Part shown: in pieces, positions 1 through 64,000 of the stretch | Numbering within the stretch: the first letter of the stretch is position 1 | How the letters are laid out: each line of letters opens with the position of its first letter | Source: Herbaspirillum seropedicae | GTDB lineage: Bacteria > Pseudomonadota > Gammaproteobacteria > Burkholderiales > Burkholderiaceae_D | DNA length: 64,000 nucleotides | NCBI RefSeq assembly: GCF_001040945.1 | Contig: NZ_CP011930.1 | Coordinates: 5,079,021-5,143,020 of the forward strand | Direction: 5' to 3' | Position numbers and translations under genes: made by a program | Notes under the pieces: generated by a model | What the model saw: only the letters and a program-made list of their open reading frames with translations | Databases searched by the model: none | What the model was told of the DNA's origin: nothing

Positions 1-128
1 ATGGCGATACGTACCTTCTCGGCCGCATGGGCGGGGGCGGCGGCGATCAGACCGATGGCGCCGGCGGCCAGGGCCAGCAACGCTGCGCGTAAAGGCCGTG
101 CGGCCGCATTGAACGTGTTGCGGGTCAT
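1..128 (-). CDS. Periplasmic sugar-binding protein, N-terminal fragment (probable RhaS)
   Basis: Only the first 42 codons are inside the window; the gene continues past base 1. The start at 128 is preceded by AAGGAG about 9 bases upstream. The fragment is a typical Sec signal peptide: MTRN, basic Arg residues, a long Ala/Leu/Gly stretch and an AHA-A cleavage site around residue 35, followed by EKVRIA, a common first beta strand of periplasmic sugar-binding proteins. It lies 93 bases downstream of the DeoR gene on the same strand. In rhizobia the L-rhamnose regulon has the order DeoR regulator, rhaS, then transporter genes, divergent from rhaDI, and this layout matches. RhaS is therefore the best guess, but the binding domain cannot be seen. 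Confidence 0.7.
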   Translation of the reverse strand, partial: MTRNTFNAAARPLRAALLALAAGAIGLIAAAPAHAAEKVRIA

Positions 129-221
129 GTCTTGTCTCCTTGTTGGATGAGTAAGTTGCGGCCCTGTCTGCGCAGGCGCCGTGTTGCAATCAAGCTGCGA
201 TGTGCTTGTTACGGATGAAGC

Positions 222-1025
222 TCAGCCGACCAGGGCCAGCCGTTCGTGCTCGGGCGCCACCGTGACGACCTTCACCCCGGCCTGCTCCATCATCTGCGCG
301 GCAGCGTCCGAGATGCCGGTGTCGGTGACCAGGCAGTTCACCCGGTTCAGGCCGCACAGGATCAGGCCGGCCTTGCGCGAGAACTTGCTGCTGTCGGCCA
401 GCACCACCAGCTGTTCGGCCTGGCCCAGCAAGCGCTTCTCGGCCTGGATCAGCAAGGGATCGGCTTCCATCAGGCCCAGCATCGACACGCCGTAGATGCC
501 CATGAACATCTTGCTGGCGTAGTGATGCTGGGTGATGTCGTTCTCGAAGGGACTGAGGATGACGTTCTGCTCACGATAGATCTGGCCACCCGGAACGATG
601 ATCTGGTTCTCGCTGGTGGTGAGCAGGCGCTCGGCCATCAGGAAGGAATTGGTCAGGATCTTCAGGCGCTTCTGGGCCAGGTACTCGGCCATCAGGAAGG
701 TGGTGGTGCCGCCATTGATGATGATGGTCTCACCGTTGTCGCACATCTCGGCTGCATGGCGGGCGATGGCGCGCTTCTGCGCCGGCTGCCGCGCCAGGCT
801 GGCCTGGAAGGTCTCGCCGGAGAGCGCAAAGGCGCTGCGCTTCTGGGCCAGGCGCTCGGCCCCGCCACGGGTGCGGGTGAGCATGTCGCGCTCGGCCAGC
901 CAGGCGATATCACGCCGCACCGTTGCCGCCGAGGCATTGAGCAAGTGGCAGAACTGCTCGACGGTGAGCGCCGTATGCTCGCCCAGGAGCGAAAGCAGGC
1001 GCTTGCGGCGATTGTGATTGATCAT
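222..1025 (-). CDS. DeoR-family transcriptional regulator of the rhamnose locus
   Basis: 267-residue DeoR-type repressor. Residues 5-60 form the DeoR winged helix (VEQFCHLLNASAATVRRDI is the recognition part, followed by LTRTRGGAE). The rest is a DeoRC phosphosugar-binding domain with the family motifs NGGTTT, LTNS and VLADSSKF. The ATG at 1025 is chosen over upstream ATGs at 1037 and 1052 because GGAGA sits 6 bases before it. It is divergent from rhaDI and upstream of a sugar-binding-protein gene, so it probably represses both operons in response to a rhamnose catabolite, like RhaR of Rhizobium. The inducer is not visible. Confidence 0.93.
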   Translation of the reverse strand: MINHNRRKRLLSLLGEHTALTVEQFCHLLNASAATVRRDIAWLAERDMLTRTRGGAERLAQKRSAFALSGETFQASLARQPAQKRAIARHAAEMCDNGETIIINGGTTTFLMAEYLAQKRLKILTNSFLMAERLLTTSENQIIVPGGQIYREQNVILSPFENDITQHHYASKMFMGIYGVSMLGLMEADPLLIQAEKRLLGQAEQLVVLADSSKFSRKAGLILCGLNRVNCLVTDTGISDAAAQMMEQAGVKVVTVAPEHERLALVG

Positions 1026-1131
1026 CTCTGTCTCCATGATGATTGCCGGCAACCCTGGTCTTGGCCAGGCGCCTTGTCCGGCGTTTTTCGTTATGGAGCA
1101 AGACTAAGCGATCGCCAAAAAGCAAGTCAAC

Positions 1132-1204
1132 AATCAATCAATCAACTTGATGATTGATTTACAAACAATCAGAAAGTTGATTGCAGATCGATTGACTCTG
1201 ATTG
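1132..1204. promoter_or_regulatory. Repeated TGATTG operators between DeoR gene and rhaDI
   Basis: An inverted repeat, AATCAATCA at 1132-1140 and TGATTGATT at 1151-1159, encloses a smaller palindrome ATCAACTTGAT at 1141-1151. Further copies of the core follow at 1177-1183 (TTGATTG), 1189-1195 (CGATTGA) and 1199-1204 (TGATTG). Repeated TTGATT-type half sites are typical of DeoR-family operators. The array overlaps the rhaDI promoter and lies upstream of the DeoR gene, so it is the likely operator for both directions. Confidence 0.65.
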
Positions 1205-1220
1205 CTGGCTGCTTTTTACT
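1192..1220 (+). promoter_or_regulatory. Sigma-70 promoter of rhaDI
   Basis: TTGACT at 1192-1197 and TTTACT at 1215-1220 are separated by 17 bases, a good match to the housekeeping consensus, about 70 bases before the rhaD start. The -35 element is embedded in the TGATTG repeats, which fits repression by the divergent DeoR protein. Found by eye only. Confidence 0.5.
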
Positions 1221-1288
1221 AGCCTCCATGCTGTTCAAGCAGGATTCTTGCGCCATTGCGCGCAACCATAACCAGAACTGGAGACCCC

Positions 1289-3415
1289 ATGACTATCGCT
1301 TCACCGACCGGACTCGCCCACCCCAAGGCGGGCCAATCGCGCATCGCCTCGGCCTGGGATGAGGCCTACGCCGCCACCCTGGACGAGCCGCAGCTGCTGC
1401 TGTACCGCTCCAACCTGCTGGGCGCGGACAAGGAGATCACCAACTTCGGCGGCGGCAATACCTCGGCCAAGATCGCCATGCCCGATCCGCTGACCGGACA
1501 GACGGTGGAGGTGCTGTGGGTCAAGGGGTCCGGCGGCGACCTGGGCAGCATCAAGCTGGACGGCTTCGCCACCCTCTACATGGACAAGCTGGAAGCCCTG
1601 CGCAGCCGCTATCGCGGCCTGGAGCACGAAGACGAGATGGTGGGCTACCTGCCGCATTGCACCTACAACCTCAATGCCCGCGCCGCCAGCATCGATACGC
1701 CGCTGCACGCCTACATCCCGCGCCGCCATGTGGACCACATGCACCCGGACGCGGTCATCGCCATCGCCGCCTGCAAGAACAGCCGCGACCTGACGGCGCG
1801 CATCTTCGAAGGTGAGCTGGGCTGGCTGCCCTGGCAGCGTCCGGGCTACGACCTGGGCCTGAAGCTGGAACAGCTGGTGCGCGCCCAGCCGCATCTGAAG
1901 GGCATCGTGCTGGAAGGACATGGCCTCTTCACCTGGGGCGACAGCGCCCGCGAATGCTACGAGAACACCCTCAACGTGATCCGCCGCGCCGATGCCTGGC
2001 TGGCCGCCAACAGCCGCACCCCGGCCTTCGGCGGTGCGCGCTACCAGGCGCTGCCGAAGGCCGAACGCGCCGCGCTGGCGGCCCGCATCATGCCCTTGCT
2101 GCGCGGCAAGATCAGCAAGGGTGAATACAAGCTGGGCCACTTCGATGACAGCCAGGCCGTGCTCGACTTCGTCTGCAGCAATGACCTGGCTGCGCTGGCC
2201 GCGCTGGGCACCTCCTGCCCGGATCACTTCCTACGCACCAAGATCCGCCCGCTGGTGTTGGATTTCTCCCCGCAACAGCCTGACCTGGCCGCCCTGGAAG
2301 CCAGCCTGGACGCCGCACTGGAAGCCTATCGCCAGGACTACGCCGCCTACTACCAGCGCTGCGCCCGCCCCAACAGCCCGGCCATGCGCGATCCCAATCC
2401 GGTGATCTATCTCATTCCCGGCGTGGGCATGCTGTCCTTCGCCAAGGACAAGGCCACCGCCCGCATCGCCGGCGAGTTCTACATCAATGCGGTCAACGTC
2501 ATGCGCGGCGCCAACGGCGTGGACAGCTACGTGGGCCTACCGGAGCAGGAAGCCTTCGATATCGAATACTGGTTGCTGGAAGAAGCCAAGCTGCAGCGCA
2601 TGCCCAAGCCCAAGAGCCTGGCCGGACGCATTGCCCTGGTCACCGGCGGCGGCGGCGGCATCGGACAGGCCGTGGCGCGCCAGCTGCTGGCCGAAGGCGC
2701 CTGCGTGATGCTGACCGATATTGATCAATCCGCGCTCGACAGTGCGCAACAGAGCCTGCTCAAGCACGGTGGCCCGGACGCCATCGGCGTGGTGCGCGCC
2801 GACATCACCAGCGAAGCGGATGTGACGACCATCCTCAACAGCGTGGCGCTGCGTTTCGGCGGCATCGATCTGCTGGTCTCCAATGCCGGCATCGCCTCGG
2901 CCTCGCCACTGCAGGACACCAGCCTGGAAGTGTGGCAGCGCAATCTCTCGGTGCTGGCCACCGGCTACTTCCTGGTCAGCCGCGCCGCCTTCTCCAGCAT
3001 GCTGACCCAGGGCCTGGGCGGCAGCATCGTCTACGTGGCCAGCAAGAATGGCCTGGTGGCTTCGGCCGGAGCCTCGGCCTATTGCACGGCCAAGGCAGCC
3101 GAGATCCACCTGGCCCGCTGCATCGCGCTGGAAGGCGCGCCGCATGGCATCCGCGTCAACGTCGTCAATCCCGACGCCGTCATTCGCGGCTCGCGCATCT
3201 GGGACGGCAAGTGGAAGGAAGAACGCGCCGCCTCCAACAAGATCGAGGCCGACGACGTCGAGGAATTCTATCGCCAGCGCAGCATGCTCAAGCGCAGCGT
3301 GTTGCCGGAGGATATCGCCGAAGCGGTCTACTTCTTCGCCAGCGAGAAGTCCGCCAAGAGCACCGGCAACATCCTCAACGTCGATGCCGGCAATGCCGGG
3401 GCCTTCACGCGCTGA
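1289..3415 (+). CDS. rhaD: Bifunctional rhamnulose-1-phosphate aldolase/short-chain dehydrogenase
   Basis: 708-residue fusion. The N-terminal ~420 residues are a class II (zinc) aldolase: a TNFGGGNTSAK start motif, His-rich MHPDAVI near residue 150 and LEGHGLFTW near 210. Residues ~445-705 are a short-chain dehydrogenase with TGGGGGIG (about 451-458), SNAGIA and the catalytic Tyr598-x3-Lys602 in YCTAK. The family cleaves L-rhamnulose 1-phosphate to dihydroxyacetone phosphate and L-lactaldehyde and oxidises the lactaldehyde to lactate, so one polypeptide does two successive steps. ATG 1289 is preceded by GGAGA; the in-frame start at 1256 has none. It is followed after 81 bases by rhaI on the same strand. 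Confidence 0.94.
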   Translation: MTIASPTGLAHPKAGQSRIASAWDEAYAATLDEPQLLLYRSNLLGADKEITNFGGGNTSAKIAMPDPLTGQTVEVLWVKGSGGDLGSIKLDGFATLYMDKLEALRSRYRGLEHEDEMVGYLPHCTYNLNARAASIDTPLHAYIPRRHVDHMHPDAVIAIAACKNSRDLTARIFEGELGWLPWQRPGYDLGLKLEQLVRAQPHLKGIVLEGHGLFTWGDSARECYENTLNVIRRADAWLAANSRTPAFGGARYQALPKAERAALAARIMPLLRGKISKGEYKLGHFDDSQAVLDFVCSNDLAALAALGTSCPDHFLRTKIRPLVLDFSPQQPDLAALEASLDAALEAYRQDYAAYYQRCARPNSPAMRDPNPVIYLIPGVGMLSFAKDKATARIAGEFYINAVNVMRGANGVDSYVGLPEQEAFDIEYWLLEEAKLQRMPKPKSLAGRIALVTGGGGGIGQAVARQLLAEGACVMLTDIDQSALDSAQQSLLKHGGPDAIGVVRADITSEADVTTILNSVALRFGGIDLLVSNAGIASASPLQDTSLEVWQRNLSVLATGYFLVSRAAFSSMLTQGLGGSIVYVASKNGLVASAGASAYCTAKAAEIHLARCIALEGAPHGIRVNVVNPDAVIRGSRIWDGKWKEERAASNKIEADDVEEFYRQRSMLKRSVLPEDIAEAVYFFASEKSAKSTGNILNVDAGNAGAFTR

Positions 3416-3496
3416 TGCGCAGCCCTGGCCCTCTCTTCAGCAATCCGTTCAACAATGATGACGATGCCCAAGGATGGCGTCGTCGCAGGAGACAGC

Positions 3497-4792
3497 ATGA
3501 GCTATCGTATCGATCCCCAATTCATCGCCGAGCAGAACGCCCGCGCGCACCAGCAACTGCAATCCGACTACGAAGCGCTGGCCGGCGTGCTATCGCGGCG
3601 CGGCTGCGACATCGAAGCCCTGACCGGCCAGGCGCAAGCGTTTGCCGTGGCCCTGCCCAGCTGGGGCGTGGGCACCGGCGGCACCCGCTTCGCGCGCTTC
3701 CCCGGCCAGGGCGAGCCGCGCAACGTCTTCGACAAGATCGACGATTGCGGAACCATCCACCAGCTCACCCGCGTTACCCCCGGTGTGTCGCTGCACTTTC
3801 CCTGGGACCGCACCACCGATGCCCGCGCCTTGCGGGAGGCGGCGACCCAGCATGGCCTGCACTTCGATGCGGTCAATTCCAACACCTTCCAGGATGCCGC
3901 CGGCCAGGCCCACAGCTACAAGTTCGGCAGCCTCACCGCCTTGGACCCCGAAGTGCGGGCGCAAGCCGTGGCGCACAACATCGATTGCATCGAACTGGGA
4001 CATGCGCTGGGCTCGAAGGGACTGACCGTCTGGATCGGCGACGGCGCCAACTTCCCCGGCCAGAGCAATCTGCGCGGCGCGCTGGAGCGCTATCTGGAGA
4101 GCATGCGCGCCATCTATGCCGCGCTGCCTGCGGACTGGCTGGTCTACATCGAGCACAAGCTCTTCGAACCGGCCTTCTACGCCACCACCATCGCAGACTG
4201 GGGCACCAGCTTTGCCTGCGCCACCGAACTGGGGCCCAAGGCCAAGTGCCTGGTCGACCTGGGCCACCATGCGCCCAACACCAACATCGAGATGATCGTG
4301 GCGCGCCTGGCGCAATTCGGCAAGCTGGGCGGCTTCCACTTCAATGACAGCAAGTATGGGGACGACGACCTGGATTCGGGCAGCATCAATCCCTTCCAGC
4401 TGTTCCTGGTCTTCAACGAATTGCGCGACGCCGCCCAGCGCGACGGCCAGGCCTTCCGCCCGGCCTACATGCTGGACCAATCGCACAACGTCACCGATCC
4501 CATCGAGAGCCTCATGACCAGCGCGGTGGAAGTGCAGCGCGCCTATCTCCAGGCCGCATTGGTGGATACGCAGGCGTTGTCGCATCACCAGAAGAACAAC
4601 GATGCGCTGATGGCCGCCCAGACGCTCAAGCAGGCCTTCCGCACCGATGTGAGCGCGATCCTGGCCATGGCCCGCTATCGCAGCGGCGGCGCCATCGATC
4701 CGGTTGCCTTGTATCGCGCCAGCGCCTATCGCGATCACAAGCGCGAAGAACGCCCGGTGGTGGCCGGGCGCAGCAGCAGCGGCATTGTCTGA
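3497..4792 (+). CDS. rhaI: L-rhamnose isomerase, RhaI type
   Basis: 431-residue TIM-barrel sugar isomerase of the Pseudomonas/Rhizobium RhaI type rather than the E. coli RhaA type. Recognisable segments are WGVGTGGTRF near the N-terminus, IWIGDG-like VWIGDGANFPGQ, IEHKLFEPAFY, LVDLGHHAPNTNIE and GGFHFNDSKYGDDDL, which carry the His/Asp/Glu metal ligands. It converts L-rhamnose to L-rhamnulose, feeding RhaD (a kinase is expected outside the window, downstream of the binding protein). The ATG at 3497 has AGGAGAC at 3487-3493; the in-frame ATGs at 3455 and 3464 lack a site. It ends in a convergent arrangement with the amidohydrolase gene. Confidence 0.94.
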   Translation: MSYRIDPQFIAEQNARAHQQLQSDYEALAGVLSRRGCDIEALTGQAQAFAVALPSWGVGTGGTRFARFPGQGEPRNVFDKIDDCGTIHQLTRVTPGVSLHFPWDRTTDARALREAATQHGLHFDAVNSNTFQDAAGQAHSYKFGSLTALDPEVRAQAVAHNIDCIELGHALGSKGLTVWIGDGANFPGQSNLRGALERYLESMRAIYAALPADWLVYIEHKLFEPAFYATTIADWGTSFACATELGPKAKCLVDLGHHAPNTNIEMIVARLAQFGKLGGFHFNDSKYGDDDLDSGSINPFQLFLVFNELRDAAQRDGQAFRPAYMLDQSHNVTDPIESLMTSAVEVQRAYLQAALVDTQALSHHQKNNDALMAAQTLKQAFRTDVSAILAMARYRSGGAIDPVALYRASAYRDHKREERPVVAGRSSSGIV

Positions 4793-4814
4793 GGACTGGC
4801 CGACCCTATCGGCG

Positions 4815-4847
4815 CATCGCCGCCACCACCGGACGGTGGCGGCGATG
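4815..4847. terminator. Hairpin between convergent rhaI and amidohydrolase genes
   Basis: Perfect 13-bp stem: CATCGCCGCCACC at 4815-4827 pairs with GGTGGCGGCGATG at 4835-4847 around a 7-base loop. It fills most of the 62-base space between two convergent genes, the usual position of a shared terminator. There is no T-run on either side, so it may act as an mRNA 3-prime end stabiliser rather than a canonical intrinsic terminator. Confidence 0.6.
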
Positions 4848-4854
4848 GCCCCAC

Positions 4855-5784
4855 TCAGGCAAAGCCGAACAGCGCTGCCGGATTGCTCACCAGGATCTGC
4901 TGGCGCAAGGCCGGATCAGGCGCCCATGCGGCCAGCAGGTCGAACAGCACGGCGTCATCCGGCTTGATCTTCTCGGTCGGGTGCGGCCAGTCGCTGCCCC
5001 ACAGGGTGCGTTGCGGCGCGGCCTGCAGATAGGCCTTGGCCAGCAGGCTGGTGTCGGGATAATCGGGCGGCCCTTGCAGGGTGTCGGCATAGGGTTCGGA
5101 CAGCTTGATCCAGGTATTGCCCTTGGCCAGCAGGCGCAGCACCGCTTGCGCGCCAGGATGATCAAGACCGTCCGGTTGCGGGATGCGTCCCAGGTGGTCA
5201 ATGACCACCTGCGTAGGCAGCGCGGCCAGGACGGCCTCATGCTGCGCGATCTGCGCCCCCGACATCAATACCTGCACATGCCAGCCCAGCGGCGCGATGC
5301 GCTCGGCGGTGCGGCGCAGGCGTTCCACGGTGGTCACGCCCCAGCTCTGCGCAGAGAGGAAATTGACGCGTACACCGCGCACACCCAATCGATCCATTTC
5401 CTTCAATTGCGGGAGATCGACATCGTCGTCGATCACCACGATGCCGCGCGCCTGCGCGCCGAACTGGGTGAGCGCATCCAGCAGGCAACGATTGTCGCTG
5501 CCATAGGTGGAGGGCTGCACCACCACATGCCGCGCAATGCCCAGCTTGGCCATCAGGAGCCGGTAGTCGGCCACGGTGGCCCCGTCCGGACGTCCGCCGC
5601 GCCAATGCGGCGAGACCGGAAAGCGCGCATCGTAGATATGGTGATGGCTGTCGCACGCCAGCATCGGGGCCTTCAGCCTGGGCGGCTGGCTGCCGGCGGA
5701 ATTGGGAACGGATTGCGCAGTCGCGCTGCGCACGCCGGCACAGGCCAGCATGGCCCCGGCGATGAAGCTTCTTCTATCGAGCAT
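4855..5784 (-). CDS. Tat-exported amidohydrolase (amidohydro_2/LigI-like), last gene of catabolic operon
   Basis: 309 residues. The N-terminus DRRSFIAG followed by a hydrophobic Ala-rich segment and ATAQ is a twin-arginine signal, implying a folded periplasmic enzyme. The mature part has the amidohydrolase-2 (PF04909) hallmarks: CDSHHHIYDARFP at about 44-56, VIDHLGRIP and LWGSDWPHPTE near 265. The family includes 2-pyrone-4,6-dicarboxylate lactonase LigI and sugar-acid lactonases; most members are cytoplasmic. The start at 5784 has GGAGAC in front. It is the last of seven co-directional genes and a paralogue of the gene at 11127-12074. The substrate is unknown, but a lactone or cyclic ester fits the neighbouring SMP-30 lactonase. 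Confidence 0.85.
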   Translation of the reverse strand: MLDRRSFIAGAMLACAGVRSATAQSVPNSAGSQPPRLKAPMLACDSHHHIYDARFPVSPHWRGGRPDGATVADYRLLMAKLGIARHVVVQPSTYGSDNRCLLDALTQFGAQARGIVVIDDDVDLPQLKEMDRLGVRGVRVNFLSAQSWGVTTVERLRRTAERIAPLGWHVQVLMSGAQIAQHEAVLAALPTQVVIDHLGRIPQPDGLDHPGAQAVLRLLAKGNTWIKLSEPYADTLQGPPDYPDTSLLAKAYLQAAPQRTLWGSDWPHPTEKIKPDDAVLFDLLAAWAPDPALRQQILVSNPAALFGFA

Positions 5785-5834
5785 GCTTGTCTCCAGCGGC
5801 GCTGGCGGGCGCCGCCATGTTCATGGCTTGGGGT

Positions 5835-7130
5835 TCAATGGCCCGCGCGCGACTTGCGCGACAGGAATAGCAGGATGCCCACGCTCACCACCGACAGACC
5901 CACCATCGGCAACAAGGCCATGGCATAGCTGCCGGTGGCGTCCTTGACCCAGCCATAGACGTTGACCATGAGGCCGCCGCCGATCAGGTTGGAGACGGCG
6001 TTGATGCCCGCCAGGCCAGCGGCTGCCGAACCCGTAGCCAGCCAGCTGGAAGCCATGGCCCAGAACGGTCCCTTGAAGGAGTAGGCGCCGATCAACACCA
6101 TCGTCAGCAGCAACACCACCGGGGCCAGCGAATTGGCCAGCGACGCCAGCGCCAGTCCGCCACCGATGAGCATGAGCGGAATGGCGGTATGCCAACGGCG
6201 CTCGCCGGTACGGTCGGAATGACGGCCCCACCACACCATCAGCACCGAGGCGATCAGGTAGGGAATCGAATTGACCAGGCCCGTCTGCATCACCGACAGA
6301 CCGAAGGACTTGAGCAACTGCGGCTGCCACACGTTCAACACCGAACCCGCCGCCGAGGCGCAGGCGCAGACCAGGGCCATGCCCCACACATGCGGCTGGC
6401 TGAACAGCTTCCACAAGGGGATGTGCTGCTTGGCGGCGCGGCTGGCGGCCTCCTTGTTCATGGTCTCGGTCAGCCACTGGCGCTGCTCATCACTGAGCCA
6501 GCGGGCCTGATCGGGACGGTCGGTCAGGAAGGACAGGCAGACCAGTCCCAGCACCACCGTGGGCAAGCCCTCCAGCATGAACAGCCAATGCCAGCCGCGC
6601 AGTCCGCCGATGCCATCCATCTGCAGCAGCAGCGCCGACACCGGCGAGGCCACGAAGCTGGCCGCCGGGATCGCCACCATGAACAGCGCCACGATGCGCG
6701 CGCGGTAGGCCGAGGGCACCCAATAGGTCAGGTACAGCACCACGCCGGGGAAGAAGCCGGCCTCGGCTGCACCCAGGATGAAGCGGACGAAGTACAGGGA
6801 GTTCGGTCCTTGCACCAGCGCTGTACAGGCCGAGATCAGGCCCCAGGTGATCATGATGCGCGCCAGCCACTTGCGGGCGCCGAACTTCTGCAGCGCCAGG
6901 TTGCTGGGCACTTCGAAGATGAAATAGGCGATGAAGAAGAGGCTGCTGGCAAAGCCGAACATCTTGGGCGACAGGCCAAGGTCGTGATTCATCTGCAGCG
7001 CGGCCATGCCGATATTGCCGCGATCGATGAAGGCGAACAGGTAGCACAGCATCAGGAAGGGCAACAGCCGCCATGTGACCTTGCGCACGGTCTCTTGTTC
7101 GAGCCGCTTCTCGTTCTGGATGGTCTCCAT
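5835..7130 (-). CDS. MFS transporter, anion:cation symporter (ACS) family
   Basis: 431-residue, 12-helix major facilitator of the ACS family (tartrate, phthalate and hexuronate-type organic anion:H+ symporters). It shows the signature FIDRGNIGMAALQMNHDLGLS after helix 1, FEVPSNLALQKFGARKWLAR (the family signature between helices 2 and 3) and FILGAAEAGFFPGVVLYLTYW. It lies 50 bases upstream of a Tat amidohydrolase and 80 bases downstream of a D-2-hydroxyacid dehydrogenase, so it probably imports the product of periplasmic hydrolysis. A second ACS transporter in the same operon (9778-11115) resembles it. Confidence 0.9.
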   Translation of the reverse strand: METIQNEKRLEQETVRKVTWRLLPFLMLCYLFAFIDRGNIGMAALQMNHDLGLSPKMFGFASSLFFIAYFIFEVPSNLALQKFGARKWLARIMITWGLISACTALVQGPNSLYFVRFILGAAEAGFFPGVVLYLTYWVPSAYRARIVALFMVAIPAASFVASPVSALLLQMDGIGGLRGWHWLFMLEGLPTVVLGLVCLSFLTDRPDQARWLSDEQRQWLTETMNKEAASRAAKQHIPLWKLFSQPHVWGMALVCACASAAGSVLNVWQPQLLKSFGLSVMQTGLVNSIPYLIASVLMVWWGRHSDRTGERRWHTAIPLMLIGGGLALASLANSLAPVVLLLTMVLIGAYSFKGPFWAMASSWLATGSAAAGLAGINAVSNLIGGGLMVNVYGWVKDATGSYAMALLPMVGLSVVSVGILLFLSRKSRAGH

Positions 7131-7210
7131 TTGTCTCTCTCGGAAGGAGGGCTCAGCCGGTCTGGCCGGCTGGCCGATTGCATTGTAATTGTTGATCAGT
7201 CCCTTGTGCT

Positions 7211-8137
7211 CTACGCGCCAAGCACGGCCAGGACGTTACTGGCTGCGCCCGTCCCCATGGCGATATAGGCATCGGAGGTGACACCGCCGATGTGGGGACT
7301 GAGCACCGCATTGCCGACGCGCTGCAGCGGATGGGGCGCGGTGAATGGCTCCTTCTCGAAGCTGTCCAGTCCGGCCGCGCGCAGCTTGCCGCTGTCGAGC
7401 GCAGCGATCAGGGCCTGTTCATCGATCAGGCCGCCACGGGCGGTGTTGACGAGGATGGCGCCATCCTTCATGCGGGCCAGCGACTGGGCGTTGATCATGT
7501 GCTTGTTCTCGGCGGTCAGCGGGCAGTGCAGCGAGACCACGTCGGACTGCGCAAAGAGCGTATCGAGATCGACCAGTTGCACGCCTTGCGGGGCTTCCTT
7601 GGCATACGGGTCATGGGCCAGCACCGGCATGCCCAGCGCCGCCGCCACCGCCGCCACGCGACGCCCGATAGCGCCCAAGCCGACCAGGCCGAGCGTACGC
7701 CCTTGCAGCTCCAGGCTCTTGTGGGTGGACTTGTCCCAGTGGCCTTCACGCATGCGCTGGTCCAGTCCCACCACGTTCTTGGCGCAGGCCATGATGAGGG
7801 CCCAGGTATGCTCGGCCACGGCCGGCGCATTGGCCCCGGCGGCGGCTTTCACGGCGATGCCGCGTTGCTGCGCGGCCTGGCTGTCGATGGAATCGATGCC
7901 GGTGCCGTGCTTGGAGATCACGCGCAGGATTGGCGCCGCATCCATCACGCGCGCGCTCACGCCGCCATAACGCACGATGATGGCCACCGGCTGATGCAGC
8001 TGGGCCAGCTTGACCATGTCGTCCTCGGTGGGCTTGGCGCCGGCGTAGACCAGCTCATAATCGCGCAGCAGTTCGACCGCCGCCTGCGCCAGGTCGACAC
8101 CGGTGACGATCACCACTTCCTTCTTGGCTGCACTCAC
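7211..8137 (-). CDS. D-2-hydroxyacid dehydrogenase (SerA-like)
   Basis: 308 residues. It has the NAD-binding motif GLVGLGAIGRRVA with the Asp that selects NAD+ in LAHDPYA, the substrate-loop Arg in VNTARGGLIDE, and the catalytic His in SPHIGG. This is the 2-hydroxyacid dehydrogenase fold (phosphoglycerate, glyoxylate or hydroxypyruvate dehydrogenase relatives). The start is GTG at 8137, overlapping the TGA of the upstream RraA-like gene (GTGA), so translation is probably coupled. The pairing with RraA suggests it reduces the 2-oxoacid made by retro-aldol cleavage or oxidises a 2-hydroxyacid intermediate. Confidence 0.9.
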   Translation of the reverse strand: MSAAKKEVVIVTGVDLAQAAVELLRDYELVYAGAKPTEDDMVKLAQLHQPVAIIVRYGGVSARVMDAAPILRVISKHGTGIDSIDSQAAQQRGIAVKAAAGANAPAVAEHTWALIMACAKNVVGLDQRMREGHWDKSTHKSLELQGRTLGLVGLGAIGRRVAAVAAALGMPVLAHDPYAKEAPQGVQLVDLDTLFAQSDVVSLHCPLTAENKHMINAQSLARMKDGAILVNTARGGLIDEQALIAALDSGKLRAAGLDSFEKEPFTAPHPLQRVGNAVLSPHIGGVTSDAYIAMGTGAASNVLAVLGA

Positions 8138-8823
8138 AGCGATTCTCCTTCGGCCAGCACGCCGCCCTTGCGCAGCGCGCCTTCCAGCCAGCTCGGACGC
8201 AGCGGGCCGCCGCCACGGATCTCGGTGAGACGCTTGGTTTCGTCAGCCACCTTCTTGGCGGCCGCCTCCAACAGCGAGCCAGCCTTTTCACGCTCGACCA
8301 CCACCACGCCGTCGGCATCGCCCACGATCAGGTCACCCGGTTGCACGGCGGTGCCGCCCACCGAGATGGGCCAGTTCACGCGGCCCGCGATGTTCTTGGT
8401 CGGGCCGTTCGGATTGGCGCCCACGGCATACACCGGGAAGCCGATTTCGCGGATGGCTTCGATGTCGCGCACGGAGCCATAGATGATGATGCCAGCCAGG
8501 CCGCTGGCCTTGCACTGCGAGACCATGATCTCGCCCATCAGCGCGCAGGTCTCATCGCCCTTGCCATCGATGACCAGCACGTCGCCCGGCTTGGCGATGG
8601 CCATGGCGGCGTGGATCATCAGGTTGTCGCCCGGACGGACCTCGACGGTCACCGCCGGTCCGGCCACGCGCATGGACGGCGACAGCGGTGCAACGCGGCT
8701 GCACAGGGTGCCGCGGCGGCCGGCCACGTCGGCCAGGATGGAAGCCGGGAATTGTGCGGCCTTGGCGACGACGGAGGCGTCAACGCGTTCGATGTCGCGG
8801 ATGAAATCAGGTTGCGTGCTCAT
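8134..8823 (-). CDS. RraA-family protein, probable 4-hydroxy-4-methyl-2-oxoglutarate-type aldolase
   Basis: 229 residues. It matches the RraA/HMG-CHA aldolase fold (PF03737): LADVAGRRGTLCSRVAPL, RPGDNLMIHAA, GDVLVIDGKGD, the metal/pyruvate-binding segment GIIIYGSVRDIEAI with Arg and Asp of the G-x3-R-D motif, and QPGDLIVGDADGVVV. Family enzymes cleave 4-hydroxy-2-oxo acids to pyruvate or decarboxylate oxaloacetate. AAAGGATC precedes the ATG at 8823, and its stop overlaps the dehydrogenase start by 4 bases. A second RraA-type gene lies at 14904-15542. The regulator-type RraA (RNase E inhibitor) is less likely given this catabolic context. Confidence 0.88.
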   Translation of the reverse strand: MSTQPDFIRDIERVDASVVAKAAQFPASILADVAGRRGTLCSRVAPLSPSMRVAGPAVTVEVRPGDNLMIHAAMAIAKPGDVLVIDGKGDETCALMGEIMVSQCKASGLAGIIIYGSVRDIEAIREIGFPVYAVGANPNGPTKNIAGRVNWPISVGGTAVQPGDLIVGDADGVVVVEREKAGSLLEAAAKKVADETKRLTEIRGGGPLRPSWLEGALRKGGVLAEGESL

Positions 8824-8860
8824 GGTGATCCTTTAATGAAAATGAAGACAGCGGCCACGC

Positions 8861-9781
8861 TCAGGCGTGGGAATACATGGGCAGACCAGCCACCGGCACG
8901 TCGGCGCGCAGGATGGACCCGGTCTGGGATTCGGTGATGAAGAGGCTCTTTCCATCCGGCCCGCCAAAGGCCAGGTTGGTGGTGGAGATGCCTGCGCTAG
9001 AGCGGATGCGCAGCAGCGGTTCGGCAAACTTGGACAGCCGCCAGATGGAACCGAAGCCGGTGTGCGCGATGTACAGGTTGCTCTCCGCATCCAGCGCCAG
9101 GCCATCGGGACCCGCCATGCCGCCATGCAGGTTGGCGAACACGCCGACCTTGCCGACCACGCCGTTGTGATGCAACGGGATGCGCCAGATCTGCTGCGCC
9201 CGCGTGACCGCCACCAGCAGGTGGTTCAGGGCCGGGTCATAGACGATGCCGTTGGGGCTGGGGATGGTATTGATCAGGCAGGTCAGTTGGCCATCCGGCG
9301 CGAGCCGGTAGACGCGGCCAGTGGGGTCCTGCAGGCCGGTCTGGCCTTGGTCGGTGAAATAGATCTCGCCCTTGGGGCCGAACACCAGGTCATTGACACC
9401 CTTGAAGCCTTCCGAGCCCACCGTCTCCAGCAGCGGCGTGACGGTACCGGTATCGGGATCGAGCTGGACCAGGCCGCGCTTGTAGTCGGTGATGACGATG
9501 CGGCCGGTCTTGTCGATCTTCAGGCCATTGGGCCAGCCATCGTACTCGGTGACCAGTTCCCACTGACCGTCCATGGTGATGCGGAAGATGCGGCCATAGG
9601 GAATGTCGGTCACGTACAGGCGACCCTGGCGATCGAAGGAGGGACCTTCGAGGAAGGAATCGATGGGCAGGCCGCCGCGGTTGGCGTCGCCCCAGGCGTT
9701 CTTGCGGGGAGTACGGAAATGCTCGGGCAAGCGCGTGAAGACGCTGGCCTCGACCACGGGAGGCGGGGCAAAGAAGCTCAT
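8861..9781 (-). CDS. SMP-30/gluconolactonase-family protein
   Basis: 306 residues of six-bladed beta-propeller type (SGL family): LPEHFRTPR, FLEGPSFDRQGRLYVTDIPYGR with the metal Glu in EGP, GWPNGLKIDKTGRIVITDY, GVNDLVFGPKGEIYFTD, PSPNGIVYDPA and GPDGLALDAESNLYIAH. Members hydrolyse sugar or carboxy lactones using a divalent metal. No signal peptide is apparent, so it is cytosolic. AAGGAAAC precedes the ATG, and its start overlaps the stop of the upstream MFS gene (ATGA at 9778-9781). With two amidohydrolase-2 lactonases in the same operon, sequential lactone hydrolysis is plausible. Confidence 0.9.
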   Translation of the reverse strand: MSFFAPPPVVEASVFTRLPEHFRTPRKNAWGDANRGGLPIDSFLEGPSFDRQGRLYVTDIPYGRIFRITMDGQWELVTEYDGWPNGLKIDKTGRIVITDYKRGLVQLDPDTGTVTPLLETVGSEGFKGVNDLVFGPKGEIYFTDQGQTGLQDPTGRVYRLAPDGQLTCLINTIPSPNGIVYDPALNHLLVAVTRAQQIWRIPLHHNGVVGKVGVFANLHGGMAGPDGLALDAESNLYIAHTGFGSIWRLSKFAEPLLRIRSSAGISTTNLAFGGPDGKSLFITESQTGSILRADVPVAGLPMYSHA

Positions 9782-11115
9782 GCTGTTTCCTTGGAAGTGG
9801 GAGGAACGCGGGACGGATCGCCCAATGCCAGCGTGATGACAGCACCCAGCAGCAAGGCGCCGGCCACGAAGATCAAGGGATAGGTAAAGCCCTGGGTGGC
9901 TTCGCGGATGAAGCCGATCACCGACGGTCCGACAAAGCCGCCCAGGTTGCCGATGGAGACGATCAGCGCCAGGCCGCCAGCGGCGGCGCGTCCGGTCAGG
10001 AAGCCCGAGGGAATGGCCCAGAAGGTCGCCTGGAACGACAGGATGGACGCCACCGCCACGGTGATGGCCAACATCTTCAAGAGCGGCGTATGCAGGAAGG
10101 CCGAGATGCCCAGCGAGAGCGCCGCCAGCACGATGGCGCCGGCCACGAAGAACAGGCGTCGCTCACTGCGATTGGCCAGGCGCGCCCACAGCGTCATCGC
10201 CACGGCGCCGACCAGGTACGGTATCGCCGCCACCAGGCCGACCTGGTGCGAAGGCAGGCCGAACTCGCGAATGATCTGCGGCAGCCACAGGCCGATGCTG
10301 AGCGAACCGATGATGCCGCAGAAGTTGGCGCCGGCCAGGGCAAACACGCGCCAGTTGGTGAAGGCGTCCTTCAACTTGTTGCCATGGCGGGCGGCCAGCA
10401 CGTTCTGCTCGGTGGACAATTCATTTTCCAGCCACTGCTTTTCATCAGCGCTGAGCCACTTCGCCTTGGCCGGACGGTCCGGCAGCAGGAACAGGCACAT
10501 CACGCCCAAGAGCACGGCGGGCAAGGCTTCCAGCAGCAGCAGGACCTGCCAGCCCTTGAAGCCCCACATCCCGTGCAATTCCATGAGCGCGCCCGACAGC
10601 GGCGAACCGATGATGTTGGCCACCGGAATGCCGATCAGGAAGAAGGCCGTCGCCTTGCCCCGCCACGCGCCCGGGAACCACTGGGTGAAGTACAGGTAGA
10701 TGCCTGGCGTGAATCCGGCCTCGGCCATGCCCAGCAGGAAGCGCGCCAGTGCAAAGCTCTTGGGACCGACCACGAAGGCCGTGGCCATCGAGATGAGACC
10801 CCAGGAAATCATGATGCGCGAGATCCACATGCGCGCGCCGAAGCGATGCAGCGCCAGGTTGCTGGGAATCTCGAAGAAGAAGTAGCCGATGAAGAAGAGC
10901 CCCGCGCCCAGACCGAACTGCGAGGGTGTCAGGCCGAGGTCCTTGTTCATGGTCAGCGCGGCGAAGCCGACGTTGATGCGGTCCAGGTAGCTGACCACGT
11001 AACACAGGAGGATGAAGGGGATGAGGCGACGCATCACCTTCTTCATGGTGGCGTCTTCGCTGACCGCGGCGGTGGCGACCGCCGAGGCGGCGGGAGAAAT
11101 GGATGCTTGCGACAT
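9778..11115 (-). CDS. MFS transporter, anion:cation symporter family
   Basis: 445-residue, 12-helix ACS-family symporter. Visible signatures are YLDRINVGFAALTMNKDLGL after helix 1, FFEIPSNLALHRFGARMWIS between helices 2 and 3, and FLLGMAEAGFTPGIYLYFTQW in helix 4; a hydrophilic 30-residue N-terminal tail precedes helix 1. GGAG lies 7 bases before the ATG. It is 11 bases downstream of a Tat amidohydrolase and overlaps the SMP-30 gene. The amidohydrolase/MFS pairing is repeated at 4855-7130, suggesting duplication inside the operon or uptake of two related substrates. Confidence 0.9.
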   Translation of the reverse strand: MSQASISPAASAVATAAVSEDATMKKVMRRLIPFILLCYVVSYLDRINVGFAALTMNKDLGLTPSQFGLGAGLFFIGYFFFEIPSNLALHRFGARMWISRIMISWGLISMATAFVVGPKSFALARFLLGMAEAGFTPGIYLYFTQWFPGAWRGKATAFFLIGIPVANIIGSPLSGALMELHGMWGFKGWQVLLLLEALPAVLLGVMCLFLLPDRPAKAKWLSADEKQWLENELSTEQNVLAARHGNKLKDAFTNWRVFALAGANFCGIIGSLSIGLWLPQIIREFGLPSHQVGLVAAIPYLVGAVAMTLWARLANRSERRLFFVAGAIVLAALSLGISAFLHTPLLKMLAITVAVASILSFQATFWAIPSGFLTGRAAAGGLALIVSIGNLGGFVGPSVIGFIREATQGFTYPLIFVAGALLLGAVITLALGDPSRVPPTSKETA

Positions 11116-11126
11116 GGGGCGCTCCG

Positions 11127-12074
11127 TCAGAATTGGTAGAGGCGGGCGGGATTGGCGACCAGCACGGTGCGCACCATCTCTTCGGAACCCAGCCAGGAAA
11201 TCATCACATCGAGCAGGCGCGCATCATCGGGCTTGTGCTGCTCGGTCGGGTGCGGCCAGTCGCTGCCCCACACCAGCTGCGTCGGCGCCAGTTGCACCAG
11301 CGCGCGGGCCAGCGGCGCGACATCGTCATAGTCAGGCGCGCCACGCTTGCTGTAGAGATAGGCGCCGGAGAGCTTGACGCTGGCGCGTCGCTCACGCATG
11401 AGTCCGGTGACGAAATCGAATACCGGATGGGTCGCATCGGCCTGCAAGGGAATGCGGGCGAAGTGATCGAACACCAGCGGCACCGGCAGCCGCGCCAGCA
11501 TCGCGCGATGGGCCAGCAAGACCTCATTGGGCATGTTGGCCTGCAGGTGCCAGCCCAGCGGCGCCATCCGGCGCGCCAGCGGCTCCATCATTTCCACGGT
11601 GGTCACCGAGCCCACGGCCAGGTTGAAGCGCAGACCGCGCACGCCGGCCTGGTGCAGGCGCTGCAGCTCGGCGTCGCTGACCTGGTCATTGACCACAGCC
11701 ACGCCGCGCGCCGAGCGACCCAACTGCGCCAGCGCATCCAGCGTGCAGCTGTTGTCCACGCCATAGGCAGAAGGCGTGACCACCACGTTACGCGTCGTGC
11801 CCAGCCGTTGCTGCAACTGGCGGTACATCGCCACCGTCGCCGGCGCATGCACCAGCTTGGCCCCGGGCGCCCATGCGAAGCGCGGGTCATAGATGTGCAT
11901 GTGGCAATCACAGGCATCGTCGGGCAAGCGGCTCGCAGCGCGCTGGCTGCCGGAAGAATGCGGATAGGCGTCGGCCTGGGCCAGTGCGTGCGGCAGGTGC
12001 ATGGCAGCGCCAAGGCTGAGGGCGAGCTGGCCGCTGCGCCGCAGGAAATCACGCCGGGAAGGCAGGTCTTGCAT
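11127..12074 (-). CDS. Tat-exported amidohydrolase (LigI-like), first gene of catabolic operon
   Basis: 315 residues. The N-terminus SRRDFLRRS, a hydrophobic segment and HALAQA form a near-consensus twin-arginine signal. The mature protein carries amidohydrolase-2 motifs: CDCHMHIYDPRFAW at about 55-68, VFDHFARIP and LVWGSDWPHPTE near 275. GGAGACC precedes the ATG. It is first in the minus-strand operon and divergent from the LysR gene at 12202, the expected regulator. Like its paralogue at 4855 it should act in the periplasm on a lactone-like substrate; the actual compound cannot be inferred. Confidence 0.87.
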   Translation of the reverse strand: MQDLPSRRDFLRRSGQLALSLGAAMHLPHALAQADAYPHSSGSQRAASRLPDDACDCHMHIYDPRFAWAPGAKLVHAPATVAMYRQLQQRLGTTRNVVVTPSAYGVDNSCTLDALAQLGRSARGVAVVNDQVSDAELQRLHQAGVRGLRFNLAVGSVTTVEMMEPLARRMAPLGWHLQANMPNEVLLAHRAMLARLPVPLVFDHFARIPLQADATHPVFDFVTGLMRERRASVKLSGAYLYSKRGAPDYDDVAPLARALVQLAPTQLVWGSDWPHPTEQHKPDDARLLDVMISWLGSEEMVRTVLVANPARLYQF

Positions 12075-12174
12075 CGTACTGGTCTCCAGGTTGTTGTCAT
12101 CGCCGCGTGGGCGAGGGTTCTTTTGGAGGGCAGTCTACGTGCGCGAATAGTTAATGTATATTTGCTTTTATTTT

Positions 12175-12186
12175 GTTATCAATAAC
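12175..12186. promoter_or_regulatory. GTTAT-CA-ATAAC palindrome in LysR intergenic region
   Basis: A perfect 12-base palindrome sits 15 bases before the LysR start in an AT-rich stretch (12145-12190) that contrasts with the GC-rich surroundings. LysR proteins typically bind such T/A-ended palindromes between their own gene and the divergent target operon. It may be the autoregulatory site; untested. Confidence 0.35.
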
Positions 12187-12201
12187 TTTCAGGAATGAAT
12201 C

Positions 12202-13125
12202 ATGGACTTCCGCGATCTCAAGTATTTCACCGTCATCGCCGAGGAAGGGCATGTGGGACGGGCCGCCGAACGGCTCTACAAGACGCAGCCGGCGCTGACC
12301 AAATGCATCGATCGCCTGGAAGAACAACTGGGGGCGCCGCTGTTTGAACGGCTCGGTCGCGGCATTCGCCTCACTGCCGTCGGCGAGGCGCTGCTGAACC
12401 GCGCGCGCCAGATCAGCCTGATGATGGACGAGACCGCCCGCGAGATCGGCGACTATGCCCATGGGCGCGAAGGCAACATCCGCCTGGGCTGCGTGCCCAC
12501 GCTGGCCGAACATGTGCTGCCGGGGGTGTGCCAGCAGTTGCTGGGCGAGGCGCAGAAGGTCACGATAGACCTGAAGGTGTCCATGAACGACGCCCTGCTG
12601 GCTGGGCTGAAGGCGGGAGAGCTGGATATCGTGCTGGGTCCGATGATCCAGGATGATGAGCTGTTCCATACTGAAGAGATCATGCAGGACCAGATGGTGG
12701 TCATGGCCAGCCCGCAACATCCCATCTTCGACAAGAAGATCCGGCTGCGCCATCTGCTGGACTACCAGTGGGTGCTGCCGGCGCAATCGGTGCTGAGCCG
12801 TCAGTGGCTGGACAATGTCTTCGACCGCCACCACCTGCCCCGCCCCAAGGTCCAGATCACGCCCACGGTGCTCAACATGATCCTGCCGCTGATCGAGCGC
12901 AGCAACCTGCTGGGCTTTGCCTCCAAGCTGAACCTGTCGGAAGGGCGTGATCACCTGCGCGAAGTGGTGCTCAAGGAAACCACCATGCTGCGCCGCATGG
13001 GGCTGACCTACCGGCGCGACATGTATCTCTCGCCGGCGGCACAGCGGCTTATCCGCATCCTCCATGAGGCGTCCTTGCAGCACTGGGATGCGGACAAATC
13101 CTGGAACGCATCTCACGCCTATTGA
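12202..13125 (+). CDS. LysR-family transcriptional regulator of the amidohydrolase operon
   Basis: 307 residues. Residues 1-60 form the LysR winged helix (MDFRDLKYFTVIAEEGHVGR, AAERLYKTQPALTKCIDRLE), followed by a linker helix and a periplasmic-binding-like effector domain with GxIRLGCVPTLAEHVLP. It belongs to the GbpR/CbbR-like branch often controlling aromatic or sugar-acid catabolism. It is divergent from the seven-gene catabolic operon, its probable target. AGGAATG precedes the ATG. The last codons and stop lie inside a 40-bp palindromic repeat (13101-13140) that also holds the stop of the convergent GntR gene. Confidence 0.93.
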   Translation: MDFRDLKYFTVIAEEGHVGRAAERLYKTQPALTKCIDRLEEQLGAPLFERLGRGIRLTAVGEALLNRARQISLMMDETAREIGDYAHGREGNIRLGCVPTLAEHVLPGVCQQLLGEAQKVTIDLKVSMNDALLAGLKAGELDIVLGPMIQDDELFHTEEIMQDQMVVMASPQHPIFDKKIRLRHLLDYQWVLPAQSVLSRQWLDNVFDRHHLPRPKVQITPTVLNMILPLIERSNLLGFASKLNLSEGRDHLREVVLKETTMLRRMGLTYRRDMYLSPAAQRLIRILHEASLQHWDADKSWNASHAY

Positions 13126-13140
13126 TGAAATGGGTTCTAG
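13101..13140. repeat. 40-bp palindromic repeat, copy 1
   Basis: Forty bases running from CTGGAACGCATC to GGGTTCTAG, with inverted CTAGAAC/GTTCTAG-type ends. The same element in the opposite orientation lies at 47615-47654 with only two mismatches. Here it spans the end of the LysR gene (its last codons and TGA) and the TAG of the convergent GntR gene, so two unrelated proteins end within the repeat. Confidence 0.8.
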
Positions 13141-13805
13141 TCAGGCGCGCCCATGTCCTCGTACTGGCTGCGGCGGCGCATGAAGCGGTGATAGGACATG
13201 CGCAGATGCAGCTGCATCACCTGGCGCGCCAGCTCTGCGTCGCGCGCCTGCATGGCCAACAACAGATCCTGATGATGGTGCAGGCTCTGTTCCAGTTCCG
13301 ATTTCTCGTAGAGATGGAATGAACGCACGATGATGGGCATGTCGATGATGGTCTCCAGCATTGCCCGCAGTCGCGGCGAGGCCGAGTACTCCAGTATCGT
13401 GCGATGGAAGATGCTATTGGCCGCCTGAATCTTCTCCACGGAATGGAGGCCGCCGCTTTTGATGGCCTGCGCCATTTTCTCGTTGCTCTCCCTGAGCAGG
13501 GCCAGCATCTTCTCATCGCCACGTTCTGCGGCCAGGCTTGCGGCATAGGGCTCCAGCAACATGCGCAACTGGAAGGTCTCTTCGATATCCCAATCACTCC
13601 AGGCCGCCACATGAATCCCTTGGCCGGCATCGGCGGTGGCGAGTCCATCTTCGACCAGGCGCCTCAAGGCCGTGCGCACCGGGGTGCGGCTCACGCCCAG
13701 CTCGCGGGCCAGCGGTTCTTCCTTGAGCTGGGTTCCGGGCTTGTATTGCCCTCCCACCAGACGCTGCCGAAGGACCTCGTAGACCTTTTCCTTTCCGCGC
13801 TCCAC
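13137..13805 (-). CDS. GntR-family (FadR/FCD) transcriptional regulator
   Basis: 222 residues. The N-terminal GntR winged helix spans about 5-70 (PGTQLKEEPLARELGVSRTP, VRTALRRLVEDGLATADAGQ) and is followed by an all-helical FCD effector domain with the metal-ligand style residues FQLRMLLEP, NSIFHRTI and HHHQDLLLAM. The start is GTG at 13805, with AGGAG about 9 bases upstream. It is divergent from the dehydrogenase/RraA/MFS operon at 14007-16981, which it probably represses until the substrate or an organic acid binds. The stop codon lies in the 40-bp repeat. Confidence 0.9.
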   Translation of the reverse strand: MERGKEKVYEVLRQRLVGGQYKPGTQLKEEPLARELGVSRTPVRTALRRLVEDGLATADAGQGIHVAAWSDWDIEETFQLRMLLEPYAASLAAERGDEKMLALLRESNEKMAQAIKSGGLHSVEKIQAANSIFHRTILEYSASPRLRAMLETIIDMPIIVRSFHLYEKSELEQSLHHHQDLLLAMQARDAELARQVMQLHLRMSYHRFMRRRSQYEDMGAPD

Positions 13806-13946
13806 CGTTGTGACTCCTGATTCAAATGTCGTGGGCGGATTCTATATGGCGCATCGCAAGCGCGTCCAATGGGCCGCCAGCGATACCCTCGCTTGTTTCA
13901 AAAATGTATCCATTTCGGATTTTTAACCGGATCATGATGGCGACGA

Positions 13947-13975
13947 TTGCTTTATTTGTTCTTTTTTTGTATTCT
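13947..13975 (+). promoter_or_regulatory. Sigma-70-like promoter of the 14007-16981 operon
   Basis: TTGCTT at 13947-13952 and TATTCT at 13970-13975 are 17 bases apart, about 31 bases before the first ATG, in an AT-rich stretch. Upstream, ATCC-ATTTC-GGAT near 13906-13918 could be part of a GntR operator. Both were read by eye. Confidence 0.4.
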
Positions 13976-14006
13976 GACCAAAAGCAATCAAAACCAGGAG
14001 ACCGCA

Positions 14007-14873
14007 ATGCATATTGCAATCATCGGCATGGGCGAAGTAGGTCGCTGCTATGCCAAAGCCCTCTATGACGCTGGCTACGAGCTCAGCCTATGCGAGGCAT
14101 TCCCTTCTGCCAGCGCCACCGGACTGGCTGCGCAGTGGGGTATCCCGCTCCATCAAAAAACGGGGAATTGGCTCGAAAATGTACAGTGGGTGCTTTCTTG
14201 CGTGACGGGCTCGCAGGCCTTGGCCGTGGTGGGACAAGTGACCCCTTTCCTCAAGAGTGGCGTCGGCTTTGCCGACCTGACCACGGCCAGCCCGCAAACC
14301 AAGCGGGAAGCCTCTGCATCGGCGGCGCAGTCGGGCTTGCGCTACATCGATGTGGCGATCATGGGAGCCATTTCCCTGAAGTGGGAAAAGACGCCTCTGC
14401 TGGCCGCGGGTGAAGCCGCCAGCGCATTCAAGGAAATGCTGGAGACGGCTGGCGCGCGGGTGCAGGTCATCACCGATGGCAACCCAGGGGACGCGATCTC
14501 GCTGAAGATCCTGCGCAGCATCTTCACCAAGGGCATGGAAGCGCTGGCTGTCGAACTGTTGATGAGCGCCGAAAAGCAGGGCGTACGGGAAGAGCTGTAT
14601 CACCAGCTCAAGGACATCGACGAGACCCCCTTGCGCGACTTCATCGACATGCTGGTACGCACCCATGTGATGCATGCAAAGCGTCGCGCCCACGAAGTGC
14701 GCGACGCCAGGAACGAGCTCGACCAGCAGCAGTTGCCCTCGCTGGTGCTACCTGGTGTCGAAGAGCGCTTCGACGCCACCGCTTCCCTGCTCGAAAAACA
14801 CCCTCTGGGGCTGGATCAGCCCGATGTCGAGCAGGCCCTTGCCTGGCTCCTCCGCAATTCGGCAGCGACCTGA
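14007..14873 (+). CDS. NAD(P)-dependent 3-hydroxyacid-type dehydrogenase
   Basis: 288 residues. The N-terminal Rossmann motif is IAIIGMGEVGRCYAKAL (about 3-19). The middle and C-terminal parts resemble the 6-phosphogluconate/beta-hydroxyacid dehydrogenase family, with FADLTTASPQTKRE, RYIDVAIMG and a DAISLKILRSIFTKGMEAL helix carrying the catalytic Lys. The C-terminal domain (FDATASLLEKHPLGLDQP) matches the small helical domain seen in 6PGDH-like oxidoreductases. AGGAG lies at 13996-14000; the in-frame start at 13947 would add a hydrophobic leader inside the promoter and is rejected. It is first in an operon with RraA-like and MFS genes. Confidence 0.88.
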   Translation: MHIAIIGMGEVGRCYAKALYDAGYELSLCEAFPSASATGLAAQWGIPLHQKTGNWLENVQWVLSCVTGSQALAVVGQVTPFLKSGVGFADLTTASPQTKREASASAAQSGLRYIDVAIMGAISLKWEKTPLLAAGEAASAFKEMLETAGARVQVITDGNPGDAISLKILRSIFTKGMEALAVELLMSAEKQGVREELYHQLKDIDETPLRDFIDMLVRTHVMHAKRRAHEVRDARNELDQQQLPSLVLPGVEERFDATASLLEKHPLGLDQPDVEQALAWLLRNSAAT

Positions 14874-14903
14874 GCTGCATCTCCTCCACACACAGGACTC
14901 ATC

Positions 14904-15542
14904 ATGATCACCAAAGAACAAATCCAGCAATTGCGCGCGCTTGGCTCCGCTACCGTGTACGAGGCGCAGGGGGCCAAGGGCGCCCTGGACCACGGCATGA
15001 AGCCGATCGACCCGGCCTCGCGCCTGGCCGGTCCGGCACTGACAGTGGATGCGCGCCCTGGCGACAACCTGGTGTTGCACTATGCCGTGCTGCAGGCAAA
15101 GCCCGGGGATGTGCTGGTCGTCGACGCCAAGGCGTTCATGGAAGCCGGTCCATGGGGCGACGTGCTCACCGTGCTGGCGATGAAGAAGGGCATCGCCGGC
15201 CTGGTGGTCAATGGCTGCGTGCGGGACGCCAATACCATCATCGACCTGGGTTTCCCGGTGTTCTGCCGTGGCCTGTCGATCAAGGGCACCGGCAAGCATC
15301 AGCCGGGCAAGGTCAACGTTCCCATCGTCATTGGCGACGTGCTCATCCATCCCGGCGACATCATCGTCGGCGACCGTGACGGCCTTGCCGTAGTGGCCCA
15401 GTCTGAAGTCGAGATGACGATCGCCAGCAGCATGGTGCGCGAAGAGAAGGAACAGAAGATGCGTGAAGCCATCGAGAACGGCGCCTCCACCGTCGAGCTG
15501 ATGCAACTGGACACGATCCTGAAGCAATACGGCATGGTCTGA
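14904..15542 (+). CDS. RraA-family aldolase (CHA/HMG aldolase-like)
   Basis: 212 residues, typical length for 4-carboxy-4-hydroxy-2-oxoadipate (CHA) aldolase/oxaloacetate decarboxylases. Motifs are RPGDNLVLHYA, GDVLVVDAKAF, the G-x3-R-D segment GLVVNGCVRDANTI with catalytic Arg and metal Asp, FCRGLSIKGTGK and IHPGDIIVGDRDGL. It keeps the longer C-terminal helices of the aldolase group rather than the short regulator RraA. A pyruvate-yielding retro-aldol step is expected. It is 30 bases after the dehydrogenase and closer to known LigK/GalC enzymes than the RraA gene at 8134 appears to be. Confidence 0.88.
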   Translation: MITKEQIQQLRALGSATVYEAQGAKGALDHGMKPIDPASRLAGPALTVDARPGDNLVLHYAVLQAKPGDVLVVDAKAFMEAGPWGDVLTVLAMKKGIAGLVVNGCVRDANTIIDLGFPVFCRGLSIKGTGKHQPGKVNVPIVIGDVLIHPGDIIVGDRDGLAVVAQSEVEMTIASSMVREEKEQKMREAIENGASTVELMQLDTILKQYGMV

Positions 15543-15655
15543 GCCCCCTGCTGCAAGCCGGCGCCAGACCGGCAGCAAAGACACTGCGGCCTGGAGATAC
15601 CGTCAGGCCGACCCATACAGATAACAGCAAATCCAGATTGCTGAAGGAGACGTTC

Positions 15656-16981
15656 ATGGAAGCAGCAGCAATTCAACACACGAAAAAGAAGACCCATTTC
15701 CGCTGGGTCGTCGGCGCACTCATCTTCATCGTCTACACCGTCGCGGCGGCTGACCGCGCCAATCTTGGCGTCGCACTTCCTTTCCTGCGCAAGGAATTCG
15801 TGATGTCCAATACCGAAGCGGGCGCACTGGCCAGTATCTTCCTGTTCGCCTACAGCCTGGCGCAACTGCCCTCGGGACTGGCCTATACGCGCTTTGGCAT
15901 CCCCCGCGTCTTCTCGCTGGCCATGCTGGCAACCTCGGTCTTCACGGGCCTGATCGGCACCGCCTCCTCGCTGCTGGCGCTGAAGATCTTCCGCTTCGGC
16001 CTGGGTCTGGCCGAAGGCCCGCTGCCCATCGGCATCACCTCGACCATCAACAACTGGTTTCCGGCGCGCGAAAAAGGCACGATGACCGGCATCTTCCTGG
16101 CCGCCGCCAAGTTTGGCCCGGTGCTGGTTCCTCCGGTCTGTGCGGTGATCATGTACTACTGGGGGTGGCGCCACATCTTCTACTTCTTTGCGGTTCCCGG
16201 CGTCATCCTCTCGGTCGTGTGGCTGATGGTGGTGAAGAACCGTCCCTCGGAAAGCCCGCACGTCTCGGCGGAAGAACTGGAGCACATCAACGATAGCCAG
16301 GGCGCTGCCGCCGGCCAGGATGCTGACCCTGCCGTGACGCGCGACTTCGCCCTGCTCGACCGCATCATCCGCAGGAGCAAGGTCGCCACCATCGAGACAA
16401 CCAAGGGCGTCTTCTGCTCCTGGAACATCATGGGAGCGGCGCTGGGCTATTTCTTCATGACCGCCATCGTCAACGTCTTGCTGGCGTGGATTCCGACCTA
16501 CCTCATCAGCGTGAAAGGCTATTCGATCGCCAACATGGGGATGGTGGCCGCAGCTCCCTGGGTGGGCGCGGTGATCGGCAACCTGCTGGGCGGGGCGATG
16601 ACCGACCGCTGGCTGGAGAAGCGCAGAAAGCCCGCGATGATGATGTCAGCCTTCTTCACCACCATCATGATGGTCATCCTGATCAACTCCCCCGCCGACC
16701 CGCTGCTCTATGGCGCGCTGCTGCTGCTGACGGGGATCTTGCTCAACATCGGCTATTCGACCTACATGGTGTATCCGATGGGGATGACCTCGAAGAAGGT
16801 GTATCCCATGGCCTGCGCCATGGTCAATACGCTGGGTCAATTGGGTGGCGCCTGTGCACCGCTGGCGGCAGGCTTCCTGCTGGACAGCTACAGCTGGAAC
16901 CATGTCTGGATCTTCATGGCCGTGTGTTCCATCCTCTGCTTCATCACCATACTGACCATTCGCGAACCGGTACAGGGCTGA
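15656..16981 (+). CDS. MFS transporter, ACS family
   Basis: 441-residue, 12-helix symporter: AAADRANLGVALPFLRKEF after helix 1, LAQLPSGLAYTRFGIPRVFS, FGLGLAEGPLPIGITSTINNW in helix 4, and GGAMTDRWLEKRRKPAMM between helices 8 and 9. It resembles galactarate/glucarate and phthalate-type ACS transporters. The ATG at 15656 has AAGGAGA at 15644-15650; the ATG at 15638 has no site. It is third in the operon, giving uptake (MFS), oxidation (14007) and aldol cleavage (14904) of a hydroxy-acid under GntR control. Confidence 0.9.
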   Translation: MEAAAIQHTKKKTHFRWVVGALIFIVYTVAAADRANLGVALPFLRKEFVMSNTEAGALASIFLFAYSLAQLPSGLAYTRFGIPRVFSLAMLATSVFTGLIGTASSLLALKIFRFGLGLAEGPLPIGITSTINNWFPAREKGTMTGIFLAAAKFGPVLVPPVCAVIMYYWGWRHIFYFFAVPGVILSVVWLMVVKNRPSESPHVSAEELEHINDSQGAAAGQDADPAVTRDFALLDRIIRRSKVATIETTKGVFCSWNIMGAALGYFFMTAIVNVLLAWIPTYLISVKGYSIANMGMVAAAPWVGAVIGNLLGGAMTDRWLEKRRKPAMMMSAFFTTIMMVILINSPADPLLYGALLLLTGILLNIGYSTYMVYPMGMTSKKVYPMACAMVNTLGQLGGACAPLAAGFLLDSYSWNHVWIFMAVCSILCFITILTIREPVQG

Positions 16982-17044
16982 TACATCGCCACCTGGCGGC
17001 AAGCCGAAGCATATCCTGCCTCTATCCGCAATGCGATAGCGTGA

Positions 17045-17070
17045 CCTGGGACGGATTCCTTCGTCCCAGG
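17045..17070. terminator. Hairpin between convergent MFS and SDR genes
   Basis: CCTGGGACG at 17045-17053 pairs perfectly with CGTCCCAGG at 17062-17070 around an 8-base loop, in the 150-base gap between two convergent genes. No T-run follows on either strand, so it is a possible bidirectional terminator only. Confidence 0.5.
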
Positions 17071-17131
17071 GCAATGGCTTTGCCTCAGCCTTCGTCCCCG
17101 CCCGGCAGGCAGGCCGCGCCTGTCTGCACCA

Positions 17132-17881
17132 TCACACCTGCGCCATCCCGCCATCGACGAACAGCTCGATACCATTGACGAAGCTGGCGGCGTCCGAGGC
17201 CAGGAAGGCGACGGCCTTGCCGATTTCCTGAGGTTCGCCCAGGCGGCCCAGCGGCACCTGGCTGGCCAGGTAGTCGAACAGGCCTTGGCGGGCATCGTCG
17301 GGCACCAGCTCACCCAGGCCGGGGGTACGGATCGGGCCGGGGCTGACCACGTTGACGCGGATGGCGCGGTCCTTCAGGTCGAGCGCCCAGGAGCGGGCGA
17401 AGTTGCGCACGGCGGCCTTGCTGGCGCTGTAGACGCTGAAGTTGGCCGTGCCCAGGACCGAGGTGGTCGAGGAGGTGAGGATCACCGACGCGCCATCGAC
17501 CAGCAAGGGCAAGGCCTTCTGCACGGTGAAGAGCACGCCGCGCACATTGGTGCCGAAGATGCGGTCGAAGTGCTCTTCGGTGATCGCCCCCAGCGGCATC
17601 ATGTCGCCGCCGCCTGCGTTGGCGAAGAGGATGTCGAGCCGGCCGGCGCTCTTGGCAATCTGTGCATAGACGGTGTCGAGCTCCGACAGCACCGAGGCGT
17701 CGGCGCGAATGCCGGTGGCGGCAGCGCCGATGCTGGCCACGGCCGCATCCAGTTCGGCCTGGCGACGGCCGGTGATGAACACTTGCGCGCCCTGCGCTGC
17801 CAGTTCCTGCGCGGTGGCCAGGCCAATGCCGGAAGTGCCGCCAGTGACCAGTGCGATCTTGCCATTGAGTTGCTTGTTCAT
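17132..17881 (-). CDS. SDR-family oxidoreductase
   Basis: 249-residue classical short-chain dehydrogenase: VTGGTSGIG cofactor motif (residues 12-20), NAGGGDM, catalytic Ser in [16 protein letters not shown] (Tyr-x3-Lys) and [17 protein letters not shown] places an Arg-Arg after strand 2, suggesting NADP(H) preference. The start at 17881 has AGGAAA upstream; the earlier in-frame start would lie inside the divergent LysR control region. The substrate is unknown. It is divergent from the LysR gene at 18073, a common LysR/SDR pairing. Confidence 0.92.
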
Positions 17882-17979
17882 GATGTTTCCTTTTCGATTC
17901 AGGTTGAGGGTGTCATTCAGTTCGGTCTGCCATGCCGCTGTCGTTGGCGTTCTGCGCCGTGGGCTGCAAGGCATGGCTG

Positions 17980-18012
17980 CACTTTATCGACCCGGCGTTT
18001 ATGGATAAAGTG
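17980..18012. promoter_or_regulatory. Inverted repeat between SDR and LysR genes
   Basis: CACTTTATC at 17980-17988 and GATAAAGTG at 18004-18012 are perfect 9-base inverted arms, and a second palindrome, TTTAT-GG-ATAAA at 17998-18009, overlaps the right arm. This is the layout of a LysR recognition site plus activation site between divergent genes. Confidence 0.55.
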
Positions 18013-18072
18013 TGTAAAATGAAAATGACTATGCACATCCATAGATAATGAAAAGGCGGCGAGGAAGCGACC

Positions 18073-18972
18073 ATGGATCAACTGTTGGCCATCCGGGCCT
18101 TTGCCCGGGTCGTGGAGGCGGGCAATTTCACCCGCGCGGCGGATTCGCTGGACATGCCCAATGCGACCTTGAGCAAGCTGGTGCGGGAACTGGAGGCGCA
18201 CCTGGGCGTGCGCTTGCTGCAGCGGACCACGCGGCGCGTGAGCGTCACGCCGGAGGGACTGGATTACTACGAAAAGACCGGCCGCCTGGTGCGCGACCTG
18301 GAAGACATCGATACCTCCTTCAATGCCGCGCGCGGCAATCCGCGCGGCAAGCTGCGCATCGATGTCGGCGGCTCCACTGCGCGGGATGTGCTGATTCCGG
18401 CGCTGCCGGATTTCCTGGCGCGCTATCCGGACATCAGCATCGACCTGGGCGTCTCCGACCGGCCGGTGGACCTGATCGGCGACAGCGTCGATTGCGTCAT
18501 CCGGGGCGGGCCACTGGACAATTCTTCCCTGGTGGCGCGCCAGATCGGCCAGGCGCGCATGGTCACCTGCGCCACGCCGGCTTATCTCAAGCAGTTCGGG
18601 GTGCCGGCCTATCCGGATGAACTCAAGAATGGCCACCGCCTCATCAGCTATCTGTCGCCGCAGAGCGGGCGCGCCTTTCCCTTCCGCTTCGAGCGCAAGG
18701 GCGAAAAGATCGAGATCAAGACCGAGCATCGCATCGGGGTCAATGAGAGCAATGCCCACCTGGCGGCGGCGCTGGCCGGCCTGGGCATTGTGCAGACCTT
18801 CCGCTATGCGGCCGGGCCCGCCCTGGCGCGGGGCGAACTGGTCGAGATCCTGACGAAATGGCGGCCAGCGCCCTACCCCTTCCATGTGGTCTATCCGAAC
18901 AACCGGCATGTCTCGCATCGCCTGCGGGTCTTCATCGACTGGCTGATGGCCTACCTGCCAGCGAAATTCTGA
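18073..18972 (+). CDS. LysR-family transcriptional regulator (CrgA-like)
   Basis: 299 residues. The HTH is at residues 1-60 (LLAIRAFARVVEAGNFTRAA, DSLDMPNATLSKLVRELEAH, RLLQRTTRRVSVTPEG), followed by an effector domain starting GKLRIDVGGSTARDVLIPAL and ending with VYPNNRHVSHRLRVFIDWL, typical of the CrgA/PBP2 group. It is divergent from an SDR gene and presumably controls it. GAGGAAGCGACC precedes the ATG. The ligand is unknown. Confidence 0.93.
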   Translation: MDQLLAIRAFARVVEAGNFTRAADSLDMPNATLSKLVRELEAHLGVRLLQRTTRRVSVTPEGLDYYEKTGRLVRDLEDIDTSFNAARGNPRGKLRIDVGGSTARDVLIPALPDFLARYPDISIDLGVSDRPVDLIGDSVDCVIRGGPLDNSSLVARQIGQARMVTCATPAYLKQFGVPAYPDELKNGHRLISYLSPQSGRAFPFRFERKGEKIEIKTEHRIGVNESNAHLAAALAGLGIVQTFRYAAGPALARGELVEILTKWRPAPYPFHVVYPNNRHVSHRLRVFIDWLMAYLPAKF

Positions 18973-19165
18973 GGGCATGGCCGGCGCTGGCCGGCTGTCA
19001 GCACGCGCAGAGATCGGGGAGCCGCCGGATGGCTGCTGTTGTTCTTATGAAAACGTCCTTGTTCATCGAACCAGTCTTGTCACAGAAACGTCGGCGATTT
19101 GTCAGCTCTTTTTAAACTGGGCTCTCTATGATGAAGCCATCGTTCCTGCCGAAGACCTGCCGACC

Positions 19166-20110
19166 ATGAACCTCATCCGGACCCGCGCCATCCTGCTCAG
19201 CGCCCTGCTCTTTTCCGCCCAAGGCGCGATGGCGCAAGCGGTGCCGCAGGACTGCCCGCCGCAGGTCAAGGTCTCGCCTGAAGAAATGAAACGGCTCGCC
19301 CATAGCGCGCAGCCGGACCGCGGGCCGTTGTGGGAAATCAGCAAGGATGGGCATCTTTCCTACCTCTACGGCACCATCCACTTGGCAAGGCTGGAATGGG
19401 ATTTTCCTGGCCCCACCATCCTCAAGGCCTTGCGTTCGGCCCGCACGGTGGTCGTGGAAATGGATATCACGCGTCCCGGCATGGCCGCGACGATGCTCGC
19501 GCCCATGCCGCAGCAAGCTGCCGATGTGTCTTCGCCCCTGTACCAATCATTGCTGGCGAGAACAGACCAGCAATTGCGCAAGGCATGCGCCGATCCGGAG
19601 AATTTCAAGGGCGCCAGCCTGGCCTCGAAGATGGCGTCGCTCACGCTGCTGTCGGCCCGGCGTCGCGGCTTGTATGCTGACTTTGCCATCGATGCCGCCT
19701 TGATTGGCTTTGCCCGTTATACAAGGAAAGACATCATCGAACTGGAGCAGCCATCGGACCAGCGGCGCGTCATCAGCCAGACCCAGCTGGCTTCGCTGGA
19801 GCGCAATCTTGACGACGTGGAGAGCGGCAAGACCGAAGATGACCTGAGCGCGCTGGCGCTGGCATGGGAACGCGGTGATATGGGCGGCATTGCGGAACTG
19901 TGCAAGCAACTGCAATGCCAGGGCGAGCAGCAGTACTACGAGCAACGTAACAAGGTATTCGCGGCCGGCATCGCCAAGGCCATGGCGGGGCCAGGTCCGG
20001 CCTTCATCGGCGTGGGCTTCCTGCACATGCTGGGTCCGGACAGCGTGATCGACCAGCTCAGGGCGATGGGATTCGAGGTCCGCCAGGTCGCCATGTCTGG
20101 AAAAAGTTAG
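19166..20110 (+). CDS. TraB/GumN-family protein, exported
   Basis: 314 residues. A signal peptide (MNLIRTRAILLSALLFSAQG, then AMA-Q) precedes a TraB/PrgY/GumN domain (PF01963). Family hallmarks are LYGTIHLAR near the N-terminus of the mature protein, VVVEMD, and the C-terminal AFIGVGFLHMLGPDSVIDQL with the conserved GxxH. Some homologues act as metal-dependent peptidases (Tiki-like), but bacterial roles are poorly known. The ATG at 19166 is chosen because it begins a clean signal peptide; upstream in-frame starts are unsupported. It appears monocistronic. Confidence 0.88.
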   Translation: MNLIRTRAILLSALLFSAQGAMAQAVPQDCPPQVKVSPEEMKRLAHSAQPDRGPLWEISKDGHLSYLYGTIHLARLEWDFPGPTILKALRSARTVVVEMDITRPGMAATMLAPMPQQAADVSSPLYQSLLARTDQQLRKACADPENFKGASLASKMASLTLLSARRRGLYADFAIDAALIGFARYTRKDIIELEQPSDQRRVISQTQLASLERNLDDVESGKTEDDLSALALAWERGDMGGIAELCKQLQCQGEQQYYEQRNKVFAAGIAKAMAGPGPAFIGVGFLHMLGPDSVIDQLRAMGFEVRQVAMSGKS

Positions 20111-20138
20111 TTTCCGCACAGCCCCCTCCCCGGCCTGG

Positions 20139-23100
20139 CTAGAAGCGCCCGCTCACCTGGAAGTTCAGGGACTGCGAGGTCGTCATGGCGTTGGCGGCGT
20201 TGTGCGCGTAGAGCAGCATCAGGGCCAGGCCATTCTTGAGCAGCAGCCGTCCACCCAGCGTGAGCAGCCATTGCCTGCTGTCCTGGACGCCGTCGCTGTA
20301 GCTATAGAGCGGGCTGGACAGGGAGGGATCGGCATAGCGCATGGTCGCCGTTCCCGCCGCTTGCAGGCTGCGCTGGTAGGCCACCCTGGCCTGCGGCGTC
20401 AATAGCCCCACGGGCAGGGTCACATCGAACTGTGCGCGCATGCCGAGGTAGGCCGCATCGTTGCGCAGGGACTGGCTGAAATAGCTCAGTGCACCCGCGC
20501 CGCCGCTTTCGCTATAGCGGTCCAGGGTGGCGCGGGCCAGGTCCAGCCGCACATAGGGAGAGACCAGCCAGTCCTGGCCGCGCCACTCATAACCCATGGT
20601 AGTCGAAGCAAACACCTGGCGGCCTGTGCGCGAGCCGGCGGCAAGGACGCCGGTATCGGCGATGTAGCGGGACAGATCGAAGCGCAGCACGCCATAGCCG
20701 GCCAGCACGTCCACGTACAGATCATCGGCCGGACGGGTGCTGGCATAGAGCACGCCCATGACGCCCTGGCTACGGCTGCTGGCGCTGTCATCATCGGCGC
20801 GATAGGTGCTGAGGCTGTAGCCCGCGCCCATGCCCAGCGTGAGGGTGCGACTGATCCGGTAGTCGCCGCCCACACTCACGCCCGAGGTGGCCAGGCGCGC
20901 GCTGCTCTGGCCGGCGCTGTCTTTCTGGTTGACCAGGTCGAGTGCGCCGCTGATCCACCAGGCGATATCGCCCCGGGAAACAGCTTCGCTGACTTGCGGC
21001 AGCTCGGGCAGCTGATCGTCCGCGCCGCTGGTGCTGGCCGTGCTGGACGCTGCCAGCGCCGTGTTGCGCAAGCCGGCGCGCAGGTAGGCCAGCTCGCTGT
21101 CCCGATAATTGACGATGTCGCCGCCGCGCGCCCAGGTGGAGGGTTCACGGCGTGGATCATTGGTCTGGCCGAAGCTGAGGCCGAAGGAGGACGGGGCGGC
21201 GCCCTCGCCATGCAAGGCTTCCAGGCGCTGCGTGAAGTTGGCCAGATGCGCCGTGGCGAAGCGCTGCACCGCCTGGGTCTGCGCGCGCACCATGGCGCTG
21301 ACGGCGGTGCTGCTGGCCGGGTCGGCCAGCGTGGCATAGCTGAAGCCGCCGGCCACGGTCACCGTGCCGCTGGCGGCGGTCACCACCAGATCGACCGTTC
21401 CGGCGGTATGCGCGCTGGTGAGCACCACCAGTTCGGTCTCGCTGCTGGAGACGATGGGCGCGGCGCTGCCGCCGAAACTCACCGCGCTCGCACCTGCCAG
21501 GCGCAGGCCGCTGATACTCACCCGGGTGTTGCCCAATGCGCTGCCGCTGGCGGGCGTCACGCCGGTCACTGCGGGACGGATGCTGAGCACCGCCACGCTC
21601 ACGCTGGTCGAACGGGTGCTGTTGTTGTTGCTGTCGCCGTTATAGACGGCTGAGAGGTGATGACTGCCCAAGGTCAGCGTATTGAGGGTGAGGCTGGCGC
21701 GCTGGCCAGAGAGGCTGACCGTACCCAGTATGGCTGCGCCATCCATGAAGCTGACCGTGCCGGTGGGCGCTATGCCGCCCGCCACGGTGGCGGTCAGCGT
21801 CAAGGGCGCCTGTTCGTTGAGGGCGCTCGCTGAACTGGCCAGCGACAGGGTCGGCGTGGACCTGCCGATGCCCACGACCACACCGGACGAGTTGGCGCTG
21901 GCGTTGTTGCTGTCACCGCTGTAGTGGGCAGTGATCGTGTGGCTGCCGAGGGCCAGGGTGGACATGCTGAAACTGGCCGCACCAGCAACCACGTTGACCG
22001 TGGCCAGGGTAGTCCCGCCCTCCCTGAAGACCACACTGCCGCCGGGAAGACTGCCGCTGCTGCCACTGATGACGGCATTGAACGTCACATTACTGCCCAG
22101 GCTGGCGCTGGCCGGCGTGGCGCTCAGGGTCACCGTGGCCGCGACCTTGTTGATGGTCACGGTGATGGCGCTGCTGGTGGCGGCGGCATGGTTGCTGTCG
22201 CCAGCGTAACTGGCTCTGATGATGTGCGCGCCGGGAGCAAGCCTGCCCAGCGACAGCGACGCCGCGCCAGCCAACAGGCTGGTCGCGCCCAGCGTGACGC
22301 CGCCCTCGGTGAAACGGACCAGGCCGGTGGCGGCGGCCCCGCCAGTGAGGGTGGCGTTCAGGATCAGCGTGGCGCCGTAGCTCACCGAGGTGGAAGAGGC
22401 TGACAGCGTCAGTGCGGGCGTGCGTGGGGTCACCGTGACCGTGGCGACGGCGGAACTGGCAGCGGCGTTATTGCTGTCGCCGCCATACTGGGCTTCCAGG
22501 CTGTGCGTGCCGATGACCAGGGTGCGGGTCGAGAAGACGGCGACGCCGCCGGAGACGATGGCGCTGCCCAACACGACGCCGCCGTCAGTGAAGCTGACTG
22601 TGCCGCTGGGCAAGCTGCCGCCCACCGTGGCCGTCAACGTGACGGGAGTGCCGAAGGCGGTATTCGATGTCGAGGCGTTGAGCACTACCGTCGAACTGAC
22701 CTGCCCCACGGTCAGGGTGGTGGCCGACGCAGTCGCACTGTTGTGGTTGCTGTCGCCGGAGTAGACGGCGCTGATGGCGTGGCTGCCCACCGAGAGTCCC
22801 GGCAGAGGCAAGCTGGCGCTGTTGCCGGACAGTGCAATCGTGCCGATGGTGGCGCTGCCGTCCTTGAAGAGGATCGTTCCGCCGGGAGAGAGTCCACCGT
22901 TGAGCGTGGCCGTGACCGTGGGCGTTGCGCCATAGACGATGGCGTTGGACGAGGTACTCACGGAAAGCGTCGGACTGAGCGGAGAAACACTCACCGTCAA
23001 GGCGGCTGAACTGGCCGCCGCATTGTTGCCGTCACCGGCGTAGCTGGCGGTGATGAGGTGGGCGCCAGCCGTCAGATTGCCCAGCGAGAGCGTGGCGGTG

Positions 23101-23480
23101 TTGCCCGATAGCGTGGCGGCGCCGAGGACAGCGCCGCCCTCGTGGAACTCGATGCTGCCGCTGGGCGCGTAGCCATTGCTGAGTGCGGCGTTGAAGAGGA
23201 GATGGCCACCGTAACTGATGGCGGACGCGGAGCTGCCCAGCGAGAGCGTGGGCGTGGCCGCCGCAACGGTGACGGTGAGCGGCGCAGAGCTCGTGGCGTC
23301 GCCATCGAAGATGGCCGTCAGTGCATGGCTGCCCGGCGCAAGCGTGCTGATGTTGAGGCTGGCGGCATAGGAAGAGACCGCCACGGTCCCCAGCGTGACC
23401 GCGCCGTCCATGAAGCTCACCGTGCCGCTGCCGGCAATAAGTGCCTGCCAGGTTGGCGGTGAGCGTGAGCGCTGCGCCAT
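20139..23480 (-). CDS. Ig-like repeat autotransporter (main part of a frameshifted gene)
   Basis: 1113 codons. Seven bacterial Ig-like repeats of about 90 residues (motifs like GTVSFMDG, GSHxIxAxYxGDSN, SSAxxVTV) fill residues ~15-650. An IPT/TIG domain follows (PAVTGVTPASGSALGNTRVS) and then a C-terminal autotransporter beta-barrel of ~330 residues (GGDYRISRTLTLGMGAGYSL, VDVLAGYGVLRFD, GYEWRGQDW) ending in ...VSGRF with terminal Phe. It is a surface adhesin-type protein. The first ~15 codons are not native: the signal peptide and first Ig strands lie upstream in another frame (23440-23985), joined by removing one base near 23439. The start of this open frame at 23480 is therefore artificial. 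Confidence 0.85.
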   Translation of the reverse strand: MAQRSRSPPTWQALIAGSGTVSFMDGAVTLGTVAVSSYAASLNISTLAPGSHALTAIFDGDATSSAPLTVTVAAATPTLSLGSSASAISYGGHLLFNAALSNGYAPSGSIEFHEGGAVLGAATLSGNTATLSLGNLTAGAHLITASYAGDGNNAAASSAALTVSVSPLSPTLSVSTSSNAIVYGATPTVTATLNGGLSPGGTILFKDGSATIGTIALSGNSASLPLPGLSVGSHAISAVYSGDSNHNSATASATTLTVGQVSSTVVLNASTSNTAFGTPVTLTATVGGSLPSGTVSFTDGGVVLGSAIVSGGVAVFSTRTLVIGTHSLEAQYGGDSNNAAASSAVATVTVTPRTPALTLSASSTSVSYGATLILNATLTGGAAATGLVRFTEGGVTLGATSLLAGAASLSLGRLAPGAHIIRASYAGDSNHAAATSSAITVTINKVAATVTLSATPASASLGSNVTFNAVISGSSGSLPGGSVVFREGGTTLATVNVVAGAASFSMSTLALGSHTITAHYSGDSNNASANSSGVVVGIGRSTPTLSLASSASALNEQAPLTLTATVAGGIAPTGTVSFMDGAAILGTVSLSGQRASLTLNTLTLGSHHLSAVYNGDSNNNSTRSTSVSVAVLSIRPAVTGVTPASGSALGNTRVSISGLRLAGASAVSFGGSAAPIVSSSETELVVLTSAHTAGTVDLVVTAASGTVTVAGGFSYATLADPASSTAVSAMVRAQTQAVQRFATAHLANFTQRLEALHGEGAAPSSFGLSFGQTNDPRREPSTWARGGDIVNYRDSELAYLRAGLRNTALAASSTASTSGADDQLPELPQVSEAVSRGDIAWWISGALDLVNQKDSAGQSSARLATSGVSVGGDYRISRTLTLGMGAGYSLSTYRADDDSASSRSQGVMGVLYASTRPADDLYVDVLAGYGVLRFDLSRYIADTGVLAAGSRTGRQVFASTTMGYEWRGQDWLVSPYVRLDLARATLDRYSESGGAGALSYFSQSLRNDAAYLGMRAQFDVTLPVGLLTPQARVAYQRSLQAAGTATMRYADPSLSSPLYSYSDGVQDSRQWLLTLGGRLLLKNGLALMLLYAHNAANAMTTSQSLNFQVSGRF
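21600..23460 (-). repeat. Degenerate tandem repeats of ~280 bp encoding Ig-like domains
   Basis: Seven in-frame units, each about 270-285 bases, encode the Ig-like domains of the autotransporter. A recurring sentence in each is GxVxFxDGxxxLGxxxLxxGxASL followed by a GSH...YxGDSN motif. They are divergent enough at the DNA level that recombination is likely slow, but unit number could vary between strains. Confidence 0.75.
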
Positions 23481-23985
23481 AGGCAGGGCTGGTCGATGAG
23501 CTGCCCAGCGAGATGGAAGTGGGCGTGGGCGCGACCGCCGTCACGGTCCATTTGCTCGATCCGATCAGCTGACGTCGCGCATCGTAATAGTCCAGCGTGA
23601 CCGTCGATGTGCCGGCCACGGTGGGTGTTCCTGAGACGACGAGATCGAAGAAGCCAGGACCGACGCCCACCAACAATCCGCTGTCCCAATTGTCGTAGGA
23701 ATAAAGGGTCTGGTAGCAGCCGCCGCAGTTGGGTGTGAAGCTGGCGCTATAGGGAACGCCCACCAGGGCGTCAGGCAAGGCGTTTACCGTCTGCGTCTGC
23801 GTCTGCGCCCGCGCGGCCGGCCAGCTCCAGAGCAGCAGGAAGACCAAGGCCATCCATCTGCACACGACTGGCCAGCGGCCGTCACGCCAAGCATTTCCCC
23901 CTGCCCCCCGTGGTGAATCCACTACCGCGCCTTTATCAAGATGTGAGTGTCTGACGTTATGCGCGCAGGGAGATAGGCGGTCCAC
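23440..23985 (-). pseudogene. 5-prime part of the Ig-repeat autotransporter, out of frame with the rest
   Basis: This frame encodes a hydrophobic signal segment (MALVFLLLWSWPAARA-QTQT, with its Met at 23853), a ~90-residue domain with ALPDALVGVPYSASFTPNC and VSGTPTVAGTSTVTLDYYD (putative-Ig style), and the first strands of an Ig repeat (AYGAALTLTANLAG). It then runs out of frame. Deleting one base in the AATAA run at 23436-23440 fuses LTANLAGT to IAGSGTVSFMDG, which aligns exactly with LTATVAGGIAPTGTVSFMDG of a later repeat. So one inserted base separates the export signal from the barrel. The start codon is unclear (GTG 23985 or ATG 23853; no good ribosome site). A real mutation, phase variation or a sequencing error are all possible. 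Confidence 0.75.
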
Positions 23986-24156
23986 GCACTATCGGCGTAA
24001 TGGCATGTAAAACGAGGAAAAGGGGCAGTCGCGGCCAGGAGGCGCGCAGCCGCGGCAGATGCGCTGCGAGCGCGGCGCGACTATGCGGATGATGGAAAAT
24101 CAGTCGGAGGGGACGGCAGGGATCGCCGGGACCGGCGAAACCCGCAGGGGGAAGGA

Positions 24157-24393
24157 TCAGGGGAAGATCAGTTCCAGGCCGAACATTTCGCTGACGAAGA
24201 AGGTAGCGACGCCCAGCAGCAACAGCGACAGCACGAAGATCAAGACCACCTGCCCGCTGGCGCGCAGCACGGCGCGGCGCTCATTGATCCTGCCCTTCTT
24301 GCCCTGGTCGTAATGCCACTTGATGGCATAGAACATGCCGGTGCACAGCACGATCACCTTGAAGGTGACGAAGAGTATTGGGACCCAATCCAT
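24157..24393 (-). CDS. Small hypothetical membrane protein
   Basis: 78 residues beginning MDWVPILFVTFKVIVLC. Two hydrophobic helices (about 3-22 and 47-72) flank a basic loop (KWHYDQGKKGRINERR). The longer open frame that starts at 24735 has no ribosome site and an unlikely Cys/Arg-rich leader, so the ATG at 24393 is preferred; its own site is weak (GGAAAT). I do not recognise a family. It could be an inner-membrane accessory protein. Confidence 0.55.
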   Translation of the reverse strand: MDWVPILFVTFKVIVLCTGMFYAIKWHYDQGKKGRINERRAVLRASGQVVLIFVLSLLLLGVATFFVSEMFGLELIFP

Positions 24394-24877
24394 GATGTCG
24401 ATGATTTCCGTTTGCTGGAGAGACGAAACTCCGATGACGCGCCGGAACTGGGCATGCGTATCGGCTACCACCTGGCCCTTCGCTGATCCTTGTTGCGCCG
24501 GAACCTGGCAAAGGCGTGTCACTGTCTCCCCGTAACACTTGCACTTCTTGCACGTGCCTGGGCATTGTACCCAGTCCGCTCGGGGCGGGTCCAGAAGACA
24601 AGATCCATACAAGGGCCACCCAAGCCAGGATGCGCCAGCAAGCGATGTGCTGCGCCGGCTTGCCCACAGGCATGTTTCCTGCTTGAGCGAAAGTGTTGCA
24701 GGGATGCCGCGCCCCCCATCCGGACGTCGCCGCACTGCAACAAATCCTTTACCATGCGCCCCAGCGGCGACTGTCAGCGACAGCAGGCAGTTGCGATGCG
24801 AGGGCGATACCGGCTTACCCGCCGGGGTCGCTCTTGCCTGACGCGTTCGTTATCCACGATAGATGATTGGTATCGCC
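24394..24877. other. 484-base stretch with no convincing gene
   Basis: Open frames cross this stretch on both strands, but none shows a ribosome site or a recognisable protein. A short inverted repeat CCGGC-TTACCC-GCCGG lies near 24810-24825. The region presumably holds divergent promoters for the small membrane protein and the YitT-like gene. No tRNA-like or riboswitch-like pattern was recognised. Confidence 0.5.
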
Positions 24878-25564
24878 ATGAGCACTTCGACCACTTCCAC
24901 GGCCGCTTCTTCGGCCTCCCGCCCCATCGCCCCCGTCGCCCCCGCGCCCGTACGCGGCCCTGCCGCCAGCCCGGTGCGCCACAGCTGGATCGACAACCTG
25001 CAAGGCCAGTTCTTTGGCGTGGTCATGGTGGCCTTTGGCATGTCCATGCTGCACAGCCTGGGGCTGATCATCGGCCAGATCGCCGGGGTGGCCTTCCTGG
25101 TCAGCTATGGCAGCGGCATCAGCTTCGGCCTGGCCTTCACCCTCATCAACCTGCCCTTCTACCTGCTGGCGGCGCTGCGCATGGGCGCAGCCTTCACCTG
25201 GCGCACCCTGGCGGCGGTGACGGCGGTGTCGCTATTGACCAATATCGCCGGCAACTACATCAGCTATCGCCACCTTGATCCCGCCGTGGGAGCGGTGCTG
25301 GCGGGGCTGTGCGTGGGCATCGGCCTGATCGCCCTGTTCCGTCACCAGGCCAGTTGCGGCGGCATGAGCATCCTGGCGGCCTACGTGCAGGAGCGCACCG
25401 GCTTCAAGGCCGGCTGGCTGCTGATGGGCTTCGACCTGGCGCTGTTCGCCACGGCGGCCTGGTTCCTGCCGATGGAACGGGTGCTGTATTCGCTGGCGGG
25501 GGCAATCACCATGAATCTCTTCGTGGCCTGGAATCACCGCTATGAGTGGTACATCGCGCGCTAA
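24878..25564 (+). CDS. YitT-family (DUF161) membrane protein
   Basis: About 228 residues. After a 35-residue Ser/Ala/Pro-rich N-terminal tail there are six predicted helices with YitT/DUF161 motifs: GQFFGVVMVAFGMSMLHSLG, GQIAGVAFLVSYGSGISFGL, NLPFYLLA and GGMSILAAYVQERTGFKAG. The C-terminal DUF2179 domain of the Bacillus proteins is absent. Its role is unknown (putative transporter or permease). An in-frame ATG at 24863 is an alternative start; neither has a clear ribosome site. It ends 128 bases before the NIT-ANTAR gene and might be co-transcribed. Confidence 0.82.
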   Translation: MSTSTTSTAASSASRPIAPVAPAPVRGPAASPVRHSWIDNLQGQFFGVVMVAFGMSMLHSLGLIIGQIAGVAFLVSYGSGISFGLAFTLINLPFYLLAALRMGAAFTWRTLAAVTAVSLLTNIAGNYISYRHLDPAVGAVLAGLCVGIGLIALFRHQASCGGMSILAAYVQERTGFKAGWLLMGFDLALFATAAWFLPMERVLYSLAGAITMNLFVAWNHRYEWYIAR

Positions 25565-25692
25565 AGACGTGCAGCGCTGCCCCGTACCAGCGCGCGCGGC
25601 GGGTTGATTCCATTACAATTCCGGAACACCGGGGCGTTGCATGCATCTTGCTTGCCCCCCAGCCTGCCCTGCCCCTCTTTTCCTGCGCGTCC

Positions 25693-26937
25693 ATGAGCAA
25701 TGTCCTGACCTACCTGATCACCGCCCGCCGCTGCGAAGTGGAAGAGCTGCAACGCCTGTCCCGCACCTGCCAGATGGTCTTGACCGTAGGCCAACTGATC
25801 CACTGCCTGCAGCAGGAGCGCGGCCTCTCCAACCTCTATCTCGGCTCGGGCGGCCAGCGCGACGCCGCTGCCCGGCAGGCGCGGGTGGCCAACAGCCAGG
25901 CCGCAGCCGCCGAGTTCCAGGACTGGCTGCATTCCATCGAACAGGACAATGCCCTCTCCAACGGCGCGCGCCTCTACACGCGCATCGCCTTTGCACTGCA
26001 TGCGCTGGAGGGCCTGCCCCGGCTGCGCGAAGAGATTTCGGCGCTGCGCTGTTCGCCCACGGAAAGCTATGAGCGCTTCAAGACCGTGGTCGGGGCACTG
26101 CTGGCGCTGGTCTTCGAGGCCGCCGATGTGGCGGTGGATGCGCAGATCTCGCGCCTGCTGGTGGCGCTGTTCAATCTGATGCAGGGCAAGGAATTCGCCG
26201 GCCGCGAGCGCGCCGCCGGGGCCGCTGCCTTTGCCACCGGCAAGATTACCCGCGAGCAGGAACAGAGCATCGAATACCAGATCGAGATGCAGGAACAGGC
26301 GCTGCGCCGCTTCGAGTCCTTCGCCGAAGACGTGCGCGCCCCCTGGCAGGCGCTGCAGGCCGGCCTGCCGCTGGCCGAGCTGGAACGCCTGCGCCGCAAG
26401 CTGCTCACCAGCCACGAGCGTGGTCTGGATGCCGAGATGGCCGACGCCTGGTACCAATGCTGTTCGGCGCGCATCGATGGTCTGCACCAGATCGAGATCC
26501 ACCTGGCGCAGTTCGTCCAGGCGCGCTGCCAGGCCAAGATCACCGAACTGCAACAGGAACTGGATGACCAGGACCAGCTCTTCAGCCAGCAGGACCGGCT
26601 GGACCCGCTCACCCCGCTGGCGGGCTTTTCCGCGCCGCTGGACGAACAGGCCCTGGCCGACGGCGTCGGCTCGCACCTGGCCCACAGCATCGTCGACATG
26701 CTGCGCAGCCAGTCCGAGCGCTTGCAGAACCTGACCGCCGAACTGGCCACCGTGCGCGACAGCCTCGAAGAGCGCAAGCTCATCGAGCGCGCCAAGGGCG
26801 TGCTGATGATGAAGCAGGGCTTGAACGAAGAAGCCGCCTATCGCCTGCTGCGCAAGCATGCGATGAACCAGAACCGGCGTATTGCCGAGGTGGCGCAGGC
26901 CATCCTGTCGCTGACCGAGATCCTGCCGGAAGCCTGA
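25693..26937 (+). CDS. NIT-ANTAR regulator (nitrate-responsive antiterminator, NasR-like)
   Basis: 414 residues. Residues ~30-270 are the all-helical NIT sensor (QERGLSNLYLGSGG, then ALEGLPRLREEIS), which in Klebsiella NasR binds nitrate/nitrite. The C-terminal ~60 residues are an ANTAR RNA-binding domain: ERKLIERAKGVLMMKQGLNE, EAAYRLLRKHAMNQNRRIAE. ANTAR proteins bind paired hairpins in leader RNA and prevent termination. No nitrate reductase genes are in the window; instead the gene ends 17 bases from the convergent guanidine operon. It may act on a distant nitrate operon or on nitrogen genes here. The ATG at 25693 begins MSNVLTYLITARR; the ribosome site is weak. Confidence 0.88.
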   Translation: MSNVLTYLITARRCEVEELQRLSRTCQMVLTVGQLIHCLQQERGLSNLYLGSGGQRDAAARQARVANSQAAAAEFQDWLHSIEQDNALSNGARLYTRIAFALHALEGLPRLREEISALRCSPTESYERFKTVVGALLALVFEAADVAVDAQISRLLVALFNLMQGKEFAGRERAAGAAAFATGKITREQEQSIEYQIEMQEQALRRFESFAEDVRAPWQALQAGLPLAELERLRRKLLTSHERGLDAEMADAWYQCCSARIDGLHQIEIHLAQFVQARCQAKITELQQELDDQDQLFSQQDRLDPLTPLAGFSAPLDEQALADGVGSHLAHSIVDMLRSQSERLQNLTAELATVRDSLEERKLIERAKGVLMMKQGLNEEAAYRLLRKHAMNQNRRIAEVAQAILSLTEILPEA

Positions 26938-26954
26938 ACGCCCCCGGCGCACGC

Positions 26955-28370
26955 TCAAGCCGCCCGCCGACGATCCTCGATCTGACGCTGCCCGACCAGT
27001 GGTCGCCCATGGGCGCGCTGCAAGGCGTCGGCCACGCCCAGCAGAGCCTGGTCGCTGAAGGCCCGGCCGAATACCGTGATGCCCCAGGGCAGGCCGTTCT
27101 TCATGAAGTTCATGGGCGTGGCCACGGCGGCATAGTCCAGCATGTTCATGAAATTGGTATACCAGCCCAGGTCGGAATTGCGCTGCACCGGTTGCTCGCG
27201 CAATTCTTCCAGCGTCACCGGACGTGGATAGGCGGGCGTGACCACGCAATCGACGGTGGCCAGGATGCGGTCGCATTCCGCCTTCAATTGCTGCAGGCGA
27301 TATTGCGCGCGGAAGGTATCGACGGCGCTGTACTGTGGCGCCTTGCGCAGCACGTCGCGAATTACCGGCAGGATGTCATCGGGCCTTTCCTGCAACAGCG
27401 CTTCGATGGTGCTGTAGCGCTCGGCCACCCAGGGTCCTTCATAGAGCAGGCGCGCCGCTGCCAGGAAGGGACTGAAATCGATGGGCACGGCCACGCCGCC
27501 GATGGCTTCCATCTGCGCCAGTGCCTCCACGAACAGGGATGGGCTCTCGCTGCACCCGAGGAATTCCAGCTGGCGCGGCACGCCAAAGCGCAGGCCCTGA
27601 GGCGGCGGCTGGAAGGCCGAGGCGTCATTGTGCGGCAGGTTGGCGCGGCTGTATTCGTCGCGCTCGTCGGGCTGGCCCGACTGCGTGCACAGGGCCAGCA
27701 AGTGGCTGGCTTCGGCCGCCGTGGCGGTGAAGAAGGTCACGCAATCCAGCGTGCGGCAGGCCGGCACTACCCCGGCGGTGGATAGCAGGCCTTTGGTCGC
27801 TTTCAATCCAACCAGGTTGTTCAGCGCAGCCGGCACGCGCCCGCTGCCGGCCGTGTCGGTGCCCAGCGCAAAGCTGGACAGGCCCAGCGCCACCGCCAGC
27901 GACGAGCCGGAGGACGAGCCACCGGAAGGATAGTCCGGATGCACGCTGTTGCGGCAAGCGCCATAGGGCGAGCGGGTGCCGTTCAAGCCCGTGGCGAATT
28001 GGTCGAGGTTGCATTTGCCGACCGGGATCGCCCCCAGCGCGATCAGTTGCGCCACCAACGTAGCGCTCTCGCGCGGGACGTAACTGAAGGCCGGACAAGC
28101 GGCCGTGGTCGGGACGCCCGCCAGGTCGATGTTGTCCTTGATCGAGAAAGGCACGCCATACAGCGGCAGGCTGTGCGGGGATTGCTGCTCCAGCGCCTGC
28201 AGGTAGGGCTCGGTCTCTGCTTGGCTCAACAGATGGATGTAGAGCCGGTAGGTCGGGTTGAGCGCCGCAGCGCTCTCGCGCAGGCGCTGCATCACCGTGC
28301 GCGGGTCCAGGCTGCCGTTGCGATAGGCGGCGGTGAGCGCATCGATGCGCAAGTCGAAGGAATGGATCAT
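26955..28370 (-). CDS. atzF: Allophanate hydrolase, amidase domain only
   Basis: 471 residues of the amidase-signature family with the Ser-cisSer-Lys triad: Lys78 in VPFSIKDNIDL, cis-Ser near 152 in GGSSSGSS and Ser176 in DTAGSGR. Homology to allophanate hydrolases (CGDxxNH-type openings, PAYPRPVTLEEL) and the position after the carboxylase gene support AtzF. Typical AtzF/DUR2-type proteins have ~600 residues with a separate C-terminal domain; that domain is missing here, and the next gene converges after 17 bases. It hydrolyses allophanate (urea-1-carboxylate), the last step of the guanidine route, giving ammonium and CO2. Its ATG overlaps the carboxylase stop (ATGA at 28367-28370). Confidence 0.9.
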   Translation of the reverse strand: MIHSFDLRIDALTAAYRNGSLDPRTVMQRLRESAAALNPTYRLYIHLLSQAETEPYLQALEQQSPHSLPLYGVPFSIKDNIDLAGVPTTAACPAFSYVPRESATLVAQLIALGAIPVGKCNLDQFATGLNGTRSPYGACRNSVHPDYPSGGSSSGSSLAVALGLSSFALGTDTAGSGRVPAALNNLVGLKATKGLLSTAGVVPACRTLDCVTFFTATAAEASHLLALCTQSGQPDERDEYSRANLPHNDASAFQPPPQGLRFGVPRQLEFLGCSESPSLFVEALAQMEAIGGVAVPIDFSPFLAAARLLYEGPWVAERYSTIEALLQERPDDILPVIRDVLRKAPQYSAVDTFRAQYRLQQLKAECDRILATVDCVVTPAYPRPVTLEELREQPVQRNSDLGWYTNFMNMLDYAAVATPMNFMKNGLPWGITVFGRAFSDQALLGVADALQRAHGRPLVGQRQIEDRRRAA

Positions 28371-31300
28371 GCGACCTCCTCTTCCGTGTCTTCCATGACC
28401 AGCACGCACTGGCCAGCGCGCACCGGGCTGCCGGGCTGCACGCGCACCTCGGCGACAACGCCGGCTGCGGGCGCGGCGATATGGATTTCCATCTTCATCG
28501 ATTCCAGGATCATCAGCAGCTCACCCTGCGCCACGCGCTGGCCAGGACTGACCTTGACCTGCCACAGGTTGCCGGCGATGGGGGCATCGACGGCCATCTG
28601 ACCGTCCTGCAGAGGCGCGGCTTCCTGCGCGATGGCGCTGCTTTCCTCGCTCTCGTAGTTGGCCTGGCCGCTGGCGATCCAGCGCTGGCGCTCGGCATCG
28701 AAAGCGGCTTGCTGGTGCTGGCGGAAGGCGGCGATGCCGTCGGCTTCGCGCTGCAGGAAATCCTGGTAGTCCGCCAGATTCAGCTGCGTCTCTTCGATGC
28801 CGACCTCGAAGCGGCCCAAGGGGAAATCACGGCGGATGGTCTGCAATTCTTCGGCCGTGACCGGATAGAAACGGATCTGGTCGAAGAAGCGCAGCAGCCA
28901 GGGCTTGCCACGGAAGGCCGCGACTTCGCGGTAACGGTTCCACATCTGCAAGGTGCGGCCCACGAACTGGTAGCCGCCCGGCCCTTCCATGCCATAGATG
29001 CACAGGTAGGCGCCGCCGATGCCCACCGAGTTCTCGGCGGTCCAGGTGCGCGCCGGGTTGTACTTGGTGGTGACCAGGCGATGGCGCGGGTCCAGCGGCG
29101 TAGCCACCGGTGCGCCCAGGTAGACGTCGCCCAGGCCCATGACCAGGTAGCTGGCGTCGAAGACCGTCTCGCGCACCGCGCCGATATCCTTGAGGTCGTT
29201 GATGCGGCGGATGAATTCGAGATTGCTGGGACACCAGGGTGCATCCTTGCGCACAGTGGTCATATATTTCTCGATGGCGAGCTGGCAGGCCGGATCATCC
29301 CAGGACAAGGGCAGATGCACGATACGCGACGACACCGTCAGGTTTTCACTGGCGCAGACGGCGTCCCATAATCCGGCGATGGTCTGCAGCAGCGTCGGCA
29401 AGGGCAAGGCTTCCGGCTGGTAATGCACCTGCAAAGAGCGGATGCCGGGAGTCAGGTCGATCACGCCCGGCAGGGCCTGTTCTTCCAGCGCGGTGATCAG
29501 GGCATGCACGCGGAAGCGCAGCACCAGGTCCAGTTGCGGGCTGCCCACTTCCAGCAGCAGGTTGGCGTCGCCCGACAGGCGCGCCACCAGGCGTCGTTCA
29601 TCCTGGCCCAGGTCCAGCACGATGGGCGAGGCCAGCGGCGCCGGTGACCAGTCCACCGGCTGAGGCTGCAGGCTGGCCACGCCGGCTTGTGCGGCCAGGG
29701 CAATGCGGCGCGCCGTATTCACCTCCACCGGCACGAAGCGGACCTTGTCGCCGGCCTTGAGCTGGCCGATCTGCCAGAGATCGGCCTCGATCACGGTCAC
29801 CGGGCAGACGAAGCCGCCCAGGCTGGGACCATCCGGCCCCAGGATCACCGGCATGTCGCCGGTAAAGTCCACCGCGCCGACGGCATAGGGATTGTCATGG
29901 ATGTTGGAAGGATGCAGGCCCGCCTCGCCGCCGCTGTCACGCACCCATTCCGGCTTGGGGCCGATCAGGCGTACGCCGGTGCGGCTGGAATTGAAATGGA
30001 CTTCCCAGTCGGTGGCGAAGAAGGTCTCCATGTAGGCCGGCGTGAAATATTCGGGCGCACCATGCGGACCATAGATCACGCGGACCTGGCGCACTGCCTC
30101 CAGCGCGGGATACAAGGCGGCAGGCAGGGTCTGCCCGGCCTGGGTCATGGCGTCTGCGGCCAGCGGGGCGAGGTGCAGGATGTCGCCACTGGCGAGGGCG
30201 CGGCCCGCATGGCCACCGAACTGGCCCAGCGTGAAGGTGCTGCGGCTGCCCAGATAAGTCGGCACCTGCACGCCGCCGCGCACGGCCAGGTAGCTGCGCG
30301 CACCAGCCCCGCTGATGGCGCCGAGCTTGAGCGTACTGCCAGCAGCGATGTGCAGCACGGTGGCCATGGGCTGCGCCACGCCATCGAGCAGCACGGGAAT
30401 GACCGCGCCGGTGACCACCACCATGGCGGCGGTATTGAAGCGCAGGATCGGACCGCTCATGGTCACTTCCAGTCCGGCCGCCTCCTCGGCATTGCCCAGC
30501 AGGCGGTTGCCCAGACGCAGGGCGCGCTCATCCATGGGCCCCGAGGGCGGCACGCCGACGGCCCAGTAGCCGATGCGGCCAGGATGGTCCTGCACGGTGG
30601 TCTGGGTGCCGGGCGCAAGTACCTCCACCGTATCGGCGCGATAGACCAGTTGTTCCAGGCAGCGTGTCCACGGTTGTCCGCTGGCAAAGGGAACGTCGGC
30701 CAGGATCTGGCGCAGGTAGTGCTGGTTGGTTTCCACGCCATACAGCAGGGTCGCGCGCAGCGCCGCATCCAGCGCCAGGCGGGCCGCTTCGCGGGTGGGC
30801 TGCCAGCTGATCAGCTTGGCGATCATGGGATCGAAATACGGGGCGATCTCGCACCCGGCCTCGACCCAGGTATCGATGCGCAGCGCCTGGCCATCGACGG
30901 GCGGAAAATCGACCGCAGTCAGCAGGCCCGGACAGGGCTGGAACTGGCGACCCGGGTCTTCCGCATACAGGCGCGCCTGGATCGCGTGACCACGCGGTTG
31001 CAGGCCGGCTGCCAGTTGCGCCAGCGGCGGCAGGTCGCCAGCGGCCAGCTCGATCATCCAGCGCACCAGGTCGACACCCCACACTTGCTCCGTGACGCCG
31101 TGTTCCACTTGCAGACGGGTGTTGACTTCGAGGAAGTAGAACTGTCCGGCCAGGCTGTCATAGACGAACTCCACCGTGCCGGCACTGCGGTAGTTCACCG
31201 CCTTGGCCAGCTTGATGGCCGCCGCGCACAAGGCTTCCGCCATGCCATCGGGCAGGTTGGGGGCGGGGGTTTCTTCCAGCACCTTTTGATTGCGCCGCTG

Positions 31301-31990
31301 CACCGAGCAGTCACGCACACCCAATGCGATCACCTCACCCCGGCCATCCCCGAAGACCTGCACTTCCAGATGACGGGCGCGTTCGATGTATTTCTCGATG
31401 AAGACGCCGGCATCGCTGAAATTGTTCTGACCCAGGCGACGCACCGAATCGAAGGCATCGGCCAGTTCGGCATCACTGCGGCAGACGCGCATGCCGATGC
31501 CGCCGCCACCCGCGGTGCTCTTCAACATCACCGGATAGCCGACACGGGATGCAGCAGCCAGCGCATCGTCGATGCTCTCCAGCAGATCCGTGCCCTCCAG
31601 CATCGGCACGCCCTGTTCACGTGCGAGTGCGCGTGCGGTGTGCTTGAGCCCGAAGATGCGCAACTGAGCAGGCGTGGGACCGACGAAGGCGATGCCGGCA
31701 GCTTCGCAGGCTTCGGCGAAGGCGGCATTCTCGGAGAGGAAGCCATAGCCGGGATGGATGGCCTGGGCGCCGCTGTCGCGGGCGGCGGCCAGGATCTTGT
31801 CCACGGCGAGATAGGTCTGGGCGGCCGGGCCTTCGCCCAGCGAAATGGCGCGGTCGGCCTGCAGCACGTGCAGGCTGCCCAGGTCGGCTTCGGAATAGAC
31901 GCATACGCCGGTCACGTCCAGCGTGCGCAAGGTGCGCAGGATGCGACAGGCGATGGCGCCACGGTTGGCGATGAGCAGATGGTCGAACAT
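28367..31990 (-). CDS. uca: Urea carboxylase family, probable guanidine carboxylase
   Basis: 1207 residues. Domain order: biotin carboxylase/ATP-grasp (1-~450; MFDHLLIANRGAIACRILRT, KSTAGGGGIGMRVC, EVNTRLQVEHGVTEQ), KipA/AHS2-like (~460-780), KipI/AHS1-like (~800-1030) and a biotinyl domain whose Lys1166 lies in ESMKMEI. This is the urea amidolyase carboxylase part without the hydrolase. Family members next to the two DUF1989 subunits and under guanidine-I riboswitches have been shown to carboxylate guanidine in preference to urea. That context, including the leader at 35182-35315, is present here. It overlaps atzF downstream and follows the DUF1989 gene by ~110 bases. Confidence 0.93.
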   Translation of the reverse strand: MFDHLLIANRGAIACRILRTLRTLDVTGVCVYSEADLGSLHVLQADRAISLGEGPAAQTYLAVDKILAAARDSGAQAIHPGYGFLSENAAFAEACEAAGIAFVGPTPAQLRIFGLKHTARALAREQGVPMLEGTDLLESIDDALAAASRVGYPVMLKSTAGGGGIGMRVCRSDAELADAFDSVRRLGQNNFSDAGVFIEKYIERARHLEVQVFGDGRGEVIALGVRDCSVQRRNQKVLEETPAPNLPDGMAEALCAAAIKLAKAVNYRSAGTVEFVYDSLAGQFYFLEVNTRLQVEHGVTEQVWGVDLVRWMIELAAGDLPPLAQLAAGLQPRGHAIQARLYAEDPGRQFQPCPGLLTAVDFPPVDGQALRIDTWVEAGCEIAPYFDPMIAKLISWQPTREAARLALDAALRATLLYGVETNQHYLRQILADVPFASGQPWTRCLEQLVYRADTVEVLAPGTQTTVQDHPGRIGYWAVGVPPSGPMDERALRLGNRLLGNAEEAAGLEVTMSGPILRFNTAAMVVVTGAVIPVLLDGVAQPMATVLHIAAGSTLKLGAISGAGARSYLAVRGGVQVPTYLGSRSTFTLGQFGGHAGRALASGDILHLAPLAADAMTQAGQTLPAALYPALEAVRQVRVIYGPHGAPEYFTPAYMETFFATDWEVHFNSSRTGVRLIGPKPEWVRDSGGEAGLHPSNIHDNPYAVGAVDFTGDMPVILGPDGPSLGGFVCPVTVIEADLWQIGQLKAGDKVRFVPVEVNTARRIALAAQAGVASLQPQPVDWSPAPLASPIVLDLGQDERRLVARLSGDANLLLEVGSPQLDLVLRFRVHALITALEEQALPGVIDLTPGIRSLQVHYQPEALPLPTLLQTIAGLWDAVCASENLTVSSRIVHLPLSWDDPACQLAIEKYMTTVRKDAPWCPSNLEFIRRINDLKDIGAVRETVFDASYLVMGLGDVYLGAPVATPLDPRHRLVTTKYNPARTWTAENSVGIGGAYLCIYGMEGPGGYQFVGRTLQMWNRYREVAAFRGKPWLLRFFDQIRFYPVTAEELQTIRRDFPLGRFEVGIEETQLNLADYQDFLQREADGIAAFRQHQQAAFDAERQRWIASGQANYESEESSAIAQEAAPLQDGQMAVDAPIAGNLWQVKVSPGQRVAQGELLMILESMKMEIHIAAPAAGVVAEVRVQPGSPVRAGQCVLVMEDTEEEVA

Positions 31991-32099
31991 TCAAGTGGCC
32001 TAGAAATCCGGGTCGTCCCGTGATTCGGAAAACCGGCTCGCGGTCGTCCGCGAGGGGTGCAGGGCTAGGTGCAGGGCTGCGTACGGGCAAGCAGCGGGC

Positions 32100-32735
32100 T
32101 TAGTCCCACACCAGCACTTCGGCGGCGGTGGGGTTCCAGCCGTTGCAGGGGTTGTTCAGCTGCGGGCAGTTGGAGATCAATACGATCAGGTCCTGCTCGG
32201 CGCACAGCTCCACGTACTTGCCGGCGGCGGAGATGCCGTCCTCGAAGGTGAGACCGCCCTCGGGCGTGACCGGTACGTTCATGAAGAAGTTGATGTTGGC
32301 GCCGATGTCGCGCTTGTTGAGGCGGCCATCATGCAGGCAGGCGCACAGGAAGTTGTCGCGGCAGCTGTGCATGTAGCGCTTCTCCAGCGCATAGCGCACC
32401 GTGTTGCTCTCTTGCGCGCAGGCCCCGCCCAAGGTGTCATGACGGCCGCAGGTGTCGGCCACGATGGTGGCCAGTGCACGCCCCAGGTTGGAATACAGCA
32501 CGCTGCCCGCGCCCAGGTAGGCGCGGTTCTGGCGGCGCAGCGTGCGCTGGGGATCGTAGCGCTCACGCGGATTGGCGGCGCTGTAGAAGAGCGTATCGAT
32601 GGCCTGGTTGCCTTCCAGGTCCAGCAGGCGCACGGTCTGCCCGGCGCTGAGGTTGAAGAGATAGGGTTCGCCCGCCGGGATCACGTGACGGAACACGGCT
32701 TGTTCGGGGGCGCGCTGGCTTTCGATGATGTGCAT
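32100..32735 (-). CDS. DUF1989 protein, carboxyguanidine deiminase subunit (smaller)
   Basis: 211 residues of the urea-amidolyase-associated/DUF1989 family: GEPYLFNLSAGQTVRLLDLE, GNQAIDTLFYSA, CGRHDTLGGAC, INFFMNVPVTPEGGLTFEDG and LISNCPQLNNPCNGWNPT. Cys and His residues in these motifs fit a metal site. In guanidine-degrading bacteria a pair of such proteins (CgdA/CgdB) forms a heteromeric carboxyguanidine deiminase yielding allophanate and ammonium. It is 15 bases downstream of its larger partner and upstream of the carboxylase. The earlier name, urea carboxylase-associated protein, reflects the same context. Confidence 0.9.
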   Translation of the reverse strand: MHIIESQRAPEQAVFRHVIPAGEPYLFNLSAGQTVRLLDLEGNQAIDTLFYSAANPRERYDPQRTLRRQNRAYLGAGSVLYSNLGRALATIVADTCGRHDTLGGACAQESNTVRYALEKRYMHSCRDNFLCACLHDGRLNKRDIGANINFFMNVPVTPEGGLTFEDGISAAGKYVELCAEQDLIVLISNCPQLNNPCNGWNPTAAEVLVWD

Positions 32736-32750
32736 GAGATTCTCCCTGGC

Positions 32751-33482
32751 TCAGAGATGGAAGCGTTCGGTGTTATGGAAGGCGCGCGCGTTCTCGGGGC
32801 GCGCATGGCGGCAGGCATGGGTGCTGTCGTCGCTGTGCGTCTGCAGCCATTCCAGCCGGACCGGACGCGGCGCATAGTGCGGATGCGGGTCCATGGGATG
32901 CTGCAGGGCCGTCAGGATGATGAGCGTGTCCATCGGCGCGGCCAGCTCGAGGTAGTCTCCTGATTTGGAATTGCCGGGCACGAAGTGGAAGACGCCTTCG
33001 GCATCCACCTCCACGCGCGAGAACAGGTTCACCACCATCAGCAGGTCTTGCAGGTCGAGGTTCCACTTGCCCATTTCCACCAGCAGGTTGTCCACGCCAT
33101 TGCGATAGAAACCGTTGCGCAATTCCTGGTAGCGGCCCTGGCCGTATTTCTCGCGCACTTCCTCGGCATTGAGCACGCCGCCGAAGCTGTCATGCCAGCC
33201 GCAGGTATCGTCGGTGATGGCGGCCAGCACGCGGCCCATGTCGGAGTACAGGCAATGCCCGGCCTGCAGGCGCGCGGTGTGCTGGCCCTTGAGGGTGTCG
33301 GGCAGGTTCAGCCGTTCGCTGGGTTGCTGGGCGTTCAGCATCATCATGCTGACGTTGGCGCTGCCTTCGATGTCGGTGATGCGCAGCGACTGGCCGCGCT
33401 TGAGGATGAAGGAGGTATGGCCGCCGCCGGGCAGCACTTCTTCGTAGAGTCTGGCTTGCAGGGCCAGGGGATCCTTGCTCAT
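32751..33482 (-). CDS. DUF1989 protein, carboxyguanidine deiminase subunit (larger)
   Basis: 243 residues, same family as the next gene: GGGHTSFILKRGQSLRITDI, GSANVSMMMLNAQQPSERLN, DDTCGWHDSFGGVL, NLFSRVEVDAEG and ALQHPMDPHPHYAPRPVRLE. Together with the 211-residue protein it should form the carboxyguanidine deiminase that turns carboxyguanidine into allophanate. The ATG at 33482 lies one base after the stop of the ABC ATPase gene, with AGGAAA upstream. An in-frame upstream start at 33581 lies in the ATPase gene and is rejected. Confidence 0.9.
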   Translation of the reverse strand: MSKDPLALQARLYEEVLPGGGHTSFILKRGQSLRITDIEGSANVSMMMLNAQQPSERLNLPDTLKGQHTARLQAGHCLYSDMGRVLAAITDDTCGWHDSFGGVLNAEEVREKYGQGRYQELRNGFYRNGVDNLLVEMGKWNLDLQDLLMVVNLFSRVEVDAEGVFHFVPGNSKSGDYLELAAPMDTLIILTALQHPMDPHPHYAPRPVRLEWLQTHSDDSTHACRHARPENARAFHNTERFHL

Positions 33483-33483
33483 G

Positions 33484-34260
33484 TCAGCTTTCCTTTGCAG
33501 TGATGAGGGAGGCCAGCTTGCCGGCCTGTTCGCGGGCGCGGGCCTCGTTGAGGGCGATGTCGTAGGTGATGTGGGCGCCATAGGCTTGCGGGTATTGCGG
33601 GTCGACGCGCACCTTGTCGAAGACCAGCAAGCGGGTGCCGAGGGTGAAGCCTTCGGAGAGGTCGTGGGTGACCATGAAGACGGTCAGGCCGCTGTCCTTC
33701 CACAGGTCCAGCAGCAGGGTGTGCATCTCCTTGCGGATGCCCGGATCGAGCGCACCGAAAGGTTCATCCAGCAGCAGCACGCGGGGACGCACGATGAGCG
33801 CCTGGGCAATCGCCAGGCGCTGCTGCATGCCGCCCGAGAGGCTGCTGGGATACAGCTCCAGCGCATGCCCGAGGCCCACGCGATGCAACAGCTGCGCCGC
33901 CTCCTCCCGTGCGCGCCGCTTGGTGCCGCCGAACAGGCGGCCCAGCAGCGCAGAGCGCGGCAGCTCCAGGCCGATGGCCACGTTGTCTAGCACGTTCAGG
34001 TGCGGGAACACGGAGTAGCGCTGGAACACCACGCCACGCGTGGCGTCGGGCTCGGCGGGAAAGGGCTGGCCTTGCAGCAGCAGTTGGCCCTTGCTGGGAC
34101 GCTCCTGCCCCAGCAGCAGGCGCAGGAAGGTCGACTTGCCACAGCCGGAAGCGCCCACCAGGGTGCAGAACTGGCCCTCTTCCACGCGCAGGTTCAGGCG
34201 TTCCAGCACCACGTTCTGGTCGTATTGCTGCCAGACGTTGCGGATCTCGATATAGCTCAT
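33484..34260 (-). CDS. ABC transporter ATP-binding protein (guanidine uptake)
   Basis: 258 residues of the nitrate/sulfonate/taurine-type (SsuB/TauB) ATPases. Walker A is GASGCGKST (36-44), the signature LSGGMQQRLAIAQAL, Walker B VLLLDEPFGALD and the switch VTHDLSEG. It energises the permease encoded just upstream (ATGA overlap at 34257-34260). Such transporters are regular members of guanidine-I riboswitch operons next to carboxylase and DUF1989 genes, so guanidine or a related compound is the likely substrate. Confidence 0.93.
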   Translation of the reverse strand: MSYIEIRNVWQQYDQNVVLERLNLRVEEGQFCTLVGASGCGKSTFLRLLLGQERPSKGQLLLQGQPFPAEPDATRGVVFQRYSVFPHLNVLDNVAIGLELPRSALLGRLFGGTKRRAREEAAQLLHRVGLGHALELYPSSLSGGMQQRLAIAQALIVRPRVLLLDEPFGALDPGIRKEMHTLLLDLWKDSGLTVFMVTHDLSEGFTLGTRLLVFDKVRVDPQYPQAYGAHITYDIALNEARAREQAGKLASLITAKES

Positions 34261-35072
34261 GCGCGGCCTCCTTCGGCCCAGGGGAAGAAGCGCCGGTGCA
34301 CGGCGCGCAGCAGCCAGTCCATCAGCCAGGCCAGCAGGGTGATCCAGACCACGTAGGGCAGGATCACGTCCATGGCCAGATAGCGGCGCACGAGGAAGAT
34401 GCGATAGCCGAGCCCCGCCGTGGCCGAGATCGCTTCTGCGGAAATGAGGAACAGCCAGGCCGCACCCAGCGACAGCCGCAGCGAGACCAGCAGGCGCGCC
34501 AGCATCTGCGGCAGCGCCACGCGCAGTACCACGGTCCAGCTGTTGGCGCCCAGCGTCTGGGCCTTGATCAGCAGTTCGGCGGGAATGGCGCGGCCCGTGT
34601 GTTCCAGGTCGCGCGCCAGCAAGGGCGTGACGCCGATGACGATGAGCATCACCTTGGACAATTCATCGAGTCCCATGACGATGAACAGAATCGGCAGGAT
34701 CGCCAGCGGCGGCACCATGGACATCACCGTCAGCAGCGGCGAGAAGCCGGCGCGCAATACCGGGAAGACCCCATTGACGATGCCCAGCACCAGCCCGGCC
34801 AGCGCGGCGATGCCCAGGCCCAGCAAGACCCGCTGCAGGCTGGCCAGCGTATCGGCCCAGAACAGGTAGTCGCCGGTGCGCGGGTCTTCCATGAAGGCCA
34901 TGTGGCGCACCGCATCGACCATCTGCATGAGGCTGGGCAAGAGCTTGTCATTGGGATTGTCGGCCAGGCGCGTGGCCGAGCCGACGGCATAGAGCAGGGC
35001 CAGGATGAGGAAGGGCAGCAGCGTGAGCAGCCATTGCCCGGAGCGGCCCGGATGGCGATTCAGGAAACGCAT
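34257..35072 (-). CDS. ABC transporter permease (guanidine uptake)
   Basis: 271 residues with about six membrane helices and the permease EAA-type loop (RVALPQMLARLLVSLRLSLG). The pattern (LASLQRVLLGLGIAALAGLV, SMVPPLAILPILFIVMGLDE, AEAISATAGLGYRIF) is that of SsuC/TauC/NrtB permeases. The ATG at 35072 has GGGAGG seven bases upstream. A longer frame to 35186 would run into the terminator of the riboswitch and is rejected. It is the first gene of the minus-strand guanidine operon; the binding protein is encoded divergently at 36156. Confidence 0.92.
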   Translation of the reverse strand: MRFLNRHPGRSGQWLLTLLPFLILALLYAVGSATRLADNPNDKLLPSLMQMVDAVRHMAFMEDPRTGDYLFWADTLASLQRVLLGLGIAALAGLVLGIVNGVFPVLRAGFSPLLTVMSMVPPLAILPILFIVMGLDELSKVMLIVIGVTPLLARDLEHTGRAIPAELLIKAQTLGANSWTVVLRVALPQMLARLLVSLRLSLGAAWLFLISAEAISATAGLGYRIFLVRRYLAMDVILPYVVWITLLAWLMDWLLRAVHRRFFPWAEGGRA

Positions 35073-35181
35073 GACGCGCCTCCCTGCGGCACTGACCGGG
35101 ACGGGAACGGAGGCAGCACAGCGGCTGCCGGATGGGACCTGGGGAGATGAACAGCGATCACGGGTAACTCCGGTCGGGTTG

Positions 35182-35315
35182 AACAAAAGCAGGAGCAGCG
35201 CAGCACCTGTGGTGCAACTCTCTCCCGGGCTTTTGTCCCGCCGTGTAACCTCGACCGAGGTCGCCGGCTCTCGGACCAGTCATCTGCCTGCGGCAGACCG
35301 GAACCCTAGCCAGCT
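35182..35315 (-). promoter_or_regulatory. Guanidine-I (ykkC) riboswitch with terminator, minus strand
   Basis: Read on the minus strand, the leader contains the guanidine-I signature in order: CTAGGGTTCCG (35299-35309), GGTCCGAGAG (about 35268-35277), a GACCTCGGTCGAGGT hairpin, ACACGGCGGGA (35236-35246), then AAAGCCCGGGAG (35222-35233). The last part can pair with CTCCTGCTTTTG just downstream to give a terminator ending near 35182, about 110 bases before the permease ATG. In this class guanidine binding stabilises the aptamer and prevents terminator formation, so the operon is switched on by guanidine. Confidence 0.9.
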
Positions 35316-35379
35316 ATTTGAACTTCCTGCGCAGCCATCGGATCAGCGATGCGGGCTGCTCTGCATGTCAGTGGATTTC

Positions 35380-35395
35380 AGCAAATTCCATACCA
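35380..35395 (-). promoter_or_regulatory. Sigma-54 promoter of the minus-strand guanidine operon
   Basis: TGGTATGGAATTTGCT on the minus strand fits the -24/-12 consensus TGGCACG-N4-TTGCW, with invariant GG and GC exactly 10 bases apart. The predicted start site near 35369 is about 55 bases before the riboswitch aptamer. Read by eye. Confidence 0.65.
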
Positions 35396-35548
35396 TCATC
35401 GCCCGCGCAGCCAGCGCAAGGCATAGCCCAAGGTTTCGATGAGCAGCAGCGAGCTGCGCATGCGGCCGCACAGCGGCAGCGCCTGTGCGAGCTCATTGGA
35501 AAAGGCGATGGGGAAAACGGCAGCGTCGCTTGATCGGGTCATGGGCAT
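35396..35548 (-). CDS. Possible 50-residue small protein between the two guanidine leaders
   Basis: A short frame begins MPMTRSSDAAVF with CAGGAG five to six bases upstream and ends ...GYALRWLRGR, its TGA abutting the -24 element of the sigma-54 promoter. It has an amphipathic/hydrophobic C-terminal half and a basic end. It is below usual gene-calling size and I recognise no family. It may be only a chance frame in a control region. Confidence 0.25.
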   Translation of the reverse strand: MPMTRSSDAAVFPIAFSNELAQALPLCGRMRSSLLLIETLGYALRWLRGR

Positions 35549-35843
35549 GGTCTACTCCTGCGAACATGGCCTGGCCGTCCAGGGATGGTTGTCGAGGCCG
35601 CACTCACTTCCTGTACTCCTGTGCGCTCGACCCAAGTCGTCTTGGCTCGCCCTATGCGAGAACGACAATCTTGCATGCAAGTTCCAGGCCAAGCCGTCGC
35701 GCACTTGCACGCAGGGCGCAAACCCGCTCCAGTACTGGGCCGTAGACAATCGCGCAGCAAGCCGTGGACAAGCCGAGCGCAAGCATGGTGCAGGCCGGCA
35801 CCGATTTGGCGCGCCGCTGCTGCGCCAGCATCGTTCATGTCCG

Positions 35844-35858
35844 GCACGTCGAACGTGC
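35844..35858. promoter_or_regulatory. NtrC-like binding site between the divergent guanidine operons
   Basis: GCACGTCGAACGTGC is a perfect inverted repeat and matches the GCAC-N7-GTGC pattern of NtrC sites. It lies 68 bases upstream of the plus-strand -24 element and about 450 bases upstream of the minus-strand one, in the space enhancer-binding proteins use. Other palindromes nearby (CTTGCATGCAAG at 35670-35681, GGTGC...GCACC at 35787-35802, GCTATTAATAGC at 35872-35883) are unassigned. Confidence 0.5.
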
Positions 35859-35924
35859 TTCCGACAGGCTTGCTATTAATAGCGAAATCCGCACTCGCGC
35901 ATCGCGCCGGCCTCGCCACGGGAT

Positions 35925-35940
35925 TGGCATGAACCTTGCT
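35925..35940 (+). promoter_or_regulatory. Sigma-54 promoter of the plus-strand guanidine operon
   Basis: TGGCATGAACCTTGCT matches TGGCACG-N4-TTGCW in nearly every position, with GG at 35926-35927 and GC at 35938-35939 exactly 10 bases apart. The predicted start is near 35951, about 45 bases before the aptamer. An NtrC-like palindrome lies upstream. Confidence 0.75.
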
Positions 35941-35993
35941 GAAAAGCGAGTGGGAGCCGGTGATACCGGTCTTGTGTAAGCACAATTTGCAAT

Positions 35994-36127
35994 GGACAGC
36001 TAGGGTTCCGGTTCGCTGTTGCGGATGTCTGGTCCGAGAGCAGTCGACCTCGCAAGAGGTTACACGGCGGGAGAAAAGCCCGGGAGATGACGCGTTCGCA
36101 AGGACCGCGCCGCTCCCGGGCTTTTTT
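35994..36127 (+). promoter_or_regulatory. Guanidine-I (ykkC) riboswitch with intrinsic terminator, plus strand
   Basis: In order: AGCTAGGGTTCCG (from 35998), GGTCCGAGAG (36031-36040), a GACCTCGCAAGAGGT hairpin, ACACGGCGGGA (36062-36072) and AAAGCCCGGGAGA. GCCCGGGAG (36078-36086) pairs perfectly with CTCCCGGGC (36113-36121), followed by six T (36122-36127), a textbook intrinsic terminator. Guanidine binding should sequester the 5-prime strand of the terminator and permit read-through into the binding-protein gene at 36156. It is homologous to the leader on the other strand. Confidence 0.93.
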
Positions 36128-36155
36128 CCAATAAACCCTTCGAGGACCCTACGCC

Positions 36156-37232
36156 GTGTACAACATTTCCCGAATCCTTGGTGGCGCCGCCATCGCCCTG
36201 GCCGCCTTCGCGGGCGCGCTTTCCTCCGCCCACGCCGCACCCCGCACCGACTTCAAGGTCTGCACCTCCATCTACGCCGGCTGGATGCCCTGGGGCGAAG
36301 CCCAGGCCCAGGGCATCCTGGCCAAGTGGGGCAAGAAGTACGGCATCACCATCAACGCCGTGCAGTTGAACGACTACGTCGAATCGATCAACCAGTACAC
36401 CGCCGGCAAGTTCGACGGCTGCACCATGACCAACATGGATGCGCTGACCATTCCCGCTGCCGGTGGCGTGGATTCCACGGCCCTGATCGTGGGCGACTAT
36501 TCCAATGGCAACGATGGCATCGTCCTGAAGGGGAAGAACAAGAAGCTGGCCGACATCAAGGGCCAGTCGGTGCAGCTGGTGGAATTCTCGGTCTCGCACT
36601 ACCTGCTGGCGCGCGCGCTGGAAACAGCCGGCCTGCGCGAGCGTGACGTCAAGGTGGTCAACACCAGCGACGCCGACATCACCGCCGCCTTCGCCACGCC
36701 TGCCGTCACCAGCACGGTGACCTGGAACCCGATGCTGTCCTCGATTGCGGCCTCGCCCGATGTCTCGCTGGTCTATACCTCCAAGCAGCTGCCCGGCGAG
36801 ATCATGGACCTGATGGTGGTCAACACCAAGACCCTGCAGGAGAACCCCGCCTTCGGCAAGGCATTGACCGGCGCGTGGTACGAGATGATGGCCATCATGA
36901 GCGCCAAGGATGAACGCGCCACCCGTGCGCTCACCGCCATGGGCAAGGCTTCCGGCACGGACCTCGCCGGCTTCCAGGCGCAGCTGGCGGCCACGGCCAT
37001 GTTCTACCAGCCCAAGGCGGCGCTGGAGTTCGCGACCAAGAAGGAACTGCCCGGCATCATGGGGCGCATCGCCAAGTTCAGCTTTGACCACGGCATCCTC
37101 GGCCCCAACGTCAAGAGCGCCGACGGCATCGGCATCGCCTTCGACGGCAACGTGGTGATCGGCGACAAGAAGAACGTCAAGCTGCGCTTTGATCCGGCCT
37201 ACATGAAGATGGCGGCCGATGGAAAACTCTAA
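36156..37232 (+). CDS. ABC transporter substrate-binding protein (guanidine/urea-carboxylase-associated)
   Basis: 358 residues with a signal peptide ending SSAHA-AP near residue 28. The mature protein is an NMT1/TauA/SsuA-type binding protein (FKVCTSIYAGWMPWGEAQAQ, TMTNMDALTIPAAGGVDSTA, VTSTVTWNPMLSSI) of the subgroup found with urea/guanidine carboxylases. The start is GTG at 36156 with GAGGA at 36142-36146. It is the first gene after the plus-strand riboswitch and completes the ABC transporter whose permease and ATPase are encoded divergently. The ligand is inferred from context. Confidence 0.92.
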   Translation: MYNISRILGGAAIALAAFAGALSSAHAAPRTDFKVCTSIYAGWMPWGEAQAQGILAKWGKKYGITINAVQLNDYVESINQYTAGKFDGCTMTNMDALTIPAAGGVDSTALIVGDYSNGNDGIVLKGKNKKLADIKGQSVQLVEFSVSHYLLARALETAGLRERDVKVVNTSDADITAAFATPAVTSTVTWNPMLSSIAASPDVSLVYTSKQLPGEIMDLMVVNTKTLQENPAFGKALTGAWYEMMAIMSAKDERATRALTAMGKASGTDLAGFQAQLAATAMFYQPKAALEFATKKELPGIMGRIAKFSFDHGILGPNVKSADGIGIAFDGNVVIGDKKNVKLRFDPAYMKMAADGKL

Positions 37233-37381
37233 ATCGTTTGCGCGCATGCGCCCGTAGTTCCCCCAGTACCAGCATCACAAGAATGCCTTGCGCGGGTCCG
37301 GCAACGGACCCGCCGGGCCCTGCTCGTGCCTCGCTTTCACACTGATCCAAGCTGATCCAGTCCAACCCAACGGAGAGAACC

Positions 37382-38302
37382 TTGACTACCTACACCGCTT
37401 CCCTGTCGCGCCTCGGCGCCTTCAGCGCCACCCTTGCCGCCCTGCTGGCCTGCGCCCCAGCGCTGGCCGAGGACGCCCCCGCCGCCGCGCCCGCCGGTCC
37501 CTGGACCATCACCAAGCACATCGACCTGGCCTCGCGCTACGTGCTGCGCGGCGTCACCACCACCTATGGCAATGGGCAGCCGCTGGGCAACAGCGGCGCC
37601 GACGCGCCCGAATCGGACCAGCCCGCGCTGCAATGGGGCATCGACTTCGTCCACAGCAGCGGCTGGAGCTTTGGCTACTGGGCCTCGACCATCAACTATT
37701 CGTACAAGCAGCTGGGCAATTCCTACAGTGACCGCAGCATCACCGAATTCCAGAAACCGCGTTCGGTGGAAAACGATCTCTACTTCGCCTACGCCGGCAA
37801 CATCAGCGGCGACCTCGGCTATACCCTGGGCATGACCGGCTACTACTATCTCAACGGCAGCCATGCCAATGCGCTGGAGACCAAGGCGGGCCTGACCTGG
37901 GGCGCGCTGTCCTTGAACGCCCAGACCCTGCTCAACGACGTGGTCTGGGGCAACAAGGGCGACACCTACTGGACCCTGGCCTACACCAAGCCGCTGCCCT
38001 ATGACATCACCTTCACCGGCACCCTGGGCGCCTATACCTACAAGCGCGAAGGCAAGTACCTCGGCACCCGCGATACCGCCACGGGAACAGCCTGCGGCGC
38101 GGGACAGGCGTTCGCGGTCAATGGCTGCTTTGCCGGCAACGGTCCCAGCAGCGGCGGCCTGCGCCACCTGACGCTGGGCCTGTCGGCGCCCTTCCCCAAC
38201 TCGCCCATCACCTGGTCGCTGCAGGCCATCCTGGGCGGCTACAACCGCTTTGACGTCAAGCAGGGCAATCAGCTGGTGGGGATGTTGAGCTGGGGCTTCT
38301 GA
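37382..38302 (+). CDS. TorF-family putative porin
   Basis: 306 residues. A signal peptide (ATLAALLACAPALA-ED) precedes a beta-rich outer-membrane protein of the TorF/gcw_chp family: ITKHIDLASRYVLRGVTTTY (the typical S-x-Y-x-x-RG opening), WGIDFVHSSGWSFGYWAS, and a C-terminal strand ending MLSWGF with terminal Phe. The start is TTG at 37382 with GGAGAG upstream. It follows the binding-protein gene by 150 bases on the same strand, so it may provide outer-membrane entry for guanidine. A hairpin follows at 38325. Confidence 0.85.
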   Translation: MTTYTASLSRLGAFSATLAALLACAPALAEDAPAAAPAGPWTITKHIDLASRYVLRGVTTTYGNGQPLGNSGADAPESDQPALQWGIDFVHSSGWSFGYWASTINYSYKQLGNSYSDRSITEFQKPRSVENDLYFAYAGNISGDLGYTLGMTGYYYLNGSHANALETKAGLTWGALSLNAQTLLNDVVWGNKGDTYWTLAYTKPLPYDITFTGTLGAYTYKREGKYLGTRDTATGTACGAGQAFAVNGCFAGNGPSSGGLRHLTLGLSAPFPNSPITWSLQAILGGYNRFDVKQGNQLVGMLSWGF

Positions 38303-38324
38303 GGCCGCTCGCACTGCCGCATCG

Positions 38325-38357
38325 CAGGGCTTGATCCCTCCCGGGTATCAAGCCCTG
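38325..38357 (+). terminator. Hairpin terminator after the porin gene
   Basis: CAGGGCTTGAT at 38325-38335 pairs perfectly with ATCAAGCCCTG at 38347-38357 around an 11-base loop, 23 bases after the porin stop. No T-run follows, so termination is probable but not canonical. Confidence 0.55.
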
Positions 38358-38497
38358 TCGTCGGCGCGTCAGACATTTCCGACAGCAAAAGCGCAGGATC
38401 ACTGATCCCCCCTCCGCTTCAGCACGCGCATGATGGCGCAGCCGTGAGTCAGGCAAGGCCTTGCTCACGCTCCGGATTTCCTCCAAGGAAACGCGCC

Positions 38498-39205
38498 ATG
38501 AAAAAAATAAGCATCTCCCCCGATCGCCGCCGTTTCCTGCGCGGCGCGCTCACCGCCGCACCAGTTGCCGCGCTGGCCGTGACCGCCGGCAGCCTCACGG
38601 CCAAGGCCGAGGGACCATCCCCCGACCAGCCTTACCAGCCAAGCTTCTTCAACCGCGACGAATTCGCCCTGCTCAGCGCCCTGGCCGACACCCTCATCCC
38701 GGCGGACGACACCGGTCCCGGCGCGCTGCAGGCAGGGGTGCCGGAATTCATCGACGCCCAGATGAACACACCCTATGGGCAGGGCCAGCTGTGGTACATG
38801 CAAGGCCCCTTCACGCCCGACGCGCCCCCTGAATTCGGCTACCAGCTGCCCTATCCGCCACGCGAGCTGTACAAGAAGGGCCTGGCCGAATTCGATGCGG
38901 CCATCCGCCAGCAGTACGGACATGGCTATGTGGAACTCAATACCCAGCAGCGCGAAAAGATGATGGCCGAGTTCGAAAAGGGCGAGCAGGGCAGCCTGAA
39001 GATGGCCACCATCCCGCCCTCGGCGCTGTTCAACCTGCTGCTGCAGAACGTCCACGAAGGCTATTTCTGCGATCCCACCGACGGCGGCAACAGGGGCATG
39101 GGATCGTGGAAGATGATCGGCTTCCCTGGCGCACGGGCCGACTACTACGACTGGGTCGACCAATACGGCAAATCCTATCCGCTGCCGCCGATCTCGCGCG
39201 GCTGA
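38498..39205 (+). CDS. Gluconate 2-dehydrogenase gamma-type subunit, Tat signal
   Basis: 235 residues. The N-terminus DRRRFLRGALTAAPVAALAV is a twin-arginine signal, and the mature part is the gluconate_2-dh3 domain: NRDEFALLSALADTLIPADD, FIDAQM, and SWKMIGFPGARADYYDWVDQ at the C-terminus. In FAD-dependent membrane dehydrogenases this small subunit is needed for folding and Tat export of the flavoprotein, which has no signal of its own. AAGGAAA precedes the ATG. It is first in a three-gene operon. Confidence 0.92.
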   Translation: MKKISISPDRRRFLRGALTAAPVAALAVTAGSLTAKAEGPSPDQPYQPSFFNRDEFALLSALADTLIPADDTGPGALQAGVPEFIDAQMNTPYGQGQLWYMQGPFTPDAPPEFGYQLPYPPRELYKKGLAEFDAAIRQQYGHGYVELNTQQREKMMAEFEKGEQGSLKMATIPPSALFNLLLQNVHEGYFCDPTDGGNRGMGSWKMIGFPGARADYYDWVDQYGKSYPLPPISRG

Positions 39206-39255
39206 CCTGGGTCGCCGCCCTCCCCTGCACTGCCCAACCGAGAAAGACCAAGCCC

Positions 39256-41037
39256 ATGGCCAACAAGAACATGAAGCCCGTCGATGTCGTCATCGTCGGC
39301 TTCGGCTGGACCGGCGCCATCATGGCCAAGGAAATGACCGAGGCCGGCCAGCGCGTGGTGGCGCTGGAACGCGGCGTCTATCGCGATACCTATCCGGACG
39401 GCGCCTATCCCAAGACCATCAATGAGCTGGAATACCAGCAGCGCTTCAAGCTGTTCCAGAACCTCAACAAATCCTCCTTCACCTTCCGCCGCAAGACCGG
39501 CGACAGCGCCATCCCCTATCGCCAGATCGCCATGTTCAAACCCGGCGAAGGGGTGGGTGGCGCGGGGCTGCACTGGTCGGGCTGCCATTGGCGCATCCTG
39601 CCCGAGGAACTGCGCATGCGCAGTCATTACGAAGAACGCTACGGCAAGAATTTCATCCCCAAGGACATGACCCTGCAGGACTGGGGTGTGAGCTACGAAG
39701 AACTGGAACCCTACTTCGATTTCGCCGAAAAGATGATGGGCACCTCCGGTACCGCCTATCGGGTCGGCGGCAAGGTGGTCGATGAAAGCGGCAATCCCTT
39801 CGAGGCCGACCGCTCCGATAACTTCCCGCTGCCGGCGCAGAAGGAGCAATACCAGGCGGCGCTGTTCCGCAAGGCGGCGCAACAGGCGGGCTTGCATCCA
39901 TTCACCCTGCCCTCGGCCAATGCCGCCGCGCCCTATGTGAACCAGTACGGTTGCCAGATGGGGCCCTGCACCTTCTGCGGCTTCTGCTCCGGCTATGCCT
40001 GCTACAACTATTCCAAGGCTTCGCCGAACGTGAACATCATGCCGGCGCTGCGGCAGAGCAATCTGTTCGAGCTGCGCAGCAGCTGCAATGTGCTGCGCAT
40101 CGAACTGGACAGCAGCCGCAAGAAGGCCACCGGCGTGACCTATGTGGACATCAACGGCGACACCGTCTTCCAGCCGGCCAGCATTGTCATCGCCAGCACC
40201 TTTGCCTACAACAATGCGCGGCTGTTCCTGCTCTCCGGCATCGGCAAGCCCTATGACCCGGTCAGCAATACCGGCGCGGTGGGGCGCAATATCGCCTTCC
40301 AGATGATGTCCACCATCAATGCCTTCTTCGAGCCGGGCAAGAACATCAATGGCTTCATCGGCGCAGGCGGCAATGGCGTGGCCGTCGATGATTTCAATGG
40401 CGACCATATGGACCATGGCCCGCTGGGCTTCGTGGGCGGCTCGCCGATCTGGTGCAATCCGTCCGGGTCCAAGCCGATCTCCGGCATTGCGGTGCCCAGC
40501 GGCACGCCCAGGTGGGGGCGCGCCTGGAAGCAGGCCGTCAAGGACAGCTATCTCAACACCATGTCCTTCGATGTGCATGGGGCCAACATGGTCTATCGCG
40601 ATGTCTATGTCGATCTCGATCCCAACTACAAGGACGCCTTCGGCCAGCCGCTACTGCGTTTCACCTTCGACTGGAAGGACAACGATATCCGCATGAGCCG
40701 CTATGTCACCGACCAGGCGGTGAAGATCGCGCATGAACTGAAGGCCAGGGAAATCAAGGTCACCGTCAAGGACTTCGGCGCTGCGCCCGACCTGCGCAGC
40801 TACCAGACCACGCACTGGGCCGGCGGCGTGGCCATGGGCACGGACCCGTCCACCAGCGTGGTCAACCGTTACCTGCAGAGCTGGGATGTACACAATGTCT
40901 TTGCGGTCGGCTCGGGCGTATTCGCCCAAGGCATCGGCTACAACCCGACCGGCGCGGCGGTGGCCCTGACCTACTGGTCGGCGCGCGCCATCCGTGAGCA
41001 GTACCTCAACGACCCGCGACCGCTGGTGCAGGCCTGA
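39256..41037 (+). CDS. GMC-family flavoprotein subunit of gluconate/sugar-acid dehydrogenase
   Basis: 593 residues. The FAD motif VVIVGFGWTGAIMAKEM is at about 9-25, GEGVGGAGLHWSGCHWR follows, and a Cys-rich cluster CTFCGFCSGYACYNY (near 240) probably binds the 3Fe-4S cluster seen in this dehydrogenase group. The C-terminal HWAGGVAMGTDPSTSVVN and GSGVFAQGIGYNPTGA contain the GMC His/Asn active-site region. The enzyme oxidises gluconate, 2-ketogluconate or a similar aldonic acid in the periplasm and passes electrons to the cytochrome subunit. It lies between the Tat chaperone-like and cytochrome subunits. Confidence 0.92.
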   Translation: MANKNMKPVDVVIVGFGWTGAIMAKEMTEAGQRVVALERGVYRDTYPDGAYPKTINELEYQQRFKLFQNLNKSSFTFRRKTGDSAIPYRQIAMFKPGEGVGGAGLHWSGCHWRILPEELRMRSHYEERYGKNFIPKDMTLQDWGVSYEELEPYFDFAEKMMGTSGTAYRVGGKVVDESGNPFEADRSDNFPLPAQKEQYQAALFRKAAQQAGLHPFTLPSANAAAPYVNQYGCQMGPCTFCGFCSGYACYNYSKASPNVNIMPALRQSNLFELRSSCNVLRIELDSSRKKATGVTYVDINGDTVFQPASIVIASTFAYNNARLFLLSGIGKPYDPVSNTGAVGRNIAFQMMSTINAFFEPGKNINGFIGAGGNGVAVDDFNGDHMDHGPLGFVGGSPIWCNPSGSKPISGIAVPSGTPRWGRAWKQAVKDSYLNTMSFDVHGANMVYRDVYVDLDPNYKDAFGQPLLRFTFDWKDNDIRMSRYVTDQAVKIAHELKAREIKVTVKDFGAAPDLRSYQTTHWAGGVAMGTDPSTSVVNRYLQSWDVHNVFAVGSGVFAQGIGYNPTGAAVALTYWSARAIREQYLNDPRPLVQA

Positions 41038-41050
41038 ACCGGGGACGATG

Positions 41051-42496
41051 ATGAAACCACTGATCCTCATCCCGTCGCTGTTGCTGACTGCCGCGCTGGC
41101 CGGCGCCGCCGCTTTCCCGCTGGCCTTGGCCGAGCCTTCGCTGAGCGTGCCGATCCCGCCGCAACCGCCGGTGGGCGCGCGCCTGCTCAACCGCGAGATC
41201 AAGCCCCTGCGCCCGCACGCCACCCCGGCAGCCGACACCGCGCTAGCGCAGCGCATCGCCGCCCAGGGCAGCGCCAGCGCAGAAGACCAGCAGATCCTGC
41301 GCGGCGCCTACCTGGCGCGCGCCGGGGATTGCGTGGCCTGCCATACCAGCAAGGGCGGCGCGCCCTTCGCGGGCGGGCTGGCGCTGGCCTCGCCCATCGG
41401 CGCCATCTATTCCACCAACATCACGCCTGACAAGCAGCACGGCATCGGCGACTGGAGCTACGAGGACTTCGCCCGCCTCATGCGCACCGGCGTCACCAAG
41501 GCCGGCTACACGGTCTATCCGGCCATGCCCTATCCGTCCTACTCGCGCCTGACCGACGAGGACATGCAGGCGCTCTATGCCTACTTCAGCAAGGCGGTGC
41601 CGCCCTCGGCGCAGGAAAACCGCGCCAATGACATCCCCTGGCCGCTGTCGATGCGCTGGCCGCTGGCGCTCTGGCGCAAGGTCTTTGCGCCCACCCCGGC
41701 CCCCTACACGCCGGCCGCCGGCAGTGACCAGGAACTGGCGCGCGGCGCCTATCTGGTCGAAGGGCTGGGACACTGCGGCAGCTGCCATTCACCGCGCGCG
41801 GTGACGATGCAGGAAAAGGCGCTCAAGGAAGACGGCGGCAGGCTGTTCCTCTCCGGCGGGCAGGTGGTCGATGGCTGGAGCGTGCCCTCGCTGCGCAATG
41901 AGCATGGCGGCGGCATCGCCGGCTGGAGCCAGGCCGACCTGGTGGAATTCCTGCGCACGGGTCGCAACCAGTACACCGCTTCCTTTGGCGCCATGAACGA
42001 CGTCATCGAGGATTCCATGCAATACATGAGCGATGCCGATCTCAACGCCATGGCGCGCTATCTGCTGAGCCTGCCGCCGCGCCAGCAGGCCGCGCCCTAC
42101 CGCTACGATTCCGCCACCGCCCAGGCCGCCTACGATGGCCGCCCCGATGGGCCGGGTGCGCGCATCTATCTCGATCGCTGCGCGGCCTGCCATCGCAGCA
42201 ATGGCACTGGCTACGGCAAGGCCTTCCCGGCGCTGGCCGGCAATCCGGTGCTGCAGACCAGCGACGCCACCTCGGCCATCCGCATCATCCTGCAGGGCGG
42301 ACGCCAGCCCTCCACCGCCTCGGCCACCGCCGGCCTGGTGATGGCGCCCTATGCGCAACTGCTCGATGACCAGCAGGTGGCGGAGGTGACTTCCTATATC
42401 CAGACCGCCTGGGGCAACCGCGGCGGGACCACCACGGCGGCGGAGGTGGCAAAGGTCCGCAAGACCGCCGTGCCCGTTGCAGAGCGGGCGCCATGA
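41051..42496 (+). CDS. Triheme cytochrome c subunit of gluconate/sugar-acid dehydrogenase
   Basis: 481 residues. A hydrophobic signal segment (LILIPSLLLTAALAGAAA) precedes three cytochrome c domains with CVACH (94-98), CGSCH (242-246) and CAACH (377-381) heme motifs and Met axial-ligand candidates. It is the size of the membrane-bound alcohol/gluconate dehydrogenase cytochrome subunit, which delivers electrons to ubiquinone. The ATG at 41051 is preferred over the adjacent 41048 because GGGGA is then five bases away. It lies 14 bases after the flavoprotein gene. Confidence 0.92.
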   Translation: MKPLILIPSLLLTAALAGAAAFPLALAEPSLSVPIPPQPPVGARLLNREIKPLRPHATPAADTALAQRIAAQGSASAEDQQILRGAYLARAGDCVACHTSKGGAPFAGGLALASPIGAIYSTNITPDKQHGIGDWSYEDFARLMRTGVTKAGYTVYPAMPYPSYSRLTDEDMQALYAYFSKAVPPSAQENRANDIPWPLSMRWPLALWRKVFAPTPAPYTPAAGSDQELARGAYLVEGLGHCGSCHSPRAVTMQEKALKEDGGRLFLSGGQVVDGWSVPSLRNEHGGGIAGWSQADLVEFLRTGRNQYTASFGAMNDVIEDSMQYMSDADLNAMARYLLSLPPRQQAAPYRYDSATAQAAYDGRPDGPGARIYLDRCAACHRSNGTGYGKAFPALAGNPVLQTSDATSAIRIILQGGRQPSTASATAGLVMAPYAQLLDDQQVAEVTSYIQTAWGNRGGTTTAAEVAKVRKTAVPVAERAP

Positions 42497-42596
42497 ACGG
42501 AAAACGCCATTTCATCTTATTGCCGCCAGCTCAACAATAGCAGCCGATTATTGCAAGAGGGCAATATCGCGTCACTCGCATCATGCACGCGGGCTG

Positions 42597-42642
42597 TTGC
42601 GCACGACATTTGTTCCAATATATAGTGAGAACCATTCGCATT
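42597..42642 (+). promoter_or_regulatory. Promoter with Fur-like box upstream of the ECF sigma gene
   Basis: TTGCGC at 42597-42602 and TATAGT at 42621-42626 are 18 bases apart. Overlapping the -10, TATAGTGAGAACCATTCGC (42621-42639) agrees with the Fur consensus at 13 of 19 positions by my count. Iron-loaded Fur bound here would block the promoter. Confidence 0.55.
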
Positions 42643-42670
42643 AAGCAGACCGCCCCTGTGCGGCGTCCGA

Positions 42671-43180
42671 ATGGAAATCCTCATGTCCCCCGCAGAGGCG
42701 CATCAAGAGATTGGTGGGCTCTATCGCGAGCATCACGGCTGGCTGGTGGCCTGGCTGAGCCGCCGGCTGGCCTGCCGCCACCTGGGCGCCGACCTGGCGC
42801 AGGACACCTTCGTACGCCTGCTGGGCCATCGCCCGCCGCCTGACCTGCGCGAGCCGCGCGCCTACCTGACCACCATCGCCAAGGGCCTGGTGGCCAGCCA
42901 TCTGCGCCGACGCCAGCTGGAGACGGCCTATCTGGAAGCGCTGGCGGCGCTGCCCGAACCCAGCCAGCCCTCAGCCGAAGAACGCCTGCTGGTGCTGGAC
43001 ACCCTGTGCGAGATCGACCGCATCCTCGACCAGCTGCCGGCCCGTGCCCGCCAGGTCTTCCTGCTGGCGCAGCTCGATGGCCTGCCCTATGCCAGCATTG
43101 CCGGATTGCTCGGCATCTCGCTGAGCACCGTCAAGCGTCACATGGTGCTGGCCCTGCGCCATTGCCTGGCGGCGCTGTGA
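42671..43180 (+). CDS. FecI-like ECF RNA polymerase sigma factor
   Basis: 169 residues. Sigma region 2 spans about 15-80 (LYREHHGWLVAWLSRRLACR, LGADLAQDTFVRLLGH, EPRAYLTTIAKGLVASHLRR) and region 4 about 110-165 (LDQLPARARQVFLLAQLDGL, SIAGLLGISLSTVKRHMVLA). This is the iron-starvation FecI subgroup. An alternative ATG at 42683 is possible. It is followed by an overlapping FecR gene and a TonB receptor with signalling domain, so it should direct transcription of the receptor when the ligand is bound. Fur control is suggested by the upstream box. Confidence 0.92.
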   Translation: MEILMSPAEAHQEIGGLYREHHGWLVAWLSRRLACRHLGADLAQDTFVRLLGHRPPPDLREPRAYLTTIAKGLVASHLRRRQLETAYLEALAALPEPSQPSAEERLLVLDTLCEIDRILDQLPARARQVFLLAQLDGLPYASIAGLLGISLSTVKRHMVLALRHCLAAL

Positions 43181-44157
43181 GAAGCCCGGCCCGAGCGGTC
43201 GATGGCATCGATGAGGCCATCCTGACCGAAGCCGCCACCTGGCTCATGGAAATGCACGAGGGACCGCTCGATGCGGCCCGCCGCAGCAAGCTGGCCCAGT
43301 GGCGGCAGCGCAGTCCCGAACATGAGCGGGCCTGGTCCAGGGCCGCGCTGTTGCAGGAGACCTTTGCGGCGCTCCCGCCTGGCGGCGCGACCGCGCTCAA
43401 GCAGGTCGGCCCCGCGGGCCGGCGCAAAGCCATCAAGCTGCTGGCCTATGCCCTCACGCTGGGGCCGGCGGGCTGGCTGGCCTATCACGCCCTTTCCGGA
43501 CCGGAGCAGGGCGCGCGCATAGCGACGGCCATCGGCGAGCGGCGCGAGGTGCAGCTCGATGATGGCAGCCGCCTCTGGCTCAATACCGATACCCGCATCA
43601 CGCTCGACTTCACCCCTGCGCAACGGCTGCTGAGGCTGCAACGCGGCGAGATCATGGTGCTCACCGCGCCTGACCGGCAGCAACCTCCGCGCCCCTTCCT
43701 GGTGGCCACGCGCCAAGGCAGCCTGCGGCCCCTGGGCACGCGCTTCACCGTGCGCGAACGCGACCAGGCGGTCGAGGTCGCCGTACTGCAAGGCGCCGTG
43801 GAAATCACCCCGGCCAGCAGCGCGCAGCAGACCGTCCTGCCCAGCGGCATGCAGACCCGCTTCACCCGCAGCGGCAGCGCTGCCCCGCGCCCCTGCGACG
43901 ATACCCAGGCGGCCTGGAGCCGGGGCTTGCTCATTGCCGAGCGCATGCCCCTGGCGCAATTCATCGGTGAGCTGGGACGTTATCGCAGCGGCCTGCTGCA
44001 AGCCGATCCGGCCATCGCCGGGCTTGAGGTCTCTGGCGTATTTCCGCTGGCCGACACCGACCGCGTGCTGCGCCTGCTGGCGCAAACGCTACCGGTACGG
44101 GTGCAACAGCTGACCCGCTACTGGGTGCGCGTGCTGCCCGCCACGCCGGCCGGATAA
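43177..44157 (+). CDS. FecR-family anti-sigma/sigma regulator
   Basis: 326 residues if started at the GTG at 43177, which overlaps the sigma-factor stop (GTGA). The N-terminal cytoplasmic part has the FecR helix (EAATWLMEMHEGPLDAARRS, HERAWSRAALLQ), one membrane helix near residues 85-105 (LLAYALTLGPAGWLAYHAL), then the periplasmic FecR domain (GERREVQLDDGSRLWLNTDT, GEIMVLT, PLGTRFTVRE, VLQGAVEI) and an STN-like C-terminus. It relays the signal from the TonB receptor to the sigma factor. The GTG start also explains the absence of an ATG. Confidence 0.9.
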   Translation: MRSPARAVDGIDEAILTEAATWLMEMHEGPLDAARRSKLAQWRQRSPEHERAWSRAALLQETFAALPPGGATALKQVGPAGRRKAIKLLAYALTLGPAGWLAYHALSGPEQGARIATAIGERREVQLDDGSRLWLNTDTRITLDFTPAQRLLRLQRGEIMVLTAPDRQQPPRPFLVATRQGSLRPLGTRFTVRERDQAVEVAVLQGAVEITPASSAQQTVLPSGMQTRFTRSGSAAPRPCDDTQAAWSRGLLIAERMPLAQFIGELGRYRSGLLQADPAIAGLEVSGVFPLADTDRVLRLLAQTLPVRVQQLTRYWVRVLPATPAG

Positions 44158-44263
44158 CAAAGATAAAAAAATTTTGCAACAGCGTGAGCCATTTCCGGAT
44201 CTCGTGCGGCAGATCAGGTGAAGACCTGACTTCTGACCCCAGCTCCGTTACCGAAAGACGCTC

Positions 44264-46762
44264 ATGCATCCTCATCACAAGCCTCCCCGCATCCTCCTGA
44301 AGCGCCCGGCGCTTTCCATCGCGCTGTCCTGTGCACTGGCCACGCTGGCCAGCCCGCAAGCGGTGCTGGCGCAAGCGCCCGCCAGCGCCAACGCCGTGCA
44401 GGCCTACACCATCGCCGCCGGCCCGCTCGCGCGCGCCCTCTCCAGCTTTGCCGCCCAGGCGGGTGTGGCGCTGTCCTTCGACGCCAGCCTGCTGGCGGGC
44501 AAGACCAGTCCCGGCCTGTCGGGCAACTACGGTGTCGAGGAAGGCTTTGCCCGTCTGCTGGCCGGCAGCGGACTGCAGGCGCAGCGACTGGCCGATGGCG
44601 CTTACACGGTCCGGCCTGCGGCTGCCGCAACAGGCGCGACGGCAGCCACTGCGCACGCCGCCCGCAGCGAGGCCGCCGCCCCCGCCCTGCAAGCCATCGA
44701 AGTGAACGCACAACGCACCAGCAGCCCGCTGGTGCGGCCGACCCGCCAGAGCAACACCGTGGAGCGCCAGGAACTGGAAGCGCTGCGCCAGGGTTCGGAC
44801 AGCCTGGCCACGGTGCTCAGCAAGATCGTGCCCGGCATGGCCGATTCCAGCCACACCATCACCGACTACGGCCAGACCCTGCGCGGGCGCAACATGCTGG
44901 TGCTGGTCGATGGCATTCCCCTGAACACCAATCGTGACTCGGCCCGCAACATGGCCACGCTCAACATGAGCAGCATCGACAAGGTCGAGGTCCTGCGCGG
45001 CAGCAGCGCCATCTATGGCGCGGGCGCAGCCGGCGGCATCATCGCCGTGACCACCCGTCCCGCCGGTGGCGAACCCTATGTCGAAACCAGCTTCTCGATG
45101 CGCTCTTCGCTCTCGCACCTGGGCAGCGATGGGCTCGGCGGCGAGGTGACGCATTTCATGTCCGGCTCGTCGGGCGCGGTGGACTATGCCGTGAACCTGG
45201 GCCTGCAGCACCTGGGCGGTTCCTTCGATGGCAAGGGCAACCGGCTGGCGCCGGAGCCCAGCCAGGGCGACCTGTTCGACAGCAACAACTACACCGTGGG
45301 CGGCAAGCTGGGGCTGCGCATCGACCGCGACCAGCGCCTGCAATTCTCGGCCAGCCGTTATGTGGCCGAGCAGGACAGCCGCTATGGTTCCGACCCTTCA
45401 GTGGCGCGCCTGCCCGCCGGCAGCACCGTGGCGCGGCCACTGGAAGGACTGCAGCTGGCCGACCAGAACCAGATCCGCAACACCCTGCTGGGCCTGGACT
45501 ACCAGAACAAGGACGTGCTCGGCAGCAGCCTCTCGACCCAGCTCTACTACCGCGACTACTTCACCCGCTTCACGCCCTTCGATGCGCGAGCGGTGGCCAC
45601 GCGCGGCAACAACGTGGACCAGGTGATGCAGAACTCGAAAGTGCTGGGCGCGCGCGCCACCGTCGATACGCCGCTGTCGGAACGCAGCAGCCTGCTGTGG
45701 GGGATGGATTTCAACCAGGAACGCAGCGACATGCCCGACGACATCTTCAGCCCCAACGCCTATGACGCCAGCGGCGGCCTGGTCTTCCAGCGCACCGGCA
45801 CGCTCATGTACATGCCGCCGCTGACCACCCGCACAGTGGGCGTGTTCGGTCAGTTGCGCCACAAGTTCAACCAGCAATGGGCGGTGGAGGGTGGACTGCG
45901 CTATGAACGCGCCCGCGCCAGCTATGATGATTTCGTGCCGCTGTCGCAAAGCCGCGCGGCCAATCCGCGGGCGGTGCGCGGTGGCGCGGTTTCCTATGAC
46001 GCCTGGCTGGGCAATCTGGGCGCGGTATTCAAGCCGGTCAACGGCCATGAGTTCTATGCGTCCTTCAGCCAGGGCTTCCAGTTGCCGGATATCGGCGTGC
46101 AGATCCGCAATGCCACGCCGGCCTTCGACATCAACTCGTCCGCGCTGGAACCGGTCAAGACCAACAACTATGAACTGGGCTGGCGCGGCGCTTTCGGCGA
46201 TGTGGTGGGCACGGCAGCGCTGTTCTACACCACCTCCAGGCTGGGGGATGTGCAGAGCTTCAACAATGGCCTGATCCTGACCCGCACCGAAGAAAAGATC
46301 CGCGGCATCGAGGCCAGCGCCGACTACCTGCCGGACGACTCGGCCTGGGGTGGCGGCGGCACCTTCACCATGATGTGGGGCCGCGAGACCCCGCAAGGCA
46401 GCAACCGCGACCAGATCATGACCGGCTATCGCATCCCGCCGATGAAGCTTACGGCCTACCTGCAATACAAGCCCGGCAGCCACTGGAGCAACCGCCTGCA
46501 GGCCAGCTACTATGCGGCGCGCGACTACCGTCTCAACGGCCAGACCAGCTTTGGCCGACGCGAGGTCGGCAGCTATACCACGCTGGACCTGGTGAGCCGC
46601 TACCAGCTCACGCCCAAGGACACCGTCACGCTGGGCATCGAGAACCTGCTCAACCGCTACTACCTGCCGGCCTACAGCCAGCTCATGCGCAACAGCAACA
46701 ACACCAGCCGCCTGCCGGCGACGGGGGCGGTGCTCAACCTGAGCTACAGCCACCGGTGGTAA
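44264..46762 (+). CDS. TonB-dependent siderophore receptor with STN signalling domain
   Basis: 832 residues. A signal peptide ends AVLA-Q near residue 37. An STN/secretin-like signalling domain follows (about 48-105; AYTIAAGPLARALSSFAAQA, GVEEGFARLLAGSGLQ), then a plug (RQELEALRQGSDSLATVLSK, LRGRNMLVLVDGIPLNTNRD, VEVLRGSSAIYGAGAAGGII) and a 22-strand barrel ending YSHRW. The STN domain is what contacts FecR, so this is the surface sensor and transporter of the iron-signalling set. The ligand (a ferric siderophore or ferric citrate) cannot be read from sequence. It starts 106 bases after the FecR gene. Confidence 0.93.
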   Translation: MHPHHKPPRILLKRPALSIALSCALATLASPQAVLAQAPASANAVQAYTIAAGPLARALSSFAAQAGVALSFDASLLAGKTSPGLSGNYGVEEGFARLLAGSGLQAQRLADGAYTVRPAAAATGATAATAHAARSEAAAPALQAIEVNAQRTSSPLVRPTRQSNTVERQELEALRQGSDSLATVLSKIVPGMADSSHTITDYGQTLRGRNMLVLVDGIPLNTNRDSARNMATLNMSSIDKVEVLRGSSAIYGAGAAGGIIAVTTRPAGGEPYVETSFSMRSSLSHLGSDGLGGEVTHFMSGSSGAVDYAVNLGLQHLGGSFDGKGNRLAPEPSQGDLFDSNNYTVGGKLGLRIDRDQRLQFSASRYVAEQDSRYGSDPSVARLPAGSTVARPLEGLQLADQNQIRNTLLGLDYQNKDVLGSSLSTQLYYRDYFTRFTPFDARAVATRGNNVDQVMQNSKVLGARATVDTPLSERSSLLWGMDFNQERSDMPDDIFSPNAYDASGGLVFQRTGTLMYMPPLTTRTVGVFGQLRHKFNQQWAVEGGLRYERARASYDDFVPLSQSRAANPRAVRGGAVSYDAWLGNLGAVFKPVNGHEFYASFSQGFQLPDIGVQIRNATPAFDINSSALEPVKTNNYELGWRGAFGDVVGTAALFYTTSRLGDVQSFNNGLILTRTEEKIRGIEASADYLPDDSAWGGGGTFTMMWGRETPQGSNRDQIMTGYRIPPMKLTAYLQYKPGSHWSNRLQASYYAARDYRLNGQTSFGRREVGSYTTLDLVSRYQLTPKDTVTLGIENLLNRYYLPAYSQLMRNSNNTSRLPATGAVLNLSYSHRW

Positions 46763-46772
46763 GCACTCCAGG

Positions 46773-47609
46773 TCAAGGCGACGGGTCTTGCGCCTGGATG
46801 GCTTGGGCGGCCTGTTCGATGAAATCGGCCACCACCTGCGGATGCGACACCAGCGACATGTGGCTGGAGATGAGCTGCCGCGTCCGCGCCCCAAGGAGGG
46901 TGGCCAGCTTGCGCTGCACCGCCGTGGGCAAGGCCTGGTCCCCCTCGGTGATCAGATACCAGCTCGGCTTGTCGCGCCAGGCGGCATGGACAAGCGGCTC
47001 GCCAAAGGCCGCGGCGGCGATAGGCTGCTGCACGGCGGCGAGGTGGCGCACCTGCTCAGGCGAGACGTCGCCGGCCATCACCTGGGCATAGGCCGCAGCA
47101 TCATCCAGCCAGATCAGGCCATCGGCGTCGGGCTGCATTCCCGACATCGGCGCATGCAGCCGCTGCAACATCTGCGCCACGCTCTGGCCGCTGTCCGGCG
47201 CCAGCGCCGACAGGTACACCAGCCCGCGTACCTTGGACGCATTGCCCGCTGCCGTGATCACCGCGCCACCCCAGGAATGCCCGACCAGCAACACCTCATG
47301 CGGCTGCCGGTCGATCACCCGGCGCGTGGCGCTGACGTCATCCGCCAGACTGGAGAGCGGATTCTGCACGGCGGTGACGCGATAGCCCTTCTGCTGCAAC
47401 AGGGCGATCACCTGTGACCAACTGGAACCATCGGCAAAGGCGCCGTGGACCAGGACGATATCGATGGCATTGTGCTTGTCGTTCATCATGTTTTGCGCTG
47501 CGCAGGACAGAGGGATCAGGAACAACATCGCTGCCGTCCCCGCCAGCAGTGCCAGCAGTTGCGCGCCGATGCGGCGCCAGTGAAAAGCGCTGATCATGGC
47601 TTGCGCCAT
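46773..47609 (-). CDS. Alpha/beta-hydrolase family protein, exported
   Basis: About 278 residues. A hydrophobic leader (LLALLAGTAAMLFLIPLSCA-AQ) suggests export or lipidation (Cys after the hydrophobic stretch). The catalytic domain has IVLVHGAFADGSSW (oxyanion), GHSWGG with nucleophilic Ser, and a C-terminal SSHMSLVSHP with the His; this matches the pyrethroid-hydrolase/haloalkane-like group of small hydrolases. The start is uncertain: ATGs at 47630, 47609 and 47597 are in frame, and 47630 lies in the 40-bp repeat, so 47609 is my choice. The neighbouring YciI gene ends in the same repeat. Confidence 0.85.
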   Translation of the reverse strand: MAQAMISAFHWRRIGAQLLALLAGTAAMLFLIPLSCAAQNMMNDKHNAIDIVLVHGAFADGSSWSQVIALLQQKGYRVTAVQNPLSSLADDVSATRRVIDRQPHEVLLVGHSWGGAVITAAGNASKVRGLVYLSALAPDSGQSVAQMLQRLHAPMSGMQPDADGLIWLDDAAAYAQVMAGDVSPEQVRHLAAVQQPIAAAAFGEPLVHAAWRDKPSWYLITEGDQALPTAVQRKLATLLGARTRQLISSHMSLVSHPQVVADFIEQAAQAIQAQDPSP

Positions 47610-47614
47610 GACTG

Positions 47615-47654
47615 CTAGAACCCATTTCATAAATAGGCGTGAGATGCGTTCTAG
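47615..47654. repeat. 40-bp palindromic repeat, copy 2
   Basis: CTAGAACCCATTTCATAAAT onward to GCGTTCTAG, opposite in orientation to the copy at 13101-13140 and differing at two positions. The ends CTAGAAC/GTTCTAG are inverted. The stop codon of the YciI-like gene (TAG, 47651-47653) and possible early codons of the hydrolase gene lie inside it. Confidence 0.8.
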
Positions 47655-47959
47655 ATGAAACGCGCCGACGGCGCCCACTGCGCCGGGAAAGCCGCTGCGG
47701 CCAGCGCCGGTTCGCAGGCGTGCGCCGTATAGCGGGCCACGCCCTGGGCAATGAAGCAATCCTGCGCCATCATCACCGCCAGTTCGGCCTCATCGGCACA
47801 GGCCGCCAGCACCAGGCCACCGCCGCCTGCGGCCAGGGGACCGGCAAGGAGTATGCGTCCCTGCCTGAGGTTGTCGGCCAGCCAGGCCTTGTGGGTATCG
47901 AGGTGCTGGTTCACTTCCTCGATGGGACGGAGATAGGTCAATACGACAGAGAAGATCAT
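47651..47959 (-). CDS. YciI-family protein
   Basis: 102 residues, typical for the YciI ferredoxin-like fold: IFSVVLTYLRPIEEVNQHLD, THKAWLADNLRQGRILLAGP and a LAVMMAQDCFIAQGVARYTA helix. The conserved His near residue 23 (DTHKAWL) and the downstream Asp are the proposed active-site pair. The function is unknown; some members are dehydrochlorinase-like or muconolactone-isomerase-like. It lies 12 bases downstream of the azoreductase gene, probably in the same transcript. Confidence 0.85.
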   Translation of the reverse strand: MIFSVVLTYLRPIEEVNQHLDTHKAWLADNLRQGRILLAGPLAAGGGGLVLAACADEAELAVMMAQDCFIAQGVARYTAHACEPALAAAAFPAQWAPSARFI

Positions 47960-47971
47960 CGCGGCGCTCCT

Positions 47972-48598
47972 TCAGTTGGCAAACAGGCCCGCCACCACGG
48001 ACGGGACTTCATCGAGTGCAGCGCGCATGGACTGGCTGCGCAGCTCCGCTCCCTTGATCAGCCGCTCGGCGCGCACGAAGCGCACGCGTTCGATGCCGAG
48101 GAAGCCGAAGAAGGCCTTCAGGTACGCCTCCTGGTGGTCCATCACGGCGGCCGGACCGCTGGAATACATGCCGCCGCGCGTGGAGGCGATGATCACGGCC
48201 TTCTCGCCCGACAATCCCAGCGGGCCGTTCTCGGTATAGCGGAACGTGCGTCCCGGCTGGGCCACGCGATCCAGCCAGGCCTTGAGCTGGCTGGGGATGG
48301 AAAAGTTGTACATCGGCACGCCCAGCACGATGACATCGCTATTCAGGAACTGGCTGACCAGCGTTTCGGAGAGCGCCTGTTCGGCGCGTACTTCTGGACT
48401 GGCGTGGTTTGCGCCGGGCTGGCGGAAACCGGCGGCGATAGGGCCATCCAGATGGGCAATAGGAGCGGCGGCCAGGTCGCGCACGCTGACCTGGGCGGTG
48501 GGATGCAGGATGCGCAGCTCTTCGACCACGGCCGCACTGAGCACGCGGGAGGCCGAGGCCTCGGCCAGGATGCTGGAATCGAGATGGAGAATCTTCAT
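47972..48598 (-). CDS. azoR: FMN-dependent NADH-azoreductase
   Basis: 208 residues with the flavodoxin-like AzoR fold: MKILHLDSSILAEASASRVL, VIVLGVPMYNFSIPSQLKAW, STRGGMYSS and HQEAYLKAFFGFLGIERV. AzoR reduces azo dyes and quinones using NADH. AGGAC precedes the ATG at 48598. It is divergent from a LysR gene, a very common azoR/LysR pairing, and co-directional with the YciI-like gene. Confidence 0.93.
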   Translation of the reverse strand: MKILHLDSSILAEASASRVLSAAVVEELRILHPTAQVSVRDLAAAPIAHLDGPIAAGFRQPGANHASPEVRAEQALSETLVSQFLNSDVIVLGVPMYNFSIPSQLKAWLDRVAQPGRTFRYTENGPLGLSGEKAVIIASTRGGMYSSGPAAVMDHQEAYLKAFFGFLGIERVRFVRAERLIKGAELRSQSMRAALDEVPSVVAGLFAN

Positions 48599-48688
48599 GG
48601 CAAGGTCCTTTCGGGAATCGGTAAGGGGACGACAGGCGCCACGATACCGAGCAGGAAAGGCTTGCACTAGCCACCGCCAGCGCACCAG

Positions 48689-48724
48689 ATTGTTCCATCC
48701 ATAGGACAATGAGCCATCTATAAT
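48689..48724 (+). promoter_or_regulatory. LysR operator and -10 element between azoR and LysR genes
   Basis: ATTGT at 48689-48693 and ACAAT at 48706-48710 are inverted arms of a T-N11-A-like LysR box. A consensus TATAAT at 48719-48724 lies 27 bases before the LysR start. Confidence 0.45.
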
Positions 48725-48751
48725 CGGGGCTTTATTCCTGGCGGAGGCCTC

Positions 48752-49708
48752 ATGGAAGACCTCAATGATCTGGCCCTGTTTGCCGCAGTGGTGGTGCATG
48801 GCAGCTTTTCGGCGGCGGCGCGCGCGCTGAACACGCCCAAGTCGCGTGTGAGCCGGCGCGTGGCCGAGCTGGAACAGCGGCTGGGGGTGCGGCTGCTGCA
48901 ACGCTCCACCCGCGTGGTGCGCGTGACCGAGGTGGGGTCGGCCTTCTTCACCCATTGCGAAGCCATGACCAATGCCGCGCGCGCCGCCGTGGAGGTGACC
49001 GAGCATGCCGGCGCCCGCCCTGCCGGACGACTGCGGGTCAGCTCTCCCATGGGAGTGGCGCATGTGTTCCTGGCGCCGCTGCTGGCGCGCTTCCTGTGCG
49101 CCCACCCGGATGTGAGGCTGGAGCTGGAACTGAGCAACCGGCGCGTCGATGTGATTGGCGAAGGCTTCGACGTGGCCATGCGGGTCAGGAGCACGCTGGA
49201 AGATTCCAGCCTGGTGGTGCGCACCTTCGGCACCAGCCAGCAGGTGCTGGCAGCCAGCCCGGCCTATGTACGTGCGCACGGTCCCTTCGATACGGTGCAA
49301 TCCCTGCAGGGCCAGCGCGGCCTGGGCCCCGGCGGCCTGCCCGGCCAGGCGCAGCGCTGGCGTCTGCAGGGACCGGACGGTGAGGTGGCCGAGATCGACT
49401 ACGCACCGGCCATGGTCACCGATGACATGCAGCTGGTGATGCAGACCGCCATCGGCGGCGTCGGACTGGCGCTGCTGCCCTTCAATGTGGCGCACGGCGC
49501 CATCGCGCGCGGCGAGCTGGTGGTGGTGCTGCCGCAGTATCGCGGCGCCCCGCATCAATTGCATGCGGTCTTTCCCTCGCGGCGCGGGCTGGTGCCGGCG
49601 GTCCGCGCCTTCATCGAGTTCCTTGCGGTGGAACTGTCGCAAACGATGCAGCAGGAGAATGACGCCTTGCTGGCCCTGCTGGCCAAGAAGAAGAAACCCC
49701 GCCGGTGA
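48752..49708 (+). CDS. LysR-family transcriptional regulator of azoR
   Basis: 318 residues. The HTH (LNDLALFAAVVVHGSFSAAA, RALNTPKSRVSRRVAELEQR, RLLQRSTRVVRVTEVG) is in residues 1-62, followed by an effector domain (GRLRVSSPMGVAHVFLAPLL, RVDVIGEGFDVAMRV) and a basic C-terminal tail (KKKKPRR). It belongs to the CrgA-like group. Its divergent partner is azoR, and quinone or azo compounds are plausible effectors. Confidence 0.92.
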   Translation: MEDLNDLALFAAVVVHGSFSAAARALNTPKSRVSRRVAELEQRLGVRLLQRSTRVVRVTEVGSAFFTHCEAMTNAARAAVEVTEHAGARPAGRLRVSSPMGVAHVFLAPLLARFLCAHPDVRLELELSNRRVDVIGEGFDVAMRVRSTLEDSSLVVRTFGTSQQVLAASPAYVRAHGPFDTVQSLQGQRGLGPGGLPGQAQRWRLQGPDGEVAEIDYAPAMVTDDMQLVMQTAIGGVGLALLPFNVAHGAIARGELVVVLPQYRGAPHQLHAVFPSRRGLVPAVRAFIEFLAVELSQTMQQENDALLALLAKKKKPRR

Positions 49709-49732
49709 CTGATGGGGCGCTGCACAACGCTG

Positions 49733-51823
49733 TCAATACGTCAGCTTGGCCGACAGGTACGCCGCCCGCCCATCACCCGGTGCGTGGCGGGTCTGGTCAT
49801 TGATCCACACATACTCGTAGTAGCGGTTGGCCAGGTTCTTGACCTGCAACTCCAGCGCCAGCGTGGGCGAGACCTGATAGCTGGCGCTTGCATCGACCAG
49901 GGTATAGCCGCCGAACTTGCCGCCGGTGTTGGCGGTCGTCAGGTAATAGCTGCCCTGCCCGTTCAACGAGGTCGATAGCTTCAGATAGTCGGTGGCCTGG
50001 TAATCGACGCCGCCGGAGAAGAGGTAACGCGGAACGTGGTCGATTTCCTTGCCGATGGTGGCCGGGGCGGTGGGATCGGGCGTGATGATTTCCGAACGCT
50101 GGCGTGAGTAGGCCAGCCACATCGTGGTGCGCTTGCCGGCGCGCAGGTTCAGCTGCAGGTCCACGCCGCTGCGCTTGGTGCGGCCGACGTTTTCGGAATC
50201 GCCCGTGGGATCGTTGAGGCGGCGCTTGACCTCGTCCGAGGCGCGCTGCTCCCACCATGCGAGGCGGCCATCGAGCCACTCGACCGGAGTGAATTTCACG
50301 CCGCTCTCCCAGCCATCGTTGATAGAGGGACGCAGATCGTTGTTGTTGGACTTGTAGGCCGCCGCGCCCGCGCCGACCTGGAAGGTGCGGCCCCAGTTGG
50401 CATACAGGCTGGCCTGCTTGATGGGGGCGTAGACGACGCTGAGCTTGGGTTGCCTGATCACGCCATAGTCCTGGATGCCATAGCGCACACCACGTGAGGG
50501 ATCGCTAAAGCTGCCGCCGACCTTGTCGACCCGATAGCCGGGGATGATCTTGAAGGATTCCACCGGCTTGATCACCGCCTGCAGATATGCGCCGAAGGTA
50601 TCGAAGGTGAAGTGATGATCGCGGGTCTGCGTCACCCGGACCTTGTTGACGGTGTTGAAGCGCGGGCTCTGGTCTTCCTGGCGCTCGACGTTGAATCCGC
50701 CCTCCAGAGCCAGATCATTCATCCCTTCCAGCGCCTTCCACTGTGGCCGATAGGTGGCCGTGGTCATGAGCCCGTAATGGGTTTCATCGATCAGCCGTTC
50801 CTGCTGCGAGGTGGTGGAGGAATAACGCAGCCAGCGCTGGTCGCGCACGCGGTTCAGGTAGAGCTTGGCGCCGACGGCAAGCTGGTCATCGATATCGCCA
50901 TCGAAGTGCAGGCTGACCTGATCGAGCTGGCGGTTGCCGCCGTCGGATTGTGCATAGGCGTAGGAGGTACGCGGATTGGCGCGCGCATCCTCTGCCGTCA
51001 GATAGCCCGGCTCCTGGGCGTAGGCGTTGGCATGGCGGATGCTCAGGCCCGTGCGGTAACGGCCATCATCGCTGGTATAGAACCACTTGCCGGAAAAAGC
51101 GATGTTCTCGGCCTGGGCATGCTCGCGGTAGCCATCCGATTTTTCGTAGCCGAGGAAATAGTTCTGCGACCAGTTGCCGTTTTCCACGCCCTTGGCGACC
51201 TGGACCTGGCGTGTATTGAAACTGCCGTAGGTCAACCGCGCCTCGTCGTAGTTGCCGCCCTGGCGGGTGAGGATGTTGACGTTGCCGGCGATGTTGTGCA
51301 GGCCATAGCGTGCATCGTTGGTGCCGCGCACGACCTCGATGCCCGCCATGTCCAGCGGGAACAGCGTGCCCAGGAAGGGCATGCCGCCGGCATTGTCATT
51401 GCTGGGAACGCCATCGATGAGCAGCTTGACCGCATTGACCTCGCCCTCGCCATTGAAGCCCCGGAAGGACAGCTTGCCGGACTCGTTGCCCTGGCGGAAT
51501 TGGGTCAGCATCACGCCGGGCGACTGCGCGAAGAGCTCCCAGTTGTACAACACCTGCTGTTGCTGCAGGCGGTCCGCACCGATCAGGTCGACCGAGGTCA
51601 GCACATTGCGCAGTTGCAGCGGGCCGCTGCGGCGGCCGCTGACTTCTACTGTTCCCAGGGTGAGCGCAGCGTCCTCGCTACTGGCAGTGGACTGGGCCAG
51701 TGCATCAGGTACAGCGGAGAAGGCCAGCAGGCCGCCCAGGGCGGTGGCGCGCACCAAGGGGCGCACGCGATGAAGGTGATCAGGACGGCGGGCGCGCCGG
51801 CGTCGGGCTGCAACGGATGTCAT
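49733..51823 (-). CDS. TonB-dependent receptor
   Basis: 696 residues from ATG 51823; an alternative TTG at 51856 adds 11 residues. A long Arg-rich N-terminus precedes a signal segment (ATALGGLLAFSAVPDALAQ). The TonB box/plug region contains GTVEVSGRRSGPLQLRNVLT, KLSFRGFNGEGEVNAVKLLI, DGVPSNDNAGGMPFLGTLF and VVRGTNDARYGLHNIAGNV; the barrel ends with VKNLANRYYEYVWIND, the typical receptor tail, and LTY. There is no STN domain, so it transports without surface signalling. It resembles FecA-type iron receptors, but the ligand is unknown. Confidence 0.9.
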   Translation of the reverse strand: MTSVAARRRRARRPDHLHRVRPLVRATALGGLLAFSAVPDALAQSTASSEDAALTLGTVEVSGRRSGPLQLRNVLTSVDLIGADRLQQQQVLYNWELFAQSPGVMLTQFRQGNESGKLSFRGFNGEGEVNAVKLLIDGVPSNDNAGGMPFLGTLFPLDMAGIEVVRGTNDARYGLHNIAGNVNILTRQGGNYDEARLTYGSFNTRQVQVAKGVENGNWSQNYFLGYEKSDGYREHAQAENIAFSGKWFYTSDDGRYRTGLSIRHANAYAQEPGYLTAEDARANPRTSYAYAQSDGGNRQLDQVSLHFDGDIDDQLAVGAKLYLNRVRDQRWLRYSSTTSQQERLIDETHYGLMTTATYRPQWKALEGMNDLALEGGFNVERQEDQSPRFNTVNKVRVTQTRDHHFTFDTFGAYLQAVIKPVESFKIIPGYRVDKVGGSFSDPSRGVRYGIQDYGVIRQPKLSVVYAPIKQASLYANWGRTFQVGAGAAAYKSNNNDLRPSINDGWESGVKFTPVEWLDGRLAWWEQRASDEVKRRLNDPTGDSENVGRTKRSGVDLQLNLRAGKRTTMWLAYSRQRSEIITPDPTAPATIGKEIDHVPRYLFSGGVDYQATDYLKLSTSLNGQGSYYLTTANTGGKFGGYTLVDASASYQVSPTLALELQVKNLANRYYEYVWINDQTRHAPGDGRAAYLSAKLTY

Positions 51824-51924
51824 TGGTCTTGTCGTCGGAATGAGGGCATGCGGCAACGCCCGGCAGCCAGCGCCGCCGTCCCCTGCGATGCTGCACGGAA
51901 ATCAGGAGCGGCAAGAATAAACTG

Positions 51925-51962
51925 GCATGCGACATTAATGAATGTGGCAATTTGTCGCATGC
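51925..51962. promoter_or_regulatory. Inverted repeat upstream of the TonB receptor
   Basis: GCATGCGACA at 51925-51934 and TGTCGCATGC at 51953-51962 form a perfect 10-base inverted repeat with 18 bases between, 102 bases before the receptor start. A regulator binding site or an RNA hairpin are both possible. The long palindromic repeats begin immediately beyond. Confidence 0.4.
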
Positions 51963-52127
51963 AGTTGGCATGCCCCGCTGTTCTTCTGCCGCTGATTGCC
52001 ATCTACCCGTTCGTCCTGAGTAGCGGCATGGCCGCGTATCGAAGGCGCGCCTGCGGGTCAACATCATGCGCGCCTTCGATACGGCCCAGGAGGGCCTGCT
52101 CAGTCCGAACGGTTGTAGAGGATTGGA
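51963..52127. repeat. Palindromic repeat element, tandem copy A
   Basis: A 165-base element. Its core (52007-52112) reads CCGTTCG...CTGAGTAG...TATCGAAGGCGCGC, a loop, then GCGCGCCTTCGATACG...CAGTCCGAACGG, an imperfect hairpin about 100 bases long. It is nearly identical to the next copy (52148-52311), giving a tandem duplication with a 185-base period. The core is related to 61367-61467. Confidence 0.85.
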
Positions 52128-52147
52128 GAAGTAGATTCTTGTCGTCG

Positions 52148-52311
52148 AGTTGGCATCCGCGCTGTTCTTCTGCCGCTAATTGCCACCTACCCGTTCGTCC
52201 TGAGTAGCGGCATAGCCGCGTATCGAAGGCGCGCCTGCGGGTCAACATCATGCGCGCCTTCGATACGGCCCAGGAGGGCCTACTCAGTCCGAACGGTTGC
52301 TGAGGATTGGA
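52148..52311. repeat. Palindromic repeat element, tandem copy B
   Basis: Second copy of the 165-base element, differing from copy A at only a few positions (for example TAGCCGCG for TGGCCGCG). Its outer edge lies directly beside the stop codon of the alcohol dehydrogenase gene at 52317, so it may act as the 3-prime end of that mRNA. Confidence 0.85.
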
Positions 52312-52316
52312 TGCGA

Positions 52317-53366
52317 TCAGGCCGCCAAGCTGGCGTTGTCGATCACGAAGCGGTACTTGACGTCGCCCTTGAGCATGCGCTCGTAGGCGGTGTTGATCTC
52401 GTCGGCGCGGATGAGTTCGATATCGGCGACGATGCCGTGCTCGGCGCAGAAGTCCAGCATCTCCTGGGTCTCGGGGATGCCGCCGATGAGCGAGCCGGCC
52501 AGCGAGCGGCGCTTCAGGATGAGGTTGAAGACGTTGGGCGAGGGATGCGGCGTGGCCGGCGCGCCCACCAGGGTCATGGTGCCTTCGCGCTTGAGCAGCG
52601 CCAGGAAAGCGTCGAGGTCATGCGGTGCCGCCACGGTGTTGAGGATGAAGTCGAAGCTCTTGGCATGCGCGGCCATTTCCTCGGCGTTACGCGAAACCAC
52701 GACTTCATCGGCGCCCAGCGCCTTGGCATCAGCGCGCTTGGAGTCGGAGGTGGTGAAGGCCACCACATGCGCGCCCATGGCGTGGGCGATCTTGATGCCC
52801 ATGTGACCCAGGCCGCCGATGCCGACCACGCCCACCTTCTTGCCCGGACCCGCGCCCCAGTGGCGCAGCGGCGAATAGGTGGTGATGCCGGCGCACAGCA
52901 GCGGCGCAACCGCGGCCAGGTCGGCTTCCGGATGGCGGATGTTGAGCACGTAGCGCTCATGCACCACGATCTGCTGCGAGTAGCCGCCCATGGTCCAGCC
53001 GGGGGCGTCGTCGGTCTTGCCGTTGTAGGTGCCGACCATGTTGTCGCAATAGTTTTCCAGGCCTTCGTCGCAGTCCGGGCAGCTCTGGCAGCTATCCACG
53101 ATACAGCCCACGCCGACCACATCGCCGACCTTGAACTTGCTCACGTGCGCGCCCACGGCGGCCACGCGCCCGACGATTTCATGGCCGGGGACGCAGGGAT
53201 ATTGGGTGCCGGCCCATTCGGAACGGATCTGGTGCAGGTCGGAGTGGCAGATGCCGCAATAGGCGATGTCGATCTGGACGTCGTGGGCGCCGGTGGCACG
53301 ACGGGTAATGTGCAGGTGTTCCAACGGCTTGTCGGCCGCGTGGGCGCCATAAGCGTGTACTTGCAT
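52317..53366 (-). CDS. Zinc-dependent alcohol dehydrogenase (YahK/CAD family)
   Basis: 349 residues of the medium-chain dehydrogenase superfamily. Catalytic zinc ligands are Cys40 (in CGICHSD), His62 (PGHE) and a later Cys; the structural zinc site is CQSCPDCDEGLENYC near 93-107. The nucleotide site is GVVGIGGLGHMG followed by TTSDSKRADAK, consistent with NADPH preference. The family reduces aliphatic and aromatic aldehydes (cinnamyl-alcohol type, YahK). AGGAGATCCC precedes the ATG at 53366. It stands alone; its 3-prime end abuts the palindromic repeats. Confidence 0.93.
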   Translation of the reverse strand: MQVHAYGAHAADKPLEHLHITRRATGAHDVQIDIAYCGICHSDLHQIRSEWAGTQYPCVPGHEIVGRVAAVGAHVSKFKVGDVVGVGCIVDSCQSCPDCDEGLENYCDNMVGTYNGKTDDAPGWTMGGYSQQIVVHERYVLNIRHPEADLAAVAPLLCAGITTYSPLRHWGAGPGKKVGVVGIGGLGHMGIKIAHAMGAHVVAFTTSDSKRADAKALGADEVVVSRNAEEMAAHAKSFDFILNTVAAPHDLDAFLALLKREGTMTLVGAPATPHPSPNVFNLILKRRSLAGSLIGGIPETQEMLDFCAEHGIVADIELIRADEINTAYERMLKGDVKYRFVIDNASLAA

Positions 53367-53681
53367 GGGATCTCCTGAGTAAGCTGGCGTTGAAGATGCA
53401 CAGGCCGATAAAGGGGAGCCTGTCATGGGACGGGATAGTGTGGCGTAGCGGCAAGCTGCCGGACAGACCTATTGCTCGGTGATTTCTGCCTAAAAATCCA
53501 CGACGGCAGCGGCAATGGTCGCGGCAGCGCTTGCCCGGAAAGACGCTGGCCACAGTGATTGCGCCCGATCCTGATGAAGCGGATCAGGCAGCCCGGGTTG
53601 GTTGGGCTGTGGGGGGTGGGGATTAGTTCCGATGCAGGGCCACGCCGAAAGCGCCGGGCCCATCGTATGCACGGCCGGCTT
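53367..53681. other. 315-base intergenic region, no gene seen
   Basis: It holds the alcohol dehydrogenase promoter side. An inverted repeat CCTGAT...ATCAGG at about 53573-53591 could terminate transcription from the minus-strand gene pair beyond. No convincing coding frame. Confidence 0.5.
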
Positions 53682-54134
53682 CTATCCAGCCGCACCAGAC
53701 TTGCGCGGACGCCCGCCTTTCTTGCCATTTTCACGCACCGCCAGGGTCTTTGCGAGAGTGCTGCGTGCGCCGTTACGGGTAGCAATCACGGTAGAGGCCA
53801 GCTTCATCAGTGAAGTGCTGGCGGCCACCAGTCCTGCGATGGAGACATGCAGATCGCGTTCTTCCAGGCACAAGGCGCTGCCGGCGTAGCCGAGCTCGAT
53901 CCGGCCCAGTTCGGCGCGGGTGAGCGAAGCCAGTTCCGCGTAATTGGCGACGGGAAGAAGAATCGCCGTCTGATCAGCGAAATGCACCGCCAAGGCCTCC
54001 CATTGCGGCAGATAGCTCACCTGCGTGGCATGGGGGGAGGCAGCGCGGCGTCGGCGTCCTACCGCAATGGCCTGTTCCATCACTTCTTCGGTGACCGGCT
54101 CGTTGTCCCGCTTCTTCGCCTTGATCGTCGTCAT
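53682..54134 (-). CDS. DUF2442-family protein
   Basis: 150 residues. The middle (YLPQWEALAVHFADQTAILL, PVANYAELASLTRAELGRIE) matches the DUF2442 pattern. It is flanked by a basic N-terminus (KAKKRDN) and a basic, Lys/Gly/Arg-rich C-terminus (ENGKKGGRPRKSGAAG) that could bind nucleic acid. Its ATG overlaps the stop of the DUF4160-like gene (54131-54134, ATGA). DUF2442 and DUF4160 genes are frequently paired, and a toxin-antitoxin role has been proposed but not shown for this pair. Confidence 0.75.
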   Translation of the reverse strand: MTTIKAKKRDNEPVTEEVMEQAIAVGRRRRAASPHATQVSYLPQWEALAVHFADQTAILLPVANYAELASLTRAELGRIELGYAGSALCLEERDLHVSIAGLVAASTSLMKLASTVIATRNGARSTLAKTLAVRENGKKGGRPRKSGAAG

Positions 54135-54559
54135 AGTTCAATCTCCAAGGGGCCGCGCTGGCCCACCAGTTGCAATAAGGTCCGGTCATGCCAGGGATCG
54201 TAGCGCGCCCATAGGATGTCCATGGCCGCCACCCGATACTGATTCGGGCTGACGATCTCTTCGGCCCGCGCATCCCACTGCTGGTTGTCCAGGCAGACGG
54301 TATGGCGGCTGAGCCACCAACACTGGCGCGCGCGCCGCACATGGACCGGCTCCTCGATCACTTGGCGCAGTTTTTCCAGCAAAGCAGCGCTGGGCGCATG
54401 AGCCAAGGGGATCACATCCCACAAGGCGACGCCGTTATGCCAGAAGCTGAACCGGTAACGCGCCTCCCATCGCCCGCTACCAACATGAACATGCGGTGGG
54501 CAATGTTCGTTGCGCGTAAATAGAGAAACCACCAAGCCTTGGTAAGTGCAGATTCTCAT
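54131..54559 (-). CDS. DUF4160-like protein
   Basis: 142 residues. The first 50 residues contain the DUF4160 hallmark NEHCPPHVHVGSGRWEARYR (Pro-Pro-His-x-His). The rest (RHTVCLDNQQWDARAEEI) is longer than typical DUF4160 proteins and may include a second small domain. It is translationally coupled to the DUF2442 gene. The start at 54559 lies 3 bases from a 17-base inverted repeat, suggesting autoregulation. Function unknown. Confidence 0.7.
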   Translation of the reverse strand: MRICTYQGLVVSLFTRNEHCPPHVHVGSGRWEARYRFSFWHNGVALWDVIPLAHAPSAALLEKLRQVIEEPVHVRRARQCWWLSRHTVCLDNQQWDARAEEIVSPNQYRVAAMDILWARYDPWHDRTLLQLVGQRGPLEIEL

Positions 54560-54561
54560 AA

Positions 54562-54578
54562 AACCTAGCCGTTAGGTT
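54562..54578. promoter_or_regulatory. AACCTA-5-TAGGTT palindrome at the DUF4160 start
   Basis: AACCTA at 54562-54567 and TAGGTT at 54573-54578, three bases upstream of the ATG and overlapping the only Shine-Dalgarno-like AGG. Such placement allows a small DNA-binding protein from the pair to shut off its own gene, as in many toxin-antitoxin operons. Confidence 0.45.
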
Positions 54579-54782
54579 ATTTGAAGGATGGCCCCAATGC
54601 AAGTCTTGCGGACGAACCAGGCCCCATGACGTAACAGCATGGAGCGTAGATACAACACCGGGTGACGGGAAGGGGAGCGATTGCGTCGCTGCCGTGAGCA
54701 GCACGCAATCGGAAGAGGCTAGGGAGGAAGAAGGGAGATGTCAGCAGCAACAGTCATCTATCACTGCCTTGTTCGAATTTTG

Positions 54783-55847
54783 TCAGTCCCGCACACCCAG
54801 CCGATAAGCGGTGGTCTGCCGATACACCTGCCCCGGCCGCAGGATCACGGCTTCGCACAAGGGGGTATTGACCTGGTCGGGATAGGACTGCGCCTCCAGG
54901 CAGAAGCCATCATGGATGGCATACGGCTGTTCGCCCCGGCCCTCGACTCCGGAGAGGAAGTTGCCACTGTAGAACTGCAGGCCGATCTCGGTGGTGGACA
55001 CGCGCAGCTCACGGCCCGAGCCCGGCTCATAGACGGTGGCGACCTCGCGCAGGGCCTGGGCGATGCGGCCTTCGCCGGGGGCGGGCTCGCGCTCGCTGCG
55101 CAGGCAATAGCAATGGTCGAAGCCGCCAGCGAGCTTCAACTGCGGATCGGGCCAGTCCAGCCGGGGGCCGATGGGCGCGGGCTGGCGGAAATCGAAGGCG
55201 CTGCCGGCCACCTCGGCGCGGCCCACCGGGATGAGCTTGGCATCGACCTGCAGATAGGCGTCGGCATCGATGGCGATGATGTGGTCGCGGATGTCGCTGG
55301 CGCCGCCGTTGAGGTTGAAGTAGGCGTGCGAGGTCAGGTTGATGGGGGTGGCGGCGTCGCTGGTGGCGGTGTAGTCGATGCGCAGTTGGCCTTCGTCGTC
55401 CAGCCGGTACAGCACCGAGGCCATCACCGTGCCGGGAAAGCCGGCCTGGCCAGCCGGCGAGACCAGCATCAGGCGCAAGCCCTCGGGATCAGGCTGGACC
55501 TGCCACAACTGGCGGTGGAAGCCTTCCACGCCGCCATGCAGGTGATTCTCCCCTTCATTGCAATCGACCTGGTGCGCCACGCCGTCGAGGTTGAAACGGC
55601 CAGCGGCGATGCGGTTGCCCCAGCGGCCCACGATGGCGCCGAAATAGGCCGGATTGTGCTGGTACTGCTGCACATCGGCAAAGCCCAGCAGGACGTCGGC
55701 CTCGCGGCCATAGCGGTCCGGCGCCCACCAGTTGATCATGCTGGCGCCGAGGTTGCTGATGGTCACGCGCATGCCGGTGTGGTTGCGCAGGGTGTAGAGC
55801 TGGACGCCGTTGGCGGCGGTGGTGTGGGAGAGTGTGAAGTGCGTCAT
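54783..55847 (-). CDS. galM: Galactose mutarotase (aldose 1-epimerase)
   Basis: 354 residues. GalM signatures are visible: YFGAIVGRWGNRIAAGRF, NHLHGGVEGFHRQLW (His), LTSHAYFNLNG (His and Tyr of the active site) and LQFYSGNFLSG. It interconverts alpha- and beta-anomers of aldoses, here presumably xylose before oxidation. Its start overlaps the stop of xylR (ATGA at 55844-55847), so both are one transcript. Length is normal for the family. Confidence 0.94.
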   Translation of the reverse strand: MTHFTLSHTTAANGVQLYTLRNHTGMRVTISNLGASMINWWAPDRYGREADVLLGFADVQQYQHNPAYFGAIVGRWGNRIAAGRFNLDGVAHQVDCNEGENHLHGGVEGFHRQLWQVQPDPEGLRLMLVSPAGQAGFPGTVMASVLYRLDDEGQLRIDYTATSDAATPINLTSHAYFNLNGGASDIRDHIIAIDADAYLQVDAKLIPVGRAEVAGSAFDFRQPAPIGPRLDWPDPQLKLAGGFDHCYCLRSEREPAPGEGRIAQALREVATVYEPGSGRELRVSTTEIGLQFYSGNFLSGVEGRGEQPYAIHDGFCLEAQSYPDQVNTPLCEAVILRPGQVYRQTTAYRLGVRD

Positions 55848-57100
55848 CGTGTCGGTTCTAGTAGGGTGGTCCCTGCGGATTTCTTTTTCTGCCGGGCGGC
55901 AGGCGCGGCTGCGCGCTCCAGCCCGGCGGCGAATTGTTCCTGGTATTCCCTGGGCGTGCAGCCCAGTTCACGCTTGAAGACGGCGTGCATGTATTGCACC
56001 GAGGTAAAGCCGCAACTCACGGCGATCTCGGCGGCATGGCTGCCGGCCTGCTCCAGCAGGCGCTTGGCGGCGTCGAGCTTGAAGCGCAGGATCTCGTCGT
56101 GGACGCTACGGCCCAGCTCGCGGCGGAAATACCATTCCAGCGAGGAGCGCGAGATGCCCACGTAATCGGCCACCTGGTCGGTCTTGATGCCCTGGCAGGC
56201 GTACTGCCGGATGAAATGCAGCGCCTGCATCACATGCGGATGGTTGCGCACCTCGTGGCGGCTGGAGGCCAGCACATTGATGCCCACCGGCGGCACCATG
56301 ATGCGGGTGTCGGGAAAACGCGCCCCATGCAGCATCTGGTGCAGCAGGTGGGCAGCGGTGCGGCCCATTTCCACGCTGCCCTGGATCACCGAACTGAGCG
56401 GAATGCGCGTCAACACCCGCGCCAGCGGATCATTGTCGATGCCGATCAGGGCCACCTGTTCCGGCACGGCAATGCCGGCGAACAGGCAGGCCTGCAGCAA
56501 CTGCCGCGCGCGCGCATCGGTCACTGCAATGATGCCTACCGGCTTGGGCAGGCTGCGCACCCAGGCGATCTGCTGCTCCACGGCGGTATCCCAGGACTGC
56601 GCGCTGGTGCCCACGCCCCGGTAGATATGGCCAGCGATGCCGTCGGCCCCGGTCAGGTCGGTGAAGATGCGTTCGCGCTCCTGGGCCCAGCGGTTGCAAT
56701 CGGACTCGGGCAGGCTGAACAGGGCGAAATGCTGCAGGCCGGCTTCGATCAGATGATCGTAGGCCAGCTTGACCATCTTGTAGTTGTCGGTGGCCACATA
56801 GGGGCGATTGGCCGGGTATTGGGAGGGATCGGCGTAGGAACCGCCGATGGCCACCACCGGCAGTTGCACCCCTTCCAGCGCGGCCGTGGTGACCGGGTCG
56901 TCGAAGTCGGCAATGATGCCGTGCCCGGCCCAGCGCTCGATGCCCTGCGGGCGGCAGCGGAAATCCTCTTCCAGGTACAGGTCCCAGGAAGCGCGGGTGC
57001 TGCTGATGTATTCGCCGATGCCGGCGATGATTTCGCGGTCAAAGATCTTGTTGCCATTGAAGAGCAACGCAATCCGGTGCACCGTGGGTGCTTTTGCCAC
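55844..57100 (-). CDS. xylR: XylR, xylose-responsive AraC-family activator
   Basis: 418 residues from GTG 57100, which has AGGAG seven bases upstream; in-frame ATGs at 57205 and 57172 lack a site. The N-terminal ~270 residues are a LacI/periplasmic-binding-like sensor (RIALLFNGNKIFDREIIAGI, ATDNYKMVKLAYDHLIEAGL, VALIGIDNDPLARVLTRIPL), followed by an AraC HTH (QVADYVGISRSSLEWYFRRE, AVSCGFTSVQYMHAVFKREL). This two-part layout is that of XylR. It is divergent from xylFGH. Confidence 0.93.
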   Translation of the reverse strand: MAKAPTVHRIALLFNGNKIFDREIIAGIGEYISSTRASWDLYLEEDFRCRPQGIERWAGHGIIADFDDPVTTAALEGVQLPVVAIGGSYADPSQYPANRPYVATDNYKMVKLAYDHLIEAGLQHFALFSLPESDCNRWAQERERIFTDLTGADGIAGHIYRGVGTSAQSWDTAVEQQIAWVRSLPKPVGIIAVTDARARQLLQACLFAGIAVPEQVALIGIDNDPLARVLTRIPLSSVIQGSVEMGRTAAHLLHQMLHGARFPDTRIMVPPVGINVLASSRHEVRNHPHVMQALHFIRQYACQGIKTDQVADYVGISRSSLEWYFRRELGRSVHDEILRFKLDAAKRLLEQAGSHAAEIAVSCGFTSVQYMHAVFKRELGCTPREYQEQFAAGLERAAAPAARQKKKSAGTTLLEPTR

Positions 57101-57441
57101 GCTCTGTCTCCTGTCTGGCGGCGTCGCCGGGCGCGCCGTTTTTTTATCTGGTGAGGAATTGTAGCGAGTCATCGCCGTACTGGCCGATATGTGCTCCTGC
57201 AACAAAAAGAATCACTATGACGTTTGGTGAATTTCGTAATTGTAGATTGGATTGGCGCGGGGCTAGTATCCCCTTCGCACCATCATGCGGCGTGACCCCC
57301 ACCGGACCAGCTTGGCCCCACGCGCCCTCCGGAAGCGAATGCCCCAAAAGGGATCACTCTTGGGGATGACTCTTTCCACCGGACAACGCCGCTTCAAAAA
57401 TCATAATCAATTCAAATTCAATTCAAATCGGAGACTGGACT
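57101..57441. promoter_or_regulatory. xylR/xylFGH divergent control region
   Basis: 341 bases. TTGTAG at 57240-57245 and TAGTAT at 57264-57269, 18 bases apart, are a weak sigma-70 candidate for xylF. A hairpin CCCCAA (57342-57347)/TTGGGG (57360-57365) lies in the leader, and AATTCAA-type direct repeats run from 57408 to 57430. XylR half sites could not be assigned with confidence. No small gene seen. Confidence 0.35.
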
Positions 57442-58458
57442 ATGAAGGCAATGCTGAAGAAGACCGTATTGGCGCTGATGACCGTGACCACCCTGTCCAT
57501 GGTGGCCGGCAGCGCCATGGCCGACGCCAAGAATCCCAAGATCGGTTTTTCCATCGATGACCTGCGCGTGGAGCGCTGGGCCCGTGACCGCGACTTCTTC
57601 ACCGCCGCGGCTGAAAAGCTGGGCGCCAAGGTCTACGTGCAATCGGCCGACGCCAGCGAGCAGCGCCAGATCTCCCAGATCGAGAACCTGATCTCGCGCG
57701 GCGTGGACGTGATCGTCATCGTCCCCTTCAACGCCACGGTGCTGACCAACACCATCAAGGAAGCCAAGAAGGCCGGCATCAAGGTGCTCTCCTATGACCG
57801 CCTGATCCTCAACGCCGACGTCGATGCCTACATCTCCTTCGATAACGAGAAGGTCGGTGAAATGCAGGCCGAGGGCATCCTCAAGGTCAAGAACAAGGGC
57901 AACTTCTTCCTCCTGGGCGGCTCGCCCACCGACAACAATGCCAAGATGTTCCGCGAAGGCCAGATGAAGGCCTTGAAGCCCTACATCGACAAGGGCGACA
58001 TCAAGATCGTCGGCCAGCAGTGGGTCAAGGAATGGAACCCGACCGAGGCGCTGTCCATCGTCGAGAATGCGCTGACGGCCAACAACAACAAGATCGACGC
58101 CATCGTGGCGTCCAATGACGGCACCGCTGGCGGTGCGATCCAGGCCCTGGCGGCGCAGAAGCTGGCCGGCAAGGTGCCGGTCTCGGGCCAGGACGCCGAC
58201 CTGGCCGCGGTCAAGCGCGTCGTGGCCGGCACCCAGACCATGACCGTCTACAAGCCCTTGAAGCAGATCGCCACCGAGGCAGCCAAGCTGTCCGTGGAAC
58301 TGGCCCGCAACGAGAAGCCGACCTACAACGCCCAGTATGACAACGGCTTCAAGAAGGTCGACAGCCTGTTGCTCAAGCCCATCCTGCTGACCAAGGAAAA
58401 CGTCAAGGTCCTGGTCGATGACGGCTTCTACACCCAGGCCCAGATCGACGGCCGCTGA
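57442..58458 (+). CDS. xylF: D-xylose ABC transporter, substrate-binding protein
   Basis: 338 residues. The signal peptide ends GSAMA-DA near residue 27. It is an XylF-type Periplasmic_Binding_4 protein: KIGFSIDDLRVERWARDRDF, YVQSADASEQRQISQIENLI, SYDRLILNADVDAYISFDNE, GGSPTDNNAKMFREGQMKAL, VASNDGTAGGAIQALAAQKL, GQDADLAAVKRVVAGTQTMT. The D90/N/W positions that hold xylose are in place. GGAGACTGGACT precedes the ATG. First gene of the xylFGH operon. Confidence 0.95.
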   Translation: MKAMLKKTVLALMTVTTLSMVAGSAMADAKNPKIGFSIDDLRVERWARDRDFFTAAAEKLGAKVYVQSADASEQRQISQIENLISRGVDVIVIVPFNATVLTNTIKEAKKAGIKVLSYDRLILNADVDAYISFDNEKVGEMQAEGILKVKNKGNFFLLGGSPTDNNAKMFREGQMKALKPYIDKGDIKIVGQQWVKEWNPTEALSIVENALTANNNKIDAIVASNDGTAGGAIQALAAQKLAGKVPVSGQDADLAAVKRVVAGTQTMTVYKPLKQIATEAAKLSVELARNEKPTYNAQYDNGFKKVDSLLLKPILLTKENVKVLVDDGFYTQAQIDGR

Positions 58459-58560
58459 TCCCTGAGTCAAGCATGCCGGCTGCTCCCCCCGTGGCAGCCG
58501 GCATCGCCGTCTGCGCATCCTCCGCGCGCAGACCCCGGAGACTTACTGGAAAGAACAGGC

Positions 58561-60117
58561 ATGTCCGAGTATCTGTTAGAAATGAAAGGCATCGTCAAGA
58601 GCTTTGGCGGTGTGCGCGCCCTCAACGGCATCGACATCAAGATCCGGCCCGGCGAATGCGTGGGCCTGTGCGGTGAAAACGGCGCGGGCAAGTCCACGCT
58701 GATGAAGATCCTCTCCGGCGTCTATCCCCACGGCACCTGGGAGGGCGAGATCCTCTGGGATGGCAAGCCGCTGCAGGCCCATTCGGTGCGCGACACCGAA
58801 GCCGCCGGCATCGTCATCATCCACCAGGAACTGATGCTGGTGCCCGAGCTGTCGGTGGCCGAGAACATCTTCATGGGCCACGAGATCACCCTGCCCGGTG
58901 GACGCATGAACTACCCGGCCATGTATCGCCGCGCCGAAGAACTGATGCGCGAACTGAACATGCCCGACATCAACGTGGCCCTGCCGGTCTCGCAATATGG
59001 CGGCGGCCACCAGCAGCTGGTGGAAATCGCCAAGGCGCTCAACAAGGATGCGCGCCTCTTGATCCTGGATGAGCCGTCCTCCTCGCTGACCGCCTCCGAG
59101 ATCGGCGTGCTGCTCAAGATCATCAAGGACCTGAAGGCGCGTGGCGTGGCCTGCGTCTACATCTCGCACAAGCTCGACGAAGTGGCCGAGGTCTGCGACA
59201 CCATCTCGGTCATCCGCGACGGCAAGCACATCGCCACCACGCCAATGCAAGAGATGGATGTGGACAAGATCATCACCCAGATGGTCGGCCGCGAGATCAC
59301 CGCCATGTACCCCGAACGCAACCACGCCATCGGCGAGGTGGTGCTGGAGGCGCGCAACATCACCTGCTACGACATCGACAATCCGCGCCGCAAGCGCGTC
59401 GATGACGTGTCCTTCTCGGTGCGTCGCGGTGAGATCCTGGGCATTGCCGGCCTGGTCGGCGCGGGCCGCACCGAACTGGTGTCGGCCATCTTCGGCGCCT
59501 ATCGCGGGCGTTACGAAGGCCAGGTGCTGCTGGAGGGCAAGCCGGCCGATACCAGCTCGCCCCTGAAGTCCATCCGCCGCGGCCTGTGCATGGTGCCGGA
59601 AGACCGCAAGCACCATGGCATCGTGCCGGATCTGGATGTGGGCCAGAACATCACCCTGACCGTGCTCAACCGTTTCTCGCGCGGCAGCCGCATCGATGGC
59701 AGCGCTGAACTCAAGACCATCCAGGACGAGATCGGCCGCATGCGCGTCAAGACCGCCACGCCCTTCCTGCCCATCACCAGCCTGTCCGGCGGCAACCAGC
59801 AAAAGGCCGTGCTGGCCAAGATGCTGCTGGCCCAGCCCAAGGTGCTGATCCTGGACGAACCCACGCGCGGCGTGGACGTCGGCGCCAAGGCCGAGATCTA
59901 TCGCCTCATCTCCGAACTGGCCAAGGCCGGGCTGGCCATCATCATGGTCTCCTCCGAACTGGCCGAGGTGCTGGGCGTGTCGGACCGCGTGCTGGTGATC
60001 GGCGAAGGCCGCCTGCGCGGCGACTTCGTCAACGACAACCTGAGCCAGGAAACCGTGCTGGCCGCAGCGATCAACCAACCCGTGCCACAGGCCACGCCCC
60101 GTGCGGCGGCGGGCTGA
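58561..60117 (+). CDS. xylG: D-xylose ABC transporter, ATP-binding protein
   Basis: 518 residues with two ATPase halves as in all CUT2 sugar importers. The first has Walker [10 protein letters not shown] (38-46), an unusual [16 protein letters not shown] signature and [12 protein letters not shown]. The second half has [16 protein letters not shown] in place of a classic P-loop, [16 protein letters not shown] and [14 protein letters not shown]. The degenerate second P-loop is normal for this family. About 100 bases follow xylF. Confidence 0.95.
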
Positions 60118-60142
60118 ACAAAAACCACAAGGTGAATCCGGT

Positions 60143-61300
60143 ATGACTTCAAGCACCCTGGCCAGCATGGCCGACCTCAAGCAGGTATTCCGCCGTTACA
60201 AGATCATTGCGCTCTTGATCGCCATCGCCATCATCTGGGGCTTCTTCAGCTTCATGACCGATGGCGGCTTCGTGACGCCCCGCAATCTCTCCAACCTGTT
60301 GCGCCAGATGTCGGTGACCGGCATCCTGGCCTGTGGCATGGTGCTGGTCATCATCGCCGGTGAAATCGACCTGTCGGTGGGTTCGCTGCTGGGCCTGCTG
60401 GGTGGCCTCGCCGCGCTGCTGGACGTGAGCCACCACCTGCCGCTGGCGCTGAACCTGGTGCTGGCGCTGGGCTTCGGCCTGGCGCTGGGCCTGCTCAATG
60501 GCTATCTCACCGCCTACCTGGGCATTCCCTCCTTCATCGTCGGCCTGGGCGGGATGCTGGCCTTCCGCGGCATCCTGCTGGGCATCACCGGCGGCCTGAC
60601 CATCGCCCCGGTGTCGGACAACATGGTCTACCTCGGCCAGGGCTACCTGCCGCCGCAGATGGGCGTGGCGCTGGGCATTGCACTGTTCGTGCTGGCGGTC
60701 GCGCTGACCTGGATGAGCCGCGTGAACCGCAGCCGCCATGGCCTGCCGCTGGCGGCGCTCTGGCGCGATGCGCTCAAGGTGGTCGTCATCGGTGCGGTGC
60801 TGCTGGCCTTCGTGCGCACGCTCAACAGCTATGACGGCATCCCCGTGCCGGTGCTGCTGTTGCTGGCGCTGCTGGGCCTGTTCAGCTACGTGAGCACGCA
60901 GACCGTGTTTGGCCGCCGCATCTATTCGGTGGGCAGCAACATGGAAGCCACCCGCCTGTCGGGCGTGAATGTGCAGGCGGTCAAGCTGTGGGTGTTCGGC
61001 ATCATGGGTGTGATGTGCGCGCTGGCCGGCCTGGTCAACACCGCGCGCCTGGCTGCCGGTTCGCCCTCGGCGGGCAACATGGGCGAACTGGATGCGATCG
61101 CGGCCTGCTTCATCGGCGGCACCTCCATGCGCGGCGGCTCCGGCACCATCTATGGCGCGCTGATCGGCGCGCTGGTGATGGCCAGTCTCGACAACGGCAT
61201 GTCCATGCTGGACGTAGGCACCTACTGGCAGATGATCGTCAAGGGCAGCATCCTGGTGCTGGCGGTGTGGGTCGATGTGAGCACCCGTTCGGGCCGTTGA
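60143..61300 (+). CDS. xylH: D-xylose ABC transporter, permease
   Basis: 385 residues with about ten helices. BPD_transp_2 (CUT2) motifs are NLSNLLRQMSVTGILACGMV, IIAGEIDLSVGSLLGLLGG, YLGIPSFIVGLGGMLAFRGI, VFGRRIYSVGSNMEATRLSG and ACFIGGTSMRGGSGTIYGAL. AAGGTGAA precedes the ATG at 60143. With XylF and XylG it completes the xylose importer. A large palindromic repeat lies 67 bases after its stop. Confidence 0.94.
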   Translation: MTSSTLASMADLKQVFRRYKIIALLIAIAIIWGFFSFMTDGGFVTPRNLSNLLRQMSVTGILACGMVLVIIAGEIDLSVGSLLGLLGGLAALLDVSHHLPLALNLVLALGFGLALGLLNGYLTAYLGIPSFIVGLGGMLAFRGILLGITGGLTIAPVSDNMVYLGQGYLPPQMGVALGIALFVLAVALTWMSRVNRSRHGLPLAALWRDALKVVVIGAVLLAFVRTLNSYDGIPVPVLLLLALLGLFSYVSTQTVFGRRIYSVGSNMEATRLSGVNVQAVKLWVFGIMGVMCALAGLVNTARLAAGSPSAGNMGELDAIAACFIGGTSMRGGSGTIYGALIGALVMASLDNGMSMLDVGTYWQMIVKGSILVLAVWVDVSTRSGR

Positions 61301-61366
61301 ACCTGGCAAGGCGATGGCCTCAATACCGTTCGGACGACTGACTGACGTGACGCAAAAAACTGACTA

Positions 61367-61467
61367 CCGTTCGGACTGAGTAGGCCCTTGGGCCGTATCG
61401 AAGGCGCTCTGGCGCAAACGTAGGAGCGCCTTCGATACGCGGCCATGCCGCTACTCAGTCCGAACGG
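61367..61467. repeat. Palindromic repeat element, copy C
   Basis: About 101 bases, from ACCGTTCGGACTGAGTAG through GTATCGAAGGCGC, a loop, GGAGCGCCTTCGATACG and CTACTCAGTCCGAACGG. It is an imperfect hairpin of the same family as the pair at 51963-52311. A short fragment ACCGTTCGGACGACTGACTG at 61325 precedes it. It lies between xylH and xylB, so it may split the transcript into a transport and a catabolic half. Confidence 0.85.
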
Positions 61468-61563
61468 AAGGGGATGAAAACGACATCCGTTTTCTTCTCC
61501 GAATGACCTGATCAATTTTCCGGGCCGCACCTGCGGCCCATCCTATCCTCTGGAGTACCAAGC

Positions 61564-62355
61564 ATGACCGCAGCCACCACCCCCGCATTCGAACACGCCC
61601 TCTATCGCAGCCTCGCCGGCAAGCGGGTCGTCATCACCGGCGGCGGCAGCGGCATCGGCGCGGCCCTGGTGGAAGCCTTCGTCGGACAAGGCGCACAGGT
61701 GTGCTTCCTGGATATCGCCGCCGAGCCCTCGCAGGCGCTGGTGGCGTCGCTCAAGGATGCGCCGATCGCGCCGCGCTTCTTCCCCTGCAACCTGATGAAC
61801 CTGGAAGCCTTGCGCGCCACCTTCACCGAGATCGAAACGGTGATGGGCGGGGTGGACATCCTCATCAACAACGCCGCCAATGATGACCGTCACAAGACCG
61901 CCGACGTCACGCCCGCCTATTGGGACGAACGCCTGGCGGTCAACCTGCGCCACCAGTTCTTCTGCGCCCAGGCCGTGCTGCCGGGCATGCGCGAGCGCAA
62001 GCAGGGCGTGATCCTCAATTTCGGCTCCATCTCCTGGCATCTCGGCTTGCCTGACCTGACCCTGTACATGACCGCCAAGGCCGGCATCGAAGGCATGACC
62101 CACGGCATGGCGCGCGACTTTGGCCGCGATGGCGTGCGGGTCAACGCCATCATTCCCGGCGCCATCCGTACCCCGCGCCAGACCCTGCTCTGGCACACCC
62201 CCGAAGAAGAGGCGAAAATCCTGGCTGCGCAATGCCTGCCTACCCGTGTCGATCCGCATGATGTCGCTGCCCTGGCGCTGTTCCTGTCCTCCGACAGCGG
62301 CGCCAAGTGCACCGGCCGCGAGTACTACGTCGATGCCGGCTGGCTGGGCGCGTAA
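61564..62355 (+). CDS. xylB: D-xylose 1-dehydrogenase, SDR family (XylB-like)
   Basis: 263-residue classical SDR: TGGGSGIG (25-32), NNAANDDRH, Ser155 in FGSISWHLG, Tyr168-x3-Lys172 in LYMTAKAG and CTGREYYVDAGW at the C-terminus. Several stretches (KRVVITGGGSGIGA, NLMNLEAL, NDDRHK-ADVT-YWDER) read like the Caulobacter xylose dehydrogenase XylB. The enzyme oxidises D-xylose to xylonolactone with NAD+; L-arabinose activity is a possible alternative. CTCTGGAGTACCAAGC precedes the ATG. The xylonate dehydratase gene follows 33 bases downstream. Confidence 0.85.
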   Translation: MTAATTPAFEHALYRSLAGKRVVITGGGSGIGAALVEAFVGQGAQVCFLDIAAEPSQALVASLKDAPIAPRFFPCNLMNLEALRATFTEIETVMGGVDILINNAANDDRHKTADVTPAYWDERLAVNLRHQFFCAQAVLPGMRERKQGVILNFGSISWHLGLPDLTLYMTAKAGIEGMTHGMARDFGRDGVRVNAIIPGAIRTPRQTLLWHTPEEEAKILAAQCLPTRVDPHDVAALALFLSSDSGAKCTGREYYVDAGWLGA

Positions 62356-62388
62356 CCTATCCACACGCCTTTCGGCCCCGAGGAATCC

Positions 62389-64000
62389 ATGAACAAGCCA
62401 AACGCCACCCCCCGTCGCTTCCGCTCCCAGGACTGGTTCGACAACCCGGACCACATCGACATGACCGCGCTCTACCTGGAGCGCTTCATGAACTACGGCA
62501 TCACGGCCGAGGAGCTGCGCTCGGGACGTCCCATCATCGGCATCGCCCAGAGCGGCAGCGACATCAGCCCCTGCAACCGCATCCACCTGGAGCTGGCCAA
62601 GCGGGTGCGCGATGGCATCCGCGATGCCGGCGGCATTCCCATGGAATTCCCGCTGCATCCCATCTTCGAGAACTGCCGCCGCCCCACCGCCGCCATCGAC
62701 CGCAACCTGGCCTACCTGGGCCTGGTGGAAATCCTGCACGGCTATCCCATCGACGCCGTGGTGCTCACCACCGGCTGCGACAAGACCACGCCCTCGCAGA
62801 TCATGGCCGCAGCCACCGTCGATATCCCCGCCATCGTGCTCTCCGGCGGCCCCATGCTGGACGGCTGGATGGATGGCGAACTGGTCGGCTCCGGCTCGGC
62901 CATCTGGAAGGGCCGCAAGCTGCTCTCGGCAGGCAGCATCGACAACGAGAAATTCCTGGAGATCGCGGCGGCCTCCGCGCCCTCGTCCGGCCACTGCAAC
63001 ACCATGGGCACCGCCTCCACCATGAACGCCATGGCCGAGGCCCTGGGCATGTCGCTGACCGGCTGCTCGGCCATTCCCGCGCCCTACCGCGAACGCGGCC
63101 AGATGGCCTATGAGACGGGCCGGCGCATCGTCGGCATGGCCTACGAAGACCTGCGTCCTTCCGCCATCCTCACGCGCGACGCCTTCCTCGACGCCATCGT
63201 GGTCAATGCCGCCATCGGCGGCTCCACCAATGCCCAGCCGCACATCATGGCCATGGCGCGCCATGCGGGCGTGGAACTGCAGTCGGAAGACTGGATGAAG
63301 TACGGCTACGACGTGCCACTGCTGCTGAACATGCAGCCGGCCGGCAAGTACCTGGGCGAACGCTTCCACCGCGCCGGCGGCGTGCCGGCCATCATGTGGG
63401 AACTGCAGCAGGCCGGCAAGCTGCGCGCCGAGCGCATCACCGCTACCGGCAAGACCATGGCCGAGAACCTGCAGGGCCGGGCATCGAACGACCGGGAAAT
63501 GATTTACCCATTTGCCGCCCCGCTGCGCGAGCGCGCCGGCTTCCTGGTGTTGAAGGGCAACCTGTTCGACTTCGCCATCATGAAGACCAGCGTCATCTCG
63601 GAAACCTTCCGCGAACGCTATCTCAGCACGCCCGGCCAGGAGAACATCTTCGAATGCCGCGCCGTGGTCTTCGATGGTTCGGACGACTATCACGCCCGCA
63701 TCAACGACCCGGCGCTCAAGATCGACGAGAACACCCTGCTGGCCATCCGTGGCGCCGGCCCGGTGGGCTGGCCCGGTTCGGCCGAGGTAGTCAACATGCA
63801 ACCGCCCGACGCCCTGATCAAGCGCGGTGTATCGACCCTGCCGACGCTGGGCGATGGCCGCCAGTCGGGCACCTCCGACAGCCCCTCCATCCTCAACGCC
63901 TCCCCCGAGAGCGCCGTCGGTGGCGGCCTGGCCTACCTGCGCGATGGCGACCGCGTGCGCATCGACCTCAACACCGGCGAGTGCAACATGCTGGTCAGCG
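62389..64000 (+). CDS. xylD: IlvD/Edd-family dehydratase, probable D-xylonate dehydratase (partial)
   Basis: 537 codons visible; it runs off the right edge. Fe-S cluster Cys ligands are Cys62 (SDISPCN), Cys130 (TTGCDKTT) and Cys203 ([10 protein letters not shown]), with the IlvD motifs [27 protein letters not shown] and [20 protein letters not shown]. Full-length sugar-acid dehydratases have ~590 residues, so about 50 are missing. GAGGAA lies 4-5 bases before the ATG. With XylB it gives 2-keto-3-deoxy-xylonate, the entry to the Weimberg or Dahms route. Arabonate or gluconate dehydratase are alternatives. Confidence 0.88.

Follow-up and report, generated by a model that had tools for sequence, protein, structure and literature searches.

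Guanidine genes and riboswitch leaders of the locus

The window, which is the whole 64,000-nucleotide stretch of DNA analyzed from the plant-associated bacterium Herbaspirillum seropedicae, carries two guanidine-I aptamers on opposite strands. They stand before guanidine genes, namely those for the substrate-binding protein (TIGR03427), the permease, the ATPase, the two deiminase subunits (TIGR03425 and TIGR03424), the carboxylase (TIGR02712), and allophanate hydrolase (TIGR02713). The genes and the elements of the two leaders are as follows.

26955..28409, minus strand: allophanate hydrolase ORF, 484 aa (TIGR02713, 571.9 bits)
28367..31990, minus strand: urea/guanidine carboxylase (TIGR02712, 1856.2 bits)
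32008..32055, minus strand: guanidine-II riboswitch within the minus-strand operon, before the carboxylase (RF01068, 37.1 bits; gathering score 32)
32100..32735, minus strand: UAAP2, carboxyguanidine deiminase subunit (TIGR03424, 309.4 bits)
32751..33482, minus strand: UAAP1, carboxyguanidine deiminase subunit (TIGR03425, 317.6 bits)
33484..34260, minus strand: ABC transporter ATPase (profile match)
34257..35186, minus strand: ABC transporter permease, ORF as listed (PF00528)
35181..35238, minus strand: terminator-type hairpin that shares the minus aptamer's 3' strand; its stem is interrupted and its T tract reads TTTTGTT (-31.1 kcal/mol for 35176-35240 folded)
35220..35320, minus strand: guanidine-I aptamer in front of the genes for permease, ATPase, deiminase, and carboxylase (RF00442 matched over its full length, 1-107, at 96.7 bits)
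35380..35396, minus strand: sigma-54 -24/-12 element ATGGTATGGAATTTGCT, predicted +1 at 35369 (15.4 bits; 16 of 17 columns invariant in nine genomes)
35924..35940, plus strand: sigma-54 -24/-12 element TTGGCATGAACCTTGCT, predicted +1 at 35951 (19.5 bits; 16 of 17 columns invariant in nine genomes)
35989..36088, plus strand: guanidine-I aptamer in front of the gene for the substrate-binding protein (RF00442 matched over its full length, 1-107, at 91.1 bits)
36070..36129, plus strand: terminator-type hairpin that shares the plus aptamer's 3' strand; its T tract reads TTTTTT (-43.3 kcal/mol for 36070-36130 folded)
36156..37232, plus strand: guanidine (annotated "urea") ABC transporter substrate-binding protein (TIGR03427, 538.9 bits)
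37382..38302, plus strand: TorF-family porin (TIGR02001)

UAAP1 and UAAP2 (PF09347) have been described as the subunits of carboxyguanidine deiminase (excerpts of PMC11410670). The true start of the permease is probably the ATG at 35072. The substrate-binding protein is 97% identical to that of Herbaspirillum sp. ASV7, a member of the same genus (locus L255). The porin is 54% identical to a protein whose gene immediately follows a sigma-54/guanidine-I pair at locus L102, from a different family within the order, and because that L102 porin directly follows its own leader of this type, the window porin may be the outer-membrane entry for guanidine and belong to the same unit as the binding protein.

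Both aptamers score above the RF00442 gathering score of 63, and they are the only matches at an E value of 0.001 or lower in the 5.51-Mb single-contig genome. The initial annotation had described two divergent ykkC-type aptamers with shared motifs; the Rfam scan that it proposed places RF00442 above gathering on both strands, and the quoted motifs are present. By folding, the 3' strand of the aptamer is reused by a terminator-type hairpin in both leaders, giving a coupled expression platform. The overlapping terminator stem that had been annotated for each aptamer is clear on the plus strand, where a near-perfect GCCCGGGAG...CTCCCGGGC stem is followed by TTTTTT, and is weaker in form on the minus strand, with its interrupted stem and TTTTGTT tract. 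The layout as modeled is that of an ON switch working by antitermination, and knowledge of the riboswitch class suggests that guanidine would turn it on.

A TGG-N10-GC element had likewise been reported upstream of each aptamer, and both were recovered (19.5 and 15.4 bits) and are conserved across the nine genomes compared, which are this one and eight relatives. With the GC taken as positions -13/-12, the predicted transcription starts fall at 35951 and 35369, the same positions as given in the initial annotation, and the aptamers begin 38 nt (plus strand) and 49 nt (minus strand) after them. The sigma-54 matrix, with a maximum of 20.7 bits, and the NtrC model are approximate consensus models. 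On this scale the plus-strand element, at 19.5 of a possible 20.7 bits, is the best sigma-54 site in the 64 kb, in which only seven sites of at least 13 bits were found on both strands, three of them within this intergenic region. A chance origin of the elements is excluded mainly because 16 of 17 columns are invariant in nine genomes and the arrangement recurs across Pseudomonadota. The genome also harbors rpoN (PF04552 at G000:C1:4554822-4555289, E 2.2e-66).

Further elements between the two leaders

The interval between the two promoters contains the following additional features.

35396..35548, minus strand: conserved 50-codon small ORF with an AGGAG ribosome binding site, ending at the minus promoter (conservation, codon signal)
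35570..35583, minus strand: hairpin CCUGG-ACGG-CCAGG, second of a guanidine-II-like pair, followed after 10 nt by the AGGAG ribosome binding site (in nine of nine genomes)
35632..35645, minus strand: hairpin CCAAG-ACGA-CUUGG, first of the guanidine-II-like pair (in nine of nine genomes)
35676..35692, minus strand: third sigma-54-like element TTGGCCTGGAACTTGCA, which precedes the small ORF and has its +1 predicted at 35665 (15.8 bits)
35776..35792, no strand: NtrC-type dyad 1, AGCGCAAGCATGGTGCA (18 of 22; 12 of 17 columns invariant in nine genomes)
35797..35813, no strand: NtrC-type dyad 2, GGCACCGATTTGGCGCG (17 of 22; 16 of 17 columns invariant in nine genomes)
35821..35837, no strand: third, weaker dyad match (17 of 22; 10 of 17 columns invariant)
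35843..35859, no strand: fourth, weaker dyad match, not conserved (16 of 22; 0 of 17 columns invariant)
35872..35883, no strand: palindrome GCTATTAATAGC between the dyads and the plus promoter, candidate site for some factor (conservation)

The four dyad-like sites (35776-35859) are spaced 21 to 24 bp apart and lie 100 to 167 bp before the plus-strand start. In the palindrome that follows them, an 11-base run, CTATTAATAGC (35873-35883), is invariant in the nine genomes.

The third sigma-54-like site, the hairpin pair, and the small ORF were absent from the initial annotation, as was the guanidine-II switch at 32008-32055. The GG-N10-GC of the third sigma-54-like element is kept in all nine genomes (this one and eight relatives), with scores from 10.9 to 16.4. 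The two hairpins with ACGR loops are identical in the nine genomes and are 38 to 48 nt apart. The window contains no other such pair of perfect 5-bp ACGR hairpins, and 60 shuffles produced none. A looser scan of the collected loci, 2.75 Mb with both strands counted, returned only this pair and, at guanidine loci, pairs of the guanidine-II type. The defining feature of the guanidine-II class is taken to be two such ACGR-loop hairpins, and the element at 35570-35645 has them. It is called guanidine-II-like here, rather than a member of the class, because the architecture fits and RF01068 scores 9.4 bits, where 32 would be needed for gathering, with the match covering 35620-35648 only. An Rfam search of 35330-35980 at E values up to 5 gave only a chance-level match, to Esr41, with 17 bits where the gathering score is 102. 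When 294 genomes of the family were searched for the hairpin pattern with a gap limit of 50, which leaves out genomes with a longer linker, this genome included, four pairs were found, all in a guanidine locus. One helix position in the leader of the small ORF is altered on both sides, in two genomes only, which is too little to claim covariation.

Variability at the three codon positions of the 50-codon ORF is 29, 19, and 40 of 48 columns, highest at the third, and pN/pS lies between 0.26 and 0.69, suggesting a modest coding signal. Searching the collected loci by tblastn identified relatives of the 50-aa product in the Herbaspirillum set only, the best match outside it having an E value of 0.047, and there was no Pfam match. 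The block formed by this third arm is present in 10 of 34 genomes of the genus, all of them among the 13 with a guanidine-I locus. In the tenth genome, Oxalobacteraceae bacterium CAVE-383, a near-identical hairpin pair stands behind a 16.8-bit sigma-54 site and precedes a 322-aa protein (no Pfam or NCBIfam match), followed by the biotin synthase BioB. Carboxylases of the urea/guanidine type need biotin, and a biotin gene under guanidine and nitrogen control would therefore make sense.

Sigma-54 elements precede guanidine-I aptamers across Pseudomonadota

Guanidine-I loci were collected by a family search, which gave a match in 13 of 34 genomes of the genus, 25 of 245 of the family, 44 of 349 of the order, 29 of 369 of the class, and 43 of 398 of the phylum, the five sets overlapping. 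After six aptamer places below the gathering score and one false second match had been left out, and with 8 of 213 rows being spurious pattern matches, 205 aptamers were read; two of these had less than 120 nt upstream and were left out, so that 203 were scored. With the sigma-54 matrix, an element of at least 12 bits was found before 176 of the 203 aptamers. These are 108 of the 123 aptamers from the order, 60 of the 66 from elsewhere in the class, and 8 of the 14 from elsewhere in the phylum. The element is present in 65 of the 78 genera that have an aptamer. It has a preferred position, with 154 of 168 elements in the order and class lying 40 to 95 nt before the aptamer core and all eight elements outside the class lying 15 to 30 nt before it.

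Several controls were run alongside. A score of at least 12 bits was reached by 2.1% of the sequences that dinucleotide shuffling of the order set produced, by 6 of 124 reverse strands of that set, and by 12 of 122 stretches further upstream with enough flank, 8 of the 12 being the third sigma-54-like site in the genome analyzed here and in its relatives. None of 28 TPP riboswitches had a sigma-54 element (maximum 7.3); these were drawn from 30 of the same genomes, two of the 30 loci being without flank or unused, and five of the 28 (L201-L205) scored below the TPP gathering score. A printed sigma-54 consensus reads GGcacg-N4-ttGC (excerpts of PMC5491218), and a rule built on it (GG-N10-GC plus at least five of six further matches, within 120 nt) identified an element at 116 of the 203 aptamers against 0.76% of shuffles. 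In a set of named genomes, a list of close kin because it holds the best 80 of 554 relatives of the binding protein, an aptamer was found by pattern in 80 of 80 loci, and 88 of 90 aptamers had an element of at least 12 bits, the remaining two scoring 11.7; Rfam identified guanidine-I in 19 of the 19 loci checked from these best 80 of 554. Eight plasmid loci were chosen from 235 records. Five carry a total of six guanidine-I aptamers, with a sigma-54 element at five (Pantoea twice, Serratia twice in one duplicated stretch, and Rhizobium) and none at the sixth, on a plasmid of Sinorhizobium fredii; the other three gave no guanidine-I match.

The dyads recur as well. Within 220 nt upstream of the sigma-54 elements, dyads close to the motif TGCACCA-N3-TGGTGCA with a score of at least 18 were found in 62 of 171 regions, against 1.5 expected, and exact GCAC-N7-GTGC cores in 38 of 171, against 1.6 expected. 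Dyads scoring at least 17 are present in 106 of the 171 sigma-54/guanidine-I regions, compared with 3 of 28 TPP switches and 5 of 27 guanidine-I aptamers without a sigma-54 element. NifA-type TGT-N10-ACA sites were at chance level (5 of 171 regions, 5.9 expected), with none within 35330-35960, and NifA was rejected as the activator on these grounds. Because NtrC-type dyads are enriched and NifA-type sites are at chance, NtrC is the likely activator of these promoters, as judged from sequence. The COG3665 genes are presumably of the UAAP type. They are predicted sigma-54 targets (excerpts of PMC12316311), and the "urea carboxylase" and neighboring ABC transporter and aminomethyltransferase genes belong to the NtrC regulon of Burkholderia cenocepacia (excerpts of PMC5491218), a comparison made by gene homology. 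The NtrC of H. seropedicae is already in print, and the excerpts of that paper contain, on NtrC sites, only a reference to those at nifA (PMC5648810).

Of the 203 aptamers, 27 fell below 12 bits. Six of these have GG-N10-GC at the usual distance (G333 twice, G383, G592, G599, and G1136). Two precede an SMR exporter, identified by a protein test in G039 and by the same upstream site and frame layout in G123. Nine are in eight genomes of one genus and have an amino-acid-type permease in place of the ABC importer, two of these proteins having been tested and the others assigned by frame length; one of the nine aptamers precedes the carboxylase. Ammonia monooxygenase was identified in six of the eight genomes of this genus and in none of 10 other genomes, and rpoN is present in all 10 genomes of the exporter and ammonia-oxidizer-genus group. 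Two further genomes, G1174 and G1261, have neither the element nor rpoN. The last eight are in genomes with rpoN (G716, G898, G960, G1286, G987, G1303, G1041, and one of two aptamers in G1044); import or deiminase genes accompany the first six, and an arginase-family gene the one in G1041.

An APC permease and the carboxylase pathway have also been described for betaproteobacterial ammonia oxidizers, although the strains tested converted guanidine only in part, with ammonium present (excerpts of PMC11410670). Ammonia oxidizers may use guanidine for energy, in which case gating by nitrogen would be out of place in them.

A proposed two-key control point for guanidine use

We regard it as probable, and with considerable confidence, that the use of guanidine as nitrogen source is controlled at this locus by two keys: NtrC and sigma-54 start transcription, and guanidine lets it continue. 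Under nitrogen shortage, NtrC-P would bind the dyads at about 35776-35837 and, by looping, open sigma-54 RNA polymerase at 35951 on the plus strand and 35369 on the minus strand. Each transcript would run at once through a guanidine-I aptamer, and without guanidine the overlapping hairpin would end transcription. With guanidine, the plus transcript would continue into the binding protein and porin genes and the minus transcript into those for the permease, ATPase, deiminase, and carboxylase, the guanidine-II switch inside the minus-strand operon acting as an added check before the carboxylase. The sequence analysis itself establishes the aptamers, the hairpins (by folding), the sigma-54 elements, and the dyads, together with how these are conserved in Pseudomonadota; we infer that the promoters are active, that NtrC activates them, that the RNAs bind guanidine, and that the two inputs act as an AND gate. 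The AND gate of nitrogen limitation and guanidine put forward in the initial annotation gains comparative support from the 176 of 203 elements, the NtrC-type dyads, and the absence of the element at exporter and ammonia-oxidizer loci, where gating by nitrogen would have little point, and the B. cenocepacia NtrC regulon also fits (excerpts of PMC5491218); the gate may be a strict AND. The arrangement suggests that cells eat guanidine only when guanidine is present and nitrogen is short.

Several observations count against this two-key reading. The dyads are about 400 to 470 bp from the minus start at 35369, which is far for an enhancer, with the third sigma-54-like site nearer, and the fourth dyad is not conserved. 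The minus-strand terminator, too, is imperfect. The eight element-less aptamers in genomes with rpoN fall outside any reason offered here, and the S. fredii plasmid aptamer also stands on this side. A crude T-tract script identified a strong overlapping hairpin in 58 of 205 loci and no T tract before the gene in 113 of 205, which is no proof of translational control; because the T tract was not found in those 113 loci, the downstream half may work otherwise than by termination there.

The sigma-54 elements do not by themselves name their activator, and H. seropedicae is a diazotroph (excerpts of PMC7011215), so the promoters could be real and fired by another enhancer-binding protein, for example, NifA or a regulator of the guanidine cluster, in which case the first key would not be general nitrogen shortage. 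Against this stand the counts of NifA-type sites (5 against 5.9 expected in the 171 regions, none in 35330-35960) and of exact NtrC cores (38 against 1.6), together with the homologous genes in the NtrC regulon of B. cenocepacia (excerpts of PMC5491218), and we consider such an activator unlikely. The promoters might also be of the ordinary sigma-70 type, with the sigma-54 motifs idle and guanidine alone deciding. In favor of this, the exporter, ammonia-oxidizer, and eight other aptamers have no sigma-54 element, so that the switch does not need one; the motif, however, stands at the preferred distance in 65 of 78 genera and at 0 of 28 TPP switches of such genomes, which makes that explanation very improbable. 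It is scarcely credible, finally, that RNAs that are guanidine-I by fold sense another ligand here and that the second key is not guanidine. Relatives among the ykkC-type RNAs do bind PRPP or ppGpp, and a single change can shift specificity (excerpts of PMC6031431), but both matches to RF00442 are full length and far above gathering, the genes are those of the guanidine carboxylase pathway (excerpts of the review PMC12186494), and a guanidine-II switch lies in the same operon.

The two-key reading can be set beside known systems. In Raoultella terrigena and Klebsiella michiganensis, guanidine-I switches precede the importer and deiminase genes and a guanidine-II switch the carboxylase (excerpts of PMC12186494), and the classes, genes, and order are the same here; the differences are that the binding protein has its gene in a separate, divergent unit here and that both leaders follow sigma-54 elements. 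The words sigma, NtrC, and "nitrogen limit" do not occur in the excerpted text of that review. In H. seropedicae SmR1, the ykkC-yxkD RNAs Hsnc110 and Hsnc116 belong to RF00442, stand before HSERO_RS22365 and RS22370, and measure 101 and 100 nt, exactly as the two aptamers do here; they are listed as predicted sRNAs, and sigma54, NtrC, and RpoN have no occurrence in the excerpts (PMC7011215). The NtrC/sigma-54 regulons for alternative nitrogen sources share the urea carboxylase and ABC transporter gene (PMC5491218) or COG3665 genes (PMC12316311) with this locus; in the excerpts the word guanidine appears in neither, and riboswitch appears in the second only, once, in a reference. Tandem riboswitch logic gates with PRPP aptamers, which are ykkC relatives, likewise let two inputs decide one transcript, but both inputs there are RNA aptamers (excerpts of PMC5912903), whereas one input here would be a promoter with its activator.

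In searches of the open-licence PubMed Central literature, no paper was found that connects guanidine riboswitches with sigma-54, RpoN, or NtrC. A 2021 study reportedly dealt with guanidine as a nitrogen source. Searching by term the excerpts of PMC10532344 and PMC5748707 found no guanidine genes under nitrogen starvation, and PMC12421884 was set aside because its excerpts concern a ppGpp reporter. The riboswitch class, the genes, and the H. seropedicae pair as ykkC RNAs are already known (the last from excerpts of PMC7011215). New are the proposed second, promoter-level sigma-54/NtrC key on a known switch and the third arm, with guanidine-II-like hairpins missed by Rfam.

With slightly better than even confidence, we extend the two-key reading to Pseudomonadota, in which the guanidine-I switch would as a rule be the second half of such a device behind an NtrC/sigma-54 promoter, the presence of sigma-54 pointing to guanidine as nitrogen food and its absence to guanidine as poison or fuel. 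At the same strength, the third arm in Herbaspirillum would comprise a sigma-54-like promoter, an unrecognized guanidine-II-like switch, and a new 50-residue protein, the arm standing in a relative before the 322-aa protein and the synthase for biotin, the carboxylase cofactor. If the two-key reading is true, these switches would be underestimated by induction assays whose medium is rich in ammonium, and the locus would provide a natural two-input gate with one DNA key and one RNA key. A 2025 review still asks why bacteria sense guanidine, as a toxin or as a nutrient (excerpts of PMC12186494); a sigma-54 element before guanidine-I, present in 65 of 78 sampled genera and missing at the exporter loci and in the ammonia-oxidizer genus, would mark the nutrient role in the genome.

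Hairpin pair, small ORF and palindrome in the window

A third arm within the window comprises the following features, of which the hairpin pair is missed by Rfam:

35570-35645 (-), guanidine-II-like hairpin pair, below Rfam recognition
35396-35548 (-), conserved 50-codon ORF, 3' of the hairpin pair
35676-35692, sigma-54-like site of this arm

The palindrome GCTATTAATAGC was found at 35872-35883, with the NtrC-type dyads on one side and the plus-strand promoter on the other; its core is invariant across nine genomes. Downstream of the porin gene, 38444-42496 (+) carries genes for a gluconate 2-dehydrogenase-type subunit 3, a GMC oxidoreductase and a cytochrome c.

Related leaders at other loci

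A hairpin pair near-identical to that of the window, with a sigma-54 site, was identified in Oxalobacteraceae bacterium CAVE-383 (locus L256, 390-2434, -), where it is followed by genes for a 322-amino-acid protein with no Pfam or NCBIfam match and the biotin synthase BioB. It is possible that biotin supply for the carboxylase is here under guanidine and nitrogen control. On a Serratia proteamaculans conjugative plasmid (L336), the sigma-54/guanidine-I leader is present in two copies (1197-1295 and 2266-2364), and the duplicated leader precedes a guanidine import operon.

Genes behind sigma-54/guanidine-I leaders

In loci from other genomes, genes directly 3' of such leaders encode a TonB-dependent receptor (L043, 2-1441, -; L114, assigned by reading, unlike the L043 protein, which was tested) and a TorF-type porin (L102, 505-1389, -), making these proteins candidates for guanidine entry. 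Also found behind leaders of this type were genes for a xylose-isomerase-like TIM barrel (L120, 613-1452, -), an EamA transporter (L025, 1735-2670, +) and another NMT1-type binding protein (L033, 430-1449, -), the products of which may handle other guanidino compounds.
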